From NCBI RefSeq assembly GCF_000009905.1, contig NC_006177.1, positions 2,356,001 to 2,420,000 of the forward strand: a stretch of 64,000 nucleotides of DNA. Reading direction: 5' to 3'. The stretch's first letter is position 1; every line of letters starts with the position of its first letter. This stretch comes from Symbiobacterium thermophilum IAM 14863 (GTDB lineage Bacteria > Bacillota > Sulfobacillia > Symbiobacteriales > Symbiobacteriaceae). The translations under genes and the position numbers were made by a program. The notes beneath the pieces are model-generated. The model saw only the letters and a program-made list of their open reading frames with translations. It did no database searches and was not told the DNA's origin. Of the stretch, positions 1-64,000 are shown piece after piece.

Positions 1-3000
1 TGCTGAGGGGCGAGTCAACGTCCATGTAGGTCAGGGACATGCCCGTCAGCGACTGGTCCTCCAGGATCGTCCGGTGGGAGTAATTGAACTCGCTGAGCTC
101 GGGCGGATCGTTGACCGGCCGGACCGTCAGCGGGATCCGGATGAGGTCCTCGGCGTTGTCATCGCGGCTGCGGGTGCGGATGTTGATGGTCGCCGTGCCG
201 CTCTGGTCCTTCTCCGGTTCCACGACCAGCCGCCGCGACTTGCCCGTCCCCTCCAGCCGGACGCCGTTGGCCGCCAGCAGCCCCGGGTTGGCGGGATCGA
301 CGTCGAAGGTGAGGTCGATCTCCACCTCGCTCATCGGGGAGTCGGGATCATAGACCTCGACTTCGCGGACGAACCGCTCATCCTCATTGATGATGATCTC
401 GGAGCCGAGGCCCAGGAGCCGGGGCGCGTCCGGCACGGAGATGACCACCACGTGAATCGGCGGATCGGAGCTGACGCTGGCGGCGCCGTCGCTCAGGGTC
501 ACCACCACGTTGGCCTCGCCGAACTGGTCCTCCGCCGGGGTGATGATCAGCTCACGCTGGGTGCCGGTACCCACAAAACGGAAGCTGGTGGGCGGCAGCA
601 GGGTCGGGTTGTCGGAGACGGCCGTGAGGCTGAGCCGGTCCAGGGGCGTCTCGACGTCGAAGACCGCGAGGCTGACGCTGGCCGGCTGGTCCTCATATGT
701 CTCCACACGTCCCGCGTACACCGTGAGTTCGGGCGGGTCGTTGATCTCCCGGACGTGCACCGTGAGCACGGCCGAGGCCACCTGCGCGGAGCCGCTCCGG
801 ACGACCAGGTTCACCGGGATCGGCCCGCTCCGGTCCTTCTGCGGGGTGACCTGGAGGCTGTAGGTGTCGATCCACCCTTCGCTCTTCACCAGGGTGGCGC
901 GCACGGTGGCGTAGGGAGACGTGGCGTCCAGCTGGGTGCCGCCGGGCCCGTCCACGTCCTCGACCACGATCTCGAAGAAGGCCGTGGTGTCCTCGTCCAT
1001 GGTGGCCGAGCTGGGCAGCCTGATCACGGGGGGATCGTCCACCGGGTCGACGATCAGCTCAAACGTCGTGCTGGCGGTGGCCTTGCCGGAGTCCTCCACG
1101 GTCATGGTGATCACGGTGGAACCGTACGCGTCCTTGAACGGGAGGATGTGGAGCACCCAGTTGGTGCCCGAGCCCTCCACCGTCAGGTACGGGCTGAAGG
1201 GCGGCACCACGTGGTCGTTGCTGGACGTGAAGTGGAAGGTGAAGCGGTCAAACGGGTCCGGATCATACAGGTAGAAGGGTATACTGAGCCGTACGTCCTC
1301 CTGCGTGCGCTGGGGCGACGCGATCGGGTTCAGGACGGGGGGATCGTTGACCGGGTTCACCGTCAGGGTCAGGTAGTGGGTGGTCGGCATGTCGTAGAGG
1401 TTCTTGCCCTCCACCACCACGACCACCTTGCCGAACTGGTCCGGCGCCGGCTCCAACTCCAGCCGGTACCGGCCCGGGGTCAGTTGGCTCAGGGTGATCC
1501 GGTTGTCGGGCAGGAGCGTCGTGTCCCGGGAGGTCGCGGTCACGCTCTGGATCTTGTCGGCCGGGGAAACCTCGAACTCGAAGACCGCCGTCCCGTCCTC
1601 GTCCACCACGGCCTGGTCCGGCAGGCCGGTGAACTTCAGCCGCTGGGCGATGCCCACCGTGAACGACTTGGTCACGGTCTTGTCGCCGTCGCTGGCCTGG
1701 ACGACCACCTGCGTGCTGCCTTCCTGCCCGGCCCGGGGGATGAGCGTGATCCGCCAGTGCTCGGGGCCGATGTTCTGCGTCAGCACGTCCGCGATGAGCA
1801 GGGGGTTCAAGGCATTCGCCGTGACCGTGAGACCGCTCGCGGTGCTCTCCACGTCGGTCACGCGCACGGTGACGTCGATCTGGGTCACGCCGAGCTCACG
1901 GAACACGTCGGGGATGTCATCAATCACCGGCTCGTCGTTGACCGGGTCCACCGTCAGCACGAAGCGGTGCTCGGCGAACTCGCCCGCGCGGTCCACGACC
2001 TGGACCGTGATCTGGGCCTGGCCGTGCTCGTTGGGGCTCGGGTCCAGGACGACGTTCCAGTAGCCGGCGCTGATCTCCTCGATCGTAATGCGGCTGGAGG
2101 GCAGCAGCTTCGTGTTGCTGCTGAAGACGTGCAGGGTCAGCACATCGTTCTTGTCAGGATCGTCCGCCGTGACGTGGAACGTGTACGGCGTGTCCTCCTT
2201 CGTCGTCACCGACGGGGGCAGGGAGCCGGCGAACCGGGGCGGATCGTTCTTCGCCCGGACGTCGACCTTAAAGGTCGCCGTGGTCTGGGAGGTGCCGTCG
2301 GAGACCGAGACCGTGATGTTGGCGGTGCCGTTCTCGTCGGGCTCGGGCATCCACCGCACGGACACCCGGCCGGACCCCGCCGGATCCATCTCGATCGTGG
2401 GGCTGCCGCCAAACAGCCCGGGGTTGTCCGACGTGACCTCAATCTTCAGGTCCGCAAGCGGCGTGTCGGGATCCGAGACGATGAACTCGAACTGCAGTTC
2501 CTCGTCCTCGTCGATCGTGCGGTTGGGCAGCTTGGCGGGGTCGATGACCGGCGGCTCGTCCACGGCCGTCACCGTGACCGGGAACGTATGCGTCACCGCG
2601 GCCGCGCCGTCGCTTACGGTCACCGTGACGTTGGCCCTGCCGCTCCTGCCCGCCACCGGCAGGATGTTGAGCTGCCGGTTCGCGCCGGTGCCCGTGACGG
2701 CCACCGACAGCAGGTCGGGCGCGTCCGTGCTGACGTCGATGGTCAGATCGTCGCCGTCAGGGTCGCTCACCCAGATCTCCTGGCCGGCGTTCTGCAGGGC
2801 GGTGACACGGGACGGCGTCCCGATCCGCACCGGGATGGCCACCGCGGTGGACTCCGGGGTCTCCAGGTCGGCCACCTGGGCGATCAGCAGGGGCTCATCG
2901 TTCACCGGGGTGACCGTCAGCTGCACCTCGGCGTTCGTGTACAGGTTCTCCTCGTCCGTGGCGGTGAGGACGATGGTGCCCGTGCCGTGCGCATCCGGCA

Positions 3001-3763
3001 CGGGGGTGATGGTCAGCACCCGGTTGGCCCCGGATCCGCTGACCTTGAGGCCGGCATCCGTCACCAGCCACGTGTCCTTGGAGTGCGCGATCACCTGCAC
3101 CTTGGCGGGGTTCTCATCCTCCACCTGCAGGGGCAGCTGGTACGTACCGTCTTCCTCCATGATCACCGTGTCCTGGACATGGATCACGGGGGCGGCGTTG
3201 GACTGGGTCAGCACGATCTCGTAAGCGAAGTCAAAGTCGTCGTACCGCCGCCACTGGCCCGGCTGGTACTCCAGCAGGACGTTGCCGGGGCCTGCCGCAG
3301 GGTACTTGCGGTAGTGCCAATGGTACGTGGTCGGCTGGGCGGGGTTGCTCTCCCCCGCGGTGGTCACCACCAGGGCATACGAGGTGCCCTTGCTCAGCCG
3401 CTTCCCCTGTCGCGCCTGCAGGGGCACGTCAACCCACGTCGGGTCCGTCCCCGCACCCGAGGGCCGCAGCTGACCTTCAGCCAGGATGTCGGTCCCCAGA
3501 ACGCTGCCGGACAGCGTGCGCACCTCCACCTTCAGGTCGGCGGTGTCGCCGGTCCACGACAGCGGGATGCTGACGCGCTCGACGGTGCCGGTGGCGTCGG
3601 CGGTGAAGATCTGCGCGCACGCGTACCCCTCGCGGCATTGCTGCGGAGCAGCCGACGGGTCGAACTGGCCCTGCCCCAGGGTCGCGCCCAGGGCCAGGGG
3701 AGACCACAAGTTAGTGAGCAGCAGCAGGGTCAGGGCAACTGCAATCGGTTTGAATCTCGACAT
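1..3763 (-). CDS. Giant secreted tandem Ig/cadherin-like repeat protein (C-terminus outside window)
   Basis: The reading frame stays open from an ATG at 3763, preceded by GGAGGA 8 bases upstream, to the window edge, giving at least 1254 residues. A signal peptide (MSRFKPIAVALTLLLL..., cleavage near ALGA, residue ~27) is followed by a ~160-residue beta-rich N-terminal domain and then about ten ~100-residue modules. Each module ends in a linker of the type VNDEPV, VNDPPV, INDPPE or VDDPPV and contains VTVSDG- or LTATDEE-like strands, the signature of tandem-95/cadherin-like/VCBS-type Ig repeats. It is therefore probably an extracellular surface adhesin or matrix protein; ligand and anchor are unknown because the C-terminus is missing. 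The Asp-rich inter-module linkers suggest calcium binding, as in cadherin folds (inference). Long plus-strand frames over it are shadows. Confidence 0.85.
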   Translation of the reverse strand, partial: MSRFKPIAVALTLLLLTNLWSPLALGATLGQGQFDPSAAPQQCREGYACAQIFTADATGTVERVSIPLSWTGDTADLKVEVRTLSGSVLGTDILAEGQLRPSGAGTDPTWVDVPLQARQGKRLSKGTSYALVVTTAGESNPAQPTTYHWHYRKYPAAGPGNVLLEYQPGQWRRYDDFDFAYEIVLTQSNAAPVIHVQDTVIMEEDGTYQLPLQVEDENPAKVQVIAHSKDTWLVTDAGLKVSGSGANRVLTITPVPDAHGTGTIVLTATDEENLYTNAEVQLTVTPVNDEPLLIAQVADLETPESTAVAIPVRIGTPSRVTALQNAGQEIWVSDPDGDDLTIDVSTDAPDLLSVAVTGTGANRQLNILPVAGRSGRANVTVTVSDGAAAVTHTFPVTVTAVDEPPVIDPAKLPNRTIDEDEELQFEFIVSDPDTPLADLKIEVTSDNPGLFGGSPTIEMDPAGSGRVSVRWMPEPDENGTANITVSVSDGTSQTTATFKVDVRAKNDPPRFAGSLPPSVTTKEDTPYTFHVTADDPDKNDVLTLHVFSSNTKLLPSSRITIEEISAGYWNVVLDPSPNEHGQAQITVQVVDRAGEFAEHRFVLTVDPVNDEPVIDDIPDVFRELGVTQIDVTVRVTDVESTASGLTVTANALNPLLIADVLTQNIGPEHWRITLIPRAGQEGSTQVVVQASDGDKTVTKSFTVGIAQRLKFTGLPDQAVVDEDGTAVFEFEVSPADKIQSVTATSRDTTLLPDNRITLSQLTPGRYRLELEPAPDQFGKVVVVVEGKNLYDMPTTHYLTLTVNPVNDPPVLNPIASPQRTQEDVRLSIPFYLYDPDPFDRFTFHFTSSNDHVVPPFSPYLTVEGSGTNWVLHILPFKDAYGSTVITMTVEDSGKATASTTFELIVDPVDDPPVIRLPSSATMDEDTTAFFEIVVEDVDGPGGTQLDATSPYATVRATLVKSEGWIDTYSLQVTPQKDRSGPIPVNLVVRSGSAQVASAVLTVHVREINDPPELTVYAGRVETYEDQPASVSLAVFDVETPLDRLSLTAVSDNPTLLPPTSFRFVGTGTQRELIITPAEDQFGEANVVVTLSDGAASVSSDPPIHVVVISVPDAPRLLGLGSEIIINEDERFVREVEVYDPDSPMSEVEIDLTFDVDPANPGLLAANGVRLEGTGKSRRLVVEPEKDQSGTATINIRTRSRDDNAEDLIRIPLTVRPVNDPPELSEFNYSHRTILEDQSLTGMSLTYMDVDSPLS

Positions 3764-3829
3764 GCCTCGTGATCCTCCCGCGTTCCCCCACCTCACGCCC
3801 GGACGTCGGGCGGCATGTGCGCAGGGGTT

Positions 3830-3881
3830 GAACAAGTATTACCTAAAACTTGTTCTCGCGAAAGGGACTGTTTTCCTTTCG
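3830..3881. promoter_or_regulatory. Two adjacent inverted repeats in a divergent intergenic region
   Basis: GAACAAGT (3830-3837) is mirrored by ACTTGTTC (3848-3855) across 10 AT-rich bases, and CGAAAGG (3859-3865) by CCTTTCG (3875-3881). They lie between the divergent giant repeat protein and the patatin gene, the only AT-rich stretch there. They could be repressor operators for one or both promoters, or leader hairpins of the patatin mRNA. No convincing -35/-10 pair could be fixed. Confidence 0.4.
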
Positions 3882-3935
3882 GGATTGCCGCGCGCCGCGC
3901 GGCACCGGGGAATACTGAGCGGGAGGTGAGACGCC

Positions 3936-4967
3936 ATGGGCAAGTGCACGGACGGGCCCCGGGTGGGCCTGGCCCTGGGCGGCGGCGGCGCCAGGGGGGC
4001 CGCCCACGTGGGCGTGCTGCGGGCGCTGGAGCGGGCCGGCATCCCGATCGCCTGCATCGCCGGCACGTCCTCCGGCGCCATGGTGGGGGCCGCGTATGCC
4101 GCCGGCCTCTCCCCCGACCAGATCGAGCGGGTCTTCGCCTCGGTGCGGTTCCGGGACCTGTTCCGGCCGGTCTGGGCCCGGGACGGGTGGCTGGACAACT
4201 CCCCCCTCGCCGACACCTTCGAGCGGGAAGCCGGGCGGTTGAACGCCGAGGACCTCCGCATCCCCTTCGCCGCCACCGCCACCGATGCGGACACCGGCGA
4301 ACCGGTGACGCTGCAGTGCGGTCCCCTCGGCCCGATCCTGCGCGCCACCACGGCGATGCCCTGCATCGTGCGTCCGGTACACCTGGACGGAAGGCGGCTG
4401 GTGGACGGCGGCGTGGTCCACAAGGTCCCCGTGCAGCTGGCCCGGGCGATGGGCGCGGACATCGTCGTCGCCGTGGACCTCTCCTTCCCCTATCCCTGGA
4501 GACGAAAAAAGGCCAGGCATCCCCTGGTCTTCCTCATGCGCATGCTGGAGATCATGGAGCAGCACCTGGTCGCCGCGCAGCTGGACGGCGCGGATGTGGT
4601 CATCCGCCCATGGGCCGACTGCGGCACCTTCGAGTTCCACCGGTACCGGGCCCAGATCCTGAGCGGCGAGGCCGCAGCCGCGAAGGCGATCCCCGCCATC
4701 CTGGCCTGCCTGGACCGCTTTGCCGCCGCGGGCCGTCCGATCCCCGCCCCTGCCACCGACCACGCCCCTGCCACCGACCACGCCCCTGCCACCGACCACG
4801 CCCCGGCCGCCGGCCGGGAGACGCGGCCGTCCACCGGGGCTGCGGCCGAGGCCCGTCCGGCTCTGACTCCCGCCCCCGTCGCGCCCGCGGCGCACCCCGC
4901 GCCGGCGCCCCGGCCGGGACTGCTGCCCCTGCCGGCTCCCGGACAGACTCAGGCCTCCGCCCCGTAG
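3936..4967 (+). CDS. Patatin-like phospholipase / lipid acyl hydrolase
   Basis: This is a 343-residue patatin-family serine hydrolase resembling the bacterial NTE/RssA group, expected to cleave acyl esters of membrane phospholipids. The oxyanion-hole glycine loop GGGGARG is at residues 15-21, the nucleophile elbow GTSSG at 43-47 (Ser45) and the catalytic DGG at 157-159, so the Ser-Asp dyad is complete. No signal peptide is visible, so it is probably cytosolic or peripheral. The ATG at 3936 follows GGAGGTGA at ideal spacing. After residue ~265 the protein becomes a Pro/Ala-rich tail containing three PATDHA repeats, unusual for the family. The stop overlaps the convergent downstream gene by 19 bp. 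Confidence 0.88.
   Translation: MGKCTDGPRVGLALGGGGARGAAHVGVLRALERAGIPIACIAGTSSGAMVGAAYAAGLSPDQIERVFASVRFRDLFRPVWARDGWLDNSPLADTFEREAGRLNAEDLRIPFAATATDADTGEPVTLQCGPLGPILRATTAMPCIVRPVHLDGRRLVDGGVVHKVPVQLARAMGADIVVAVDLSFPYPWRRKKARHPLVFLMRMLEIMEQHLVAAQLDGADVVIRPWADCGTFEFHRYRAQILSGEAAAAKAIPAILACLDRFAAAGRPIPAPATDHAPATDHAPATDHAPAAGRETRPSTGAAAEARPALTPAPVAPAAHPAPAPRPGLLPLPAPGQTQASAP
4744..4803 (+). repeat. 18-bp in-frame tandem repeat in the patatin tail
   Basis: Three near-perfect copies of an 18-bp unit (gcccctgccaccgaccac) encode (PATDHA)3 in the linker after the catalytic domain. The period is a multiple of three, so copy-number change would keep the frame. Confidence 0.9.
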
Positions 4968-5404
4968 CTCCGGCGGCCGTACTGGTCGGGAATCCAGCCC
5001 CAGCCCCAGATGGGCGTCGGCTGCTGCGGCACGTGCCCCAACACCTCCAGCGGGTCGAGGTTGGAGGCCAGCACCTGGCAGTGGTGCTCCCAGTTCGCGC
5101 CGAAGTCGAAGATGTAGGTAAACCGGTCCCCGCGCTTAACCTGGGACGCGACCCGGACCGTATCGTAGTCGACCACCCGGGGGTCCTCGTCGTCCGGGAT
5201 GCCGAAACAGCGTCCGTCGGGGAAGCGGAACTCGTGCAGATGGCTCAGGTCCCAGCGGGCGAAGCCCAGGTCGATCGCGGTGGCCAGGTCCAGGAACGTG
5301 TGCGAGGGACCGACCAGGAAGATGCGGCCCGGCTGGGGCGCGAAGTGGAGGCCGGCGCCGGAGACCAGGTCCACACGAACGGTAAACCACCCTCGAACAG
5401 CCAA
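4949..5404 (-). CDS. Plasmid pRiA4b ORF-3-like domain protein
   Basis: A 151-residue protein with the pRiA4b_ORF3 core: a DLATAID helix, WDLSHLHEFRFPDGRCF, a DPR-x-V linker, and FTYIFDFGANWEHHCQV, which matches the family's conserved Y-x-YDFGDxWEH signature. The family is widespread in bacteria and plasmids, sometimes fused to SEC-C or HTH modules, and has no established biochemical role. It ends in YGAEA at a TGA whose complement is 4949-4951, inside the 3' end of the convergent patatin gene. Upstream neighbours are unrelated, so no operon role can be inferred. Confidence 0.75.
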   Translation of the reverse strand: MAVRGWFTVRVDLVSGAGLHFAPQPGRIFLVGPSHTFLDLATAIDLGFARWDLSHLHEFRFPDGRCFGIPDDEDPRVVDYDTVRVASQVKRGDRFTYIFDFGANWEHHCQVLASNLDPLEVLGHVPQQPTPIWGWGWIPDQYGRRSYGAEA

Positions 5405-5524
5405 CTCTGTGCCCCCTCTGCGTGTGCGGCGTCGTGCATGGCACTACTGCTTCGCACAGTGCCGGGCGAAGTCCTGCACGTCGCGGGCGCGCCGGACGCG
5501 AAAATCCAAGTAACTGCAGAAGAA

Positions 5525-5558
5525 TGGCCCAGTCGGTCAGAACGGCCGACTGGGCCAC
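5525..5558. terminator. Bidirectional hairpin terminator
   Basis: TGGCCCAGTCGG (5525-5536) pairs perfectly with CCGACTGGGCCA (5547-5558) around a 10-base loop. It sits just past the 3' end of the minus-strand membrane protein genes (last stop at 5580). There is no long T tract. Confidence 0.7.
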
Positions 5559-5579
5559 TCCCTTGTGTGCCCATCCACG

Positions 5580-6257
5580 CTAGGCCGGCTCCGCCGCATC
5601 GGGACGGTCCGCTGCCAGCCACCGGCGCACCAGGACAAACCCCAGCAGGTGGCACAGGTACCCGGCGGCCAGTAGGGTGTTGATCAGCGAGCTGGCGTTG
5701 TCGCCGAGGGCGATCGTCCCGTTGGTAGTCCCGACCATGTAGTAGAAGGCCGCGTAGAGCAGGATCGTGCCCAGCGGCACCCACAGGGCGTGGGAGCCGT
5801 CCCCCTTGCGGGACATGAGCCAGACCGGACCTCCCAGCAGGACGGCGCCGCTGGGGATGGCCGTCATCCACAGCAGCGGCATCTGCCACACCGCGCCGGT
5901 GACGTTCCCGTAGTGGGCGGCGAGGGCGTAGCCCAGGATGCCCACCATGCCGTAGGCGACGAAGTAGGGCGTGAGCCGCCGCCGCCCGTCGATCAGCGCC
6001 AGGAAACCGGTAGCGTAGAGCAGGCCGGCCAGCAGGGCCATCGCGCCGACGAACGGGTCCAGGGCCAGCTCCGCCTTGCGGCCCACCAGAAAGACCACGA
6101 TCAGGGAGACCATCGAGCCGCTCAGAAAGGCACCGTGGTGCAGCTTCACGCAGCGGCCGCAGGCATGGTGCAGAATCCAGAGGAACAGCAGGAAACCGAA
6201 GGCCATCGCCATGCTGTCCATGTACTGCAGGAAACCGCCGCCGCCACCGCCTGGCAT
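5580..6257 (-). CDS. Polytopic membrane protein, function unknown
   Basis: A 225-residue protein with about seven hydrophobic helices (for example AFGFLLFLWILHHACGRCV, SLIVVFLVGRK, ILLYAAFYYMVG). The short segment HHACGRCVKLHH near residues 30-41 is rich in His and Cys and could bind metal or heme (inference). I do not recognise a family. Its ATG overlaps the stop of the upstream membrane protein by one base (TGATG), so the two are translationally coupled and probably act together. A hairpin terminator follows. Confidence 0.7.
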   Translation of the reverse strand: MPGGGGGGFLQYMDSMAMAFGFLLFLWILHHACGRCVKLHHGAFLSGSMVSLIVVFLVGRKAELALDPFVGAMALLAGLLYATGFLALIDGRRRLTPYFVAYGMVGILGYALAAHYGNVTGAVWQMPLLWMTAIPSGAVLLGGPVWLMSRKGDGSHALWVPLGTILLYAAFYYMVGTTNGTIALGDNASSLINTLLAAGYLCHLLGFVLVRRWLAADRPDAAEPA

Positions 6258-6766
6258 CAGCTGCGCCCCCCTTTCGCCGCCGTTTCAGGCGGCCGGGCAG
6301 CGATGCGCCAGCGCACCCCGTCCGCCAGCCACTCGCCCGGCGGACGGCCGAGCCGCGCCGAGAGCAGGAGCCCGGCGCCGGCCAGCATCAACAGGCCTCC
6401 CGTGATGGCCAGCGGCTTCGCCATGAGCAGCGCGTAGTTGACCCCGTCGAAGACGTGCGTCCACCCTACCCCCCACGGGGAGATCGCCGTGAACAGGCCG
6501 GCCACCATCAGGGCCAACCCGCCGGGCGTACTGTGCGGTCCGGTCCGGCCCAGGGGCCGCTTCCAGTCCACCTTGTCGCGGATGCCCGGGAGCTGGGTGA
6601 TGACCATGTAAAGGAAGGTCACCATCGTGATGGAGAAGCGCACGTTGGTCGGCGCCGCGCTGCCCCGGATCATCACCGAGTACCGCATGCGGATGAAGGT
6701 GATGACCAGGCTGAAGGCCATCAGGCCGATCGCCGTACACACGGCCCAGCGCTCGCCGCGGAACAT
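6257..6766 (-). CDS. Membrane protein, probably 5'-truncated
   Basis: A 169-residue frame from an ATG at 6766 with about four transmembrane segments (CTAIGLMAFSLVITFI, VTFLYMVITQLPG, LALMVAGLFTAIS, ITGGLLMLAGAGLLLSA). No Shine-Dalgarno site precedes 6766, and the same frame upstream stays open and hydrophobic (GFVFVILIYA directly before the Met). The original start was therefore probably further upstream, where the sequence now runs into the oppositely oriented cytochrome gene. It is coupled to the next membrane gene by a 1-base overlap. Family not recognised. Confidence 0.6.
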   Translation of the reverse strand: MFRGERWAVCTAIGLMAFSLVITFIRMRYSVMIRGSAAPTNVRFSITMVTFLYMVITQLPGIRDKVDWKRPLGRTGPHSTPGGLALMVAGLFTAISPWGVGWTHVFDGVNYALLMAKPLAITGGLLMLAGAGLLLSARLGRPPGEWLADGVRWRIAARPPETAAKGGRS

Positions 6767-6819
6767 GGCATAAATCAGGATGACGAAGACGAAGCCGACT
6801 GGGCCTGGGCGGCACCGCT

Positions 6820-7518
6820 GTGCACGGGCTGACCACCGGCGCCAGCCGCCGCCACCGGCTCCTGCCCGACCGGGAGACGCTGCGCGACGCGGGCATCGAG
6901 CTCCTGAGCTACGTCGGGCTGGTGGGCGACCAGGGCGTCCTGGGCTTCCCGGGCCTGCAGTGGCCGACCGCCTGGCGGCGGGAGGTCGAGCGGGCCGTGG
7001 GCTTCCGCGGCTTCCCGCCGGAGGGCAAGTATCTGGCCACCCAGCGGCTCCTGTCGTACCCCCTCTGGGTTCTGGTCTCCCTCGTCGTAGTAGCCACCGG
7101 GCTGCTCAAAGCGATGCGCTACGCTTACCCGCTGCCCGCCGCGGTGGTGCGCTGGTCCACGACCCTGCACGACTGGGCGTTCATCGCCACCATCGTGCTG
7201 CTCGCCATCCACGTGGCGGCGGTGACGGTCGTGCGCTCCAACTGGCCGCTCCTGCGCTCCATGTTCACCGGGACGGTGAGCCTGGAGCACGTGCGGGCGG
7301 TGCACGGCCGCTGGTACCTGGAGCTGCTGCGGGAGATGGAGGCGAACACGGCGGCCGGGTCGGCGCCGACGGAGGCAGCATCGGCTCCGGCCGCGGCAGG
7401 ATCCATTCCGGCAACCGCAGGGCCGACTCCGGCCTCCGCAGGACCGGCTCCGGCGGGGGCAGGTGACGTCCCGCGGCCGGACCACACCGACCGGGGCGGA
7501 AAGGAGGCGCCGCGGTGA
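6820..7518 (+). CDS. Cytochrome b subunit, C-terminal part (formate dehydrogenase gamma-like)
   Basis: This 232-residue frame resembles the C-terminal portion of di-heme cytochrome b subunits that link formate dehydrogenase or related molybdoenzymes to quinone. Features are GKYLATQRLLSYPLWVLVS (the family's K-x-N-x-GQK region before TM3), a helix ending VATGLLKAMRY, VRWSTTLHDWAFIATIVLL and LAIHV with heme-ligand histidines, then RSMFTGTVSLEHVRAVHGRWY. The first two helices are missing: upstream codons read GLGGTAVHGLTTG, like the end of TM2, and then hit a stop at 6781. GTG 6820 is only the first available start, and the protein is probably 5'-truncated. A Pro/Ala repeat tail begins near residue 180. 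Its stop overlaps the next gene (GTGA). Confidence 0.6.
   Translation: MHGLTTGASRRHRLLPDRETLRDAGIELLSYVGLVGDQGVLGFPGLQWPTAWRREVERAVGFRGFPPEGKYLATQRLLSYPLWVLVSLVVVATGLLKAMRYAYPLPAAVVRWSTTLHDWAFIATIVLLAIHVAAVTVVRSNWPLLRSMFTGTVSLEHVRAVHGRWYLELLREMEANTAAGSAPTEAASAPAAAGSIPATAGPTPASAGPAPAGAGDVPRPDHTDRGGKEAPR
7357..7461 (+). repeat. 21-bp in-frame tandem repeat
   Basis: Five degenerate 7-residue units (GSAPTEA, ASAPAAA, GSIPATA, GPTPASA, GPAPAGA) form the tail of the cytochrome b-like protein. The 21-bp period is the same as that of the longer array in the next gene. Confidence 0.75.
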
Positions 7519-8717
7519 CCCAGCGGGAGCGGCTGCAGGCCCTGTGCCAGGCCGCGCTGGCGGCCGCGGCCGGGCTGCAGGCCATGCTGGGCGGTGCGGA
7601 GATCGTGCTGGAGGACGGGCCCCGTGAGGTCGGACGCTGTGGTGTCGGGTCCCGTGGGGTCGCGCCCCGTGGGGACAGCCTCCGCGGGGCCAGCCTGGCG
7701 GAGGCTGTCCTACACCTCGCCCGATCCGCCGCGGCCCACCTCCCGGGCCGGCATGCTGCGTCGCCGGCTGAGGAGGCCGGGCACCCACCTGCTCAGTCGG
7801 CGCACCGGCTTGTGGAGACAGTGCACCTGCCTCCGAAGGCTGCGCGCCAGCCCGTGGAGGCGGCGCCCCCGCCTTCGGAGGCTGCACACCGGCCCGGGGA
7901 GGCGGCGCACCTGCCTTCGGAGGCTGCACACCGGCCCGGGGAGGCGGCGCACCTGCCTTCGGAGGCTGCACACCGGCCCGTGGTGGCGGCACACCCACCC
8001 GCGAAAGCGGCACACCCGCCTGCGGAGGGTGCGCACCCGCCGGCGGAGGCGGCCCCGGCCGGGCAGAAGGGTCCGGCCCTGACGCTGGCCATCTACCCCG
8101 CGCCGGAGCTGGCGCCCCTGGCCGCCGCTTTGGGACTGGATGGCGAGCCGCTGGCCCCGGACGGCGACCACGCGGCCGATGCGACCACCCGGGAGCTGGC
8201 CTGGCTTCCGCTTCTGCCCGGCTGGTCCACTTACCGCACGTTTCCCGGCAGCCGCCTGCTGGCCGTAGCCGGTTACCGGCGGGCGGCCCTGGTGGCGTTC
8301 GAGGCCGCCGGCCGCCCCGCACCGATGGGGCGTCCGCCGGAGAGTCACTGGCAGGCGCAGATGTGGGCTCCGCTGGGGTGCGACGCCCTGGCCGCTGCCC
8401 TGGCCCCGACGGAGCGAGGCCCTCTCTTCATGGAGGCGCCCGCCCGGCTGCGGGACGCCATCCGGACGGGCCGCGTCCGGCGGGCGCTTCTGGGCGGCGC
8501 GGACCTGGCGTGGGCGCTGGAACAGCCCGGCGCCCGCGCGGTCCGGCCCCTCACCGGACCCGGTCTCGACTGGATGCCGGTCTGGGGCCTCTTCAGCCGC
8601 GGCGTCCGACCCAACCTGCCCGACCCGCCCCCTGAACTGGACGCTCACCTGGTGCTGGTACCCGCTGAGGCGGTCCCGGGCCTCACGGGCTGGCTGGAGG
8701 GGGCGGTGGTCACGTGA
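7515..8717 (+). CDS. Unknown protein of the molybdenum operon with a long heptad-like repeat linker
   Basis: A 400-residue protein of no family I recognise. Residues 1-85 contain a helical start (MTQRERLQALCQAALAAAAG) and a Gly-rich stretch. Residues 86-183 are fourteen 7-residue repeats of the type EAAHRPG/EAAHLPS. Residues 190-400 look like a globular domain (TLAIYPAPELAPL, LAWLPLLPGW, CDALAAALAPTERGPLFMEAP, LDAHLVLVPAEAVPGL). Start and stop overlap both neighbours by 4 bp (GTGA at 7515 and 8714), so it is translationally coupled between the cytochrome fragment and the MocA-like gene. That suggests a role with a molybdoenzyme or its cofactor, but nothing catalytic is visible. Confidence 0.6.
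   Translation: MTQRERLQALCQAALAAAAGLQAMLGGAEIVLEDGPREVGRCGVGSRGVAPRGDSLRGASLAEAVLHLARSAAAHLPGRHAASPAEEAGHPPAQSAHRLVETVHLPPKAARQPVEAAPPPSEAAHRPGEAAHLPSEAAHRPGEAAHLPSEAAHRPVVAAHPPAKAAHPPAEGAHPPAEAAPAGQKGPALTLAIYPAPELAPLAAALGLDGEPLAPDGDHAADATTRELAWLPLLPGWSTYRTFPGSRLLAVAGYRRAALVAFEAAGRPAPMGRPPESHWQAQMWAPLGCDALAAALAPTERGPLFMEAPARLRDAIRTGRVRRALLGGADLAWALEQPGARAVRPLTGPGLDWMPVWGLFSRGVRPNLPDPPPELDAHLVLVPAEAVPGLTGWLEGAVVT
7770..8063 (+). repeat. 21-bp in-frame tandem repeat array, ~14 units
   Basis: The units encode seven residues around A-A-H-x-P (GEAAHLP, SEAAHRP, AKAAHPP). The central units form two near-perfect 42-bp copies at about 7876-7959, indicating recent expansion. Confidence 0.85.
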
Positions 8718-9901
8718 CGGGCGCATGGACGGGGCTGACCCGGGGCGGGCCGGTGGACGCGGTGGTGCTGGCCGCCGGGGAATCCCGGCGCATGGGCCGC
8801 CCCAAGATGCTGCTCCCCTGGGACGGCGGGACGGTACTGGAAGCGGTGGTCCGGTCGCTGCTGGCGGCTCCCGTGCGGCGCGTCGCGGTCGTGCTGGGCC
8901 ACCGCGCCTCCGAGCACCGGGCCGCCCTTCGCCAACTTGCACGGGAGAGCCGGGTTCTTGTCGTGGAAAACCCCCGCTACCGGGAAGGGATGCTGACCTC
9001 GGCTCAGTGCGGCGTGGCTGTACTACTTCGGAAGATACCCTGGGGCATGGCCGCCTTGAGCCGGGAAGAAACGCGGGTCGCAACGGCGCTGCTCCCGGAG
9101 GAAACCAGGGATGGGACAGCGCCACTTCGGGAGCAAACCCGGAACGGGGCAGTGCTGCTCCGGGAGGAACCTCGGGACGGGGCAGAGCCGCGTCGGGAGG
9201 AATCCCGGAATGGCACAACGCTGCTCCGGGAGGAAACCCGGAACAGGGCAGTGCTGCTCCGGGAGGAAACTCAGGACGGGCAAGCGCTGCTCCGGGAGGA
9301 AACTTGGGACGGGGCAGGGCTTCTCCGGGAGGAAACTCGGGACGGGGCAGCGCTGTTCCGGGAGGAAACTCGGGACGGGGCAGGGCTTCTCCGGGAGGAA
9401 ACTCAGGACGGGCAAGCGCTGCTCCGGGAGGAAACTCGGGACGGGGCAGGGTTGCGTCGGGAGCAGGCCTGAGGCGTGGCGGCGTTGCATTTGACGGAAG
9501 CTCGGGCCCGGGACGGCGCCACGGCCGTCCAGACTGGCTCGGCGCCCGCGGAGACGAACCGAGGCGCCGACCCGGCGGTCGTGCTGATCGCCCTGGGCGA
9601 TCAGCCGCTGATCACGCCGGCCGTCGTCGCGTCCATCCTGACCGGTCACCGGGGCGGCCTCACGGTACCGACGTGCGCCGAGCGACGTGGCCACCCCTTC
9701 TGCGTGGACCGCAGCCTACTGGACGACCTCCTGACGCTGCCGCCCGAGGCGGGGCTTCGGGAGCTGTTCCTGCGCCACCCCGGGAGGGTGACGCTGGTGC
9801 CGGTGGCTACCGACGCGATCCTCCGGGACATCGACACGCCCTCGGCCTACCGCCGGGCCCTGGCAGAGCGGGCGGGAGAGGCGCAGGCGTGTCGTCCCTG
9901 A
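8714..9901 (+). pseudogene. MocA/MobA-like nucleotidyltransferase split by a repeat array and an in-frame TGA
   Basis: The N-terminal part (from GTG 8714) has the MobA-like motif VVLAAGESRRMGRPKMLLPW and reaches NPRYREGMLTSAQCGVAVLL. The C-terminal part has VVLIALGDQPLITPAVVASI (the metal-binding DQP region), RRGHPFCVDRSLLDDLL and ILRDIDTPSAYRRAL. These are the two halves of one molybdenum cofactor cytidylyltransferase, which would make MCD from Mo-MPT and CTP for xanthine dehydrogenase/CODH-type enzymes. Between them lie about twelve 11-residue repeats, then TGA at 9470-9472. Both halves are in the same frame, and a GTG at 9476 could restart translation. The product is therefore broken, made as two chains, or read through. 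XdhC genes follow. Confidence 0.75.
9053..9469 (+). repeat. 33-bp in-frame tandem repeat array inside the MocA-like gene
   Basis: About 12.6 copies of a 33-bp unit encode 11-residue repeats such as GLLREETRDGA and ALLREETQDGQ. Later units are almost identical and earlier ones degenerate. The array separates the two conserved halves of the enzyme and ends at the in-frame TGA. Confidence 0.95.
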
Positions 9902-9982
9902 ACCCCCTGGCACCAAAGCGGCCGATCTGCCGTATGCGGAACGCCTGAACCCGCGGCGGCCGAAGAGAGGAGCGTGCGCCAC

Positions 9983-10771
9983 ATGTCGTACCTGAACGCG
10001 CTGGCACAGGAGATCGCCGCCGAACGCCCGGTGGCCGTCGCGAAGGTGGTCGAGGGCCCGTGGGCGGGATGCGCCGTGGTCGCAGGACCGGGCGGGATCC
10101 ATTACGTCGATCCCCGGCTCCAGGCGGCGCCGGAAGGGCTGGCGGAGGGGATGGCCGAGCTCGCCGCCGGCCTGCTCGTCCGGGGGGAGTCGGGCTGCCA
10201 TCGGCTGCGCCTGCCGGCGGGCAGCGTGCGGGTGTACGTGGAGTCCCACCTGCCGCCGCCGGTGCTGCTGGTGGTGGGCGCCGGGCACGTGGGCCGGGAG
10301 GTGGCCAGGGCGGGCGCCCTGGCGGGCTTCCAGGTCTGGGTGGTGGACGATCGGCGGGAGTACGCCCACCCGGCCCACTTCCCCACCGCCTACCGGGTGA
10401 TCTGCGTCCCGCTCCCAGAGGAGCTGGCCGCGCTCGCGCCGGGGGAGCGGCACCACGTGGTGCTGGTCACCCGGGGCCACGCCCAGGACGCGGCCTGCCT
10501 GGCGGCGCTGGCCGGGGCGCCCGTGCCCTACGTCGGCATGATCGGCAGCCGAAAGCGGGTAGGGGCCGTGTTCGACGCCCTGCGGGCCGGGGGCGTGGAC
10601 GAGGAGTGGTTGGGCCGCGTCCGTGCGCCCATCGGGCTGGACATCGGGGCGCGGACCCCCGGCGAGATCGCCATTGCCGTCGTCGCCGAGGTGATCGCCA
10701 CCCGGCGGGGAGGCACCGGCAAGCCGCTCTCCGCCCTGGACAGGCCCCTCATCCACCTGAGCCGGAGGTGA
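9983..10771 (+). CDS. XdhC/CoxI family molybdoenzyme maturation protein
   Basis: XdhC-type proteins bind MCD/Moco and help insert the sulfurated cofactor into xanthine dehydrogenase or CODH-type hydroxylases. This ~262-residue protein shows the C-terminal Rossmann part: PPPVLLVVGAGHVGREVARA, WVVDDRREYAHPAHFP, HHVVLVTRGHAQDAACLAAL, YVGMIGSRKRV and the diagnostic RAPIGLDIGARTPGEIAIAV. I prefer ATG 9983; GTG 9974 (adding three residues) is also possible, with GAGAGGAG just upstream. Its stop overlaps the next gene by 4 bp. Confidence 0.88.
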   Translation: MSYLNALAQEIAAERPVAVAKVVEGPWAGCAVVAGPGGIHYVDPRLQAAPEGLAEGMAELAAGLLVRGESGCHRLRLPAGSVRVYVESHLPPPVLLVVGAGHVGREVARAGALAGFQVWVVDDRREYAHPAHFPTAYRVICVPLPEELAALAPGERHHVVLVTRGHAQDAACLAALAGAPVPYVGMIGSRKRVGAVFDALRAGGVDEEWLGRVRAPIGLDIGARTPGEIAIAVVAEVIATRRGGTGKPLSALDRPLIHLSRR

Positions 10772-11091
10772 CGGACGTGGACGATCCCATTCTGCTCCTG
10801 CGGGCATCGCTGGCGGCGGGGGAGCGCGTGGCCCTGGCGACCGTGGTGCACACCCGCGGCCACTGCCCCCGGGAGGTGGGGGCGAAGATGCTGGTCTGGC
10901 GGGACGGCCGTACCGCCGGGTCCATCGGCGGCGGCTGCGGCGAGAACCGGATCCGCCTCGCCGCCCTCACCGCCCTGGACGAGGGGCGCCCAACCCTGGA
11001 GCAGGTCGACCTGCTGGACGACCCCTCCCTCCCCGACGGCGCCGTCTGTGGCGGGGTGATGGAGGTGCTGATCGAACCGTTTGGCTGCTGA
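10768..11091 (+). CDS. Small XdhC/CoxI N-terminal domain protein
   Basis: This 107-residue protein corresponds to the N-terminal XdhC_CoxI module: VALATVVHTRGHCPREVGAK, WRDGRTAGSIGGGCGENRI and, at the end, AVCGGVMEVLIEPFGC. The conserved Gly-rich SIGGGCGE loop and the CGG motif are intact. GTG 10768 overlaps the previous stop (GTGA); GTG 10777 is an alternative. With the preceding gene it makes up the two halves usually found in one XdhC protein, so the pair probably works as a complex. No molybdoenzyme structural genes are in the window. Confidence 0.85.
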   Translation: MTDVDDPILLLRASLAAGERVALATVVHTRGHCPREVGAKMLVWRDGRTAGSIGGGCGENRIRLAALTALDEGRPTLEQVDLLDDPSLPDGAVCGGVMEVLIEPFGC

Positions 11092-11403
11092 GGCGCCCCG
11101 GCCCCTGGCGCCGCGGCGGCGCCCGAAGCCGGGGCGCAGGTCCGGGCCGGGTCCCCCCGTGGGGGCCCGGTTTCCGCGTGATGGCCCGGGGTGGACGACG
11201 TCGGTTGTGGGGTGCTCTACGCACATGGTGAAGAGCACGGTGCACGCCCAGACCTGCGACCGCCTCCACTGTGGTTCTGGGCGGAATGCGGGCACGGACC
11301 CGTCCTGCAGCTGGCCCCGGCAGACTATGGTCAACGTCAGGTCAGTAGCCTAACATACAAGGTGGGTAATTATTTGCCACCATTGAGGAAAGAAGGCTGC
11401 CCC
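11092..11403. other. Intergenic region between the xdhC operon and the MFS gene
   Basis: Holds a GC hairpin at 11147-11170 and, at 11209-11233, a short inverted repeat (GTGCTC...GAGCAC). The last ~60 bases are AT-richer and probably contain the promoter of the transporter gene. No coding potential was found. Confidence 0.5.
11147..11173 (+). terminator. GC hairpin terminator of the xdhC operon
   Basis: CCGGGTCCCCC is followed by a short loop and GGGGGCCCGG, then TTT. It lies 56 bases after the last stop of the operon. Confidence 0.6.
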
Positions 11404-12612
11404 GTGCCCCGCATCCAGAGAGGAACCCGTGAGTACCAGCTCGTCACCCTGGCCCTGTTTCTCAGCGCCCTCTCGATCTACGCCAGCCTGTACGTGACCC
11501 AGCCCATCCTGCCCCTCCTGTCCGCGGACTTCGGCATCATCCCGGCGCAGGCCAGCCTGTCGGTGTCCACCGCGACCATCAGCATGGCGATCTCCCAGAT
11601 GCTGGTCGGCCCCGTGGCCGACTCCCTGGGCCGCAAGCCGATCATGACCGTGGCCGTGCTGGCCACGGGCGTGATCGGCCTTGTCGCGTCCCGCACGGTC
11701 GCCTTCGGCCCGTTCCTCTTCACCCGCTTCCTCCAGGGCCTGGTGATGGCCGGGCTGCCCGCCACGGCCATGGCGTACCTGGCCGAGGAGATCGACCCCC
11801 AGCACTTGGGGGCGGCAATGGGGCTTTACATCTCCGGCAACTCGCTGGGTGGCCTCGGCGGCCGCATCATCTCCGGCTCCGTCGCCGAGTTCTGGGGCTG
11901 GCGCGGGGCCGTCGCCGCGATCGGTGTGGTCAGCCTGGTCTGCGCGCTCTGGTTCGCCCGTGCGCTGCCGCCGTCGCGGAACTTCCGGGCGCAACCGCTG
12001 CAGCTCCGGCGGCTGGTCCACTCCCTCTTCGGCGCCGTTCGCGACCCGCTGCTGCGGGCTCTCTACTTGGTGGGTTTCATGGCCATGGGCTCCTTCGTGG
12101 CCCTGTACAACTACGTCAGCTACCACCTGATGGCCCCGCCTTACAGTCTGAGCGCGGCGCTGATGGGCTGGATCTTCCTCCTCTACCTGGCCGGCACCTT
12201 CAGCTCCGCCCTGATGGGCCGGCTCTCCGACCAGTACGGCCGCGCCCCGATGCTCGCTCTCAGCCTCGGCATCGAACTGGCCGGAGCGGCGATCGCGCTG
12301 GCCGGTCCGCTGCTCGTCAAGATCGGCGGCATCGCGGTTTTCACCTTCGGCTTCTTCGGCGCCCACTCCATCGCCAGCAGCTGGGTGGGCCAGCGCGCCC
12401 GGCACGACAAGGGCGCGGCGTCGGCCCTCTACCTCTTCACTTATTACATGGGCGCCAGCATCGCCGGTACGGTGGCCGGCTTGTTCTGGATGCGCTTCGG
12501 CTGGCCAGGTGTGGTGGGGTTCATCGCCTGTCTGCTGGCGACGGCGGTGGGGCTCGCCGCCCTGGCCCGGAAGCTGTCAGCCGGGACGGAAACGGTCTCC
12601 ACGATCGACTGA
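11404..12612 (+). CDS. Major facilitator superfamily exporter (YnfM/AraJ-like)
   Basis: A 402-residue, 12-helix MFS transporter. The loop 2-3 motif reads GPVADSLGRKPIMT (motif A G-x-x-x-D-x-x-G-R-x-x) and is echoed in the second half by GRLSDQYGRAPM. SLYVTQPILPLLSADFGI in TM1 matches the drug/sugar efflux branch (YnfM, AraJ). GTG 11404 is chosen because GAAGG precedes it at correct spacing and the hydrophobic protein starts just after; the frame is open further upstream but not protein-like. It probably exports a small molecule; the substrate is unknown. It stands alone, convergent with the ABC operon. Confidence 0.85.
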   Translation: MPRIQRGTREYQLVTLALFLSALSIYASLYVTQPILPLLSADFGIIPAQASLSVSTATISMAISQMLVGPVADSLGRKPIMTVAVLATGVIGLVASRTVAFGPFLFTRFLQGLVMAGLPATAMAYLAEEIDPQHLGAAMGLYISGNSLGGLGGRIISGSVAEFWGWRGAVAAIGVVSLVCALWFARALPPSRNFRAQPLQLRRLVHSLFGAVRDPLLRALYLVGFMAMGSFVALYNYVSYHLMAPPYSLSAALMGWIFLLYLAGTFSSALMGRLSDQYGRAPMLALSLGIELAGAAIALAGPLLVKIGGIAVFTFGFFGAHSIASSWVGQRARHDKGAASALYLFTYYMGASIAGTVAGLFWMRFGWPGVVGFIACLLATAVGLAALARKLSAGTETVSTID

Positions 12613-12710
12613 TCTTACCGACACGAACCCCGCCGTACGTCCGCTCGCTGCTCGCCTGTACACCGTCGGTTCGCCGCACATTTCGCGCGCTGCCTGACGG
12701 CACACCTGTG

Positions 12711-13283
12711 GTTCGAGGCGGAATGTGCACCAAGCCTACCCGGTTCCCTGCACATTCCGCCCGCTGCCCCCTCGGCTCACCCACGGTTCGAGGCGAAATG
12801 TACACCAGGCCTACACGGTTCCCTGCACATTCCGCCCGCTGCCCCCTCGGCTCACCCACGGTTCGAGGCGAAATGTACACCAGGCCTACCCGGTTCCCTG
12901 TACGTTCCGCCCGCTGCCCCCTCGGCTCACCCACGGTTCGAGGCGAAATGCACACCAGACCCGCCTGGCTCACTGCACATTCCGCCCGCTGCCCGCCCGC
13001 TCACCCACGGTTCGAGGCGGAATGTGCACCAAGCCTACCCGGTTCCCTGCACATTCCGCCCGCTGCCCCCTCGGCTCACCCACGGTTCGAGGCGAAATGT
13101 ACACCAGACCCGCCTGGCTCACTGCACATTCCGCCCGCTGGTCCCCCGGCTCACCCACGTTCGAGGCGGAATGTGCACCGGGCCTACCCAGTTCCCTGCA
13201 CATTCCGCGCGCTGCCCGCCCGCTCACCCACGGTTCGAGGCGGAATGTGCACCAGGCCTGCCCCGCTCACTGCACATTCCGCA
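12711..13283. repeat. Eight tandem 74/75-bp hairpin-forming repeats
   Basis: The marker GTTCGAGGCG recurs at 12711, 12786, 12861, 12936, 13010, 13085, 13159 and 13233 (spacing 75,75,75,74,75,74,74). Each unit has GGCGGAATGTGCA (or GGCGAAATGTACA) and, ~19 bases later, TGCACATTCCGCC, making a 13-bp stem. The mix of 74 and 75 breaks every reading frame, so this is not a repeat protein. The array fills the convergent gap between the MFS gene and the ABC permease gene. Confidence 0.92.
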
Positions 13284-13296
13284 GCAACAACCATAC

Positions 13297-13329
13297 GTCC
13301 GGGGCTCCGCAACCGGCGGAGCCCCGGAC
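13297..13329. terminator. Strong bidirectional hairpin
   Basis: GTCCGGGGCTCCGC (13297-13310) and GCGGAGCCCCGGAC (13316-13329) form a perfect 14-bp stem with a 5-base loop, 32 bases past the stop of the minus-strand ABC permease. The T tract is weak on both strands. Confidence 0.7.
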
Positions 13330-13360
13330 CCATCTATGTGAACCTCTCCCGCAGCGGGGC

Positions 13361-14362
13361 TCACGCGCGGATCTCCCGCCGCATGAAGAGGATGTAGGAA
13401 ACGGCGAAGCACACCGCCGTCAGGGCCACCAGCCCCACGGCATGGGGCCAGATCAGCATGATCGACTGGTCCACCGACAACACGCCCTCCAGCGCCCCCA
13501 GCACCTGCTCCAGCGTCACCGCGCCGAGCGTCCGCACCTTGGGCGTAAGCAGCGTCACCGTCGCCTCGGAGTACAGGTACCCCGGAGACAGCCGCATGAG
13601 CCAGAGCCCCAGCCCCACCGGATCGTCCCCCGCGGCCACGTTGACGATCAGGTCCCAGAAGACGTTGAAGAACAGCCAGACCGCGATGGAGGCCAAGGCC
13701 GACGTGGCGGCGTTCTGGAAGACCACCGAGAACAGAATCGCCAGGGCCAGCCAGAACGCCACGTAGATGATGGTGAGCACGCCGTAGGCCACCAGCCGGA
13801 GCAGCTCATCGCCGGTGGGCGGCACGCCGAGCATGATGAGGCCCAGGCCGCCGACGCCGAGCAGCAGGGCGACGAAGGTGATGGTGACGCTCAGCAGGCC
13901 GGCCAGGAACTTGCCGTTGATCACCGCATCCCGGTGGATCGGCTGGGCCAGCACCCGGCTCAGGGTCCGCCGGTTCTGCTCGCCGCAGATCGCATCAAAC
14001 CCGAGGGCGATGCCCAGCAGCGGCGCCAGGAACGCCATGAACCAGGTCAGCGGGGGCAGCTGGGTGCTGCCGCCGGTGAAGAGCCGGAGGAACACGAAGC
14101 TGGGCGTGGCCGCCGTAGCCCCCACAACGCTCCGGATCGTCTGTGCGGCCGTGTACAGCGACCCGATGCCGGTGACCATGAGCAGCAGCACCAGGATCAC
14201 CATGCGCCAGCCGCTCACGTGGTCCGCGAACTCCTTGCGCACCACCGCGGCCAGGCCGCCGCGCGGGGACGGTTCAGCCGCCTTCGCCTCCACCGACCGG
14301 GCCCTGAGCCGCTCCAGCCAGACCTTAGGCTGCACCTTCGGTAGAACGGCCACCGGTCTCAC
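13361..14362 (-). CDS. ABC-2 type transporter permease
   Basis: A 333-residue membrane subunit with a cytoplasmic N-terminal ~50 residues and about six helices ([96 protein letters not shown]). The cytoplasmic segment [20 protein letters not shown] is the typical ABC-2 coupling-helix region (E-x-x-x-G/R-T-L). GTG 14362 lies inside the end of the ATPase gene (38-bp overlap), preceded by GGAGGT. It belongs to a three-gene operon with the NEW3 protein and ATPase and probably exports a cell-envelope compound or peptide. Confidence 0.88.
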
Positions 14363-15317
14363 CTCCGTCGGCGAAGTAGCGCCGGTAGATGTCGTCCAGG
14401 CTGCGGCCCGCCTGGCTCAGGTGCAGCACGGCGGCGCCGTGGGAGGCGACCGCCCGCGTCACCTCAGCCCGCAGATCCTTCCGGCAGACCAGCGCCAGCC
14501 GGACGGACTCGCCCGAGCCGCCCAACCGCTGCAGTTCCGCAACCCCGTCCAGCTGCTCCAGGGCCGTGAGCAGCCCGTTCGAGCAGGGGGCGAGCTCCAG
14601 CTCCAGCCGCAGGGGCTCCCCGGCCAGGGCCTGGTCGGCCAGCTCATCCACCCGGCCGCAGGCGATCATCTGGCCCTTCACGAAGATCGCCACCCGGTCA
14701 CAAACCTCCTGCACCTGGTACAGCAGGTGGGAGGAGAGCATGACCGTCATGCCCTCGTCGGCCAGCTGCCGGATAAGCTCCAGGAAGGCCCGGGCGCCCT
14801 CGGGGTCCAGGCCGAGGGTCGGCTCGTCCATGATCACCACCCGGGGCCGCTTCAGCAGCACGTCGGCCACCCCGAGCCGCTGCCGCATGCCCCGGGAGTA
14901 GGCGCCCACCCGGGTATCCGCGGCGTGGGCAAGCCCCACCCGGGTCAGCAGCCGGTCGATCTCCGCGGCCGCCTCCCGCCGGGGGATGCCGTTCAGTTCG
15001 GCTGTGTACATGAGGTTCTGCCGGCCGGTCATGTCGTCGTAGAACCCCACGTTGTCGGGCAGGTAACCGGTCACCCGCTTGACGGCGATGGGGTCCCGCA
15101 CCGGGTCGTGGCCCAGCACCCGGATCCAGCCCTCGGTGGGTTCGGTGAGCCCCAGGAGCATCAGGATGGTGGTCGTCTTGCCCGCGCCGTTGGGCCCGAG
15201 CAGGCCGAACACCTCACCGGCCTGCACCTCCAGGTCCAGGCCGTCCACCGCCGTGAACTCGCCATAGCGCTTCACCAGGCCGCGGGTCTCTATCACGGTC
15301 TCCGCCACCGGACTCAC
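14325..15317 (-). CDS. ABC transporter ATP-binding protein
   Basis: A 330-residue ATPase: Walker [13 protein letters not shown] loop [15 protein letters not shown], signature [10 protein letters not shown], Walker [16 protein letters not shown]-loop SSHLL. The last ~90 residues form the accessory domain common in ABC-2 systems ([26 protein letters not shown]). GTG 15317 overlaps the NEW3 stop (GTGA); GTG 15308 is an alternative. It powers the adjacent permease. Confidence 0.92.
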
Positions 15318-16465
15318 CTCCGGCCGAAGGTGCGGAAGACCCAGTACAGGCCGCCGCCCACCACGGCCAGGACGCCCACGCCCGCCAGGCCCCACAGGGT
15401 CGGCGTCTGCACCGCCACCCGGAACTCTGCGCTGTCGCTGGCCCGGTCGCTGCGGGCCCGGAGGGTCACCAGGTAGTCGCCCGCCAGGGCCTTGCTGTTG
15501 GGCGTCACCTCCACCGTCACCTGGCGGCTCTCGCCGGGGGCCAGCGCGTCGATGGAGTCAGGCGAGAAGGTGGCCGTCCAGTTGGGCGGCAGGGTGGACG
15601 CGAAGTTGATCCCCGTGATCTCGGTGGTGCCGGTGTTCTTGACCTCCAGGGTCACGCCGTTCTTGCGGCCCGCCACAGCGTCGAAGGAGAGCCGGCCGTC
15701 GGGGGTGGTCAGGTCCAGGGCGTACTTGCCCAGCACCTCCAGGGACAGGTCGAGGCGGGCCTCCGCGGAGCCGGACCGGGCGAAGATCGGCACGGTGTAA
15801 GTGCCGGCCTCGATCTCGTTGGGCACGGTGACCGACACGCTGATGGACTGGGAAGCGTTACCCTCCACGGGGATAGTGCCCACCTGCTTGCCGGAGACCT
15901 GGAACACCACGTTCCACCCCTCGGGCGGCGCCGCGGAGAGGGCGAACATCTCCTCCAGGTCGCCGTCGTTGCTCAGGGTCACCGTGAAGGTGTAGGTGGT
16001 GCCCGCCTGGGCCTGGATGGACGGGAAGTCGGTCCTGAGGCTCGCCCGGCCGGTGGCGCCGGCCGTCACCGTGATGTTCAGCGGCAACTCGACGACCTCA
16101 CCGCCGCTGGACGCCGCCAGCACGACCCGGTAGGTCCCCTCGGGGGCCCGATCGGGCACCTTCAGGCTCAGGGTGACGGATTCGCTCCCTCCCGGCGGGA
16201 CGTACACCTGGTTCACCGGGTAGCCCGAACCCCGGAACACGGGCGGCTCCCAGCCCTCGGGCAGGTCCCGGACCGAGAGGTCCGCCACGCCGCCATCGCC
16301 GGACAGGTTGAGGGTCAGGCTCAGCGATTCGCCGGGCTTGACGACGATGCCGGGGTAGCGGGTCGAGAAGTTCAGCTGTGCCGCCTGGGCGGGCAGGGCC
16401 GCCGTCAGCAGAGCCAGGGCGGCCGCCGCCAGGGCAGTTCCCCAGCGCATGGTGCGACACGACAT
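15314..16465 (-). CDS. Secreted, membrane-anchored NEW3-domain protein
   Basis: A 383-residue protein with a signal peptide ([18 protein letters not shown]), three Ig-like NEW3/CARDB-type repeats ([57 protein letters not shown] then [15 protein letters not shown]) and a C-terminal helix ([19 protein letters not shown]) ending in FRTFGRR. The predicted topology is extracellular repeats with a C-terminal anchor. NEW3 proteins are frequently encoded beside ABC-2 exporters in Gram-positive bacteria; a role as an extracytoplasmic partner of the exporter is inferred from this coupling. First gene of the operon. Confidence 0.85.
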
Positions 16466-16575
16466 CGATTCCTCACCTCACAACGATGTTTGGCACCGCG
16501 GCGCGGGTGCGCGACGATGCCATCCGGGGCGCTTTACACCCCAGACGATCGTGGCAGACAAAGATGAAATCAGGC

Positions 16576-16604
16576 TTACAAGAAGCTGAGAAGACGTTAA
16601 GAAT
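16576..16604 (+). promoter_or_regulatory. Candidate promoter of the CAP-domain gene
   Basis: The 16466-16700 gap between divergent genes is clearly AT-richer than its surroundings. TTACAA (16576-16581), 16 bases, then TAAGAAT (16598-16604) is the best -35/-10 pair for the plus strand, about 100 bases before the start codon. Tentative. I found no clear pair for the minus strand. Confidence 0.35.
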
Positions 16605-16700
16605 CCGACCAGAAAATTGGGAAGGGAACCTTTCAAACCCTGACGAATCTAAGTGCAGGTCAACACAGTTCTGACATAGCGAAATCTGGAGGCGAGCCCT

Positions 16701-18302
16701 GTGCAGCGAGCTCTTCTCCGCCTTCTCCGCATGCTTCCGGCCAGTCTCCTTCTGCTCTCCGTAGGCTTCTCCCACGGAACCGTCGCTGCGCTGCGTCCCG
16801 GTCCGTCTGGTGAACTGCCCGGCCCCGGTCCCGGTCCCGAGGCCCGCCTGGCCCTGGAAATGATCAACCGGTACCGCGCCGCCGCCGGGCTGCCGCCGGT
16901 CACCTACGACCCGGCCCTGGGGGCTGCCGCCCAGGCCCACGCCGAGTACCTGGCGGCCAACCCGGACCAGTGGGAGCCCAGCGCCCACGGGGAGACCCCC
17001 GGCTCCCCCGGCTTTACCGGCCTCCGGCCCGTCGACCGGGCCGCCGCGAACGGGTACCGGGGCGGCGTCGGGGAGATCATCCACTTCGCCGGCCCCGCCG
17101 AAGCGGCGGTGGACGGCTGGCTCCAGACCCTCTACCACAGGCTGCCGCTGCTGAGCCCGAACACCGTCGCGCTGGGGTACGGCGTGGCGGCAAGTGCCGA
17201 CGGGCGATATGTAAACGTGCTGGACTACGGCGTCGTCCCGCTCTCCGGCGGGCGGGACGGCGGGACTGCCCCGTCGTCGCCCGGGCCATCCTCGGCGACT
17301 GCGGCCCCTGGGTCCGTGGCCTGGCCGCATCCCGGACAGACGGGCGTCCCCACCCACTGGGACGGGCGCGAGGTGCCGGACCCCTTCCTCCTCCACCCGG
17401 GCGTGACGGGGCCGGTGGGGTATCCCATCACCCTGACCTTCCCCGGGCCGGTCCGGTCGCTCAGGCTGACCGAAGCCTCCCTGCACGGACCGGACGGTGC
17501 GGTGTCGGTGCTGCGCTTTGACCCGGTCAGCGACGACCGGCTCACCGACACAGTCGCCCTGATTCCGGCCGAACCGCTGCGGCCCAGGAGCCGCTACACG
17601 GTGCGGATGCAGGGCCTGGTGGACCGGGGCGGGGGACCGCAGCCATTTTCACGCTCGTGGTCCTTCTCTACGGGGACGGACAGCCATGCGCCGCGGGTCC
17701 GGAGCCTCACCACCTGGATGGATGGGATCCGACTGGAGGGTCAGGGCTTCGGGTCAGGGATGGCGGTCTACGCCGGCGGCCTGCCGGTTCAGGGGCTGCA
17801 GGTGGCGGACGACGGCTCGGCCACGTTCCGGCTGCCGGACCGCTGCCCGGGCGATGGGACCGAGCTGCTGGTGGTGAGTCCGGGCGGCTCCGAGACGGCG
17901 GTGCCTCTCGCCGCCGGGTGCAATCTCCGCAAGGGCGCGGATAGCCCGTACCGCACGGTGCCCCTGCAGATCGCGGGCCGATCCCTGGACGTGCCCGCGC
18001 TCCTCGCACCTAACGGTGCCGTGCTGGTGCCCGAGGACGCCCTGGCCGCCCTGGGGGCGCAACCGGAGCCGGCCGGACAGCCGGCGTCGATGCCGGGCAG
18101 GACGTACTGGCGCCTGGGCGATCGGTTCGGGGCCTACACGCCAGGCCGGGTCACGGCTTGGGTGGCCGGCGAGCGGGTGCGGCTCTCGCTGCCGGTGCAG
18201 CCGTACGACGGCGTCGTCTACGTGGACAAGGCCTTCGTCCAGCGGCTGGCCGGGGTGGAGATCCGGCTCGTCAACGGCGTGGCGCACGTGGGCGGCCACT
18301 GA
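16701..18302 (+). CDS. Secreted CAP (SCP/PR1-like) protein with a stalk domain
   Basis: A 533-residue secreted protein. A signal peptide (LLRMLPASLLLLSVGFSHG) is followed by a CAP domain at about residues 48-180: LALEMINRYRAAAGLPPVTYDPALGAAAQAHAEYLA carries the family helix, then a GxIIHF segment and a NVLDYGV strand replacing the canonical tail. Residues ~240-330 form an Ig-like domain (GYPITLTFPGP...RYTVRMQG), ~345-405 a second beta domain, and ~425-533 a copper-amine-oxidase-type stalk domain ending in AFVQRLAGVEIRLVNGVAHV. GTG 16701 follows GGAGG. Such proteins act at the cell surface or in the spore coat; the precise role is unknown. A remnant of a second copy lies at 55522-55596. Confidence 0.85.
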   Translation: MQRALLRLLRMLPASLLLLSVGFSHGTVAALRPGPSGELPGPGPGPEARLALEMINRYRAAAGLPPVTYDPALGAAAQAHAEYLAANPDQWEPSAHGETPGSPGFTGLRPVDRAAANGYRGGVGEIIHFAGPAEAAVDGWLQTLYHRLPLLSPNTVALGYGVAASADGRYVNVLDYGVVPLSGGRDGGTAPSSPGPSSATAAPGSVAWPHPGQTGVPTHWDGREVPDPFLLHPGVTGPVGYPITLTFPGPVRSLRLTEASLHGPDGAVSVLRFDPVSDDRLTDTVALIPAEPLRPRSRYTVRMQGLVDRGGGPQPFSRSWSFSTGTDSHAPRVRSLTTWMDGIRLEGQGFGSGMAVYAGGLPVQGLQVADDGSATFRLPDRCPGDGTELLVVSPGGSETAVPLAAGCNLRKGADSPYRTVPLQIAGRSLDVPALLAPNGAVLVPEDALAALGAQPEPAGQPASMPGRTYWRLGDRFGAYTPGRVTAWVAGERVRLSLPVQPYDGVVYVDKAFVQRLAGVEIRLVNGVAHVGGH

Positions 18303-18323
18303 ACCGCAGCATAGAGAGATCGA

Positions 18324-18352
18324 GGGCCCGACCGTCAGCGGCCGGGCCCTTT
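18324..18352. terminator. Bidirectional terminator between the CAP gene and propeller gene 1
   Basis: GGGCCCGacc (18324-18333) pairs with ggcCGGGCCC (18340-18349), followed by TTT. The same hairpin with ~100 bases of flank recurs at 46247 and 55618, in each case behind a propeller gene, and is a breakpoint marker for cassette duplication. Confidence 0.8.
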
Positions 18353-18448
18353 CCCGTGTTGCGCATGGGTGCAGTCGCTCATGCCGCCCCGTGCTGGGCG
18401 CGGCCCGGGCGTGCGGGCCGCCCGCGCCGGGGGTTGGGGCGTGCGGGA

Positions 18449-20932
18449 TCAGTCCGTGATCGCCCCTCCCTCCGGGCCGCCCGCCTCCACAGGCTTGGAC
18501 GAGAGCACCTCCACCCGGCGGATCACCCGGTTGTTCTCCGGCCGGGTGTCCTCCGGGTAGTCGATCTCGGCGACGATCTCCCAGGTGCCCGCGCTCAGCC
18601 CCGGGATCGTGCCCGTCTTGAGGGTGCAGCAGGGCATCCGGTCGATGGTCACCGTCTGCCATCCCCCGGCCGGCGCCGACCCGCCGGACTCCGGCCGCGC
18701 CCAGAGCCGGAGCGGGACCCGGATCGCGCTGCGACCGAGGTTGTTCTGGTACCCGAGGTAGATCCCCACCTCGAACGGCCGGCCCGCGTCGGCCATCGAC
18801 GGCACGGCCAGGTCCACCACCGACGGGTCGTCGACGACGACCTGCGCAGGCTGCCGGATCGCGTAGGGCACGATGAGCACGTTGTTGGCCAGCCCGCCCT
18901 CGGGGCCGGGCTCCCCCTTCCGCTCAATCAGCTCGGCCACCGCGCCGGCGCAGGTCTTCTCCGCCGGCAGCCCCTGCGCCGCGGCCATCCCCCTAGCCAG
19001 CGCGACCTTGGGGTTGGACGTGTGGGCCGTGCTCAGGGCGTACACGGTGGGCAGATCGATGACCCCGACAATCCAGCCCTCGGCCGGATCCCCCTCGGCC
19101 AGGGTCACCGTGAGCGGCACCGGGTAGGGTTGCTGCGGCCCCAGCTCTCCCGGCAGCGGCACCTCCCCCAGCGGGCGGACCAACTGGCCGTCCGCGTCCG
19201 TCACGAACCAGCGCACGGTCCAGGGACCCGGGCAAAGGGCTGCAAGGGTGCGCGTGGTCATCTCCAGCTGCAGCCGCGGCTCCAGCGCAACCGGCGTGCC
19301 CGGGGTCAGTTCCAGCGGAGCGGGCGCATCCAGCCACCGCAGGTCGTAGCTCTCCCCCGTCCGGAAGGCCACCAGGCGGCCGGAGGTTCCGCCGTCGGTC
19401 TCGAAGTTGACGCCGACCAGCAGGAGGCCGTGGGCGAAGGCGGGGTCGACGCCGACGCCGGAGACCTGGGAGAAGTTGTACGGACCGACGTTTGGCCGCT
19501 CCCCAGCCTTCAGCAGGAACAGCCGGTCGACGGGGGTACGGCTCTCCGGGTGGATCAGCGCCGCCCGGGCGGAGCCGCCGCTGGGGTTGCCGTTGTCCAG
19601 GGAGTAGCTGTAGAAGAAGCCGTTGACGTCGCCGAAGAGGAGCGCCCCGCGGCTGACCAGGGCGAGGGGGGCGGTGTTGAGGGAGGCCATCCGCCCGTCG
19701 AGCCGGTCAGCAGGGCCGAACTTGCGATACCACTTGAGCTCGCCGCTGGAGCCAATGGCCACCACGGCGCCGTCGCTGCCGGTGGGGCCGTCCCGGAGGC
19801 CGGCCCCGGTGTCGCTGTAGTTGCGCAGGGTGACGTAGAGGTGGGTTTCGGGGCCGTCCGGGGTCTGGCGGACCTCCACCGCGGGTTCGGTGTTGGTGAA
19901 CGCGGCCTTGGCGCCGATGAGGGCGGGTAGGGGGATGGAGTAGGTGCCCCAGCCTGTGGGTTCATGACCCTTGTGGAGGGTAGCTCCCCACAAGTGGCCG
20001 CGGGTGTCCATCCAATAGGCGTTGGTGCCGTCTGTGGTGAAGTTGCCCGCGAAGCCTGCGGGGCCGTCGACGGCCCAGACCATGTAGGGCCGGTAGTCGT
20101 TGTTTCGGTCCAAGGCGAGCCGGATTGCCCTTCCACCTTCAAAGCCATCCGCACCAACAACGAAACTTGGATTTAGCCCGTGGACTGGGGCGGATACGGC
20201 CGATGGTGTGATATACCCCCCAAAGCCATCTTCGGCCTGTTTCGTGGTTGGAGCCTGATAGTTCTGCCATCGAACTACGTCGTCTGGTCGGTCCAGTCCC
20301 TGAACCACCCAGACCTTGCCGTGGCTACGGGGACAAAGCGGCCTCCCTACCGGTCGATCCTCCTCTCCTGGGTAATTGGGCCTGTCGGCAACCACCACGA
20401 TATCCCGCCCCCGATCGTGGATGACGAGAGGCGATCCAACGATGGGGCAACCCAGGTCCAGTTCAGCGGGGCGGTACCACCCCTCCCTGGTGTTATAGGC
20501 CCAGAGCCAACCATATCCGGTGCCGAAGTACAGCACCCCCGAGTCCGGGCTGTAGGTCGGACTGGACTGCGGGGCGATTACAGGACCGCCGGGCGGCCGG
20601 TTGAACTCAATCTTGTACGCCTTTACCGGGTCGGTGACCGCGGTGGCGTCCCCCTTCGGCCGGCCCAGTTGATCCAACTCCAGACGCCAGAGGTAGGGAC
20701 CCGCCAAGTGGTAGATGACGCCGTTCACCACCGCTGGCTGTGTGGCGCTCTCGCCCAGCGGCTTCGTCTCCCAGTAGACCGTGATCTCTGTCAGGCCAAG
20801 CGGTTCCGCCACCACCGACATACGCTGCGGCGTACCGCCCTTGGTGATCCAGTCCTCCGCCCCAGCCTGGCCCGTGCTTATCAGCACCAAGAGAAGCGCA
20901 AGTGGCCCTGCGAGCCAGCGTCTCCAGTGCAT
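18449..20932 (-). CDS. Secreted propeller/CARDB-like protein, cassette copy 1
   Basis: An 827-residue secreted protein: signal peptide (LALLLVLISTGQAGA), mature start EDWITKGGTPQRMS, then repeated strands typical of PQQ-like/BamB-like beta-propellers (GVIYHLAGPYLWRLEL, LYFGTGYGWLWAYNT, IVVVADRPNYPG, HGKVWVVQGL, NAYWMDTRGHLWGA, GAVVAIGSSGELKWYRKFG, LLFGDVNGFFYSYSLDNG). Residues ~560-700 are beta-rich, and the C-terminal ~130 residues resemble a CARDB domain (FEVGIYLGYQNNLG, TWEIVAEIDYPEDTRPENNR). Cofactor residues for a real quinoprotein are not evident, so binding or scaffolding is more likely than catalysis. ATG 20932 follows GAGGGGGA and starts 13 bases after the conserved end of the stalk gene. 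Confidence 0.82.
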   Translation of the reverse strand: MHWRRWLAGPLALLLVLISTGQAGAEDWITKGGTPQRMSVVAEPLGLTEITVYWETKPLGESATQPAVVNGVIYHLAGPYLWRLELDQLGRPKGDATAVTDPVKAYKIEFNRPPGGPVIAPQSSPTYSPDSGVLYFGTGYGWLWAYNTREGWYRPAELDLGCPIVGSPLVIHDRGRDIVVVADRPNYPGEEDRPVGRPLCPRSHGKVWVVQGLDRPDDVVRWQNYQAPTTKQAEDGFGGYITPSAVSAPVHGLNPSFVVGADGFEGGRAIRLALDRNNDYRPYMVWAVDGPAGFAGNFTTDGTNAYWMDTRGHLWGATLHKGHEPTGWGTYSIPLPALIGAKAAFTNTEPAVEVRQTPDGPETHLYVTLRNYSDTGAGLRDGPTGSDGAVVAIGSSGELKWYRKFGPADRLDGRMASLNTAPLALVSRGALLFGDVNGFFYSYSLDNGNPSGGSARAALIHPESRTPVDRLFLLKAGERPNVGPYNFSQVSGVGVDPAFAHGLLLVGVNFETDGGTSGRLVAFRTGESYDLRWLDAPAPLELTPGTPVALEPRLQLEMTTRTLAALCPGPWTVRWFVTDADGQLVRPLGEVPLPGELGPQQPYPVPLTVTLAEGDPAEGWIVGVIDLPTVYALSTAHTSNPKVALARGMAAAQGLPAEKTCAGAVAELIERKGEPGPEGGLANNVLIVPYAIRQPAQVVVDDPSVVDLAVPSMADAGRPFEVGIYLGYQNNLGRSAIRVPLRLWARPESGGSAPAGGWQTVTIDRMPCCTLKTGTIPGLSAGTWEIVAEIDYPEDTRPENNRVIRRVEVLSSKPVEAGGPEGGAITD

Positions 20933-20945
20933 CTGTCGATCCCCC

Positions 20946-22134
20946 TCAGTACCGAACAGCCCGGTTTTCTAAGTACCAGCTCGGGTACTCGTACAGGGGG
21001 AAGAACGGCGTGAAGATGTGGACGGTACGTTCCCGACATCGTTCCGTCGTCCTGGCGGAAAATGGGCTGCGCACCCACCCAGTAGACCTTCGCCCCCATC
21101 TGCTCGGCGATGAAGCGGACCGGCACCATGGTCCGGTCGTTGCGAATCACCGGCGGGGCGTCCAGCGGCACCTCCTGCCCGTCCACCACCGCGACGGGAT
21201 GGTCGATGGTCAGCACGATCGTGCGCTGCGGGGTGCTTACCGTGCGCTCTTCGAAATAGAATCGGTGACCGTTCGGCAGGTACTCTTCATAATCAAACAG
21301 GTCAGTATAATCGTATCCTTCAGTCGGGATGACCTTCATGACGTCGCGGGTGACGGCCGGGAAGTGGATCGTCACCCGCCGGCCGGTTTCGTCCCACAAG
21401 ACCTGGCCGCCCATCATCTCGCTGACGAATCGAATCGGAACCCGCACCCGGTTAACCGTAGTGTCGAGGTAAGCCGGAGCATCAAACCGCTTCCACGCGT
21501 TGCCTTGATTGAGGAAGACATAGATGTAATCGGGGTTCCCGTTACTGCTGCTGCCGTCATCCCGTCCGAGTCCGGGATGCGACTTGTCCACCCAGTAGAG
21601 GTACTCTGCTCGCCGTCCTTCTGCCAGCGCTTCTTCCTCACTGAGCCCCCGGGCTTCGGTAATGGAGTTGATCGGCTCATACCTACATGGTTTCCAGTAC
21701 AGGCGCGACCAACCGAACGAACGCCCGTAGACCTGCCGGATCAACTGGGTATCGGGTTTCGGGTAGGCGTAGACGTAGATCGTCCTCCCGCACGGCACCC
21801 AGTCCTCTTCCCAGTACCAGGGATACTCCTGGGTCCAGGCAGGCAGCGGGTCCCACACCCACCACTCGAAGCCATCGAACTCATCCGCCCGCTCCTGCAG
21901 GACCTGATCGATCTCTGCCCGCATCCGCTCGGACATCTGCGCCGGAATGGGCGGCGGCGACCACCCATCCGGCCAGCCGGGACCGGGGTCGTAGTTCTGG
22001 GCCGGGTACTCCGCCACTTCCGGCTTCTGTTCTGTCTCGCCCACCGCTGTTGGGCTGGCGAGCAGCATGATGGTGAGCACCGCCCACGTCCACGCGATGG
22101 CGCGGCGCCTGAGTTGCCCCATCATCCTCCTCAT
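20946..22134 (-). pseudogene. Secreted stalk-domain protein, cassette copy 1 (3' frameshift)
   Basis: As in its paralogues: signal peptide, Pro-rich segment (YDPGPGWPDGWSPPP), an aromatic region (WWVWDPLPAWTQEYPWYW), KSHPGLGRDDG and two copper-amine-oxidase-type stalk motifs (VNRVRVPIRFVSEMMGGQVL; VIRNDRTMVPVRFIAEQMGA). After MSGTY the frame shifts by one base near 21029: the annotated frame runs on as RPHLHAVLPP to 20881, inside propeller gene 1, whereas a -1 base correction restores the shared ending VHIFTPFFPLYEYPSWYLEN...RAVRY and a TGA at 20946-20948. Only the last ~25 residues change. ATG 22134 is used; Met codons at 22125/22122 are alternatives. Could be an assembly error. Confidence 0.75.
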
Positions 22135-22151
22135 CGACCCCCACGTACCGT

Positions 22152-22199
22152 TTTCACTTAACCAATACGAAAACCCCTGAGCCGAGGTTTGCTCAGGGG
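22152..22199 (-). promoter_or_regulatory. Structured leader of stalk gene 1
   Basis: Read on the minus strand, CCCCTGAGC-AAACCTCG-GCTCAGGGG is followed by TTTTCGTATTGGTTA about 20 bases before the start codon. The stem plus T tract looks like an intrinsic terminator placed in front of the gene, as in an attenuator; it could also terminate an upstream transcript. The same element precedes copies 3 and 4. Confidence 0.6.
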
Positions 22200-22232
22200 G
22201 TTACTGCGGCGCTCATCCCGTCAACTGGAACG

Positions 22233-22560
22233 CTAATCGCCGACACGCCTACCCACGGACCAGATGTGACGCGCTGACGGCCGTCCAGTAGGAGCTTGAG
22301 GACGCCGGAGGCCAGGGGGGCCGTCGCCCCGGTGCACCGCCGACTTGGCCTCGGTCACCCAGACGAGCAGGCCACCGATGGGGTGCCGGCGACACAGCGA
22401 GTCGAAGAGGCCGTGCACCTGATCGCGGTTCCAGACGTAGCCGCGCTGAAACTCGGGCAAGGCGATGTGGCCCGTGTCGATGTGGGAAAGGATGATCGAG
22501 ATCTTCACGCCGTGCTCCACCTCCCTGGAGCGGCGGGGCCAGCCGCTCCTGACGTTGGCA
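22233..22560 (-). pseudogene. DUF262/GmrSD N-terminal domain remnant
   Basis: Minus-strand codons read LPEFQRGYVWNRDQVHGLFD, RRHPIGGLLVWVTEAKSA and RGDGP, the start of DUF262 (ParB/Srx-like fold; N-terminal part of GmrSD-type modification-dependent nucleases and related defence proteins). A one-base frameshift then moves the continuation LASGVLKLLLDGRQRVTS into another frame, and the gene ends soon after, leaving about 100 codons of a protein usually over 500. It is a remnant, next to IS copy 1. Confidence 0.7.
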
Positions 22561-22650
22561 TGTGTATTGGTTAGGCACCTCGGTCGGTGGTTCCTCTCCC
22601 CGGCTAGCTCAAGTTTCGCGTGAATAACCCGGACTTCGTGCAATGGAAAC

Positions 22651-22735
22651 CCATTGAAAAAGCATCAGTCAGAACCAATGATACATGGTGGGAGTGTGGC
22701 CGCTCCCAATCCACCATGTGGAGGTTCGACTGATG
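22651..22735 (+). promoter_or_regulatory. Transposase leader hairpin sequestering RBS and start codon
   Basis: CATCAGTCaGAACC upstream pairs with GGTTCGACTGATG, which contains the start ATG at 22733; nested inside, ACATGGTGG pairs with CCACCATGT next to the RBS GGAGG (22720-22724). In IS copies 2 and 3 the stems are kept while the loop differs. This fits a fold that blocks translation of read-through transcripts while letting shorter IS-initiated mRNA be translated. Confidence 0.6.
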
Positions 22736-24343
22736 CAGTCTCATGGTACGACACCCAACATCGCTGCGCAAGCCATCAAGTCCACCACCCGACATGGTTT
22801 TCTCGTCGCTCTTGGCTGGGTAGCTCAAAGGCTCAACCTGGTTGAGATCCTGAATCGGCACCTGCGCATCAAGCAGAAGACCTACGCCCACACGCCGGTT
22901 GACAAGGTGGTCGAGGCGTTGGTTGCCATTCTCGGCAACTGTCGCTACATGAAGGATCTCAACTTCGACCCTGAGCCGCTGGTTGCCGATCCTGCCGTAG
23001 CTCAAGCCTGGGGGCAGGAACGCTTTGCTCACTTTTCCACCGTCTGTGCGACCTTCAGCAAGCTGACGGAGGAGAACGTTCAGCAGCTTTCCGACGCACT
23101 CGCTGAGATCCAGGCCCCGCTGCTTCAGCAGGAGGTGGCTGCCGTAGCAGGTCCAGACCGCTCCGGAATGGTCATCGTCGACATTGACCTCACCGGCCAG
23201 AAGGTTCGGGGCGAGACCAGGCAGTACACCGGTACCGACTTCGGCTACATCCAGGGGAAGTTGGCCCGAGGCTATCAGATCGCAGCCGCCTTCCTCAGCG
23301 GGAAGCAGCAGCGCTTTGCCATCGACGGCCTTCTCAAGTCCGGCAAGGCCAACAGCCGTTCCGGCGCCTGCCTGCTCGAACTGATTCCCAGGATCGAAGC
23401 CCGGATTGGTCGTCCCCTGCGGCGAGTCGAATGGGTCGAGGCATGCCTGGCTCAGCAGAAGGCTCGGGTCAGGCAGCTGTATCAGCAACTGCAGACGGTA
23501 TCAGGCAAGGGCAGCGCCCGCCGGAAGCAGAAGCTGCAGCGTGAGTTCCAGGAGGAGGTTCAGCACCTCCGTGAAGTGAACCAGCGACTCCGGCAGTACC
23601 GGCAGGAGAATCGGACGAACCCGGCTCCCCTCCGGATCGTGCTGCGAGCCGACAGCGCCTTTGGCACGCCGGAGGTGATCCAGCGGCTGCTGGAGCTGGG
23701 ATACGAGTTCACCATCAAGTCCTACTCCGGAAGCAATCCCGCCTACAAGCGCCTCTTCGACGCCGTGCCGGCGGAGGGCTGGGTTGAAGTCGAGAAGAAC
23801 CGGTTTGCCTCCGAAGCCGTTACCGTACCTGGCCCCACTTTGCTCGCACCGTATCCGGTGCGACTGGTCGCCATGCGCCGCTGGGACGCCGATGGCCGGG
23901 AGGTCCGCAGCGTCATCCTGACTACGCTCCAGCCTGAGGAGCTCACCACGACAGAGGTCGTCAAGCTCTACCATGGACGGCAGACCATCGAAGCCGGGTT
24001 CCAGGAGTGGAAGGGAACGTTCCACTTTGGTACTCCTCGGATGCGGAAGTATGAGGCCAACGCCGCCTTCACGCAGCTGGTCTTGTTCGCCTTCAACCTG
24101 GTGCGCTGGGCTTGGCGGTTTCTGAGCACGAACTCGCCCAAACTGGCCGAGGCGGGGAGTCGACTCTTGGTACGAGTAGCGGCCCGGTGCCGAGCAACCA
24201 TTCGGTGCCTCGGCGACACGCTGCGGTTGGTGTTCAGCCGGGGTACTCCCCTGGCTGGAGCTGAGATTACCCTGAACCGGGCCACTCCCTACCCATACGC
24301 CCTTTTAACACCACGAATGTCGAGTTGTTCGCGTGAAACTTGA
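22733..24343 (+). CDS. DDE transposase, IS copy 1
   Basis: A 536-residue transposase with an RNase H-fold core: first Asp in VIVDIDLTGQKVRGE, second in LRIVLRADSAFGTPEVIQR, Glu in YHGRQTIEAGFQEWKGTFHF, the last matching the Y-(2)-R-(3)-E signature of IS4-superfamily enzymes. A Lys/Arg-rich helical insertion lies between the first and second Asp (RKQKLQREFQEEVQHL). I choose ATG 22733 (MQSHGTT...) because GGAGG precedes it and homology between copies starts there. The stop codon is part of the right inverted repeat. No frameshift; probably active or recently active. Confidence 0.9.
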   Translation: MQSHGTTPNIAAQAIKSTTRHGFLVALGWVAQRLNLVEILNRHLRIKQKTYAHTPVDKVVEALVAILGNCRYMKDLNFDPEPLVADPAVAQAWGQERFAHFSTVCATFSKLTEENVQQLSDALAEIQAPLLQQEVAAVAGPDRSGMVIVDIDLTGQKVRGETRQYTGTDFGYIQGKLARGYQIAAAFLSGKQQRFAIDGLLKSGKANSRSGACLLELIPRIEARIGRPLRRVEWVEACLAQQKARVRQLYQQLQTVSGKGSARRKQKLQREFQEEVQHLREVNQRLRQYRQENRTNPAPLRIVLRADSAFGTPEVIQRLLELGYEFTIKSYSGSNPAYKRLFDAVPAEGWVEVEKNRFASEAVTVPGPTLLAPYPVRLVAMRRWDADGREVRSVILTTLQPEELTTTEVVKLYHGRQTIEAGFQEWKGTFHFGTPRMRKYEANAAFTQLVLFAFNLVRWAWRFLSTNSPKLAEAGSRLLVRVAARCRATIRCLGDTLRLVFSRGTPLAGAEITLNRATPYPYALLTPRMSSCSRET

Positions 24344-24386
24344 GCTAGACCCTGCCGACAAACTCTGCGGGGAGGGTCACACGGCC

Positions 24387-26870
24387 TCAGTCCGTGATGG
24401 CGCCGCCTTCCGCGCCGCCTCTCTGGCCCCCCTGCGAACTGTGCACCTCCACCCGTCGAATGAGGCGGTTGTTTTCCGGGCGGGTGTCATCCGGGTAGTC
24501 GATCTCGGCGATGATGTCCCACGTGCCCGCACTCAGGCCAGGGATCGTGCCGGGCTTCAGGGTGCAGCACGGCAACCGGCCGATGGTCACCGCCTGCCAG
24601 CCGCCTGCCGGCGGTGACCCGCCCGCAGCAGGCCGCGCCCAGAGCCGGAGCGGGACCCGGATCTCGGTGCGGCCCAGGTTGTTCTGGTAGCCCAGGTAGA
24701 TGCCCACTTCGAACGGCCGGCCTGCCTCTACGATCTCGGGAACCGCCAGTTCCACCACCGATGGGTCATCCACGATTGCTTGCGCCGGCTGCTGACTGGT
24801 GTAGGGCACCATCAGCACGTTATTGGCCAGGCCGCCCTCCGGCCCGGGCTCGCCCTCCCGCTCGACCACCTCCGCCACCGCCCCTGCGCAGCTCTTTTCA
24901 GCCGTCAGCCCCATCTTCTCCGCTATGGCCCGCGCGACAACCAGCCTGGGGTTGGCCGTGTGCGGCGCGCTGAGCGCGTAGACGGAGGGCAGGTCGATGA
25001 CGCCCACGATCTGGCCCTCGGCGGGATCGCTCCCGGTCAGGGTGACCGTCACCGGCACGGGGTAGGGCTGCTGCGGGGCCAGGTCTCCGGGCAGAGGCGT
25101 CGCCCCGAGGGGGCGGATGGGCTGGCCGCTCTGGTCCGTGAGGTACCACTGGACGGACAGCGGGCCCGGGCAGAGCGCTGAGAGCGTCCGCTCGGTCATC
25201 TCCAGCTGAAGCCGGGGCTGCATGGCGGCCGGCTTGCCCGGCTGAAGCTTCATGGGCTCCGGCGCATCCAGCCACAGCAGGTCGTAGGTCTCCCCAGCCC
25301 GGTAGGCCACCAGCCGGCCGGAGGTTCCGCCGGCGTCTTCGTAGTTGACGCCCACGAGCATGAGGCCGTTGGCGAAGGCGGGGTCCACGCCCACGCCGGA
25401 AACCTGGGAGAAATTGTAGGGGCCCGTGTTGGGCTGCTCGTTGTTCTTGAGCAGGAACAGCCGGTCCGTGGGCGCTTTCCCTTCCGGAGGGATGACCGTC
25501 GGCCGGCCGTCGCCGCCGGCCGGGTTGCCGGTGTCCAGCGCGTAGCTGTAGATGTAGCCGTTCACGTCGCCGAAAATGAGCGCCGCTCGGCTGACCAGGA
25601 CCAGCGGTGCGGTGTTGAGGGAGGCCTTGCGACCGTTCAGCCGGTCCGCGGGGCCGAACTTGCGGTACCACTTCAGTTCGCCGCCGGGACCGAGCGCCAC
25701 GACGGCGCCGTCGGCGCCGGTGGGTCCGTCGCGCAGCCCCACACCGGTGTCGGTGTAGTTGCGGAGGGTGACGTAGAGGTGCGTTTCGGGGCCGTTGGGG
25801 GTCTGGCGGATCTCGATGGCGGGCTCGGTGTTGGTGAAGGCGTTCCTGGCGCCGATGAGGGTGGGCAGGGAGATGGAGTAGCTGGACCAGCCTTCGGGTT
25901 CGCTACCCCGCTCCAGATGGGCACCCCACAATCGGCCGCCTGTATCTAACCAGTACGCGTTGGTACCGTCGGAAGTAAAGTTACCGGCAAAGCCAGAAGA
26001 TCCGTCTACCGTCCAGACACGGTACGGGCGATAATTGTTTTCCCGGTCGAGGGCCAGACGCAACGCCCGCCCACCCTCGAAGCCGTCCGTGCCGAGGACG
26101 AAGCTTGGGTTTTCCCCATGCGGCACTGCTAACACCGCAGATGGCGTGATGAAGCCGCCGAACCCTTCTTCAACCTCCTTGCTCGTCGCTGCTTGATATG
26201 CCTGTCGGTGAACTGACCCGTTAAGCTGATCCAACCCCTGTACGATCCAGACTTTCCCGTGGTTACGGGGGCAGAGGGGCCGTCCTTTCGGCCGGTTCTC
26301 CTCTCCGGGGTAGTTTGGGCGATCAGCCACCACCACAATATCCCTCCCCCGGTCGTGGATGACCAACGGGGATCCCACGATGGGGCAGCCCAGTTCCAGT
26401 TCGGCTGGCCGAGCCCATCCTTCTGTTGTGTGATACGCCCAGAGCCAACCGTAGCCAGTACCAAAGTAGAGAACGCCAGTCTCCGGGCTGTAACTAGGGC
26501 TGGACTGGGGGGCGATAGATGGGCCGGCGGGTGCCCTGTTAAATGGGATTGGAAGTTTGGAAACCGGCTCCTGGATCGGAGAAGCATGCGCGTAAGGTGG
26601 GTGGACCTCGTCCAGTTTCAACTTCCAGAGGTAGTCACCTGCCAGGTGGTATATGACCCCGTCGACCAACACTGGTTGCGTGGCGCTCTCGCCCAACGGC
26701 TGCGTCTCCCAATACGGCGTTAACTCGATCAAACCATACGGATTGATTTCGGTTGACATGCGTTGCGGTGAACCGCCCTTGGTAATCCAATCGCCCGCTG
26801 TCGCCCTGGAACCGGTGGCTACAACGAGCACACAGCCAAGCACAGCCGCTACCCACCGCGGCCACCTCAT
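24387..26870 (-). CDS. Secreted propeller/CARDB-like protein, cassette copy 2
   Basis: An intact 827-residue paralogue of copy 1 with the same architecture: signal peptide (VAAVLGCVLVVATGSRATAG), DWITKGGSPQRMSTE, propeller strands (LYFGTGYGWLWAYHT, LIFGDVNGYIYSYALDTG, VALGPGGELKWYRKFG) and the CARDB-like C-terminus with the Cys pair LPCCTLKPGTIPGL. It is more diverged from copies 1 and 3 along its whole length and lacks their shared 3' flank. It starts 14 bases after the stop of stalk gene 2, so the two are one transcription unit. The 3' end is ~40 bases from IS copy 1. Confidence 0.85.
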   Translation of the reverse strand: MRWPRWVAAVLGCVLVVATGSRATAGDWITKGGSPQRMSTEINPYGLIELTPYWETQPLGESATQPVLVDGVIYHLAGDYLWKLKLDEVHPPYAHASPIQEPVSKLPIPFNRAPAGPSIAPQSSPSYSPETGVLYFGTGYGWLWAYHTTEGWARPAELELGCPIVGSPLVIHDRGRDIVVVADRPNYPGEENRPKGRPLCPRNHGKVWIVQGLDQLNGSVHRQAYQAATSKEVEEGFGGFITPSAVLAVPHGENPSFVLGTDGFEGGRALRLALDRENNYRPYRVWTVDGSSGFAGNFTSDGTNAYWLDTGGRLWGAHLERGSEPEGWSSYSISLPTLIGARNAFTNTEPAIEIRQTPNGPETHLYVTLRNYTDTGVGLRDGPTGADGAVVALGPGGELKWYRKFGPADRLNGRKASLNTAPLVLVSRAALIFGDVNGYIYSYALDTGNPAGGDGRPTVIPPEGKAPTDRLFLLKNNEQPNTGPYNFSQVSGVGVDPAFANGLMLVGVNYEDAGGTSGRLVAYRAGETYDLLWLDAPEPMKLQPGKPAAMQPRLQLEMTERTLSALCPGPLSVQWYLTDQSGQPIRPLGATPLPGDLAPQQPYPVPVTVTLTGSDPAEGQIVGVIDLPSVYALSAPHTANPRLVVARAIAEKMGLTAEKSCAGAVAEVVEREGEPGPEGGLANNVLMVPYTSQQPAQAIVDDPSVVELAVPEIVEAGRPFEVGIYLGYQNNLGRTEIRVPLRLWARPAAGGSPPAGGWQAVTIGRLPCCTLKPGTIPGLSAGTWDIIAEIDYPDDTRPENNRLIRRVEVHSSQGGQRGGAEGGAITD

Positions 26871-26884
26871 ACGCCATTCACCCC

Positions 26885-28069
26885 TTAGTACCGAACCGCT
26901 CGAGTCTCCAGGTACCAGCTCGGGTACTCGAAAAGGGGAAAGAATGGCGTGAAAATGTGAACCTGATAGGTACCTGACATGCTGCCGTCATCACGCCGGA
27001 AAATAGGTTCAGCTCCGACCCAGTAGACCTTCGCTCCCATCTGTTCAGCGATGAAACGGACAGGCACCATCGTCCGATCGTTCCGAATTACGGGTGGTGC
27101 ATCCAGGGGTATTTCCATTCCATCCACGATTGCCGCCGGATGATCAACGGTCAGCACAATAGTCCGTTCTGAGGTGCTGATAGTCTGCTTTTCAAGAAGG
27201 AAGCGATGACCATTAGGAAGGTACGCCTCGGGATCGAATAGGTCGGGATAGTCGTACCCAGGGGCCGGGACAGCTTTCACCACCTCGCGCGTGACAGCGG
27301 GGAAATAGATTGTCACTTGCCGTTTCGCTTGGTCCCACGAAACTTCGGCCCCCATCATCTCGCTAATGAACCTGATTGGTACGCGCACTCTGTTGACAGT
27401 GGTGTCCAGGTAAGCAGGCGTGTCAAACCGCTTCGAGGCATCGCCCTGGTTGAAGTAGACGAAGACGTGGTCTGGACTGCCGTTGCTGGCCCTACCGTCA
27501 TCTCGCCCCAGTCCCGGATGCGACTTGTCCATCCAGTACTCGTATTCGATGCCCCTTTCTTCAGCCAGTTTTTCTTCCTCACTGAGCTCGCGCGTCTCAG
27601 TTATCGACTGGATGGGCTCATACCGACACGGTTTCAGGTAGAGTCGCGACCAGCCAAAGGATCGACCAAACACCCTTGTGATCAGCTGTGTATCCGGGAC
27701 CGGATAAGCAAACACGTACAACGTGGTTCCACAACCCATCTTGTCTTCCCGCCAGAACCAAGGATACTCGTTCGTCCACGCAGGCAGCGGATCCCACACC
27801 CACCAGTCGTACCTGTCATACATGTCCGGGTGCTCCCTGAGGATCCGCTCCACCTCAGCCCGCATCTGTTCAGACATCCCCTCCGGAGGCGGCGGTGGCG
27901 TCCACCCTTCCGGCCAGCCCGGACCGGGCTCGTAGTTTTCAGCCGGATACTCCGCAACCTCCGGCTTCATCTCCTCCGCGGCCCCCGTCCTCACAGGCGT
28001 GTGGAGCAGCAGGGCCGCGAGTACCAAGCAGGCCAACTGCCTGGCGCGGCGTGCGTATCCCCTCTGCAT
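26885..28069 (-). CDS. Secreted stalk-domain protein, cassette copy 2
   Basis: An intact 394-residue member of the family and a good reference copy. Signal peptide (LACLVLAALLLHTPVRTGA), Pro-rich EPGPGWPEGWTPPPPPEGM, WWVWDPLPAWTNEYPWFW, two Cys (KMGCGTT and LKPCRYEP) that may form a disulfide, KSHPGLGRDDG, HVFVYFNQGDASKRFDTPAY, then stalk motif 1 (VRVPIRFISEMMGAEVSWD) and stalk motif 2 (IVDGMEIPLDAPPVIRNDR...VPVRFIAEQMGAKVYW), ending SWYLETRAVRY. ATG 28069 follows GGGGGAGAG. Stalk domains of this type are common on surface and cell-wall proteins of Bacillota; no enzyme active site is seen. Confidence 0.85.
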   Translation of the reverse strand: MQRGYARRARQLACLVLAALLLHTPVRTGAAEEMKPEVAEYPAENYEPGPGWPEGWTPPPPPEGMSEQMRAEVERILREHPDMYDRYDWWVWDPLPAWTNEYPWFWREDKMGCGTTLYVFAYPVPDTQLITRVFGRSFGWSRLYLKPCRYEPIQSITETRELSEEEKLAEERGIEYEYWMDKSHPGLGRDDGRASNGSPDHVFVYFNQGDASKRFDTPAYLDTTVNRVRVPIRFISEMMGAEVSWDQAKRQVTIYFPAVTREVVKAVPAPGYDYPDLFDPEAYLPNGHRFLLEKQTISTSERTIVLTVDHPAAIVDGMEIPLDAPPVIRNDRTMVPVRFIAEQMGAKVYWVGAEPIFRRDDGSMSGTYQVHIFTPFFPLFEYPSWYLETRAVRY

Positions 28070-28164
28070 GTCCCTTGACTCTCCCCCACAAACTGGTTCT
28101 CACATAACCAATACGGATTCCCCTCCGCACAGGTTCTCACACAGCCCCACACGCTCAGCGATGA

Positions 28165-28198
28165 TTGCCAAAAGCGCGACAACCAGGTATACTATACC
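28165..28198 (+). promoter_or_regulatory. Sigma-A-type promoter with overlapping palindromic operator (yeeE genes)
   Basis: TTGCCA (28165-28170), a 17-base spacer and a perfect TATACT (28188-28193). The -10 is embedded in the palindrome GGTATA-C-TATACC (28186-28198), a likely repressor site. Sulfur-transport genes of this type are often controlled by persulfide-sensing ArsR- or CsoR-type repressors (inference). Start codons follow 30 bases downstream. Confidence 0.7.
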
Positions 28199-28223
28199 CC
28201 GTATTGTACTTTCGGAGGGAGTG

Positions 28224-28708
28224 ATGCGTGTGCGGAGTTGGACCTGGTGGCAGGGGGCATCGCGCTCGGTCTCCTCTCCACCCTGGCGATGGTACTCCTC
28301 AAGCCGATGGGCGTCTCGACCGTGTTCCCGTCCAGCCTGGCCATCGCCCTGAAGCCCCTGTTCCCCGGCTTTGTCGAGGCCAACGCGTACTTCCAGACGA
28401 TCCCCCTGTCGATCGGCTGAGAACACATGCTGGTGCTCGGCATCCCGCTCGGGGGATTCCTCGCATACCAGCTCTCCGGCGAAAAGCCGGCGGCCAACAC
28501 GGGCTCCGGCCTGTCGGCGACCAGCCCGCTGACGGCCTTCCGGGGCGGCTTCCTGGTGCTCTTCGGCGCCCGGATGGCCGGCGGCTGCACCACCGGCCAC
28601 GTGCTGAGCGGCATGGCACAGCTCTCGATCGCAGGCTTCCTGTTCGCTGCCGCCGTCTTCGCGGGCGGCATCCCGACGGCCCTGCTGCTCAAGCGGAGGT
28701 GGAGCTAG
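28224..28708 (+). pseudogene. YeeE/YedE family sulfur transporter subunit 1 (frameshift and in-frame TGA)
   Basis: From ATG 28224 (after GGAGGGAG) the protein starts MRVRSWTWWQG; the continuation GGIALGLLSTLAMVLLKPMG is in another frame, consistent with loss of one G in the G run at 28252-28256. The frame then reads to PLSIG, meets TGA at 28418-28420, and continues EHMLVLGIPLGGFLAYQLSG, RMAGGCTTGHVLSG (the conserved Cys-Thr-x-Gly-His pore motif), ending LLLKRRWS. The TGA sits where a Trp (TGG) is expected. Two lesions in ~160 codons make this a pseudogene unless both are sequencing errors. The intact partner starts directly after its TAG. Confidence 0.75.
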
Positions 28709-29278
28709 ATGGAACTGCTCCTGGGTCTCCTCATCGGGACGGCCTTCGGCTTCATCCTGCGCCGCTCCCGGGTCGCGTCCCAGGCCTGCATCCGGGGGGC
28801 GCTGGCCCTCATGGACTTTCACATGCTGAAGCTCCTTCTGACGGCGGTGGGCGTCACGCTGATCCTGGTCTTCCCCCTGAGCACCCTCGGCATCGTCAAC
28901 TTCTCCGTCAAGACGACCTACGTGGTCGGCATCGTCGTCGGCGGGTTGCTCTTCGGAATCGGGATGGCCGTGGCCGGCTTCTGCCCCGGCACGATGCTCG
29001 CGGCGCTGCCCGGCGGCGACAGGCGCTTCTGGTGGGCCGTGGCCGGCGGGTTGGCCGGATCCTTCGCCTACGCGCTCCTCTACGAGCCGCTGCAGCCGCT
29101 CCTGATCGCTCCGCTCAACTTCGGGAAGCTCACGCTCCCCGAGTTGCTCGGCCTCAATCCCGTCGTAACCGGAGTCGGCGCTGGTTTCCTGCTGCTGGCG
29201 GGCGTGGTCCTGCTCGACCGGCTGACCAGGCCGAAGCAGGCGGAGATCCCGGACCTCGCCAAGCTGGGCCACGACTAG
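28709..29278 (+). CDS. YeeE/YedE (DUF6691-type) sulfur transporter subunit 2
   Basis: A 189-residue membrane protein with about five helices and the motif AVAGFCPGTMLAALPGGDRR, whose Cys is the conserved residue that passes thiosulfate or sulfide-level sulfur through TsuA/YeeE-type proteins. In two-gene systems this half pairs with a GGCTTGH-containing half to make a complete transporter; here that partner is broken. The ATG follows immediately after the upstream stop, with AGCGGAGG serving as RBS. Overlapping control by the upstream palindromic promoter is likely. Confidence 0.82.
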   Translation: MELLLGLLIGTAFGFILRRSRVASQACIRGALALMDFHMLKLLLTAVGVTLILVFPLSTLGIVNFSVKTTYVVGIVVGGLLFGIGMAVAGFCPGTMLAALPGGDRRFWWAVAGGLAGSFAYALLYEPLQPLLIAPLNFGKLTLPELLGLNPVVTGVGAGFLLLAGVVLLDRLTRPKQAEIPDLAKLGHD

Positions 29279-29478
29279 CGCCAGAGGGAGGCCCCCAAGC
29301 CAGTTATGAGGGGGTCCCCCAGGCCATTTCCCGTGCGTGGGCCAGTTCCCGTGTGTGGCCACGAGATCAGCGCAACACTGCACGAAAAAAGGGCGCTCAC
29401 GGATGGGCGCGCGGGATCCCGCAGACGCCACCCCAAGACGGGGAACGGCGCCTGCCACATGTATTGCGTCATGATATG
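29279..29478. other. Intergenic stretch with short direct repeats
   Basis: Two 18-base direct repeats, ccatttcccgtgcgtggg and ccagttcccgtgtgtggc, lie at about 29323-29358. Repeated GGCCA/TTCCCGTG blocks of this kind resemble the multiple terminal repeats of IS21-type elements, so this may be an IS end remnant. No coding potential. Confidence 0.35.
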
Positions 29479-29523
29479 ACACCCCGGATCACCCTCCCTT
29501 TCCCGGGAGTTGATCCGGGGTGT
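29479..29523. terminator. Bidirectional terminator between yeeE and jetD
   Basis: ACACCCCGGATCA (29479-29491) pairs perfectly with TGATCCGGGGTGT (29511-29523), between convergent genes; the right arm touches the stop of jetD. Confidence 0.8.
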
Positions 29524-30831
29524 TCACTGTTCCATCAAGTCCTGCGCCAGCACCTCCACCAGCCGCTCCTGGTACGCCGTCACGCCGCCGGTGGCCACGG
29601 CCCTGGCCGTAGGAGCCAGCGGCCCCGTCACCGACAGCAGGGCAGCCCGGTCCGCCTCCGAGAGGGGCTGTCCACCCGGGCCCAGGGCCGCGGCCCGATA
29701 GTCCTCCGGTCCGAACCGCCACAGGCGGAACAGCCCGCCGTACCGAGCGGCCAGTCCCACAGCGATGGTGATGCCGCTCCGGTCGAAATCCCCGCCATAC
29801 CAGATCTCCGTCCCCTCCGCCGCCAGGAGATCCAGCAGGCGAAAGCCGGCGGCGCTCAAGAAACCGCCCGTGCAGATGAGGGTGGCCCGCCGCTCCGGCG
29901 GCGCACCCGCCAGCCGCCTGAGCAGCCACTCAAAGACCGGCGGGTTCTCCACCACATACGCCCGTCCCCGGTGGGCCCTGGCGGCCGACCAGCGCCGCAG
30001 CTCTCCCAGCGTCACGGCCCAGGCGCCGGTGCACGCGGTCATCGCCGCCACCATGGGATGAGATGCCCCCGGCGCAGGCGCCCAGCGCGCCCCGGCCAGG
30101 TGGGCCACCAGGACGGTGGATGACACCTGGTCGGCGCCAAGCCCCGCCTGATCCAGGAGGAACGCCCGGGCCTCGTGAGGCCGCAGCTCCTCCGGGGGAG
30201 GACCGAACCGCTCCCGCAGGGCATGCTCCAGCAGCGCGCCGGCCGGCTCCTTCTCGTCGAAGGCGTGAGGATCGCCGGCGAGACTGGCGGCGAACACCGC
30301 CAGCAGCTCGTGCTCACCGCGGTCGACCGGCAGGCGGGCGAGGGCCGTGCCCACCGCCGCCACCGCCCGTGCAGCCTGCTCGGCATCGGTCCGGTATACC
30401 CGCCGGACCCACCGCGCGCTGGGGCTCTCGCCGGCAACCACCCGCTCAAACCACGCCCGCACCCCGTCCACCGGCGGCAGCGCGTCGCCCACCTGTTTCA
30501 GCCAGGAGGCCCACCGGGAGGCCGCGGCCTCCCTTTCCTGCCGCCGGGTCACGATGGGACCGTACCCTGCCTCCAGCACGTCCAGGAGGCCTGTCCGGAA
30601 CCGGCTCCGGGTGAGGGCTGCGTCCAGGTCCTGCAGGGGCACCAGCACCTGCCCGTCCCGGACGGACACCCGCCCCAGGAGGTTGGCCAGCTCGTCCAGT
30701 TGGGCCGCGCCCAGTGTCAGCCGTACCCGTCCCCGCAGGCCGTCCGCCTCGTAAACCTTCTGCCGGGCCGCGGCCAGGACCGGCTCCAGTCCCGCCTCTC
30801 GCATGGCGGCAAAGGCCTCTCGCGCGCTCAC
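29524..30831 (-). CDS. jetD: Wadjet type II nuclease subunit JetD (TIGR02679/DUF2399)
   Basis: A 435-residue protein matching the TIGR02679 family. The C-terminal DUF2399 is a Toprim-like nuclease domain: ATLICTGGFLSAAGFRLLDL, then EIWYGGDFDRSGITIAVGLA with the metal-binding D-x-D, and RAAALGPGGQPLSEADRAAL. The N-terminal ~200 residues (RVRLTLGAAQLDELANLLGR) match the DUF3323-like part. In Wadjet, JetD cuts circular plasmid DNA once the JetABC SMC motor has reeled it in. Its start overlaps the JetC stop (ATGA). Last gene of the operon. Confidence 0.88.
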   Translation of the reverse strand: MSAREAFAAMREAGLEPVLAAARQKVYEADGLRGRVRLTLGAAQLDELANLLGRVSVRDGQVLVPLQDLDAALTRSRFRTGLLDVLEAGYGPIVTRRQEREAAASRWASWLKQVGDALPPVDGVRAWFERVVAGESPSARWVRRVYRTDAEQAARAVAAVGTALARLPVDRGEHELLAVFAASLAGDPHAFDEKEPAGALLEHALRERFGPPPEELRPHEARAFLLDQAGLGADQVSSTVLVAHLAGARWAPAPGASHPMVAAMTACTGAWAVTLGELRRWSAARAHRGRAYVVENPPVFEWLLRRLAGAPPERRATLICTGGFLSAAGFRLLDLLAAEGTEIWYGGDFDRSGITIAVGLAARYGGLFRLWRFGPEDYRAAALGPGGQPLSEADRAALLSVTGPLAPTARAVATGGVTAYQERLVEVLAQDLMEQ

Positions 30832-33800
30832 GGCTCAGCCCCCTCTCCAGGCTCCGGCCCCAGGTCGGCCAGGGGTTCCCGCGCCACGCTTCCGTTCCAG
30901 AGGATGGGAAACGCGGTGTGCAGGGTGCCCTCCAGGCTCATGCGGTAGGTCATGGCCGCCGACAGGGACTCGCTGTAGGGCAGCTCGTCCGGCGCGGTGA
31001 TGATCCAGCAGAAGCCCAGCTGGGAGAGGAAGTCCAGATAGTTCTTCTGGTTGTTGGCATCGAAGCCGGCAAAGGCTTCGTCCAGAGCCACCAGCCGGGG
31101 CAGGTCGGTCCGGGGCGACGCGTCGTACCGCGCCGCCACGCCTGCCAGCACCGGGACGGCGAGCGCCCAGGCCTTGGCCGACGTGGAGCGCTGGCCGAAG
31201 CCCCGGGTCCGGATGGGCACCGGGGCGCTCGCGCCGGGCATGCGGCTGAGGAGCTGGTACTCATACCAGTTCCGGTAGTCCAGGGCCCGGGCCACCGCCT
31301 CCTGGTAGCCGATCTCCTCTCCGCCGGCCCTGGCGGCCTCCCGCACCCGCTCTACCTCCTCCTTGATCGTGTTCAGCAGGACCTCGCGCTTCTGGTCGTC
31401 CAGCCAGCGGCTGCCCTGCTCCATCTGCTCCAGTTCGTGGGCGATGCGGGCGCCCGGCATCTGGTCGGACGGCAGCAGGCTGAGCCGCAGGCTGAGCTGC
31501 TCGCCGTTGCTGAGCTGCAGGCCCTTCAGCTTCTCGTTGGTCCGCCGGGTGAACTCCCGGGCTGCCCGGATGAGCCGCCGCAGCTCGTCGAGGATCCCCT
31601 GGTAGATGATGTCCTCGTACAGCTTCCGCTGCTCCTCTTCCATCAGCTCCGCGTACTCCCGGGCGCGGGCCTCCAGCCGCTCCCGGAGCTGGGTGGCCGT
31701 CATGGGCACCCGCTCGTGCCGGAACGAGAGGCTGGTGCGCTCAGGGTTCCAGGTGGGAACGTAGTCCCGGAGCAGATCCCGGCAGGCATGGACGACCTCG
31801 TTCAACTCCCCCTGCCGCAGGCTCTTCACCTGCTCCAGGTCTTCCGTCTCCACCAGCCGGGCGAGGCGGTGCATGGTGCTGACCACGCCTTCCCGGTCCA
31901 GCGCCTCCAGGTAGGGCGTGAGCAGGGGGTGCAGCCCAAGCCGCCTGCGCACCTGCTCCAGCCGAAGGCCCAGCTCGCGCCGGAAAGCCTCCTCCTGCGG
32001 CTCCAGCTCGGCGATGCGTCCCTGGGCGGATTCCCGCTGCGCCTCCAGGCGGCCCCGTTGTTCGCTGGCCTGCTTCGCCTCGGCCTGCAGCGCCCTCAGC
32101 CGCTCGAGCGCCCGCTCCAGCCGCTGTTGGCGGGCCCGGAGGTCGGGGTCGGCCAGCCGCTGCTCCAGCGCCTTCACCGCGGCCGCCGCGGCGGCCTGCT
32201 CCTGCCGGATGCGTTCCATGTCCCGCTCCAGGGCGGCCAGGCTCTGCTGGTCCCGCTGCAGCTGCTCCGTCTGGGACCGGTAGTCGGCCGCGCAGCGCAC
32301 GAGCGCCTCAGCATGCGCCGTGAGCCGGCCGATCCTGGCTCCCATGGCGGCGAAGTCCTGCCTGCGCTGCATCAGGCCCTCGTAGTCCAGCCCCGCCGCC
32401 TGGGGCAGATCGGCAGCCACCTGGTGAAAGGCCACCGTTCGGCGACGCACCTCGGCCTCCGCCTGGGCCACCTTCGGCTGTTCGTCCTCCACGGCCTGCC
32501 TGGCTTGCTGCGCCTCCTCCTCCCGCCGCAGGACGTCATCCAGCGCGCGGAACAGCGCCTGCCAGGGGAGGCGGTACAGCGCCTCCAGTTCCGCGTCCAC
32601 GACCTTGACGGCGTCGGCAGCCTCCCGCCGCCGCGCCTCGACCGCGGCCAGTGCGGCCTGTGCCTCCTGCAGCGCCGCGTCAACCTCCCGCAGCCGGCGC
32701 TCCCGGCGGCGGATGCGGTTCTCCTCGCCCAGGTAGCCGGCTTCCTCCTGGACCCAGGGGCCCACCTGCCCCTCTGCCACGCCGTTGCGCCACCGGCCGT
32801 CCGGGGAGACCCAGCGGTCGCCGGTCCCCTCGCCCCAGCCGATGGAGGCCAGTGTAGCCAGCACCGTCGCCGGCGCACCCGGCTCGGGCTCCAGCACCTC
32901 CAGCAGGGACGGGCCCGCCACGGGCCGGGGCAGGATCACGGCATCCGCCACCCGGGCATCGGTTGGCCGGGCCTGGCCGGCGTGAGTCTCGCCCGCGCCG
33001 GATTCAGCCCCGGGCAGGACCAGCAGGTCGAGCCAGCCGGCCTCCAGAATCGCCGTCTCCACCCGGGCCTGCACGTCCTGCGGCACGCCCGGGCGGAACC
33101 GCGCCCAGCGGAAGAGGGGCCGCAGGTCCGGCGCGCCCTGCCGTGCCCGGGCCCGCACCTCCGACCGGGGCGGATCGCCGGCGTCGGCCTCCACTTCCGC
33201 GCGCCGCTCGGCCAACCGGTCCACCCGCAGTTGCGCCGCACGCAGTTCGTCCTCCAGGGATGCGACCCGGGCCTCCAGTTGCCGCTTCCTGTACGCCGCC
33301 AGGTCGCGGATCGGTTCCACCAGTTCATGCACACCGCCGGCCGGCGGCGCCTCCAGGGCCTGCACCCGTGCGGTCAGGCGCGCGACGTCCGTATCGCTGG
33401 GCGCCAGCACGCGGCTCTCCTGCTGCCAGGCGGCGATCTGCAGGATGAGCGACTCGCGCTCCGCCTCTGCACGGTCTTTTGCCGCCTCGAGGGCGTCGGC
33501 GGCCAGACCGGCTCGCCCGCGCAGATCGGCGATGCGCTCCTGCGCGACGGCGAAGGCCAGCTCGGCCTCATCCAGGGCCCTGCGGGCCCTGGCCGCATCC
33601 GCGAAGCCCCGCTGCAGGTCCTCGGCTTCCACCACGAGCCTGGAGTCGGGCCAGGCGCCTTCGACCACGGCGGGCGGATCGTCCACCGCCAGCACCACGA
33701 TGGCCTTCCGGGCTTCCCGCAGTTCGCCGGCCGCCTCGTGCCAGCCCAATCCCTCGGCTTCCCGGGCCAGATTCTCCACCTCAGCGGCCATGGCCCGCCG

Positions 33801-35033
33801 CCGGTCGTCGAACTCGGCGGCCGTCTGCCGCCGCCGGGCCTCGGCCTCCTCCAGGTGCTCACGTTGTTCCCTGAGGCGCCCTTCCAGCTCCGCCGCGCGG
33901 CCGGCCGCCTGGAAGGCTCTTTCCTTCGCGTCCCGCAGCCGGTCCTGCAGGTCGGCTCCTTCGCCCTGCCGGAGCTCCTCCACCTCGGCCTCCAGGGCCG
34001 CCTGCTCCCGCGCCCGGTTCTGCCCCTGCTCCTCCAGCGCGGCCAGGCCTTCCTCGGCGGCCGCCAGGCTCGCCCGCGCCTCCTTCAGCCTGCCGACGAC
34101 GCCGCCCAGGGAGCCCTGTACGCTCTGGTACTGCACAGCCGCCTCCTGCACCAGCACCTCCGCGAGGGCGTACAGGGCCGCGTCCACCCGGCCGACCGCC
34201 TCCGCCTTCTCGGTGACGTCCGCCAGGTTGCGCCGGTACTCTTCGATGTTGTTGACCACCTCCCCGACCCGGCTCAGCCGGTCCGGGGAGATGCCCGGGA
34301 GCGAGCGGCGCAAGAGGTCGCAGACCTTATCGGGCCCCGCCTGCTCGCCCAGTTTGGGCCGCCGGGCCTGCAGCAGCATGGCGATGAGCGCGTCGAAGTC
34401 ATCCCCCTCGAAGCCGAAGAGGTAATCATTGACCAGCCGCTGGTACTCGGCCTTCTCGGTGACGACGATCCCGCCGTCGCCCACCAGCCGCGCGAACTCC
34501 CGCCGACCCAGGCATGTGCCGTCGGCCCCGCGCACGTCAAAATCGCGACCCAGCCGCTGCCCCTTCACGAGCAGGAAGCCCCACCAGTCTGTGATCCTGC
34601 GGGGGCTGGACCGGGAGGCGGAGACGCCCATCCCGATCGTCAGGAAGCGCTGATCCACCGTGTGGTAGAACTCCAGGGCGATGTAGCCTGTGCGCGCCTC
34701 GTAGCGGAACACGTCGGGGTTGCCCGCCTCCGCACCGTCGGCGCCCAGCAGGTAGTAATGCAGGAACCGGTCGCGGCTCTGGGCCGGATCGAGCCGCGCC
34801 GGCTCGGTCCGGCCGTCCAGCAGCACGGGGATGGCGAGCGCCAGCAGCGAGGACTTGCCCCCGGCGTTCTGCCCCGTCAGGGCGAGCCGGCCGTGGGCGA
34901 ACCCGAACTCCTGGTCCCGCCAGTGCCACCAGTCCCGCAGGATGAGCCGCTCGGGCCGCCAGCCCTGCGGCCCGCCGGGAATGGCGCGCCGCTCCTCCTC
35001 CAAGTCCAGTTCAAGACGCTGCCAGAGTGCCAT
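30828..35033 (-). CDS. jetC: Wadjet type II SMC-like ATPase JetC (TIGR02680)
   Basis: A 1401-residue SMC/MukB-like ATPase. Walker A GQNAGGKSS is at residues 54-62 and Walker B RLVALDEAFAGFD near residues 1312-1325; between them run long Glu/Arg/Ala-rich coiled coils (for example AELEGRLREQREHLEEAEAR, RALERLRALQAEAKQASEQR) broken by a hinge-like globular region around residues 560-750 (FRPGVPQDVQARVETAILEA, RWVSPDGRWRNG). Length and layout fit JetC of type II systems, where it forms the DNA-loop-extruding dimer with JetA and JetB. It starts 15 bases after the jetB stop and overlaps jetD by 4 bp. Confidence 0.9.
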   Translation of the reverse strand: MALWQRLELDLEEERRAIPGGPQGWRPERLILRDWWHWRDQEFGFAHGRLALTGQNAGGKSSLLALAIPVLLDGRTEPARLDPAQSRDRFLHYYLLGADGAEAGNPDVFRYEARTGYIALEFYHTVDQRFLTIGMGVSASRSSPRRITDWWGFLLVKGQRLGRDFDVRGADGTCLGRREFARLVGDGGIVVTEKAEYQRLVNDYLFGFEGDDFDALIAMLLQARRPKLGEQAGPDKVCDLLRRSLPGISPDRLSRVGEVVNNIEEYRRNLADVTEKAEAVGRVDAALYALAEVLVQEAAVQYQSVQGSLGGVVGRLKEARASLAAAEEGLAALEEQGQNRAREQAALEAEVEELRQGEGADLQDRLRDAKERAFQAAGRAAELEGRLREQREHLEEAEARRRQTAAEFDDRRRAMAAEVENLAREAEGLGWHEAAGELREARKAIVVLAVDDPPAVVEGAWPDSRLVVEAEDLQRGFADAARARRALDEAELAFAVAQERIADLRGRAGLAADALEAAKDRAEAERESLILQIAAWQQESRVLAPSDTDVARLTARVQALEAPPAGGVHELVEPIRDLAAYRKRQLEARVASLEDELRAAQLRVDRLAERRAEVEADAGDPPRSEVRARARQGAPDLRPLFRWARFRPGVPQDVQARVETAILEAGWLDLLVLPGAESGAGETHAGQARPTDARVADAVILPRPVAGPSLLEVLEPEPGAPATVLATLASIGWGEGTGDRWVSPDGRWRNGVAEGQVGPWVQEEAGYLGEENRIRRRERRLREVDAALQEAQAALAAVEARRREAADAVKVVDAELEALYRLPWQALFRALDDVLRREEEAQQARQAVEDEQPKVAQAEAEVRRRTVAFHQVAADLPQAAGLDYEGLMQRRQDFAAMGARIGRLTAHAEALVRCAADYRSQTEQLQRDQQSLAALERDMERIRQEQAAAAAAVKALEQRLADPDLRARQQRLERALERLRALQAEAKQASEQRGRLEAQRESAQGRIAELEPQEEAFRRELGLRLEQVRRRLGLHPLLTPYLEALDREGVVSTMHRLARLVETEDLEQVKSLRQGELNEVVHACRDLLRDYVPTWNPERTSLSFRHERVPMTATQLRERLEARAREYAELMEEEQRKLYEDIIYQGILDELRRLIRAAREFTRRTNEKLKGLQLSNGEQLSLRLSLLPSDQMPGARIAHELEQMEQGSRWLDDQKREVLLNTIKEEVERVREAARAGGEEIGYQEAVARALDYRNWYEYQLLSRMPGASAPVPIRTRGFGQRSTSAKAWALAVPVLAGVAARYDASPRTDLPRLVALDEAFAGFDANNQKNYLDFLSQLGFCWIITAPDELPYSESLSAAMTYRMSLEGTLHTAFPILWNGSVAREPLADLGPEPGEGAEP

Positions 35034-35048
35034 GGCTACCTCCTGTGC

Positions 35049-36311
35049 TCAGAACAGCCTGATCTGCTGGGCCTGAGGCTGCTCCGGTTCCGGCGCCCTG
35101 CGGGCGCCTGTCTCCCGGGTCACATACCGCCCCCGGATTCCGGCGGCCGCCGGCAGCAGCCAGCAGCGGCCGAAGCGGTCGGGGCCCCGGAGCAGCCCCA
35201 TCCGCCGCATCTCGGAGAGCACCACCGTCACCAACTCCGCGATGGACAGGGCGCCCAATGCCGCGCCCCAGGACGGTCGGTGCTGGCTCCGCAGCTCGGT
35301 GAGCAGATCCTCCAGTTCGCCGGCGGAGATGGCCACCGCCCCGTCGGCGTCTGCCGACCAGCGACCTGCCGCCACGCCTTCCTGGCAGCGGCCCAGGAGC
35401 AGGAGGATGGGATGGAAGAGGTAGCGGGTGTGCCGCTCCTCCGCCTCCTCGCCGGGGTCCGGGTAGAGGTCGAGCAGCACCGCGCCGGCGTGGCGGGCGG
35501 TGGTGGTGCGCCAGATGCGGGCGAAGCTCGAAGTGAGCTCCACCTGCCAGCCCAGGGAGGCTTCCAGGTCCCGGTAGACGGCCTCGTAGTTCGCCTCGAG
35601 CGCGGCAAAGGCCTCCGGATCGTCGGCTTTCCAGAAGACGGGCCCCAGGAGCAGGGCACGCCAGGCCCGGGTCAGCGGGGGCGCCTCCTCCCCGGTGGGC
35701 GGGGCGGTTCGCCGCCCGTGGTCAGCCGTGACCGCCACGGCCAGGCTCTCGTAGCTGAAGTTGGCCAGGAGGCGGGGAGCCATCTCGGTGAACTCGTACA
35801 TCACTTCCGGGGGTTCGCCCAGGTAGTCCTGGCCGGCCACCCAGCGGTCGGCATCGCCATCCCGCAGGAGCAGGCCGCCCAGGTCGATGAGAAACTGAAG
35901 CGCCTGCACCAGGGCTTCCCGGTGCGACCGCTCAGCGAGGGTGAAGCGGCCTTCAGACACGGTGGCGATCCGCTGGGCCAGTTCCGAGATCACGAACCAG
36001 TCGCGTGCGGTGGTCACCAGGGTCTCGGCAAACCAGAGGACCCAGCAGAGGCAGGCATAGGACAGCGGGGAACGGAGCCGGGGCAGGCCCCGGTGGAAGA
36101 GCACCTGGGAGGGCATCCGCTCGAGCCGGTACACCCCCCGTCCGGACAGGATCCGCCACCGGGGACGCTCGTGGAACCAGGCCTTCAGGTAGCCCTCGTG
36201 CAGCGCGACCCGCCGGTAGGCCTCGGGCTCGTCGGCCTGGCTGATCAGGTAGCGGTCCATCAGGTCCTGCAGGGCAAGCTGCCGCTGTTCGGCGGCGCCG
36301 GTGGTGGCCAT
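35049..36311 (-). CDS. jetB: Wadjet type II subunit JetB (TIGR02678/DUF2398)
   Basis: A 420-residue protein of the TIGR02678 family, the KITE-like accessory subunit of the type II Jet complex. Recognisable segments are the N-terminal QRQLALQDLMDRYLISQADE, WFHERPRWRILSGRGVYRLE, YACLCWVLWFAET and the C-terminal winged-helix-like ELVTVVLSEMRRMGLL. ATG 36311 overlaps the last base of the jetA stop, which fixes the start; longer frames upstream are shadows of jetA. It would bridge JetC heads together with JetA. Confidence 0.88.
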   Translation of the reverse strand: MATTGAAEQRQLALQDLMDRYLISQADEPEAYRRVALHEGYLKAWFHERPRWRILSGRGVYRLERMPSQVLFHRGLPRLRSPLSYACLCWVLWFAETLVTTARDWFVISELAQRIATVSEGRFTLAERSHREALVQALQFLIDLGGLLLRDGDADRWVAGQDYLGEPPEVMYEFTEMAPRLLANFSYESLAVAVTADHGRRTAPPTGEEAPPLTRAWRALLLGPVFWKADDPEAFAALEANYEAVYRDLEASLGWQVELTSSFARIWRTTTARHAGAVLLDLYPDPGEEAEERHTRYLFHPILLLLGRCQEGVAAGRWSADADGAVAISAGELEDLLTELRSQHRPSWGAALGALSIAELVTVVLSEMRRMGLLRGPDRFGRCWLLPAAAGIRGRYVTRETGARRAPEPEQPQAQQIRLF

Positions 36312-37792
36312 CAGCGCGGACCCCCTTTGTGCAGCCGCAGGATGACGTGCGGAAGGGTGGCCGTGCCGTCGGCGGCGGACAGCCGGCCCAGCGGGGCGTC
36401 GGCCTTCACCTCGGCGGTCACGCTCCAGTTCCGGTAGCCCACGCCGACCGGCCCCTGCTGGGACAGGGCCTTGTAGAGCAGGCGGAGCAGCAGCTGCCGC
36501 TGGCGAGGCTCGCGGACGGTCAGGTCGCCCAGGTCCAGCTCGCTTTCGTCGCCGAAGAGCTCGGCCAGCTCCTGGGCGGCCCGGTCCCGCTCGGCCTTGG
36601 CGGACAGCATCTTCTGCAGGGCCTCGCTGGTGCGGTCCGCAGTCGCCTCGGGCTGCTGGCGCGGGCGCTGCCCGCGCCGCACGGCGTAAAGCGGCACGGT
36701 CACCGGCTCGGCCTCCCACGGGTCTTTGTCCGCCGGCGGCGGCGCCTCGCCCCGCCAGTGCAGGGGAAGGGTGGCGGCGAAGACCACCTGGGCCAGGCTC
36801 TCGGCCTGCTCCAGCGATGTGCATTCGCTGAAGCGCCGGGCGAGGTCCAGGAGCGTCTGCTCACGTACAGAGCCGCCCAGATGCTGTTCGGACAGACGGC
36901 GCGCGTGCCGGGTGATCTCCGACACCCACGCCTGGGCCCGCTCCAGCAGCACGTCCACGTCGCCCTGGTCGCCGAAGTAGCCGATCAGGGCGTCGATCTC
37001 CCGCAGGAACCGCTCCTTCTGCCGGTCGAAGTCGGGGCGGGAACCGTCGGCCCGCACCTGCTGCGCCTCGACCACTGCCGCCGTGGTCGCCAGCAGTTCC
37101 TTGCTCCTCGCCAGCACGCGGAGCCGCATCCGCAGCTGCTCCCGCCGGTCGAACAGGCGCCTGGCATAGTCCTGCAGGTACGGGATGAGGAGGTCCCGGT
37201 AGGCGCGGAACGCCTCGTAGTCGAGCACCTCCCTGGGCCGGTGGCGGGGCAGGTCCTCCAGGTACTCCCGAATTCGCCGGGAGAAGGCGCCGAACGACTC
37301 GTAGACGCCTGCCCAGAGCCGGTGCGCCTCAGGCGCCGCACCATCGCGGTGGAGGCCATCCTGCTCGATGAAGTCCGCGAGCTCCCGCACCCGCTGCACC
37401 AGCAGATCCAGCGCAGCGGGATCCAGGGAGGCCGCACCCTCCTCCTGCTCCAGCTCCGCCCGCAGGGCCTCCAGCCGCAGGGCGATCCGGCTGGCCTGGT
37501 AGACGCGCGGCTTCTGCCGCAGCTCCATCAGGTTGGCCGGCTTGCTCTGTTCGGGGATGAGGGTGACCAGCCCCCACTTCTCCATCTGGTCCAGGTGCTG
37601 GCGGCAAGTCGCATCATCGTAAGGAAGGTACTGCTGTACGAAGGCGACCAGGTCGTCGGTGCGCACGTAGGTGATGTGGCTGAGGCTCCGCTCGTAGAAA
37701 CAGCGCATCAGCAGCCGGTAGTACTTGCCGTCGGGATGGCCGATGAGGTAGTTGGCCTCGGGCATCTCGGCGGTGACGGCGCGAGGCGGCAT
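36311..37792 (-). CDS. jetA: Wadjet type II kleisin-like subunit JetA (TIGR02677/DUF2397)
   Basis: A 493-residue TIGR02677/DUF2397 protein, the kleisin-type subunit of Wadjet type II. The N-terminal winged helix includes NYLIGHPDGKYYRLLMRCFY, LVAFVQQYLPYDDATCRQHL and MEKWGLVTLI; the middle is helical (QKERFLREIDALIGYFGDQG); the C-terminal region has SQQGPVGVGYRNWSVTAEV. First gene of jetABCD. ATG 37792 is preceded by GAGGTGACCTC, which contains the RBS within a short palindrome. The upstream ~270 bases (37793-38059) hold no gene and must contain the promoter; CGATAACA near 37820 is a weak -10 candidate. Confidence 0.88.
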   Translation of the reverse strand: MPPRAVTAEMPEANYLIGHPDGKYYRLLMRCFYERSLSHITYVRTDDLVAFVQQYLPYDDATCRQHLDQMEKWGLVTLIPEQSKPANLMELRQKPRVYQASRIALRLEALRAELEQEEGAASLDPAALDLLVQRVRELADFIEQDGLHRDGAAPEAHRLWAGVYESFGAFSRRIREYLEDLPRHRPREVLDYEAFRAYRDLLIPYLQDYARRLFDRREQLRMRLRVLARSKELLATTAAVVEAQQVRADGSRPDFDRQKERFLREIDALIGYFGDQGDVDVLLERAQAWVSEITRHARRLSEQHLGGSVREQTLLDLARRFSECTSLEQAESLAQVVFAATLPLHWRGEAPPPADKDPWEAEPVTVPLYAVRRGQRPRQQPEATADRTSEALQKMLSAKAERDRAAQELAELFGDESELDLGDLTVREPRQRQLLLRLLYKALSQQGPVGVGYRNWSVTAEVKADAPLGRLSAADGTATLPHVILRLHKGGPR

Positions 37793-38059
37793 GAGGTCAC
37801 CTCTTCATGGTTCTGGTGTTATCGATCGAGTTTCCCCGTCGCGTCCTCCGGATCCTGCTGGCAGGTGCCGTGACCGAGACGATCCGCACGATGCCCGGGC
37901 GGGGCGTGCGCATCAGCAGTGGGTCACCTCAGGCCCCGCACGCGACCGATCCGGCGCGCCACGGCCCGGGGGGCAGGCCACCCTGCCTCCCGGGCCGCTC
38001 CTGCGGTATGGGCTTGTCGTGGGTCCCTTCACCGCGTGACCGCCGGGCTGCGGGGCTCT

Positions 38060-38590
38060 TCAGCCGACGGTCGCGGGGCTCTCGAGCTCCACGGTGACGC
38101 ACAGTTCGCCCCAACTGCCCTCCCAGTTCCGGGTGAAGGGCAGCTTGGCGATGATCCGGCGCATCCCCCGGTTCTCGGCCAGCATGTACGCCTGCAGGCG
38201 GGTGTACCCCAGCTCGCGGGCGACCTCGACCAGCTCGTGGCCCAGGGCCGTGCCGATGCCCTCGCCCTGGCAGTCGTCGCGCACCAGGAGGGCGATCTCG
38301 GCGCAGTCCTCGTCCATGCGGCCCAGCTCGCCGATGCCGATGACCTCGCCCTCGCTCAGGGCGAGCAGAACCGCCCGGTCCGCAGGGTCGCTGTTGCAGA
38401 GACGTGCCGCCTCGGCCTCGCCGGAGATCCGCACCGCTGAGCAGTAGCGCAGGCGGAGCGCCCGAGGCGACAGGCGATCGTACAGGGCGGCGACGCGGGG
38501 CGCATCCTCAGGCGTGCATGGCCGGATCGTGACCAGACGCCCCGTCCAGGATACAGTGATCGTCGACTTGTGCTGCAGAACGGCTGGCAT
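38060..38590 (-). CDS. GNAT family N-acetyltransferase
   Basis: A GNAT-fold protein of ~176 residues: RPCTPEDAPRVAALYDRLSP (motif C/D), VIGIGELGRMDEDCAEIALL, then the acetyl-CoA-binding motif A VRDDCQGEGIGTALGHELV (Q-x-x-G-x-G/A) and motif B LQAYMLAENRGMRRI. Similar domains occur alone or fused to acyl-CoA synthetase-like proteins; the substrate is unknown. I place the start at ATG 38590 because GGAAGGTGGGGG lies upstream, whereas ATG 38641 has no RBS and sits in AT-rich promoter-like sequence. Confidence 0.8.
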   Translation of the reverse strand: MPAVLQHKSTITVSWTGRLVTIRPCTPEDAPRVAALYDRLSPRALRLRYCSAVRISGEAEAARLCNSDPADRAVLLALSEGEVIGIGELGRMDEDCAEIALLVRDDCQGEGIGTALGHELVEVARELGYTRLQAYMLAENRGMRRIIAKLPFTRNWEGSWGELCVTVELESPATVG

Positions 38591-38729
38591 AAGCAGCCCC
38601 CACCTTCCGAATACGACTGCGACTATTGTTACTGTTTTCACTTATAGTCTATCCCGGCAGGCCTCGGGCATACAATGACACTTCCGGCTCTATCGCACCC
38701 CCGATTGGACGGAATCCAACGCATGCGAA

Positions 38730-38762
38730 CGCGCCCGGGCCCCATCAGGGAATCCGGGCGCG
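38730..38762. terminator. Terminator hairpin after tctC
   Basis: CGCGCCCGG (38730-38738) and CCGGGCGCG (38754-38762) pair perfectly. It is ~35 bases past the tctC stop on the minus strand and would close the transporter operon. Confidence 0.7.
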
Positions 38763-38797
38763 AGCGCCAGCGCGCGAAACGGAGTCGGGTTCAGCCC

Positions 38798-39892
38798 TCA
38801 CTCGACGTGGATGTCCAGCTCCTTGATCAAACGGCTGTACATCTCGTAGTATTCCCTGATCATGGCCCCGAACTCCTCGGGATTCTTGTAGTTCACCGGC
38901 TGGTAGACATCGGCCATGGCTTGCTGGAACTCCGGATCAGAGGTAATCTTCGCGAACAGGTCCTCGTAGTAGGCCAGGATCTCCTCGGGCAGCCCGGCTG
39001 GGGCGGCGATGCCCTTCAGCGAGCCGGCGTTAACGTAGTCGATGCCCAGCTCCTTCAGGGTCGGCACGTCAGCCAGCATGGACTCCCGTTCGGGGCTGGC
39101 GACGGCCAGGATCCGTAACCGGCCGCCCTTCACATGCGGCATCAACTCAGACTGGTGGCCGGGACCGAAATCGACCTGGTTGCCGACCATGGCGGTGGTA
39201 GCCGGACCGCCGCCGGCGAACGGCACGCCGGTGATCTCGCCCCCGGCCGCCTTGGCCACGGCGCGCACGGTAATGTCCATCAGGTTGCCGACGCCGGACA
39301 GGGCCGCCGTGACCTCAGCGGACTTGGCCGCCTCCAGTAGCTGCTCCATGGTCTCGTAACCAGACTCGGTGGACGTCGCGAACAGGATGGCGTGGTTGGA
39401 GAGCAGGGCGATCGGCTGGAAGTCGTTGATCGGGTCGAACGGGGCCTCGCGCAGTTGCGGAGCGATCAGGTCCTCGCCGGAGCCGTAGCCGATCATCAGG
39501 GTGTACCCGTCGGGCGCGGCCTTGGCCACGGCCTCACGGCCCACCCAACCGCTGCCGCCGGGCTGGTTCACCACGGTCAGGGGCTGGTCGACGTACTTGG
39601 GCCAGATCTTCTCCACCACGCGGGCGAGTACGTCGGTGGAGCCGCCGGCCGAGTACGGCACGATGAGGGTCACGGCCTTCTCCGGCTTCCAGGTCTTGGT
39701 CTCCTCCTGGCCGGCCGGCTCAGTGGAGGTCTGCTGGCTGGCGGTCTGCTCGGCGGGGGTCCCGTGTGTGGCGCTCTGTTCCGTGCTGGCCGGGGACGTG
39801 GCGTCGGTGCTCGTGCCCGAACTGCCACAGCCAGCCATGAAGACGATGCCGGCGACGAGAACGACACCCAACACCTTGTGGAAATGCCTCAT
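38798..39892 (-). CDS. tctC: TctC/Bug family solute-binding lipoprotein
   Basis: A 364-residue tripartite tricarboxylate transporter binding protein. A type II signal peptide ends in VFMAGC (lipidated Cys), followed by a Ser/Thr/Gln-rich linker, then the Bug fold: AVTLIVPYSAGGSTDVLARV, TVVNQPGGSGWVGREAVAKA (the family's ligand-binding beta-turn), PDGYTLMIG, GKPFAGGG-like VPFAGGGPATTAMVG, and SLKGIAAPAGLPEEI. ATG 39892 is preferred over an upstream TTG because GAGGAGGAG precedes it and the signal sequence begins there. It would capture a carboxylate or related acid for TctAB. Gene order in transcription is tctB-tctA-tctC. Confidence 0.88.
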   Translation of the reverse strand: MRHFHKVLGVVLVAGIVFMAGCGSSGTSTDATSPASTEQSATHGTPAEQTASQQTSTEPAGQEETKTWKPEKAVTLIVPYSAGGSTDVLARVVEKIWPKYVDQPLTVVNQPGGSGWVGREAVAKAAPDGYTLMIGYGSGEDLIAPQLREAPFDPINDFQPIALLSNHAILFATSTESGYETMEQLLEAAKSAEVTAALSGVGNLMDITVRAVAKAAGGEITGVPFAGGGPATTAMVGNQVDFGPGHQSELMPHVKGGRLRILAVASPERESMLADVPTLKELGIDYVNAGSLKGIAAPAGLPEEILAYYEDLFAKITSDPEFQQAMADVYQPVNYKNPEEFGAMIREYYEMYSRLIKELDIHVE

Positions 39893-39932
39893 ACCAAGGA
39901 TCCTCCTCCTCATCCGAATTCCGAGTTGTCTA

Positions 39933-41432
39933 TCAGGCCTGTGCGGTCCGTCTGTGGGAGCGGAGCCCCTTGGCCAACTGGCCAATCACCAGGGCGGCGA
40001 AAATCCTCAGCAACGTCACAGATATCGGCCGGGTGAAGAAGATGGCGGCGCTGCCACGGGACATGATCAGCGACTGGCGCAGCGAGTTCTCGATGGTCGG
40101 GGCCAGCACGAACGCCAGGGGTAGCGGGCCGGGATCGAAGCGGAACTTACGCATGAAGTAACCGAGGACGCCGAAGCCGATCAGCACGAAGACCTGGAAG
40201 ACGTCGTTGGTGGTGCTGTACACGCCGATCACCGTGAGCAGCACGACCAGGGGGCCCAGGATGTTGAAGGGGACCTTCAGTAGCCGTACCCAGACTCCCA
40301 CCAGCGGCAGGTTCAGGACGAGCAGCATCAGGTTGCCGATGTACATGGAAGCGATGACGCCCCAAAAGACGTCCGGATGCTCCGTAATGAGGAACGGGCC
40401 GGGAGTGACGCCCTGGATCAGCAGGGCGGCGAAGATCACCGCCATCGACGAGTTGGTGGGAATGCCCAGCGTCAGCAGCGGGATGAACGAAGCGGTAGAA
40501 GCGGCGTTGTTGGCCGACTCGGGGCCAGCCACGCCGGCTATCGCGCCCTTGCCGAACTCCTCCGGGTGCTTGGAGAGCTTCCGCTCGGTGGCGTAAGAGG
40601 CCAGCGAGCCCAGCACGCCGCCGCCGCCGGGGAGTACGCCAACGGCGAAACCGAGCACGGCCCCGCGGACGATCGCCCAACGGGACTCAGCCCACTCCTT
40701 TGCGGTCGGCAGCAGGCGACCGATCTTCGCGGTGATCGTCCCCATGAAGTCCGCCTTCTCCAGATTGAAGAAAATCTCGCCCAGGCCGAAGACGCCCATC
40801 GCCAGTGTGGTGAAGTCGAAGCCGCTTTGCATGGCGACGCTCCCGAAGGTAAACCGAGCCTTGCCTGTCACCGGGTCCAGGCCGACGCTGGCGAGCAGCA
40901 CGCCCGCCGCCAGCAGGACGACACCCTTGGCCATGGAGCCTCCCGAGAGGAAGACAGCCAGGAAGAGGCCGAGCAAGGTCAGGGAGAAGTACTCGGGCGG
41001 GCCGAAGTCCAGGGCGAACTCCGCGACCGGAGGCGCCACGAACGTGAGCCCCACGACGGCCAGGGTGCCTGCGAGGAAGGAGCCGATGGCCGCGATGCTG
41101 AGCGCCGCGCCAGCCCGCCCCTTCTTGGCCATCTCGTAGCCGTCGATAGCCGTAATGACAGACGCCGCCTCACCCGGGAGGTTGAGCAGGATCGAGGTGG
41201 TCGAACCGCCGTACATGGAGCCGTAGTAGATGCCGGCGAGGAAGATCAGGGTCGTGGCCGAGGAGCCCATCGAGTAGACCACGGGCAGCAGGAGCGAGAT
41301 GGTGCCGGCGGGCCCCAGGCCGGGGAGCACGCCGATCGCGGTGCCCAGCAGGCAGCCCAGGAAGGCGAACAGCAGGTTGGTGGGCAGCATCGCGACCGAA
41401 AAGCCTTGCATCAGTCCCTGCAGACTCTCCAT
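39933..41432 (-). CDS. tctA: TctA family large membrane transport subunit
   Basis: A 499-residue protein with about twelve helices and the family hallmarks: GTAIGVLPGLGPAGTISLLL near the N-terminus, GIYYGSMYGGSTTSILLNLP, and in the second half FAVGVLPGGGGVLGSLASY and GPESANNAASTASFIPLLTL. It is the cation-coupled translocation subunit of tripartite tricarboxylate transporters. Intact. It lies 18 bases after tctB and 40 before tctC. Confidence 0.92.
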   Translation of the reverse strand: MESLQGLMQGFSVAMLPTNLLFAFLGCLLGTAIGVLPGLGPAGTISLLLPVVYSMGSSATTLIFLAGIYYGSMYGGSTTSILLNLPGEAASVITAIDGYEMAKKGRAGAALSIAAIGSFLAGTLAVVGLTFVAPPVAEFALDFGPPEYFSLTLLGLFLAVFLSGGSMAKGVVLLAAGVLLASVGLDPVTGKARFTFGSVAMQSGFDFTTLAMGVFGLGEIFFNLEKADFMGTITAKIGRLLPTAKEWAESRWAIVRGAVLGFAVGVLPGGGGVLGSLASYATERKLSKHPEEFGKGAIAGVAGPESANNAASTASFIPLLTLGIPTNSSMAVIFAALLIQGVTPGPFLITEHPDVFWGVIASMYIGNLMLLVLNLPLVGVWVRLLKVPFNILGPLVVLLTVIGVYSTTNDVFQVFVLIGFGVLGYFMRKFRFDPGPLPLAFVLAPTIENSLRQSLIMSRGSAAIFFTRPISVTLLRIFAALVIGQLAKGLRSHRRTAQA

Positions 41433-41450
41433 GCCATTCCCTCCCTAGCT

Positions 41451-41903
41451 TCACAGTCCGAGGGGGGACGTGGGCACGTGCACCCCGAGGAGCACCACGA
41501 ACAGGAGGTACATCCCGGCCGCGCCCAGCAGGGTCACCAGCGTGGCCCGCCGCCAGTTCACCCGCTCCACGAGGAACTGCCACAGCCCCAGGAACACCAG
41601 CGTCGAGAACAGGTGCCCGAGCGGCTTGAACAGGAGGGCGTACAGGATCAGGAACAGGAGCCCCAGAAGCGGCCGCAGCCAGTTCTTGTCCGGCCACAAG
41701 GGCCGGGGGTCCGGGTCGGGCCCGCGCACCTCCCACAGCCAGCCGATGCTCCCCCCGATGACAGCCAACGAGGCGAGCAGGGGCATGAAGCCGGAGCCCG
41801 GCACCCGCAGGGTGCCGACCTTCAGCTTGATCACGGAGTAGACGGCCGCAGCCACGCCGATCACGATGAGAACCACAGCCCCGATCCGATCGTGCTTCTT
41901 CAT
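41451..41903 (-). CDS. tctB: TctB family small membrane subunit
   Basis: A 150-residue, four-helix protein (GAVVLIVIGVAAAVYSVIKL, GFMPLLASLAVIGGSIGWLW, LLGLLFLILYALLFKPLGHL, LVTLLGAAGMYLLFVVLLGV). The second helix, with preceding VPGSGFMP, matches the TctB pattern G-x-G-x-F/M-P. ATG 41903 overlaps the stop of the upstream dehydrogenase (ATGA), placing transporter and enzymes in one operon. Confidence 0.85.
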   Translation of the reverse strand: MKKHDRIGAVVLIVIGVAAAVYSVIKLKVGTLRVPGSGFMPLLASLAVIGGSIGWLWEVRGPDPDPRPLWPDKNWLRPLLGLLFLILYALLFKPLGHLFSTLVFLGLWQFLVERVNWRRATLVTLLGAAGMYLLFVVLLGVHVPTSPLGL

Positions 41904-42904
41904 CCGCCCATCTCCCCCTCACCCGCTCGACCGCTGCGCAGAAGCACCTCGGGGTTGACGATATACCGGGGCCGCCGGCCGGTGAGGGCGTCGATCACGC
42001 CCTGGGCGGTGGTAACCGACATGCGGATGACGCACTCCCGGGTCTGCGCCGCGCTGTGCGGCGAGAGCAACACGTTATCCAGCTGCAAGAGGGGGTTCTC
42101 CGGGTCCACGGGCTCCCGTTCAAACACGTCCAGGGCGGCCCCGGCGATGCGCTCCTCCCGGAGGGCCTCCACCAGGGCGCCCTCGTCGACGATCTCCCCG
42201 CGGGCGAAGTTGACCAGGAAAGCGGTGGGCTTCATCATGCCGATCAGTTCCCGGGTGACCAGGCCCCGGGTCTCCGGCGTGAGCGGCGCGTGGATGGACA
42301 CCACGTCCGCTGTGCGGAAGAGCTCCGCCAGGTCCGCCACCATGCGGATGCCATGGGCCTGCGCCGCCTCGGGCGCCACGTACGGGTCGTAGCCGATGAC
42401 CTGCATGTCGAAGGCGGCCTGCGCCTTCCGGGCAACCTGAGTGCCGATGCGGCCGATGCCCACCAGCCCCAGCACCTTGCCTTACAGGTCGATGGCCTTC
42501 AGATCGCCGCGCGCCTGCCACCGCCCGTCCCGGACGGCCCGGTCCATGAACACCACCCGCTTGGCCAGGGCCGCGATCGCGGCGATGGCGTGCTCCGCCA
42601 CCGAGACGGCGTTGGCCTCCGGCGTGTTGAGCACCAGGATGCCGCGCTCGGTCGCCGCGGCGACATCGATGTTGTCGACGCCGACGCCGTGCTTGGCGAT
42701 CACCCTCAGGTCAGGGGCCGCCTCGATGATCTCCCGCGTGCACGGCGCGAGGCGGACGATGATGGCCTGCACCCCGTCCAGTTCCGGAATGACCGCTGCG
42801 GGCGAGGGATCCCGGGCTGCGATCACCTCAAACCGGTCGTCGAAGAGCAGGATCCCTTCTTCGTGGATCGCTTGCAGCATGAGCACCTTGATCCTGTCCG
42901 CCAT
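41900..42904 (-). pseudogene. D-2-hydroxyacid dehydrogenase (SerA-like), nonsense mutation
   Basis: The N-terminal part from 42904 (IKVLMLQAIHEEGILLFDDR... VIAKHGVGVDNIDVAAATER, EANAVSVAEHAIAAIAALAK) ends at TAA 42482-42484 after DLKAIDL. The same frame continues GKVLGLVGIGRIGTQVARKA (NAD-binding GxGxxG), VVSIHAPLTPETRGLVTREL, LVNFARGEIVDEGALVEAL and the catalytic region DVFEREPVDPENPLL...LSPHSAAQT. A Tyr codon (TAC/TAT to TAA) is the simplest origin. Apart from this the ~334-residue enzyme is complete: Arg, Glu and His of the active site are present. It would oxidise a 2-hydroxyacid. Confidence 0.8.
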
Positions 42905-42922
42905 CTCCCGGCTGCTCCTCCT

Positions 42923-44079
42923 TCACAGGGCCGAGCGATAGATTGCCTCTACCTCTTCAACCGTCAGGTTGCGGGGGTTGTTGTCCATGAGCCGTCGCGT
43001 CGCGTGCGCGGCCGCCGCCATGGCGGGGATGTGCTCCTCCCGGACGCCGAACGCCGACAGCCGGGAGGGGATGCCGAGGTCGGCGCAGAGCCGCTGGATG
43101 GCCGCCACCGCACGCTCCGCCGCCGCCAGGGCGCTGAGCCCGTCCACGGGCTCACCCAGCAGCCGGGCGACCTGCGCGAACTTCTCCACGCTGCCCTGCA
43201 GGTTCCACGGGAGCACGTGCGGCAGCAGCGACGCGTTGGCGATGCCGTGGGGCACCCGGAACTGGCCGCCCAGCGGGTAGGCCATGGCGTGGACCGCGCC
43301 GGTGCCGGCGTTGCAGATGGCGATGCCGGCGTACAGGCTGCCGAGGGCCATATCGGTCCGGGCCGCGAGGTCCCCGCCGCGGAAGACCGCGGTGCGGATC
43401 GACCGGCCGATCCGGCGGATGGCTTCGGCGGCGAACAGGTCCGTGGTGGGCGCGGCCTTGACTGAGGTGAAGGATTCCACCGCGTGGGTCAGGGCGTCCA
43501 TCCCGGTGGCGGCGGTCACCCCGGGCGGCGCTGTCAGGGTCAGCTCGGGGTCCACGATGGCCACCGCGGGCATCATGTACGGGGAGACGATCCCCTCCTT
43601 CACCTGCGTCCGGGTGTTGGTGAAGATGGCGTTGGGCGTGGCCTCGGCGCCGGTGCCGGCCGTGGTGGGCATGGCGATCACGGGCAGCCCCGGCCGGGGC
43701 ACCCGGTCGACGCCGAAGTAGTCGTAGGCCGTGCCGCCGTTGGCGGCCAGGACGGCTGTGGCCTTGGCCACGTCGATCGCGCTGCCGCCGCCCACGGCCA
43801 CCACAAGGTCGGCCTGGTGGGCCTTCACCTGCTGACCGGGTCCAGCCACTCCGCGCTGGGCTCGGCCATCACGTCGGCGTAGACGGCGCACCGCACGCCG
43901 GCGCCCTCCAGCATCCGCTGGAGCCGCTCCGGGGTGCCGGTCGCCAGGAGACCGCGGTCGCTGACCAACAGGGCCCGGGTGGCACCGAGCCGGCGGGCCT
44001 CGTCGGGAAGCTGAGCGGCCGCCCCCGGTGCGGCCCAGATCACCGGCGGCGTCCGGAAGGGATACATCACACCGATCAT
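42923..44079 (-). pseudogene. Iron-containing alcohol dehydrogenase, frameshifted
   Basis: From ATG 44079 (GAGGAGGGCC upstream): MYPFRTPPVIWAAPGAAAQL, RALLVSDRGLLATGTPERLQ, ADVMAEPSAEWLDPV, then a one-base slip near 43845 and, in the next frame, QQVKAHQADLVVAVGGGSAI, DVAKA, MPTTAGTGAEATPNAIFTN, GMDALTHAVESFTS and the metal ligands in AVHAMAYPLGGQFRVPHGIA and NNPRNLTVEEVEAIYRSAL. It is a type III (Fe-ADH) enzyme of ~385 residues with all motifs present but a broken frame. The stop of the pdxA remnant lies 15 bases upstream. Confidence 0.8.
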
Positions 44080-44093
44080 CGGAATGGCCCTCC

Positions 44094-44602
44094 TCACATC
44101 TGCTGCCCGACGCCCGACAGGCGTCCGGCGAGCTCGATGGCCGCGATCATGCTGCCCTCGTCGGCAATGCCCTTGCCCGCGATGTCGAAGGCGGTGCCGT
44201 GGTCGACGGAGGTGCGGATGATCGGCAGGCCGGCGGTCACATTCACGCCTTCGGCGAACCGGCGAGCTTGATGGGGATGTGCCCCTGGTCATGGTACATG
44301 GCGATGACGGCGTCGAACTCGCCGGCCATCGCCCGGGCGAAGACCGTGTCAGGCGGCCACGGCCCCGTGGCCTCGTACCCCTCCTCCCGGGCGGCCTGGA
44401 TGCCCGGAACGATCTCCCGGATCTCCTCGTCCCCGAACAGTCCGTTCTCGCCGGCGTGCGGGTTCAAGCCGGCCACGGCGATGCGCGGGTGCTGAAAGCC
44501 CATGCGCCGCAGAGTGCGGTGCGCGACGCCGATTACCCGCCTGCCCCGGTCGGCGGTGACCAGGTCGATCGCCTGCCGCAGCGAGACGTGCACCGTGACG
44601 AA
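44094..44602 (-). pseudogene. PdxA-like dehydrogenase, C-terminal remnant with frameshift
   Basis: Coding resumes directly at the intron boundary as FVTVHVSLRQAIDLVTADRG, then [71 protein letters not shown]. This is the C-terminal half of a 4-hydroxythreonine-4-phosphate dehydrogenase. One base is missing after KLAG, so the frame ends SPKA-stop; the other frame carries on [20 protein letters not shown]...[10 protein letters not shown] to TGA at 44094-44096. The N-terminal half is absent: beyond the intron is cassette 3. PdxA2-type enzymes beside transporters often serve threonate/erythronate catabolism rather than vitamin B6 synthesis. Confidence 0.82.
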
Positions 44603-46238
44603 ATCGAGTAGGAGGGGGCGGCTAACCCCCGTCCTCTCACACCACCGGACATGCGGGTCCGCATCCGGCGGTTCGCCAGGATTGACGAGTCGCTTCATAG
44701 CATTCGGTCAGGCTTATCAGCCCCTGGGCACGCCAGTAGGCGTTGCCCAGGGCGCTGTTTAGTGGGCCACCTGCCATTCGCCACGGGCCTTTGCGGCTGT
44801 TGGCGAGTTGGTAGACTACCCATTCGGGCAAACCGAGGGCGCGTAACTCCCGAAAGCGCGTGCGTACACGCTTCCACTGCCTCCATACGCATGCTCGCAG
44901 CCGACGCTTCAGCCATCCTTCGAGTCTTTCAAAGGCTGACCTGGCATCGGAGAGCGCATAGTACCCAACCCAGCCCCGCAAGTAGGCATTCAGGCACCGG
45001 ATTCGGTCCTCCATGCTCTGGCTGCGGTTGCGGTCCGTCAGCGTGCGGAGCTTGTCCTTCACGCGTTTCAGGCTCTTCGGGGCCAGCCGGATGCGCACTC
45101 CCCGGTGCTTGTAGAAGCTAAACCCGAGGAACTGCCGCTTCCACGGCCGGTCCACTGCGCTCTTCTCCTCGTTGACCTTCAGCCGTAACCGCTCCTGCAG
45201 GAAGTGGCGCACGCTCCTGTAGACCCGTTCTCCCGCCCGCTTGCTGCGGACGTAGATGTTGCAGTCATCGGCGTACCGGACGAAGTGGTGGCCACGGCGC
45301 TCCAGCTCCTTGTCGAGGTCATCCAGCAGGATGTTCGCCAGCAGCGGACTCAGCGGACCGCCCTGCGGCGTCCCTTCCTCCGTCGCCACGACCACCCCGT
45401 TCAGCATGACCCCGGCCTGTAAGTACCGCCGGATCAGCCGCAGCACACGCTTATCCGTTACCCGCCGCGCCACGCGGGCCATCAGCACGTCGTGGTTGAC
45501 CCGGTCGAAGAACTTCTCCAGGTCCATGTCCACGACCCAGTCGTACCCTTCCTCCACGTACTGACGTGCCTTCCTGACCGCATCATGACCCCGCCGCCCC
45601 GGCCGAAAGCCTGGGCGCCTCCGTTCCGCTCCACCCGTTTCAGGGCGGCCAGCATGTTCTCCCTGGCCACCACCTGCTCCATCAGGTTGCTGTGCTCCCC
45701 GCGGGGTGACGTTCCGTCTTGTGCCGGCTGCCCACTCCGCCCTCTCGCCGTCCCTTGCGGCTTCACCGCTACCTCCGGCGAGCAGGCCCCGTGCGGGGTC
45801 TTCTGCGTTTGTCGCGGGCTGCTCGAACGCAACGGGTTCACCCCTCTCCTGACGTTCGGCCCTTCCCGGTCGGGGCGTCCCCCTGCCCGTACTATGGCCT
45901 TTGCTGACTTCTGCCGGTTCAGCTGCGTCTCCCGACGCAGGTTACCAGCGTTGCTGGCGTTCCCGGCAGATCTCCCCGGGTAAGAACGCTGACCTTCACC
46001 CCGCACCCGCCCCATCTACTGCACCGCCCTTTGGCAGCCTCGGGTTTTGCTGTGGTTCGCCAGCTCACCCAGGCGGCACAGCCTCGTATGAGGTTCGTGT
46101 TCCTCGGGTCGTGGCTTTGCCTCCGGCTTCCTCCAGATTCCGCCTCGCGACGGACACCCTTGCCTTTGGCTAACGGGCTGGTGCTGCCTCGCCCGCAGCG
46201 GACTTTCACCGCCAAGTCAGCGCCCATGCCGGGCGCAC
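44603..46238 (-). mobile_element. Group IIC intron
   Basis: On the minus strand the 5' end is GTGCGCCCGGCATGGGCGC (46238 downward), typical of bacterial group II introns. Domain V near 44640-44675 reads CGCCGGATGCGGACCCGCAT followed by GTCCGGTGG, with the CGC triad of class C, then domain VI and an end at CTCCTACTCGAT (44603). The 5' flank is the terminator hairpin of propeller gene 3 (GGGCCC...), nine bases away, exactly the site class C introns choose. The encoded protein is damaged. About 1.64 kb, short for the class because of an internal deletion. Confidence 0.85.
44637..45682 (-). pseudogene. Intron-encoded reverse transcriptase/maturase, internally deleted and frameshifted
   Basis: The C-terminal part is well kept: EGYDWVVDMDLEKFFDRVNH, GTPQGGPLSPLLANILLDDL, the catalytic HFVRYADDCNIYV (YADD), RLKVNEEKSAVDRPWKRQFL and the maturase region (WVGYYALSDARSAFERLEGW). 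The N-terminus (LMEQVVARENMLAALKRVERNGG) then jumps straight to AFGRGG, which is the end of the RT segment normally reading S-YGFRPGR-SAHDA. About 70-80 residues (RT blocks 0-2) are missing, and a frameshift follows before HDAVRKARQYVEEG. The protein cannot be functional; the intron would need an enzyme in trans. Confidence 0.8.
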
Positions 46239-46246
46239 GAGACCGA

Positions 46247-46275
46247 GGGCCCGACCGTCAGCGGCCGGGCCCTTT
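46247..46275 (-). terminator. Terminator of propeller gene 3 and intron homing site
   Basis: GGGCCCG (46247-46253) and CGGGCCC (46266-46272) form the same hairpin as at 18324 and 55618. The group IIC intron begins nine bases past its 3' arm on the minus strand. Confidence 0.8.
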
Positions 46276-46371
46276 CCCGTGTTGCGCATGGGTGCAGTCG
46301 CTCATGCCGCCCCGTGCTGGGCGCGGCCCGGGCGTGCGGGCCGCCCGCGCCGGGGGTTGGGGCGTGCGGGA

Positions 46372-48858
46372 TCAGTCCGTGATCGCCCCTCCCTCCGGGC
46401 CGCCCGCCTCCACTGGCTTGGACGAGAGCACCTCCACCCGGCGGATCACGCGGTTGTTCTCCGGCCGGGTGTCCTCGGGGTAGTCGATCTCGGCGACGAT
46501 CTCCCAGGTGCCCGCGCTCAGCCCCGGGATCGTGCCCGTCTTGAGGGTGCAGCAGGGCACCCGGTCGATGGTCACCGCCTGCCATCCCCCAGCCGGCGCC
46601 GACCCGCCGGACTCCGGCCGCGCCCAGAGCCGGAGCGGCACCTGGATCGCGCTGCGACCGAGGTTGTTCTGGTAGCCGAGGTAGATCCCCACCTCGAATG
46701 GCCTGCCCGCGTCAGCCATCGACGGAACGGCCAGGTCCACCACCGACGGGTCGTCGACGACGACCTGTGCAGGCTGCCGGATCGTGTAGGGCACGATGAG
46801 CACGTTGTTGGCCAGCCCGCCCTCGGGGCCGGGCTCCCCCTCCCGCTCAATCAGCTCGGCCACCGCGCCGGCGCAGGTCTTCTCCGCCGGCAGCCCCTGC
46901 GCCGCGGCCATCCCCCTAGCCAGCGCGACCTTGGGGTTGGACGTGTGGGCCGTGCTCAGGGCGTACACGGTGGGCAGATCGATGACCCCGACAATCCAGC
47001 CCTCGGCCGGATCCCCCTCGGCCAGGGTCACCGTGAGCGGCACCGGGTAGGGTTGCTGCGGCCCCAGCTCTCCCGGCAGCGGCACCTCCCCCAGCGGGCG
47101 GACCAACTGGCCGTCCGCGTCCGTCACGAACCAGCGCACGGTCCAGGGACCCGGGCAAAGGGCTGCAAGGGTGCGCGTGGTCATCTCCAGCTGCAGCCGC
47201 GGCTCCAGCGCAACCGGCGTGCCCGGGGTCAGTTCCAGCGGAGCGGGCGCATCCAGCCACCGCAGGTCGTAGCTCTCCCCCGTCCGGAAGGCCACCAGGC
47301 GGCCGGAGGTTCCGCCGTCGGTCTCGAAGTTGACGCCGACCAGCAGGAGGCCGTGGGCGAAGGCGGGGTCGACGCCGACGCCGGAGACCTGGGAGAAGTT
47401 GTACGGACCGACGTTTGGCCGCTCCCCAGCCTTCAGCAGGAACAGCCGGTCGACGGGGGTACGGCTCTCCGGGTGGATCAGCGCCGCCCGGGCGGAGCCG
47501 CCGCTGGGGTTGCCGTTGTCCAGGGAGTAGCTGTAGAAGAAGCCGTTGACGTCGCCGAAGAGAAGCGCCCCGCGGCTGCCCAGGACCAGCGGGGCGGTGT
47601 TGAGGGAGGCCATCCTCCCGTCGAGCCGCTCCGCGGGGCCGAACTTGCGATACCACTTGAGCTCGCCGCTGGGGCCAATGGCCACCACGGCGCCGTCGCT
47701 GCCGGTGGGGCCGTCCCGGAGGCCGACCCCGGTGTCGCTGTAGTTGCGCAGGGTGACGTAGAGGTGGGTTTCGGGGCCGTCCGGGGTCTGGCGAACCTCC
47801 ACCGCGGGTTCGGTGTTGGTGAACGCGGCCTTGGCGCCGATGAGGGCGGGCAGGGGGATGGAATAGGTGCCCCAGCTTTCGGGTTCACTACCGCTGATAA
47901 GCGAGGCGCCCCACAGGTGCCCGCGAGTATCCAGCCAGTACGTATTTGTACCGTCTGAGGTAAAGTTGCCGGCGAACCCTGCGGGGCCGTCAACTGTCCA
48001 GAGGAGGTACGGGCGGTAGTTGTCATTCCGGTCCAGAGCGAGCCGAACCGCCCGACCACCCTCGAAACCGTCCGTTCCAATCACAAAGCTGGGATTTCCA
48101 TCGTGCGGTGGGGCAGTTACCGCCGACGGGGTGATGAAACCGCCGAAGCCCCCAGCTACGTGCTTGGTGGTTGCAGCTTCGTAGACCCTCCAGCTTGGAT
48201 GTCCATCTTGACGATCCAGACCTTGCACCACCCAAACCTTTCCATGCGAACGAGGGCAGAGCGGGCGACCTGCGGGCCGATCTTCCTCCCCTGGGTAGTT
48301 GGGGCGATCCGCGACAACCACGATGTCACGCCCAGAATCATGTATGACCAGGGGAGATCCAACAATAGGACACCCCAGTTCCAACTCCAACGGACGAAAC
48401 CAGCCCTCCACGGTATGGTAGGCCCAGACCCAGCCGTATCCAGTACCGAAGTAGAGCACCTGTGTTTGTGGGCTGTAAGAGGGACTCGACTGGGGTGCAA
48501 TCAACGGACCACCCGGCGCCCGGTTGAATGGAACGCCCAGTCTTGTAACCGGATCCTCAACTGCTAACGCCGTTGCCACCGGCGGCAGAAGACCATCCAA
48601 ATTTATCTTCCACAGGTACTCCCCCGCCAGGTGGTATACCGCACCATCGACCAACACCGGTTGCGCTGCGCTCTCGCCCAGTTCCTGCGTTTCCCAGTGC
48701 GGCACAATCCCTATGAGACCGTGGGGATCCTCCACCACCGACATACGTTGCGGAGTCCCACCTTTCGTGATCCAGTCGCCGGCCAGAGCTGATGGCGCCG
48801 TGACGGACGTGAGCCATACAGCAAGTGCAGTAGCCAGCCACCTTGACCACCGCCGCAT
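46372..48858 (-). CDS. Secreted propeller/CARDB-like protein, cassette copy 3
   Basis: An intact 828-residue paralogue. From about residue 370 to the end it is nearly identical to copy 1 at protein and DNA level, including 3' flank and terminator, while the first ~330 residues differ markedly (LIGIVPHWETQELGESAAQP; LYFGTGYGWVWAYHT; LSVTAPPHDGNPSFVIGTD-like segment). That is a mosaic pattern. Signal peptide ALAVWLTSVTAPSALAG; CARDB-like C-terminus with VPCCTLKTGTIPGL. Its RBS (GGGGGATT) survived, but IS copy 2 now lies between it and its stalk partner, so it may lack its former promoter. Confidence 0.85.
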   Translation of the reverse strand: MRRWSRWLATALAVWLTSVTAPSALAGDWITKGGTPQRMSVVEDPHGLIGIVPHWETQELGESAAQPVLVDGAVYHLAGEYLWKINLDGLLPPVATALAVEDPVTRLGVPFNRAPGGPLIAPQSSPSYSPQTQVLYFGTGYGWVWAYHTVEGWFRPLELELGCPIVGSPLVIHDSGRDIVVVADRPNYPGEEDRPAGRPLCPRSHGKVWVVQGLDRQDGHPSWRVYEAATTKHVAGGFGGFITPSAVTAPPHDGNPSFVIGTDGFEGGRAVRLALDRNDNYRPYLLWTVDGPAGFAGNFTSDGTNTYWLDTRGHLWGASLISGSEPESWGTYSIPLPALIGAKAAFTNTEPAVEVRQTPDGPETHLYVTLRNYSDTGVGLRDGPTGSDGAVVAIGPSGELKWYRKFGPAERLDGRMASLNTAPLVLGSRGALLFGDVNGFFYSYSLDNGNPSGGSARAALIHPESRTPVDRLFLLKAGERPNVGPYNFSQVSGVGVDPAFAHGLLLVGVNFETDGGTSGRLVAFRTGESYDLRWLDAPAPLELTPGTPVALEPRLQLEMTTRTLAALCPGPWTVRWFVTDADGQLVRPLGEVPLPGELGPQQPYPVPLTVTLAEGDPAEGWIVGVIDLPTVYALSTAHTSNPKVALARGMAAAQGLPAEKTCAGAVAELIEREGEPGPEGGLANNVLIVPYTIRQPAQVVVDDPSVVDLAVPSMADAGRPFEVGIYLGYQNNLGRSAIQVPLRLWARPESGGSAPAGGWQAVTIDRVPCCTLKTGTIPGLSAGTWEIVAEIDYPEDTRPENNRVIRRVEVLSSKPVEAGGPEGGAITD

Positions 48859-48875
48859 GACCTGAATCCCCCTAG

Positions 48876-50610
48876 CTCAAGTTTCGCGTGAATAACCCGC
48901 ACTCCGTACAATGGAAACCCATTGAAAAAGCATCAGTCTGAACCAATGATACATGGTGGGATTTGCCCCTCTTAAACCACCATGTGGAGGTTCGACTGAT
49001 GCAGTCTCATGGTACGACGCCCGAAGTCACTGCGCAAGCCATCAAATGCACCACCCGGCATGGTTTTCTTGTCGCTCTTGGTTGGGTAGCGCAAAGGCTG
49101 AACCTGGTTGACGTGTTGAACCGGCACCTGCGGATCAATCAGAAGACCTACACCCATACGCCGGTCGACAAGGTAGTCGAGGCGTTGGTTGCCATTCTCG
49201 GCAACTGCCGCTACATGAAGGACCTGAACTTCGATCCCGAGCCGCTGGTCGCCGACCCTGCCGTAGCTCAAGCCTGGGGGCAGGAACGCTTTGCTCACTT
49301 CTCCACCGTCTGTGCGACCTTCAGCAAACTAACGGAGGAAAACGTTCAACAACTTTCCGATGCACTGGCGGAGATCCAGGCTCCCCTGCTTCAGCAGGAG
49401 GTTGCGGCGGTGGCTGGCCCAGACCGGTCCGGAATGGTCATCGTGGACATCGACCTCACCGGCCAGAAGGTCCGGGGAGAGACCAGGCAGTACACCGGTA
49501 CCGACTTTGGCTACATCCAGGGGCAACTGGCCCGCGGCTATCAGATCGCAGCCGCCTTCCTCACTGGAAAGCAGCAGCGCTTTGCCATCGACGGCCTTCT
49601 CAAGTCCGGTAAGGCCAACAGCCGCTCTGGCGCCTGCCTGCTCGAACTGATCCCCAGGGTGGAAGCCCGGATCGGCCGCCCCCTGCGGCGGGTGGAATGG
49701 GTTGAAGCATGCCTGGCTCAGCAGAAGGTGCGGGTCCGGCAGTTGCATCAGGCATTACAGACGGTATCGGGCAAGGGCAGCGCCCGGCGGAAACAGAAAC
49801 TGCAGTCCGAGTTACAGGAGACGGTCCAGGTCATCCGTGAACTGAACCATCGGCTCCGGCAGTACAGGCAGGACAATCAGACGAACCCGGCTCCCCTCCG
49901 GATCGTGCTGCGAGCCGACAGCGCCTTTGGCACGCCGGAGGTGATCCAGCGGCTGCTGGAGCTGGGATACGAGTTCACCATCAAGTCCTACTCCGGAAGC
50001 AATCCCGCCTACAAGCGCCTCTTCGACGCCGTGCCGGCGGAGGGCTGGGTTGAAGTCGAGAAGAACCGGTTTGCCTCCGAAGCCGTTGCTGTGCCTGGCC
50101 CAACGCTGCTCGCACCGTATCCGGTGCGGCTTGTCGCCATGCGCCGCTGGAATACGGATGGCCGGGAAGTCCGCAGCGTGATCCTGACCACGCTCCAAAC
50201 CGAGGCGCTAACCATGACAGAGGTCGTGAAACTCTACCACGGACGCCAGACCATCGAAGCCGGATTCCAGGAGTGGAAGGGAACGTTTCACTTTGGTGCA
50301 CCCCGGCTGCGCAAGTACGAGGCCAACGCCGCCTTTACGCAGCTCGTCCTGTTTGCCTTCAACCTGGTGCGTTGGGCCTGGCGCTATCTGAGCACCTCCT
50401 CGTCCAAACTGGCCGAGGCCAAGAGTCGACTCCTGGTACGGGTAGCGGCCCGGTGCCGGGCAACCATACGGTGTATTGGTGACACGCTGCGGCTGGTGTT
50501 CAGCCGGGGTACTCCCCTGGCTGGAGCGGAGATTACCCTGAACCGGGCCGTTTCTTACCAATGCACTTTTTCAACACCACGAATGTCGAGTTGTTCGCGT
50601 GAAACTTGAG
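48876..50610 (+). mobile_element. Insertion sequence, copy 2 (CTAG target)
   Basis: 1735 bp, flanked by CTAG at 48872-48875 and 50611-50614. Other cassettes have a single short TAG/TCA-containing junction here, so CTAG is a true 4-bp target duplication. It separates stalk gene 3 from propeller gene 3 and reads against both. Almost identical to copy 3. Confidence 0.92.
48999..50609 (+). CDS. DDE transposase, IS copy 2
   Basis: 536 residues, intact, with the same DDE motifs as copy 1 (VIVDIDLTGQKVRGE, LRADSAFGTPEVIQR, YHGRQTIEAGFQEWKG). It differs from copy 3 at only a few residues (for example Cys versus Ser in AIKCTTRHG, Glu/Asp in DPEPLV, Asn/Asp in RRWNTDG) and from copy 1 at many more. 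ATG 48999 follows GGAGG within the leader hairpin; the stop lies in the right inverted repeat. Confidence 0.92.
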   Translation: MQSHGTTPEVTAQAIKCTTRHGFLVALGWVAQRLNLVDVLNRHLRINQKTYTHTPVDKVVEALVAILGNCRYMKDLNFDPEPLVADPAVAQAWGQERFAHFSTVCATFSKLTEENVQQLSDALAEIQAPLLQQEVAAVAGPDRSGMVIVDIDLTGQKVRGETRQYTGTDFGYIQGQLARGYQIAAAFLTGKQQRFAIDGLLKSGKANSRSGACLLELIPRVEARIGRPLRRVEWVEACLAQQKVRVRQLHQALQTVSGKGSARRKQKLQSELQETVQVIRELNHRLRQYRQDNQTNPAPLRIVLRADSAFGTPEVIQRLLELGYEFTIKSYSGSNPAYKRLFDAVPAEGWVEVEKNRFASEAVAVPGPTLLAPYPVRLVAMRRWNTDGREVRSVILTTLQTEALTMTEVVKLYHGRQTIEAGFQEWKGTFHFGAPRLRKYEANAAFTQLVLFAFNLVRWAWRYLSTSSSKLAEAKSRLLVRVAARCRATIRCIGDTLRLVFSRGTPLAGAEITLNRAVSYQCTFSTPRMSSCSRET

Positions 50611-51795
50611 CTAGTACCGCACCGCACGGTTCTCCAGGTACCAACTCGGGTATTCGTACAGTGGGAACGTCGGCGTGAAGATGTGGACCTGATAGGTACC
50701 CGACATGGTGCCGTCATCAAGCCGGAATATGGGCTCCTTCCCCACCCAGTACACTTTGGCGCCCATCTGCTCGGCTACAAACCGAACGGGTACCATCGTC
50801 CGGTCGTTCCGGATCACAGGGGGAGCATCCAGCCGGACTTCACGGCCATCCACAATCGCAACGGGATGGTCGATGGTCAAGGTAATGGTACGCTCCGGTA
50901 TCCTCACCACACGTTGCTCGAAGTAGAAGCGGTAACCGTTCGGCAAGTACTCCTCAGCATCAAAAAGATCCGGATAGTCATATCCCTCAGCCGGAACTAC
51001 TTTCATCACTTCACGCGTCGTTGCAGGAAAATGGATGGTCACCCTCCGGCCGGTCTCATCCCACGTGACCTCGGCGCCCATCATCTCGCTGACAAAACGG
51101 ATGGGCACCCTCACCCGGTTAACAGTGGTATCCAAGTACGCAGGAGTGTCAAATCGCTTGGATGCGTCCCCTTGGTTGAGATACACATAGATGTGGTCAG
51201 GACTTCCGTTCCGATCCCTCCCATCATCCCTTCCCAGTCCCGGATGCGACTTGTCTACCCAGTACAGATACTCGGCACGACGCCCCTCAGCCAACTTCTC
51301 CTCTTCACTCATTTCGAGAGCTTCGACAATAAACTGGACCGGCTCGTATCGGCAGGGTTCGAGGTACAGGCGCGTCCAGCCATACGACCGTCCAAAGACC
51401 CTGGTGATCAGTTGGGTGTCCGGCACCGGGTACGCGTAGACGTGAAGCGTAGTACCACAACCCATCCAATCCTCTCGCCAGAACCAAGGATACTCCTTTG
51501 TCCATTCAGGTAAGGGTTCCCACACCCACCAGGTGTATCGCTCGTACAGATCCGGGCGCTCGCGGAGCGCCTGTTCAACCCTCAACCGCATCTGTTCCGA
51601 CATGCCCTCAGGCGGCGGTGGCGGTGACCACCCCTCCGGCCACCCAGGGCCAGGCTCGTAGTTCTCAGGAGGATAGTCCACTACCACAGGCTTCGGCTCG
51701 TCCGTGGCCGCTACCCCAACAACGGGCTGAAACAGTAAGACTGTAAGAACCAGCAAGGTGAGCCAACCGACGCGCCTCGTCTGTTCCCCCCACAT
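50611..51795 (-). CDS. Secreted stalk-domain protein, cassette copy 3
   Basis: An intact 394-residue member: signal peptide (LTLLVLTVLLFQPVVGVAA), EPGPGWPEGWSPPPPPEGM, WWVWEPLPEWTKEYPWFW, KSHPGLGRDDG, HIYVYLNQGDASKRFDTPAY, stalk motif 1 VRVPIRFVSEMMGAEVTWDE and stalk motif 2 VRLDAPPVIRNDRTMVPVRF, ending SWYLENRAVRY. The stop TAG is part of the CTAG duplicated by IS copy 2, so the insertion left the protein unchanged. ATG 51795 follows GGGAGTGGAGG. Confidence 0.85.
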   Translation of the reverse strand: MWGEQTRRVGWLTLLVLTVLLFQPVVGVAATDEPKPVVVDYPPENYEPGPGWPEGWSPPPPPEGMSEQMRLRVEQALRERPDLYERYTWWVWEPLPEWTKEYPWFWREDWMGCGTTLHVYAYPVPDTQLITRVFGRSYGWTRLYLEPCRYEPVQFIVEALEMSEEEKLAEGRRAEYLYWVDKSHPGLGRDDGRDRNGSPDHIYVYLNQGDASKRFDTPAYLDTTVNRVRVPIRFVSEMMGAEVTWDETGRRVTIHFPATTREVMKVVPAEGYDYPDLFDAEEYLPNGYRFYFEQRVVRIPERTITLTIDHPVAIVDGREVRLDAPPVIRNDRTMVPVRFVAEQMGAKVYWVGKEPIFRLDDGTMSGTYQVHIFTPTFPLYEYPSWYLENRAVRY

Positions 51796-51828
51796 CTGGC
51801 CTCCACTCCCTACGAAAAGGTGCTCACC

Positions 51829-51869
51829 TAGCCAATACGAAAACCCCTGAGCGAAGGTTTGCTCAGCGG
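51829..51869 (-). promoter_or_regulatory. Structured leader of stalk gene 3
   Basis: Minus strand: CCGCTGAGC-AAACCTTC-GCTCAGGGG then TTTTCGTATTGGCTAGGTGA. Stem with one mismatch, same loop and same downstream box as copies 1 and 4. Confidence 0.55.
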
Positions 51870-51934
51870 TTCAAGCGCCGTTCATGAAATATGACTACTG
51901 ATACCATGACCCAACACCGGACTCTTCCGTGTGT

Positions 51935-52078
51935 TTGATAACCTAAAAGGGAGCCATTTGGGGGCCATTTGATCACGTAAAAGTGAGCCACCTCAATCTT
52001 CCAAACCTGTAAACTGGGATGTACCGCATTTCCAGTTTGCAGGGGTGAAAGGATGAAGATCGAGATGGCTCATGGATC
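51935..52078 (+). mobile_element. Possible IS21-type left-end remnant
   Basis: Repeated GGGAGCCATTT / GGGGGCCATTT / AAAGTGAGCCACC blocks are followed by an RBS-like AGGGGTGAAAGG and ATGAAGATCGAGATG (MKIEM), which resembles the start of an IstA transposase. The frame ends after a few codons where the IS256-type element begins. The family is a guess from end structure only. Confidence 0.35.
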
Positions 52079-52990
52079 ATGTCCCGTCAAGTGGTGTAAA
52101 TCGGGTTCCCGCGAGTAGCTGCCCTAGTCAGCACTGAGGGTCAGGAAGTCCGTACCGCTGACACTCTGGTTGCTGGTGTACAGCTTGGCCATGGACGCTT
52201 GACTGAAGTACCGCCGCGGGGCTGCCGTCCATTCGTCCTGCTGTTCGATCAGGACGGCGCCGGCCAGGCGGATGACGGCCTCTCGATTGGGGAAGATGCC
52301 GACCACGTCCGTTCGACGGCCAATCTCTCGGTTCAGCCGTTCCAGCGGGTTGGTGGAGTGCAGCTGTCGCCAGTGCTCAGTCGGAAAGGCCATGTAGGCA
52401 AGGATGTCGTCTTCGGCTTCTTCGAGCAGCTGAGCCGCACGAGGGAACTGCGGTCGCAGATTGTCTGCGACAACGGCCAGTTGACGCCGTGCCGCTTGCT
52501 GGTCCGGCTGTGCGAAGATCGTCCTGACGGCAGCCGCCACCATGGACTGCCAGTGCTTCGGCACATAACTGAGCAGGTTGCGCATGAAGTGCACCCGGCA
52601 CCGCTGCCAGCTGGCGCCGCTGAGTACGGTGCGGATGGCCTCCTGTAGGCCGACATGGCTGTCACTGATGGCCAGAAGGACGCCTTTGAGACCGCGTGCA
52701 ACCAGTTGACGCAGAAATGCCGTCCAGAAGGCCCCGTCTTCGCTGGGGCCGACGTCCAGTCCCAGGATCTCCCGGTCGCCGTCCTCCCGTACCCCCACAG
52801 CCACGACCAGGGCCATACTGGAGACCCTGCCGTTTTCCCGTACTTTGACGTACTTCGCATCCAGCCAGACGTAGGGGTAACGGCCCTCCAACGGACGATT
52901 GCGGAAAGCCTGAACCACCTCATCCAACTCGGCGCATAGCCGCGAAACCTGGCTCTTGCTCACACCGGTCATTCCCAAGGCTTGTACTAG

Positions 52991-54725
52991 CTCAAGTTTC
53001 GCGTGAATAACCCGCACTCCGTACAATGGAAACCCATTGAAAAAGCATCAGTCTGAACCAATGATACATGGTGGGATTTGCCCCTCTTAAACCACCATGT
53101 GGAGGTTCGACTGATGCAGTCTCATGGTACGACGCCCGAAGTCACTGCGCAAGCCATCAAATCCACCACCCGGCATGGTTTTCTTGTCGCTCTTGGTTGG
53201 GTAGCGCAAAGGCTGAACCTGGTTGACGTGTTGAACCGGCACCTGCGGATCAATCAGAAGACCTACACCCATACGCCGGTCGACAAGGTAGTCGAGGCGT
53301 TGGTTGCCATTCTCGGCAACTGCCGCTACATGAAGGACCTGAACTTCGATCCCGATCCGCTGGTCGCCGACCCTGCCGTAGCTCAAGCCTGGGGGCAGGA
53401 ACGCTTTGCTCACTTCTCCACCGTCTGTGCGACCTTCAGCAAACTAACGGAGGAAAACGTTCAACAACTTTCCGATGCACTGGCGGAGATCCAGGCTCCC
53501 CTGCTTCAGCAGGAGGTTGCGGCGGTGGCTGGCCCAGACCGGTCCGGAATGGTCATCGTGGACATCGACCTCACCGGCCAGAAGGTCCGGGGAGAGACCA
53601 GGCAGTACACCGGTACCGACTTTGGCTACATCCAGGGGCAACTGGCCCGCGGCTATCAGATCGCAGCCGCCTTCCTCACTGGAAAGCAGCAGCGCTTTGC
53701 CATCGACGGCCTTCTCAAGTCCGGTAAGGCCAACAGCCGCTCTGGCGCCTGCCTGCTCGAACTGATCCCCAGGGTGGAAGCCCGGATCGGCCGCCCCCTG
53801 CGGCGGGTGGAATGGGTTGAAGCATGCCTGGCTCAGCAGAAGGTGCGGGTCCGGCAGTTGCATCAGGCATTACAGACGGTATCGGGCAAGGGCAGCGCCC
53901 GGCGGAAACAGAAACTGCAGTCCGAGTTACAGGAGACGGTCCAGGTCATCCGTGAACTGAACCATCGGCTCCGGCAGTACAGGCAGGACAATCAGACGAA
54001 CCCGGCTCCCCTCCGGATCGTGCTGCGAGCCGACAGCGCCTTTGGCACGCCGGAGGTGATCCAGCGGCTGCTGGAGCTGGGATACGAGTTCACCATCAAG
54101 TCCTACTCCGGAAGCAATCCCGCCTACAAGCGCCTCTTCGACGCCGTGCCGGCGGAGGGCTGGGTTGAAGTCGAGAAGAACCGGTTTGCCTCCGAAGCCG
54201 TTGCTGTGCCTGGCCCAACGCTGCTCGCACCGTATCCGGTGCGGCTTGTCGCCATGCGCCGCTGGGATACGGATGGCCGGGAAGTCCGCAGCGTGATCCT
54301 GACCACGCTCCAAACCGAGGCGCTAACCATGACAGAGGTCGTGAAACTCTACCACGGACGCCAGACCATCGAAGCCGGATTCCAGGAGTGGAAGGGAACG
54401 TTTCACTTTGGTGCACCCCGGCTGCGCAAGTACGAGGCCAACGCCGCCTTTACGCAGCTCGTCCTGTTTGCCTTCAACCTGGTGCGTTGGGCCTGGCGCT
54501 ATCTGAGCACCTCCTCGTCCAAACTGGCCGAGGCCAAGAGTCGACTCCTGGTACGGGTAGCGGCCCGGTGCCGGGCAACCATACGGTGTATTGGTGACAC
54601 GCTGCGGCTGGTGTTCAGCCGGGGTACTCCCCTGGCTGGAGCGGAGATTACCCTGAACCGGGCCGTTTCTTACCAATGCACTTTTTCAACACCACGAATG
54701 TCGAGTTGTTCGCGTGAAACTTGAG
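52991..54725 (+). mobile_element. Insertion sequence, copy 3, nested in IS256-type element
   Basis: 1735 bp flanked by CTAG at 52987-52990 and 54726-54729. Removing it with one CTAG restores the IS256 reading frame, proving the target and duplication. Confidence 0.94.
53114..54724 (+). CDS. DDE transposase, IS copy 3
   Basis: 536 residues, intact, all DDE motifs present. Nearly identical to copy 2 at DNA level, so these two come from very recent transposition or gene conversion. ATG 53114 sits in the same sequestering hairpin; stop in the right inverted repeat. Confidence 0.92.
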   Translation: MQSHGTTPEVTAQAIKSTTRHGFLVALGWVAQRLNLVDVLNRHLRINQKTYTHTPVDKVVEALVAILGNCRYMKDLNFDPDPLVADPAVAQAWGQERFAHFSTVCATFSKLTEENVQQLSDALAEIQAPLLQQEVAAVAGPDRSGMVIVDIDLTGQKVRGETRQYTGTDFGYIQGQLARGYQIAAAFLTGKQQRFAIDGLLKSGKANSRSGACLLELIPRVEARIGRPLRRVEWVEACLAQQKVRVRQLHQALQTVSGKGSARRKQKLQSELQETVQVIRELNHRLRQYRQDNQTNPAPLRIVLRADSAFGTPEVIQRLLELGYEFTIKSYSGSNPAYKRLFDAVPAEGWVEVEKNRFASEAVAVPGPTLLAPYPVRLVAMRRWDTDGREVRSVILTTLQTEALTMTEVVKLYHGRQTIEAGFQEWKGTFHFGAPRLRKYEANAAFTQLVLFAFNLVRWAWRYLSTSSSKLAEAKSRLLVRVAARCRATIRCIGDTLRLVFSRGTPLAGAEITLNRAVSYQCTFSTPRMSSCSRET

Positions 54726-55176
54726 CTAGGTCATCGACCTTGCGTGTACTCACACCGTTCACGTAAGCCTCCAGAACCACCGCCACTAAAGCCTTTTCTG
54801 CCCGCCGGCGCGGTTCCAGGAAGCTGGGCATGTACGATCCCTTTCGGAGCTTTGGGATCTGCAGGTCAATCGTCCCAACCCGCGTATCCCACTGCCGCTC
54901 ACGATAGCCGTTACGGTAAGTGCTGCGCTCGGCCGATCGCTCGTACCGATCCGCGCCGATGCGCTGGGAGACCTCCAGCTCCATGAGACCCTGGGCGAGC
55001 ACCCGCAACCCTTCCCGAAGGAAGTCGAAGTCATCCACACCGGTCTTGCGCAGAAGCTCCTCCAATGCGATCCTAAAGGTGGTCACCTGCGGGATCCTCC
55101 TTCGCGATGTACTGGTCCTACTTCGCATGGAACCCAAAGGTGACCACTTATGTCAAGTGACACCTGCACCCCCTAG

Positions 55177-55461
55177 ATGGTCGCCGGCAGTAACCATCTA
55201 GCCGGGGTGCTTTTTACACCACTACTGTGGACTGTAGCCACGGTTTATGAGAGCCGGCCATCCTGGATTCCAACCATACACCGCTGGTTGCGAACACCTG
55301 TCGCCCAGTTTCGCCTGGATCCACACCGGAAAACCTGGACTCTGTACCGAGCAGACAGAGCCGGTCGATGGTTTGTTTTGGAGGAGATTCCCCCATCCCC
55401 AGACGTCAGTGAGTTACTAAATCGCCTCCATTTAGGACCATCGGGCATCTTCTTCCGATAA
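55177..55461 (+). CDS. DUF3024-like small protein, probably 5'-truncated
   Basis: Up to 94 residues. The part from RPSWIPTIHRWLRTPVAQFR through KTWTLYRADRAGRWFVLEEI to LLNRLHLGPSGIFFR matches the pattern of DUF3024 proteins (R-P-x-W, PVAK-x-R, W-x-LY-x-x-D-x-x-W, D-x-x-G-x-F-x). The first ~25 codons from ATG 55177 run through sequence next to the IS256-type right end and are probably not original. Function unknown. It is preceded by a short inverted repeat (TAGATGGT...ACCATCTA, 55174-55200). Confidence 0.45.
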   Translation: MVAGSNHLAGVLFTPLLWTVATVYESRPSWIPTIHRWLRTPVAQFRLDPHRKTWTLYRADRAGRWFVLEEIPPSPDVSELLNRLHLGPSGIFFR

Positions 55462-55521
55462 TGCGGCATCGTCGGTTGCACGAAAGCTGACGAAGACCCA
55501 TTTTAACACTGCCGCTAACAC

Positions 55522-55596
55522 AAGTCCTTCGTGGAACGCCTGGCCGGCGTGGAGATCCGGGGCGTCAACGGCGTGGCGCACGTGGGCGGCGACTGA
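55522..55596 (+). pseudogene. 3' remnant of a second CAP/stalk gene
   Basis: Codons KSFVERLAGVEIRGVNGVAH then VGGD-stop closely match the end of the CAP/stalk gene at 18235-18302, as does the following spacer and terminator. Only the last ~24 codons remain. The segment travelled with, or was copied from, the cassette 1 neighbourhood. Confidence 0.85.
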
Positions 55597-55617
55597 ACCG
55601 CAGCATAGAGAGATCGA

Positions 55618-55646
55618 GGGCCCGACCGTCAGCGGCCGGGCCCTTT
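55618..55646. terminator. Terminator between the CAP remnant and propeller gene 4
   Basis: GGGCCCG (55618-55624) and CGGGCCC (55637-55643), then TTT. Same hairpin as at 18324 and 46247. Confidence 0.8.
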
Positions 55647-55742
55647 CCCGTGTAGCGCATGGGTACAGTCGCTCATGCCGCCCCGTGCTGGGCGCGGCCC
55701 GGGCGTGCGGGCCGCCCGCGCCGGGGGTTGGGGCGTGCGGGA

Positions 55743-58264
55743 TCAGTCCGTGATCGCCCCTCCCTCCGGGCCGCCCACCTCCACAGGCTTGGACGAGAGC
55801 ACCTCCACCCGGCGGATCACGCGGTTGTTCTCCGGCCGGGTGTCCTCCGGGTAGTCGATCTCGGCGACGATCTCCCAGGTGCCCGCGCTCAGCCCCGGGA
55901 TCGTCCCCGGCTTCAGGCTGCAGCAGGGCACCTTGTCGATCGTCACCATCTGCCACACGTCCGGGGGCGGTGATGCGCCCCCCGCAGGCCGCGCCCACAG
56001 CCGGAGCGACACCCGGATCTCGTCCTGACCCAGGTTGTTCTGGTAACCCAGGTAGATCCCGACCTCAAACGGCCGGCCTGCCTCGGCCACCTCCGGCACC
56101 GCCAGCTCCGCCACCCACGGGTCGTCGATGATCATTTTCCCGCCTCCGCCCTCCTCGCCCGGACGCTCAGGCTCATCGGGCGGCTGCGGGTTGCGGTACG
56201 GCACGATCAGCACGTTGTTGGCCAGGCCGCCCTCCGGCCCCGGCTCCCCCTCCCGCTCCACCACCTCGGCCGCCGCACCGGCGCAGCTCTTCTCGGCCGG
56301 AAGCCCCAGCGCCGCCGCGAGGCCCCGGGCCGCCGCCACCTTCGGGTTGGCCGTGTGCGGCGCGCTGAGGGCGTACACGGAGGGCAGGTCGATGACGCGG
56401 ATGATCTGCCCCTCCGCCGGGTCGGTCTCTGTCAGGGCGACGGTCAGCGGCACCGGGTGGGGCTGCTGCGGCGCCAGGTCGCCGGGCAGCGGCGCCGTCC
56501 CCAGGGACCGCACCAGCTTGCCGCTCTCGTCGGTGAGGAACCACTCGACGGACAGCGGGCCCGGGCAGAGCGCGGCCAGGGGCCGGGCCGTCAGCTCCAG
56601 CTGCAGCCGGGGCTGCAGGGCGACTGTCTTGCCCGGCTCCAGCTCCAGGGGCCCCGGTTCATCCAGCCACCGCAGGTCGTAGGCCTCGCCGGCCCGGTAG
56701 GCCACCAGCCGGCCGGAGGCCCCGGAAGCGTCGGTGTAGTTGACGCCGACGAGCAGCAGGCCGTAGGCGAAGGCGGGATCGACGCCGACGCCTGAGACCT
56801 GGGAGAAGTTGTAGGGGCCGGTGTTCGGCTGCTCGTCGTCCTTCAGCAGGAACAGCCGGTCCGTGGGCGCCCGCCCTTCCGGCTGGATGAGCGCGGGCCG
56901 CCCGTCGCCGCCCATCGGCTGGCCGGTGTCCAGGGCGTAGCTGTAGATGTGGCCGCTCACGTCGCCGAAGATGAGTGCGCCCCGGCTGATCAGGGCCAGC
57001 GGTGCGGTGTTGAGGGAGGCCATCCGCTCGCCCAGCCGGTCCGCCGGGCCGAACTTGCGGTACCACTTCAGTTCGCCGCCGGGGCCCAGCGCCACGACGG
57101 CGCCGTCGCTGCCGGTCGGGCCGTCCCGGAGGCCCGCGCCGGTGTCGGTGTAGTTGCGGAGGGTGACGTAGAGGTGGGTCTTGGGGCCGTCGGGGGTCTG
57201 GCGGACCTCGACCGCGGGTTCGGTGTTGGTGAAGGCGTTCCTGGCGCCGATGAGGGCGGGGACGTCGACCATGTGCCCTTTCCAGCCGGCGGGCTCCAGC
57301 CCGTCATGCAGATTGGCGCCCCAGAGACGCCCCCGGGTGTCCAACCAGTACGCGTGGGTGCCGTCTGAGGTGAAGTTGCCGGCGAAGCCGGCGGTACTGT
57401 CGACTGTCCAGACCCGGTAAGGGCGATAGTCGTTGTCGCGGTCCAGGGCCAGCCGCAGCGCGCGCCCTCCCTCAAAGCCATCGGTGCCGATGACAAAGCT
57501 GGGGTTGCTCCCGTGGGGCGGAGCCATGACGGCGGAGGGCGTGATGAAGCCGCCGAAGCCGCTTTCATCTTGTTTCGTGGTCTCTGCCTCATAGTACTGC
57601 CATCGGACCATGTCACTCGGCCGGTCGAGCCCCTGCACCACCCACACCTTGCCGTGGCTGCGAGAGCATAGGGGCCGCCCTACTGGCCGGTTCTCTTCCC
57701 CAGGGTAGTTGGGTCGATCCGTCACCACGACAATATCTCGTCCTCGATCGTGGATCACCAGTGGTGAACCCACGATGGGACAACCCAGGTCCAGTTCAGC
57801 CGGTCGATACCATCTTTCCTTGGTATGGTAGGCCCACAACCAACCATAGCTGGTTCCGAAGTATAGAACTCCGGTCTCTGGACTGTAAGTGGGACTGGAC
57901 TGCGGGGCGATGAATGCCCCGCCAGGGGCCACATTGAACGCGACTGGGTTCCGCTTTACCGGATCACGCACAAAGACAGCTTCTCCAACTAGTCGTTGGA
58001 GGTCATCCAACTCCAGCCTCCAGAGGTAGGCCCTGCCAGATGGAAGATGACTCCATCGACGACCGCCGGTTGGGCCGCACTCTCGCCCAACGCCTCCGTT
58101 TCCCAGTACGGACTCAACTCAACCAGGCCGTGAGGGTCGAGGACTGTCGACGTGCGCTGCGGAGAACCACCCTTCGTGATCCAGTCGCCCGCGACAACGG
58201 CGGGACTGGGTACCATGGCAAGCGAGCAGGCCAGGACCCCCGCGAACCAGCGTCGCCAGTTCAT
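55743..58264 (-). pseudogene. Secreted propeller/CARDB-like protein, cassette copy 4 (frameshift)
   Basis: From ATG 58264: signal peptide (LACSLAMVPSPAVVAG), DWITKGGSPQRTSTVLDPHG, VVDGVIFHLAGP, then a frameshift near 58029 where copy 5 has GGGCCCTACC and copy 4 GGGCCTACC (one C lost). The other frame resumes at DDLQRLVGEAVFVRDPVKRN and runs on to CARDB-like ...SLKPGTIPGL and GGAITD at 55743. The body is nearly identical to copy 5, the last ~55 codons and 3' flank to copies 1/3. An extra insert relative to copies 1-3 (RNPQPPDEPERPGEEGGGGK) lies in the C-terminal part. Either a recent pseudogene or an assembly error. Confidence 0.8.
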
Positions 58265-58279
58265 AATTCCAGCTCCCCC

Positions 58280-59464
58280 TTAGTACCTCACCGCGCGATT
58301 CTCCAGGTACCAGCTGGGGTACTCGTACAGGGGGAAGAACGGCGTGAAGATGTGAACCTGGTACCTGCCTGACATGGTCCCATCGTCGAGCCGGTAGATG
58401 GGTTCGGCCCCGACCCAGTAAACTTTGGCACCCATCTGCTCAGCTATGAAGCGGACAGGCACCATCGTTCGGTCGTTCCGGATCACCGGCGGGGCGTCTA
58501 GGGCCACCTCGTGCCCGTCTACCACCGCCACTGGGTGATCGATCGTCAGCACGATGGTTCGCTCGGGTACACTCACCGTCTGTTCCTGCAACAGGTACAA
58601 GTATGGGTCGGGCAGGTGTGTTTCCGGGTGGATCAGGTCGGGATAGTCGTATCCAGGCGCAGGCACAGCTTTCACTACTTCACGGGTAACTGCCGGGAAA
58701 TGAATGGTCACCCGCCGCCCGGCCTGGTCCCAGGTGACCTCCGCCCCCATCATCTCGCTGATGAACCGGATGGGTACCCGAACCCGATTGACGGTGGTGT
58801 CAAGGTAAGCTGGAGTGTCGAAGTGGCTGCTGGCGTTGCCGAAGTTGAAGAAGACAAAGATCTCTTCCGGGCTTCCGTTATGCCGGTATCCATAGTCTCG
58901 GCCCAGCCCAGGGTGAGACTTGTCCATCCAATACTCGTACTCGATGCCCCGCCCTTCGGCCAGTTTCTCTTCCTCGGTGAGTCCGCGCGCCTCGGTAAGC
59001 GAGTTGATAGGCTCATACCGGCACGGTTTCCAGTAGAGGCGCGACCAGCCATATGATCGCCCATAAACCTCTCTGATCAACCGCGTATCCGGCTTCGGAT
59101 AGGCGTACACGTGGATCGTCGTCCCGCAGACCATCCAGTCCTCCTCCCAGTACCAGGGATACTCCTGGGTCCAGGCAGGAAGCGGATCCCACACCCACCA
59201 GTCGTACCGATCATACATATCCGGATTGTCTCGGAGCGCCTGTTCCACCTCCGCCCGCATCTGCTCCGACATGCCCTCGGGCGGGGGCGGCGGCGTCCAG
59301 CCCTCCGGCCATCCCGGACCGGGTTCGTAGTTCTCAGCCGGGTACTCCGCCACCTCCGGCTGCAGCGGCTCCTCCGCTCCTGCCCCCACCGGCCCGTGCA
59401 CGAGCAGCGCCGCAAGCATCAGCCAGGCCAGCCACCTGGCACGGCGTGTGTGATCCCCCTTCAT
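58280..59464 (-). CDS. Secreted stalk-domain protein, cassette copy 4
   Basis: Intact, 394 residues from ATG 59464 (MKGDHTRRARW): signal peptide (LAWLMLAALLVHGPVGAGA), EPGPGWPEGWTPPPPPEGM, WWVWDPLPAWTQEYPWYW, Cys pair (WMVCGTT, WKPCRYEP), then a variant KSHPGLGRDYGYRHNGSPEE and IFVFFNFGNASSHFDTPAY, stalk motif 1 VRVPIRFISEMMGAEVTWDQ, stalk motif 2 VALDAPPVIRNDRTMVPVRF, ending SWYLENRAVRY. Sixteen bases separate its stop from propeller gene 4. GGGAG lies upstream of the ATG. Confidence 0.85.
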   Translation of the reverse strand: MKGDHTRRARWLAWLMLAALLVHGPVGAGAEEPLQPEVAEYPAENYEPGPGWPEGWTPPPPPEGMSEQMRAEVEQALRDNPDMYDRYDWWVWDPLPAWTQEYPWYWEEDWMVCGTTIHVYAYPKPDTRLIREVYGRSYGWSRLYWKPCRYEPINSLTEARGLTEEEKLAEGRGIEYEYWMDKSHPGLGRDYGYRHNGSPEEIFVFFNFGNASSHFDTPAYLDTTVNRVRVPIRFISEMMGAEVTWDQAGRRVTIHFPAVTREVVKAVPAPGYDYPDLIHPETHLPDPYLYLLQEQTVSVPERTIVLTIDHPVAVVDGHEVALDAPPVIRNDRTMVPVRFIAEQMGAKVYWVGAEPIYRLDDGTMSGRYQVHIFTPFFPLYEYPSWYLENRAVRY

Positions 59465-59496
59465 CGGCTCCCACTCCCCCATGTTGTTCGTTCTCC

Positions 59497-59539
59497 CATA
59501 ACCAATACGAAAACCCCCGGGCAGAGGTTTGCCCGGGGG
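59497..59539 (-). promoter_or_regulatory. Structured leader of stalk gene 4
   Basis: Minus strand: CCCCCGGGC-AAACCTCT-GCCCGGGGG then TTTTCGTATTGGTTATGGGA. The stem is perfect although two base pairs differ from copy 1 (T-A to C-G and A-T to G-C), i.e. compensatory changes. Confidence 0.65.
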
Positions 59540-59552
59540 AACGCCAGGGGCG

Positions 59553-59765
59553 TCACGGCGGACTCGCCGCGCCCTCCATCCGTGTTAGATGCACGAACAC
59601 CTGCTCCAGCCCGCCGCCGGCGGCATACGCCTCCCGCAGCTCTCGGGGCGTCCCCACCGCCACCAGCCGCCCGGCGTTCATCATCGCCAGCCGGTCGCAG
59701 TGGGCCGCCTCGTCCATGTAGTGGGTCGTCACCAGCACCGTCGTGCCGATGACCAGGATCGCCGG
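59553..59765 (-). pseudogene. ABC transporter ATPase, C-terminal fragment
   Basis: Minus-strand codons GTTVLVTTHYMDEAAHCDRL, AMMNAGRLVAVGTPRELREA and LEQVFVHLTRMEGA are the H-loop region and C-terminus of an ABC-2 family ATPase. Walker A, signature and Walker B are absent, so this is a truncated remnant upstream of cassette 4. Confidence 0.75.
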
Positions 59766-60032
59766 CTCCTCTAGGAGGGTCGCTTCGAGGAGGCCATCGC
59801 CTGTTTCAGGGAGGCCTGGGAGTAGGCAGGCCTCACGGCAGCTCGCAACAACTGGGTGATCGCGCTGTACTTCCACGGGAAGCCCGACGGGGGACAGGCA
59901 TGGATCGAGTACACCATGATCATCAGACACGCGACGGCCGACCTGGGCGACTACCGGGCCCAGTCGACGGTCGGAACCATGAGGTTGCCGTGGTGCCGGT
60001 GGAGCTGCGGGAACTGCTGCGTTGACGACGCG
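59766..60032. other. Mixed gene debris
   Basis: Short plus-strand pieces look protein-like but are not continuous: GRFEEAIACFREAWE (TPR-like) near 59775-59820, and NNWVIALYFHGKPDGGQAWI followed by EYTMIIRHATADLGDYRAQS at about 59845-59965. No start or stop belongs to them. A junction of several truncated genes. Confidence 0.5.
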
Positions 60033-60065
60033 GACGGGCGGGATTCCCGTGGAATCCTGCCCGTC
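60033..60065. terminator. Terminator hairpin at the end of the HTH gene
   Basis: GACGGGCGGGATTCC (60033-60047) pairs with GGAATCCTGCCCGTC (60051-60065) with one G-T pair. Its right arm touches the stop of the minus-strand gene ending at 60064. Confidence 0.75.
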
Positions 60066-61284
60066 ACTCGTTCAGATACCGGCGCATATCGCGCAGGACC
60101 GCGTGAAGGAGCAGCTTGTCCTCGGGCGACATCTTCGCCACATCCATTCCGCCATAGAGTGCGGGGGAGCCGAGCGCGCCGATGCAGTGCATCTCCCAGA
60201 GGATTCGCACGTCCCGTGCCAGCAGGTCCACGTAGCGGAGGTCGAACGGCTCCAGCCCGAGCGCCTTTACGATCTGCCGGCTGCGATTCCCCACCGTAGC
60301 TGGCGAAACGCAGCACTGCTCCGCCACTTCGGCCTGCGTCACGGTGGGGTCGCCCTGCACGTAGCGCCGGAATGCATAGACGACCGCCGCCGTCCAGGAT
60401 GCCGCCGTGCGCTCCTGCTTCGGCCTAAGGGTCAGCGCGGCATCCCACCAGAGCCGCTCGATCCCGTCGCCCGGCTCTTCGTGGATAGGCGCACTCGTTT
60501 CAGCCAACGTGCGCGCCCATTCGGCGGTCCGCTCCCACCATGCCGGGGCGTCCGGCACCGGCCGGCCATCCCACAGCACGGACGGACCCGGCGGCGCGTG
60601 GATGCGGAACACATCCGCATCGTTGGCCAGCACACCGACAGCCCACACGATCCGCGGCCAGGAGGTGCGGTAGAGGTCATCCCAGGTGGCACGGGGCCGC
60701 TGCCGCCGGAGCAGGTCCATCTCCACCTGAAGGATGTGGCGCAGACCGTCTGTCAGGTCCTGGTCCACGAACGCCGTTTCGAGGCCGAGGTAGTAAGCCG
60801 GTCCCGTGGGCAGCAGCCAGGTCACGAGCAGGTCTCCCGGCTTCAGCACCCCGCCCCGCACCCCTCTCACGGTGCGGGGCGCATCATCGGGGAGGCGGAC
60901 CAGTCTGGCCTGCGGGCCGGAGACCGACTCCACGCGGAAGAAGCCCGGTGCCGCCCTGTCGGCCCAGGCGTTCAGAGTCGCACGCTCCTCCTGCGACAAC
61001 GACGCATCATCCTCCGCCAACTGCCGGGCCAGGGGAACCCTCCATTCCCCCGGGAACATGAAGGCCAGCCAGTCCACCGCCAGGCTCCGTGCCTCAGGTT
61101 CCACCTCGTCAAACAGCTCCGGGGGAAAGAAGCGTACCATCCCCCAGCCGACGGAGATCTCCGCCTCGTCGTCGCGGAGATAATCCATCAGCTTCGACCG
61201 CAACCGCCGGACGAGGTGGTCCGTTCGGGCCACCTCCAGCGAGCAAACCTGCCCCCGGCGCGGGTCGGGCGGGTCTGTGTGCAT
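60064..61284 (-). CDS. Unknown protein with a C-terminal helix-turn-helix
   Basis: A ~406-residue soluble protein I cannot assign to a family. Residues ~295-345 read RTAASWTAAVVYAFRRYVQG, DPTVTQAEVAEQCCVSPATV and GNRSRQIVKAL, a clear HTH resembling the cyclin/sigma-like modules at the end of some SEC-C-associated proteins. The N-terminal ~250 residues are mixed alpha/beta (PRRGQVCSLEVARTDHLVRR, WLAFMFPGEWRVPLARQL, RGGVLKPGDLLVTWLLPTGP). ATG 61284 is chosen over TTG 61293 because GGGAG is then correctly spaced. No operon partner is evident. Confidence 0.65.
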   Translation of the reverse strand: MHTDPPDPRRGQVCSLEVARTDHLVRRLRSKLMDYLRDDEAEISVGWGMVRFFPPELFDEVEPEARSLAVDWLAFMFPGEWRVPLARQLAEDDASLSQEERATLNAWADRAAPGFFRVESVSGPQARLVRLPDDAPRTVRGVRGGVLKPGDLLVTWLLPTGPAYYLGLETAFVDQDLTDGLRHILQVEMDLLRRQRPRATWDDLYRTSWPRIVWAVGVLANDADVFRIHAPPGPSVLWDGRPVPDAPAWWERTAEWARTLAETSAPIHEEPGDGIERLWWDAALTLRPKQERTAASWTAAVVYAFRRYVQGDPTVTQAEVAEQCCVSPATVGNRSRQIVKALGLEPFDLRYVDLLARDVRILWEMHCIGALGSPALYGGMDVAKMSPEDKLLLHAVLRDMRRYLNE

Positions 61285-61380
61285 CGACCTCAACTCCCTG
61301 GTCAGATGTGTGTCCTGTTAAGTCTTTAACACTGAGACTGGAGATACCTTCAGCGTCGGTCTGATGCCAGCTCCTCCGCC

Positions 61381-61540
61381 GGTGATGGCATCGTGCACAG
61401 CCGCCGACGGCACCGCCCTCAGTGGTGGCATCGCCCACGGTCGCCGGCAGCACCGCACTCAGTGGTGGCATCGCCCACGGTCGCCGACAGCACCGCACTC
61501 AGTGGTGGCATCGCCTCCGTCGCCGATGGCACGGCCGTCA
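61381..61540. repeat. Four 40-bp tandem repeats at the 3' end of propeller gene 5
   Basis: The unit agtggtggcatcgcccacgg plus tcgccgacagcaccgcactc starts at 61421, 61461 and 61501, with a degenerate unit at 61381. The last unit runs into the stop codon of propeller gene 5 (TCA at 61538-61540), replacing the terminator and flank found behind copies 1, 3 and 4. A 40-bp period cannot be coding. Confidence 0.85.
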
Positions 61541-64000
61541 GTCCGTGATGGCCCCGCCCTCCGCGCCGCCGCTCTCGCCCGGCTTCAGGTGCAGCACCTC
61601 CACCCTCCGGATGACCCGGTTGTTCTCCGGCCGGGTGTCAGCCGGGTAGTCGATCTCGGCGATGATCTCCCACATGCCTACGCTCAGCCCCGGGATCGTC
61701 CCCGGCTTCAGGCTGAAGCAGGGCACCTTGTCGATCGTCACCATCTGCCACACGTCCGGGGGCGGTGATGCGCCCCTCGCAGGCCGCGCCCACAGCCGGA
61801 GCGGCACCCGGATTTCGCCCTGACCCAGGTTGTTCTGGTAACCCAGGTAGATCCCGACCTCAAACGGCCGGCCTGCCTCGGCCACCTCCGGCACCGCCAG
61901 CTCCACCACCCACGGGTCGTCGATGATCGCTTTCCCGCCTCCGCCCTCCTCGCCCGGACGCTCAGGCTCATCGGGCGGCTGCGGGTTGCGGTACGGCACG
62001 ATCAGCACGTTGTTGGCCAGGCCGCCCTCCGGCCCCGGCTCCCCCTCCCGCTCCACCACCTCGGCCACCGCACCGAGGCAGCTCTTCTCGGCCGGAAGCC
62101 CCAGCGCCGCCGCGAGGCCCCGGGCCGCCGCCACCTTCGGGTTGGCCGTGTGCGGCGCGCTGAGGGCGTACACGGAGGGCAAGTCGATGATGCCCACGAT
62201 CTGCCCCTCCGCCGGGTCGGTCTCTGTCAGGGCGACGGTCAGCGGCACCGGGTGGGGCTGCTGCGGCGCCAGATCGCCGGGCAGCGGCGCCGTCCCCAGG
62301 GACCGCACCAGCTTGCCGTTCTCGTCGGTGAGGAACCACTCGACGGACAGCGGGCCCGGGCAGAGCGCGGCCAGGGTCCGGGCCGTCAGCTCCAGCTGGA
62401 GCCGGGGCTGCAGGGCGACTGTCTTGCCCGGCTCCAGCTCCAGGGGCCCCGGTTCATCCAGCCACCGCAGGTCGTAGGCCTCGCCGGCCCGGTAGGCCAC
62501 CAGCCGGCCGGAGGTCCCGGAAGCGTCGGTGTAGTTGACGCCGACGAGCAGCAGGCCGTAGGCGAAGGCGGGATCGACGCCGACGCCTGAGACCTGGGAG
62601 AAGTTGTAGGGGCCGGTGTTCGGCTGCTCGTCGTCCTTCAGCAGGAACAGCCGGTCCGTGGGCGCCCGCCCTTCCGGCTGGATGAGCGCGGGCCGCCCGT
62701 CGCCGCCCATCGGCTGGCCGGTGTCCAGGGCGTAGCTGTAGATGTGGCCGTTGACGTCGCCGAAGATGAGTGCGCCCCGGCTGATCAGGGCCAGCGGTGC
62801 GGTGTTGAGGGAGGCCATCCGCTCGCCCAGCCGGTCCGCCGGGCCGAACTTGCGGTACCACTTCAGTTCGCCGCCGGGGCCGAGCGCCACGACGGCGCCG
62901 TCGCTGCCGGTCGGGCCGTCCCGGAGGCCCGCGCCGGTGTCGGTGTAGTTGCGGAGGGTGACGTAGAGGTGGGTTTCGGGGCCGTCGGGGGTCTGGCGGA
63001 CCTCGACCGCGGGTTCGGTGTTGGTGAAGGCGTTCCTGGCGCCGATGAGGGCGGGGACGTCGACCATGTGCCCTTTCCAGCCGGCGGGCTCCAGCCCGTC
63101 ATGCAGATTGGCGCCCCAGAGGCGCCCCCGGGTGTCCAACCAGTACGCGTGGGTGCCGTCTGAGGTGAAGTTGCCGGCGAAGCCGGCGGTACTGTCGACT
63201 GTCCAGACCCGGTAAGGGCGATAGTCGTTGTCGCGGTCCAGGGCCAGCCGCAGCGCGCGCCCTCCCTCAAAGCCATCGGTGCCGATGACAAAGCTGGGGT
63301 TGCTCCCGTGGGGCGGAGCCATGACGGCGGAGGGCGTGATGAAGCCGCCGAAGCCGCTTTCATCTTGTTTCGTCGTAGCCGCTTCGTAGTGGTGCACCTC
63401 TGGAACGCGGTCCAGGTCATCCAACGCTCGGATTACCCAGACCTTCCCATGCCCCCTGGGACACAGCGGTCGTCCTTCTGGCCGGTTTTCCTCGCCGGGG
63501 TAGTTGGGTCGGTCAGCGACCACGACGATGTCCCGTCCCTGGTCGTGAATGACGACCGGCGAGCCCACAACAGGACAGCCTAAGTCCAGTTCAGCAGGCC
63601 GAAACCAACCTTCTCTCGTGTGGTACGCCCAGAGCCAACCATAGCCCGTGCCAAAATAGAGGATACCGGTCTCCGGACTGTAGCTAGGGCTGGACTGCGG
63701 GGCGATGAACGCGCCTCCAGGCGCCACGTTGAACTCGACTCCCTTTCGCTTCACCGGATCACTGACCGCGACGGCTTCGCCAACCGGTCGTTGAAGGTCG
63801 TCCAACTCCAGCCTCCAGAGGTAGGGCCCTGCCAGATGGTAGATGACTCCATCGACGACCGCCGGTTGGGCCGCACTCTCCCCCAACGCCTCCGTTTCCC
63901 AGTACGGACTCAACTCAATCAGGCCGTGAGGGTCGAGGACTGTCGACGTGCGCTGCGGAGAACCACCCTTCGTGATCCAGTCCCCCGCGACAACGACGGG
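61538..64000 (-). CDS. Secreted propeller/CARDB-like protein, cassette copy 5 (N-terminus outside window)
   Basis: The frame is open from the window edge to TGA at 61538-61540 and reads ...DWITKGGSPQRTSTVLDPHG, LGESAAQPAVVDGVIYHLAG, LYFGTGYGWLWAYHT, LIFGDVNGHIYSYALDTG and the CARDB-like end. Only the start and signal peptide are missing. It is almost identical to copy 4 from about 57560/63355 downwards but diverges in the middle of the propeller. The Cys pair of the other copies (PCCTLK) is PCFSLK here. A stalk partner is expected just beyond 64000. Confidence 0.85.
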   Translation of the reverse strand, partial: PVVVAGDWITKGGSPQRTSTVLDPHGLIELSPYWETEALGESAAQPAVVDGVIYHLAGPYLWRLELDDLQRPVGEAVAVSDPVKRKGVEFNVAPGGAFIAPQSSPSYSPETGILYFGTGYGWLWAYHTREGWFRPAELDLGCPVVGSPVVIHDQGRDIVVVADRPNYPGEENRPEGRPLCPRGHGKVWVIRALDDLDRVPEVHHYEAATTKQDESGFGGFITPSAVMAPPHGSNPSFVIGTDGFEGGRALRLALDRDNDYRPYRVWTVDSTAGFAGNFTSDGTHAYWLDTRGRLWGANLHDGLEPAGWKGHMVDVPALIGARNAFTNTEPAVEVRQTPDGPETHLYVTLRNYTDTGAGLRDGPTGSDGAVVALGPGGELKWYRKFGPADRLGERMASLNTAPLALISRGALIFGDVNGHIYSYALDTGQPMGGDGRPALIQPEGRAPTDRLFLLKDDEQPNTGPYNFSQVSGVGVDPAFAYGLLLVGVNYTDASGTSGRLVAYRAGEAYDLRWLDEPGPLELEPGKTVALQPRLQLELTARTLAALCPGPLSVEWFLTDENGKLVRSLGTAPLPGDLAPQQPHPVPLTVALTETDPAEGQIVGIIDLPSVYALSAPHTANPKVAAARGLAAALGLPAEKSCLGAVAEVVEREGEPGPEGGLANNVLIVPYRNPQPPDEPERPGEEGGGGKAIIDDPWVVELAVPEVAEAGRPFEVGIYLGYQNNLGQGEIRVPLRLWARPARGASPPPDVWQMVTIDKVPCFSLKPGTIPGLSVGMWEIIAEIDYPADTRPENNRVIRRVEVLHLKPGESGGAEGGAITD

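Follow-up and report, generated by a model that had tools for sequence, protein, structure and literature searches.

The window analysed here, a stretch of 64,000 nucleotides of Symbiobacterium thermophilum DNA, corresponds to G000:C1:2356001-2420000 in a single-contig genome of 3,566,135 bases. It encodes four paralogous proteins with a Cu_amine_oxidN1 domain (PF07833), the stalk genes A to D, which sit in a repeated module together with a downstream gene of ~755-840 amino acids. In window coordinates, these features are located as follows.

20881-22134, minus strand: stalk gene copy A, ORF of 417 aa with Cu_amine_oxidN1 (translation probably from 22125, after AGGAGG)
26885-28069, minus strand: stalk gene copy B, 394 aa
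50611-51795, minus strand: stalk gene copy C, 394 aa
58280-59482, minus strand: stalk gene copy D, ORF of 400 aa (by alignment with the other copies, it starts at 59464)
18449-22134, 24387-28069, 46372-51795 and 55743-59482, minus strand: repeated stalk modules
61538-63913: a further stretch of the repeated stalk module

The sequence-only reading of this DNA counted four copies. The genome holds six, all within ~85 kb, because two more paralogues (E and F) lie just outside the window. The stalk paralogues are 67-84% identical to copy B at the protein level. For the downstream gene of the module, the copy at 18449-20932 was searched against Pfam and two copies against NCBIfam, in each case without a match. 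The window also contains group II intron RNA domains (44603-46154, minus strand), a Mutator-type transposase of 300 aa (52124-53026) and two 548-aa ORFs (48963-50609 and 53078-54724). The latter two share the same nested-ORF pattern and the same promoter-like sites upstream, and probably represent a mobile element that is present twice.

Upstream of each stalk gene we located the following elements, all on the minus strand.

22174-22199: copy A, terminator-like hairpin with a 9 bp stem and the 8-nt loop AAACCTCG
22170-22173: copy A, T-run
22185-22190: copy A, putative -35 AAACCT, inside the hairpin loop
22164-22169: copy A, putative -10 CGTATT
~22157: copy A, predicted transcription start (inferred)
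28131-28136: copy B, putative -35 GAACCT, retained despite loss of the hairpin and T-run
28110-28115: copy B, putative -10 CGTATT, spacing unchanged
51844-51869: copy C, hairpin with 8 of 9 pairs (one mismatched)
51855-51860: copy C, putative -35 AAACCT in the loop
51834-51839: copy C, putative -10 CGTATT
59514-59539: copy D, hairpin with 10 pairs
59525-59530: copy D, putative -35 AAACCT in the loop
59504-59509: copy D, putative -10 CGTATT

A search with CGTATTGGTTA, allowing up to one mismatch, returned 6 matches in the window against 0.08 expected, and four of the six are the stalk copies. The arrangement of stem, loop and box that had been described before these genes is thus real and conserved, except that copy C contains one mismatched pair and carries the box TTTTCGTATTGGCTA, which differs by one base. 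Two stem changes that had been noted between copies A and D (T-A to C-G and A-T to G-C) are indeed both fully compensated. On the other hand, copy B does not keep only the box, as had been stated: it also retains AACCT, 15 nt before CGTA, like the other copies.

Two congeneric genomes, G001 and G002, contributed two complete and two contig-truncated homologues (G001:C22, G001:C51, G002:C215 and G002:C118), which brings the number of element copies to 10, six in S. thermophilum and four in the congeners. Scanning further contigs for orthologues yielded three loci, one of them apparently identical to G002:C215, and nothing new of use. On a gapless 38-column alignment of the 10 copies (9 distinct) we examined stem pairing in comparison with 500 shuffles. 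Stem cells are paired in 81.5% of cases versus 72.1% in the shuffles, and cells in which both sides have changed number 9 versus 3.4; none of the 500 shuffles reached either value. When the partner is displaced by 1-3 columns, pairing falls to 26-56%. Other measures gave no signal: the number of pairs altered on both sides (four) does not exceed the shuffles (60/500 reach it), neither do further pair types (388/500), and the covariation term computed by RNAalifold on a longer alignment is unfavourable (+0.77). A second helix suggested by RNAalifold, between TTTTCGTA and the GTGAGAA stretch, was rejected because of this unfavourable term and because 2 of the 10 pairs are invariant. Since 8 of the 10 copies retain stem and T-run with compensated changes, the earlier proposal that an RNA structure is under selection is supported, and selection appears to act on the pairing of the stem.

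Which transcript this structure belongs to is a separate question, because compensated base changes show a hairpin and not its membership in the message of the downstream gene. The hairpin could lie inside the leader of the stalk mRNA and act there as an attenuator or as a protein-bound cis-regulatory RNA with signal-controlled read-through. Retention of the pairing through compensated changes and conservation of the loop sequence are in line with this idea. Furthermore, a downstream TTTTC..GAGAA could form an alternative helix, and the loop ACC could pair with GGU of the box, a candidate pseudoknot recognized by eye.

The distribution of conserved positions points elsewhere. AACCT-N15-CGTA(A/T)TGG occurs at fixed spacing in all 10 copies, including the two without a hairpin. 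AACCT has a mean column entropy of 0.00 bits and CGTAWTGG one of 0.09 bits, compared to 0.84 bits in the 5' arm and 0.62 bits in the 3' arm. Relative to the majority, copy B deviates at 5/9 positions in the 5' arm, 2/9 in the 3' arm and 3/4 in the T-run, but at 0/5 positions in AACCT and 0/8 in CGTATTGG. For G001:C51 the corresponding values are 4/9, 4/9 and 1/4 for the arms and T-run, 0/5 for AACCT and 1/8 for the CGTATTGG box. These two copies have lost the stem, with longest runs of 4 and 3 pairs, respectively, and retain motif and spacing. A shift of the stem by one register in F and G002:C215 leaves the spacing of AACCT-N15-CGTA unaltered. Both the stem losses and the shifted stems indicate that the constraint tracks the bipartite motif and not the stem, an observation that speaks against a role of the hairpin within a stalk mRNA leader.

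ECF sigma factors generally recognize AAC at -35 and CGT at -10 (PMC4153023), an AAC motif in the -35 region is described for many of them (PMC8791391), and the consensus for SigW is given as TGAAACN16,17CGTA (PMC2375139). The stalk elements share these traits: AAC is present in the putative -35 of 10/10 copies as part of the invariant AACCT, CGT is present in the putative -10 of 10/10 copies as part of CGTA, and the distance from AAC to CGTA is N17 in 10/10 copies, which fits the ~16-17 nt of ECF-type promoters. From this layout we infer an ECF-type sigma promoter with -35 RAACC and -10 CGTATW. GTGAGAA beyond the -10 is conserved as well, which is explained only in part. We also observed that GT(A/G)(A/G) stands 5 nt past the -10, close to where transcription is expected to begin, at 9/15 Symbiobacterium N17 sites; this GTRR at offset 5 is less frequent in genus g3 (genome G004, 7/38).

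The same motif also occurs far from stalk genes. In the three Symbiobacterium genomes (G000, which is S. thermophilum, G001 and G002), GAACCTN15CGTAWT with up to one mismatch gave 15, 22 and 23 matches, respectively, and its reversed control gave 5, 1 and 3. We inspected 12 of these 60 matches, chosen because they looked orthologous between genomes or promoter-like. The motif was found upstream of YmdB, MarR-1 and a TPR-like gene in each of the three genomes and upstream of MarR-2 in two of them, and none of these inspected sites combines a hairpin with a T-run. The twelfth inspected match (G000, near 2467298) is not followed by a clear gene start. The following are promoter-like sites with GAAC-N17-CGTATW.

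G000:C1, 379523: upstream of MarR
G000:C1, 1305119: upstream of MarR
G000:C1, 1922221: upstream of YmdB
G000:C1, 3166123: upstream of TPR-like gene
G002:C207:4871: upstream of MoxR-like gene

The MoxR-type ATPase ORF, named from its sequence alone, begins 104 nt downstream of the N17 match in G002. In S. thermophilum, the other genes with a stalk domain lack the motif at all four examinable loci (two more were not examinable), and therefore the bipartite motif is not a general property of stalk genes.

The spacing preference extends to the family level. For this comparison we counted exact matches to GAAC-N15..19-CGTATW in five family genomes (the three above plus G003 and G004 from two other genera), leaving out the stalk sites. 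The 119 matches distribute over N15 to N19 as 9, 15, 64, 14 and 17 (p = 4e-16 against one fifth); since L207, L209, L195/L210 and some of the N17 matches in G004 are probably located within coding sequence, the 64 are not a count of promoters. N17 accounts for 38/60 matches in G004 and 11/21 in G003, neither of which had been used to define the motif. For G001 alone, the preference is not significant (4/13, p = 0.25). Inspection of 39 of the 60 matches in G004 showed the motif before homologues of MarR-1 (65% identity over 91 residues) and of the TPR-like protein (43% over 106), and also before a different gene with a stalk domain. In addition, an ECF sigma gene of G004 is preceded by GAACTTTTTCC..CGTATA with N16 spacing (G004:C21:22496-22521), and could possibly encode an autoregulated sigma factor of the class that reads this motif, autoregulation from their own motif being usual for ECF sigma factors. 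Its best match among 19 region-4 loci of S. thermophilum is 36% identical, and none of these 19 loci contains GAAC-N17-CGTAT in the region examined. Three order-level genomes provided 15 matches to the exact pattern without preference for N17 (5/15, counted by hand). At three of these 15 sites, one with N17 and two with N18 spacing, a Cu_amine_oxidN1 gene of another type follows immediately; two of the three are homologous. No matching upstream arm was seen by eye at these three sites, and in two of them the spacer ends with GGGGGTTT(T/A) as in the Symbiobacterium copies. Since the first in-frame ATG follows 2 nt past the -10, the true start codon at these order-level sites would be further downstream, if they are promoters. 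Taken over the family, the motif likely marks an alternative-sigma regulon, the targets of which would include stalk-domain, MarR, YmdB and TPR-like genes.

What then is the hairpin for? With a rule that demands a stem plus TTT overlapping the motif, 8/10 stalk copies score positive as opposed to 0/53 other N17 sites, a result that has to be read with the reservation that this rule was tightened after the results of a first one had been seen. That first terminator rule missed copy C and G001:C22 and produced one false positive (L248). A permissive stem search was discarded, as it could not tell stalk sites from others: copy B reached a score of 7, and 3/53 non-stalk sites reached 9. The stem form CCCCNG..CNGGGGTTTT has 20 matches in the genus, four of them at stalk genes, compared to 0 for the reversed control, and 11 of the 16 non-stalk matches lie 1-92 nt past the end of a co-directional ORF. 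In stem form, the stalk hairpins thus resemble the local intrinsic terminators. The hairpins of A, D, E and G001:C22 follow a co-directional ORF at 13-33 nt. In D the distance from the upstream stop codon is 13 nt (ORF end: 59553), as it is in E, and the hairpin of C lies ~254 nt after a transposase gene, also co-directional. Of the copies that have lost the hairpin, B is preceded by a divergent Sulf_transp gene and G001:C51 by another long inverted repeat just upstream.

Three copies with a hairpin have no adjacent co-directional gene upstream, and are not explained by a pure terminator role: the neighbours of F (a transposase) and G002:C215 (Sulf_transp) are apparently divergent, and in front of G002:C118, which already has a separate terminator 366 nt upstream, an opposite-strand ORF intervenes. 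A related possibility is that the hairpin is merely the terminator of the upstream unit, that common descent of the paralogues has kept the box, and that no promoter exists. The ordinary stem form and the 67-84% identity among the stalk proteins would agree with this, but AACCT and CGTA are invariant while the arms change freely, and the bipartite motif is also found at non-homologous genes and in other genera. We consider this explanation very unlikely. The inverted repeat might instead be a DNA element, either the operator of a dimeric regulator or a cruciform around the -35 that controls access of the sigma factor. It is centred on the -35 and is kept in the three copies with an apparently divergent nearest upstream gene. 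However, arms that vary and stay complementary are typical of RNA pairing and not of an operator, which would also not need the T-run found in all 8 intact copies; this function, too, appears highly improbable.

Based on these comparisons, each element is probably an intrinsic terminator fused to an alternative-sigma promoter of the ECF type. The observations behind this assignment are a motif of fixed spacing that also stands hairpin-free before unrelated genes, and a stem that shows compensated changes and has the form common to the terminators of the genus. The -35 RAACCT would be contained in the terminator loop, the 3' arm together with the T-run would constitute the promoter spacer, and the -10 CGTATT would follow directly. 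Polymerase arriving from upstream would transcribe the hairpin and halt at the T-run, and polymerase carrying the alternative sigma factor would initiate ~7 nt beyond the -10, giving a stalk mRNA whose leader of ~30-35 nt does not include the hairpin. An ECF-type promoter would be expected to start transcription 6-8 nt past the -10 in dependence on its sigma factor. Because the predicted start lies ~7 nt after the -10, the hairpin would fall outside of the stalk mRNA. A start downstream of the hairpin, which the sequence-only reading had itself named as evidence against its proposal, is therefore what the promoter layout predicts.

The proposal in question, attenuation or a cis-regulatory leader, is not supported: AACCT and CGTATTGG form a bipartite motif of fixed spacing in 10/10 copies, and this motif also stands hairpin-free before unrelated genes. 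Moreover, with an upstream stop codon only 13 nt away in D and E, the promoter of such a leader would fall inside the upstream gene. An Rfam scan of the window at gathering thresholds returned only group II intron families, and hence no described RNA family for the element. The covarying hairpin as a leader RNA is a plausible reading that is probably wrong, and we judge it quite unlikely. Instead, the hairpin most likely stops upstream transcription within the same 38 bp that would start the stalk gene, a compact design in which a single stretch serves both ends. A more far-reaching idea, which we offer as rather doubtful, is that this fusion is a regulatory device. Upstream transcription would terminate on, and transiently occupy, the sigma-binding DNA, so that stalk genes would be expressed only while neighbouring genes are silent; the self-insulating cassette of terminator and promoter would allow the family to duplicate into foreign operons without read-through, as part of an uncharacterised family-wide sigma regulon.

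Terminator-type attenuators and the expression platforms of riboswitches place a terminator-like hairpin upstream of the ribosome-binding site, as is the case here. The stalk hairpin differs in that it lies upstream of the predicted transcription start, and we found no aptamer or upstream leader. With intrinsic (rho-independent) terminators, the stalk hairpins share a GC-rich stem, a short loop, a T-run and frequently a position soon after an upstream stop codon, and their CCCC..GGGG-TTTT form is the same as that of intrinsic terminators elsewhere in the genus. In contrast to these, the T-run of the stalk copies comprises only 3-4 residues, the -10 follows at once, and the loop is constrained to AACCT. 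A limited survey of the literature revealed no overlapping terminator-promoter design that matches the stalk element, and no published description of a GAAC-N17-CGTATW regulon. The closest relatives of the promoter part are SigW-type ECF promoters (TGAAAC-N16,17-CGTA; PMC2375139), to which the stalk element is alike in AAC at -35, CGTA at -10 and the 17 nt between them. Unlike these promoters, the stalk element has G or A before AAC and is joined to a terminator hairpin, and in Symbiobacterium GTRR often follows 5 nt past the -10.
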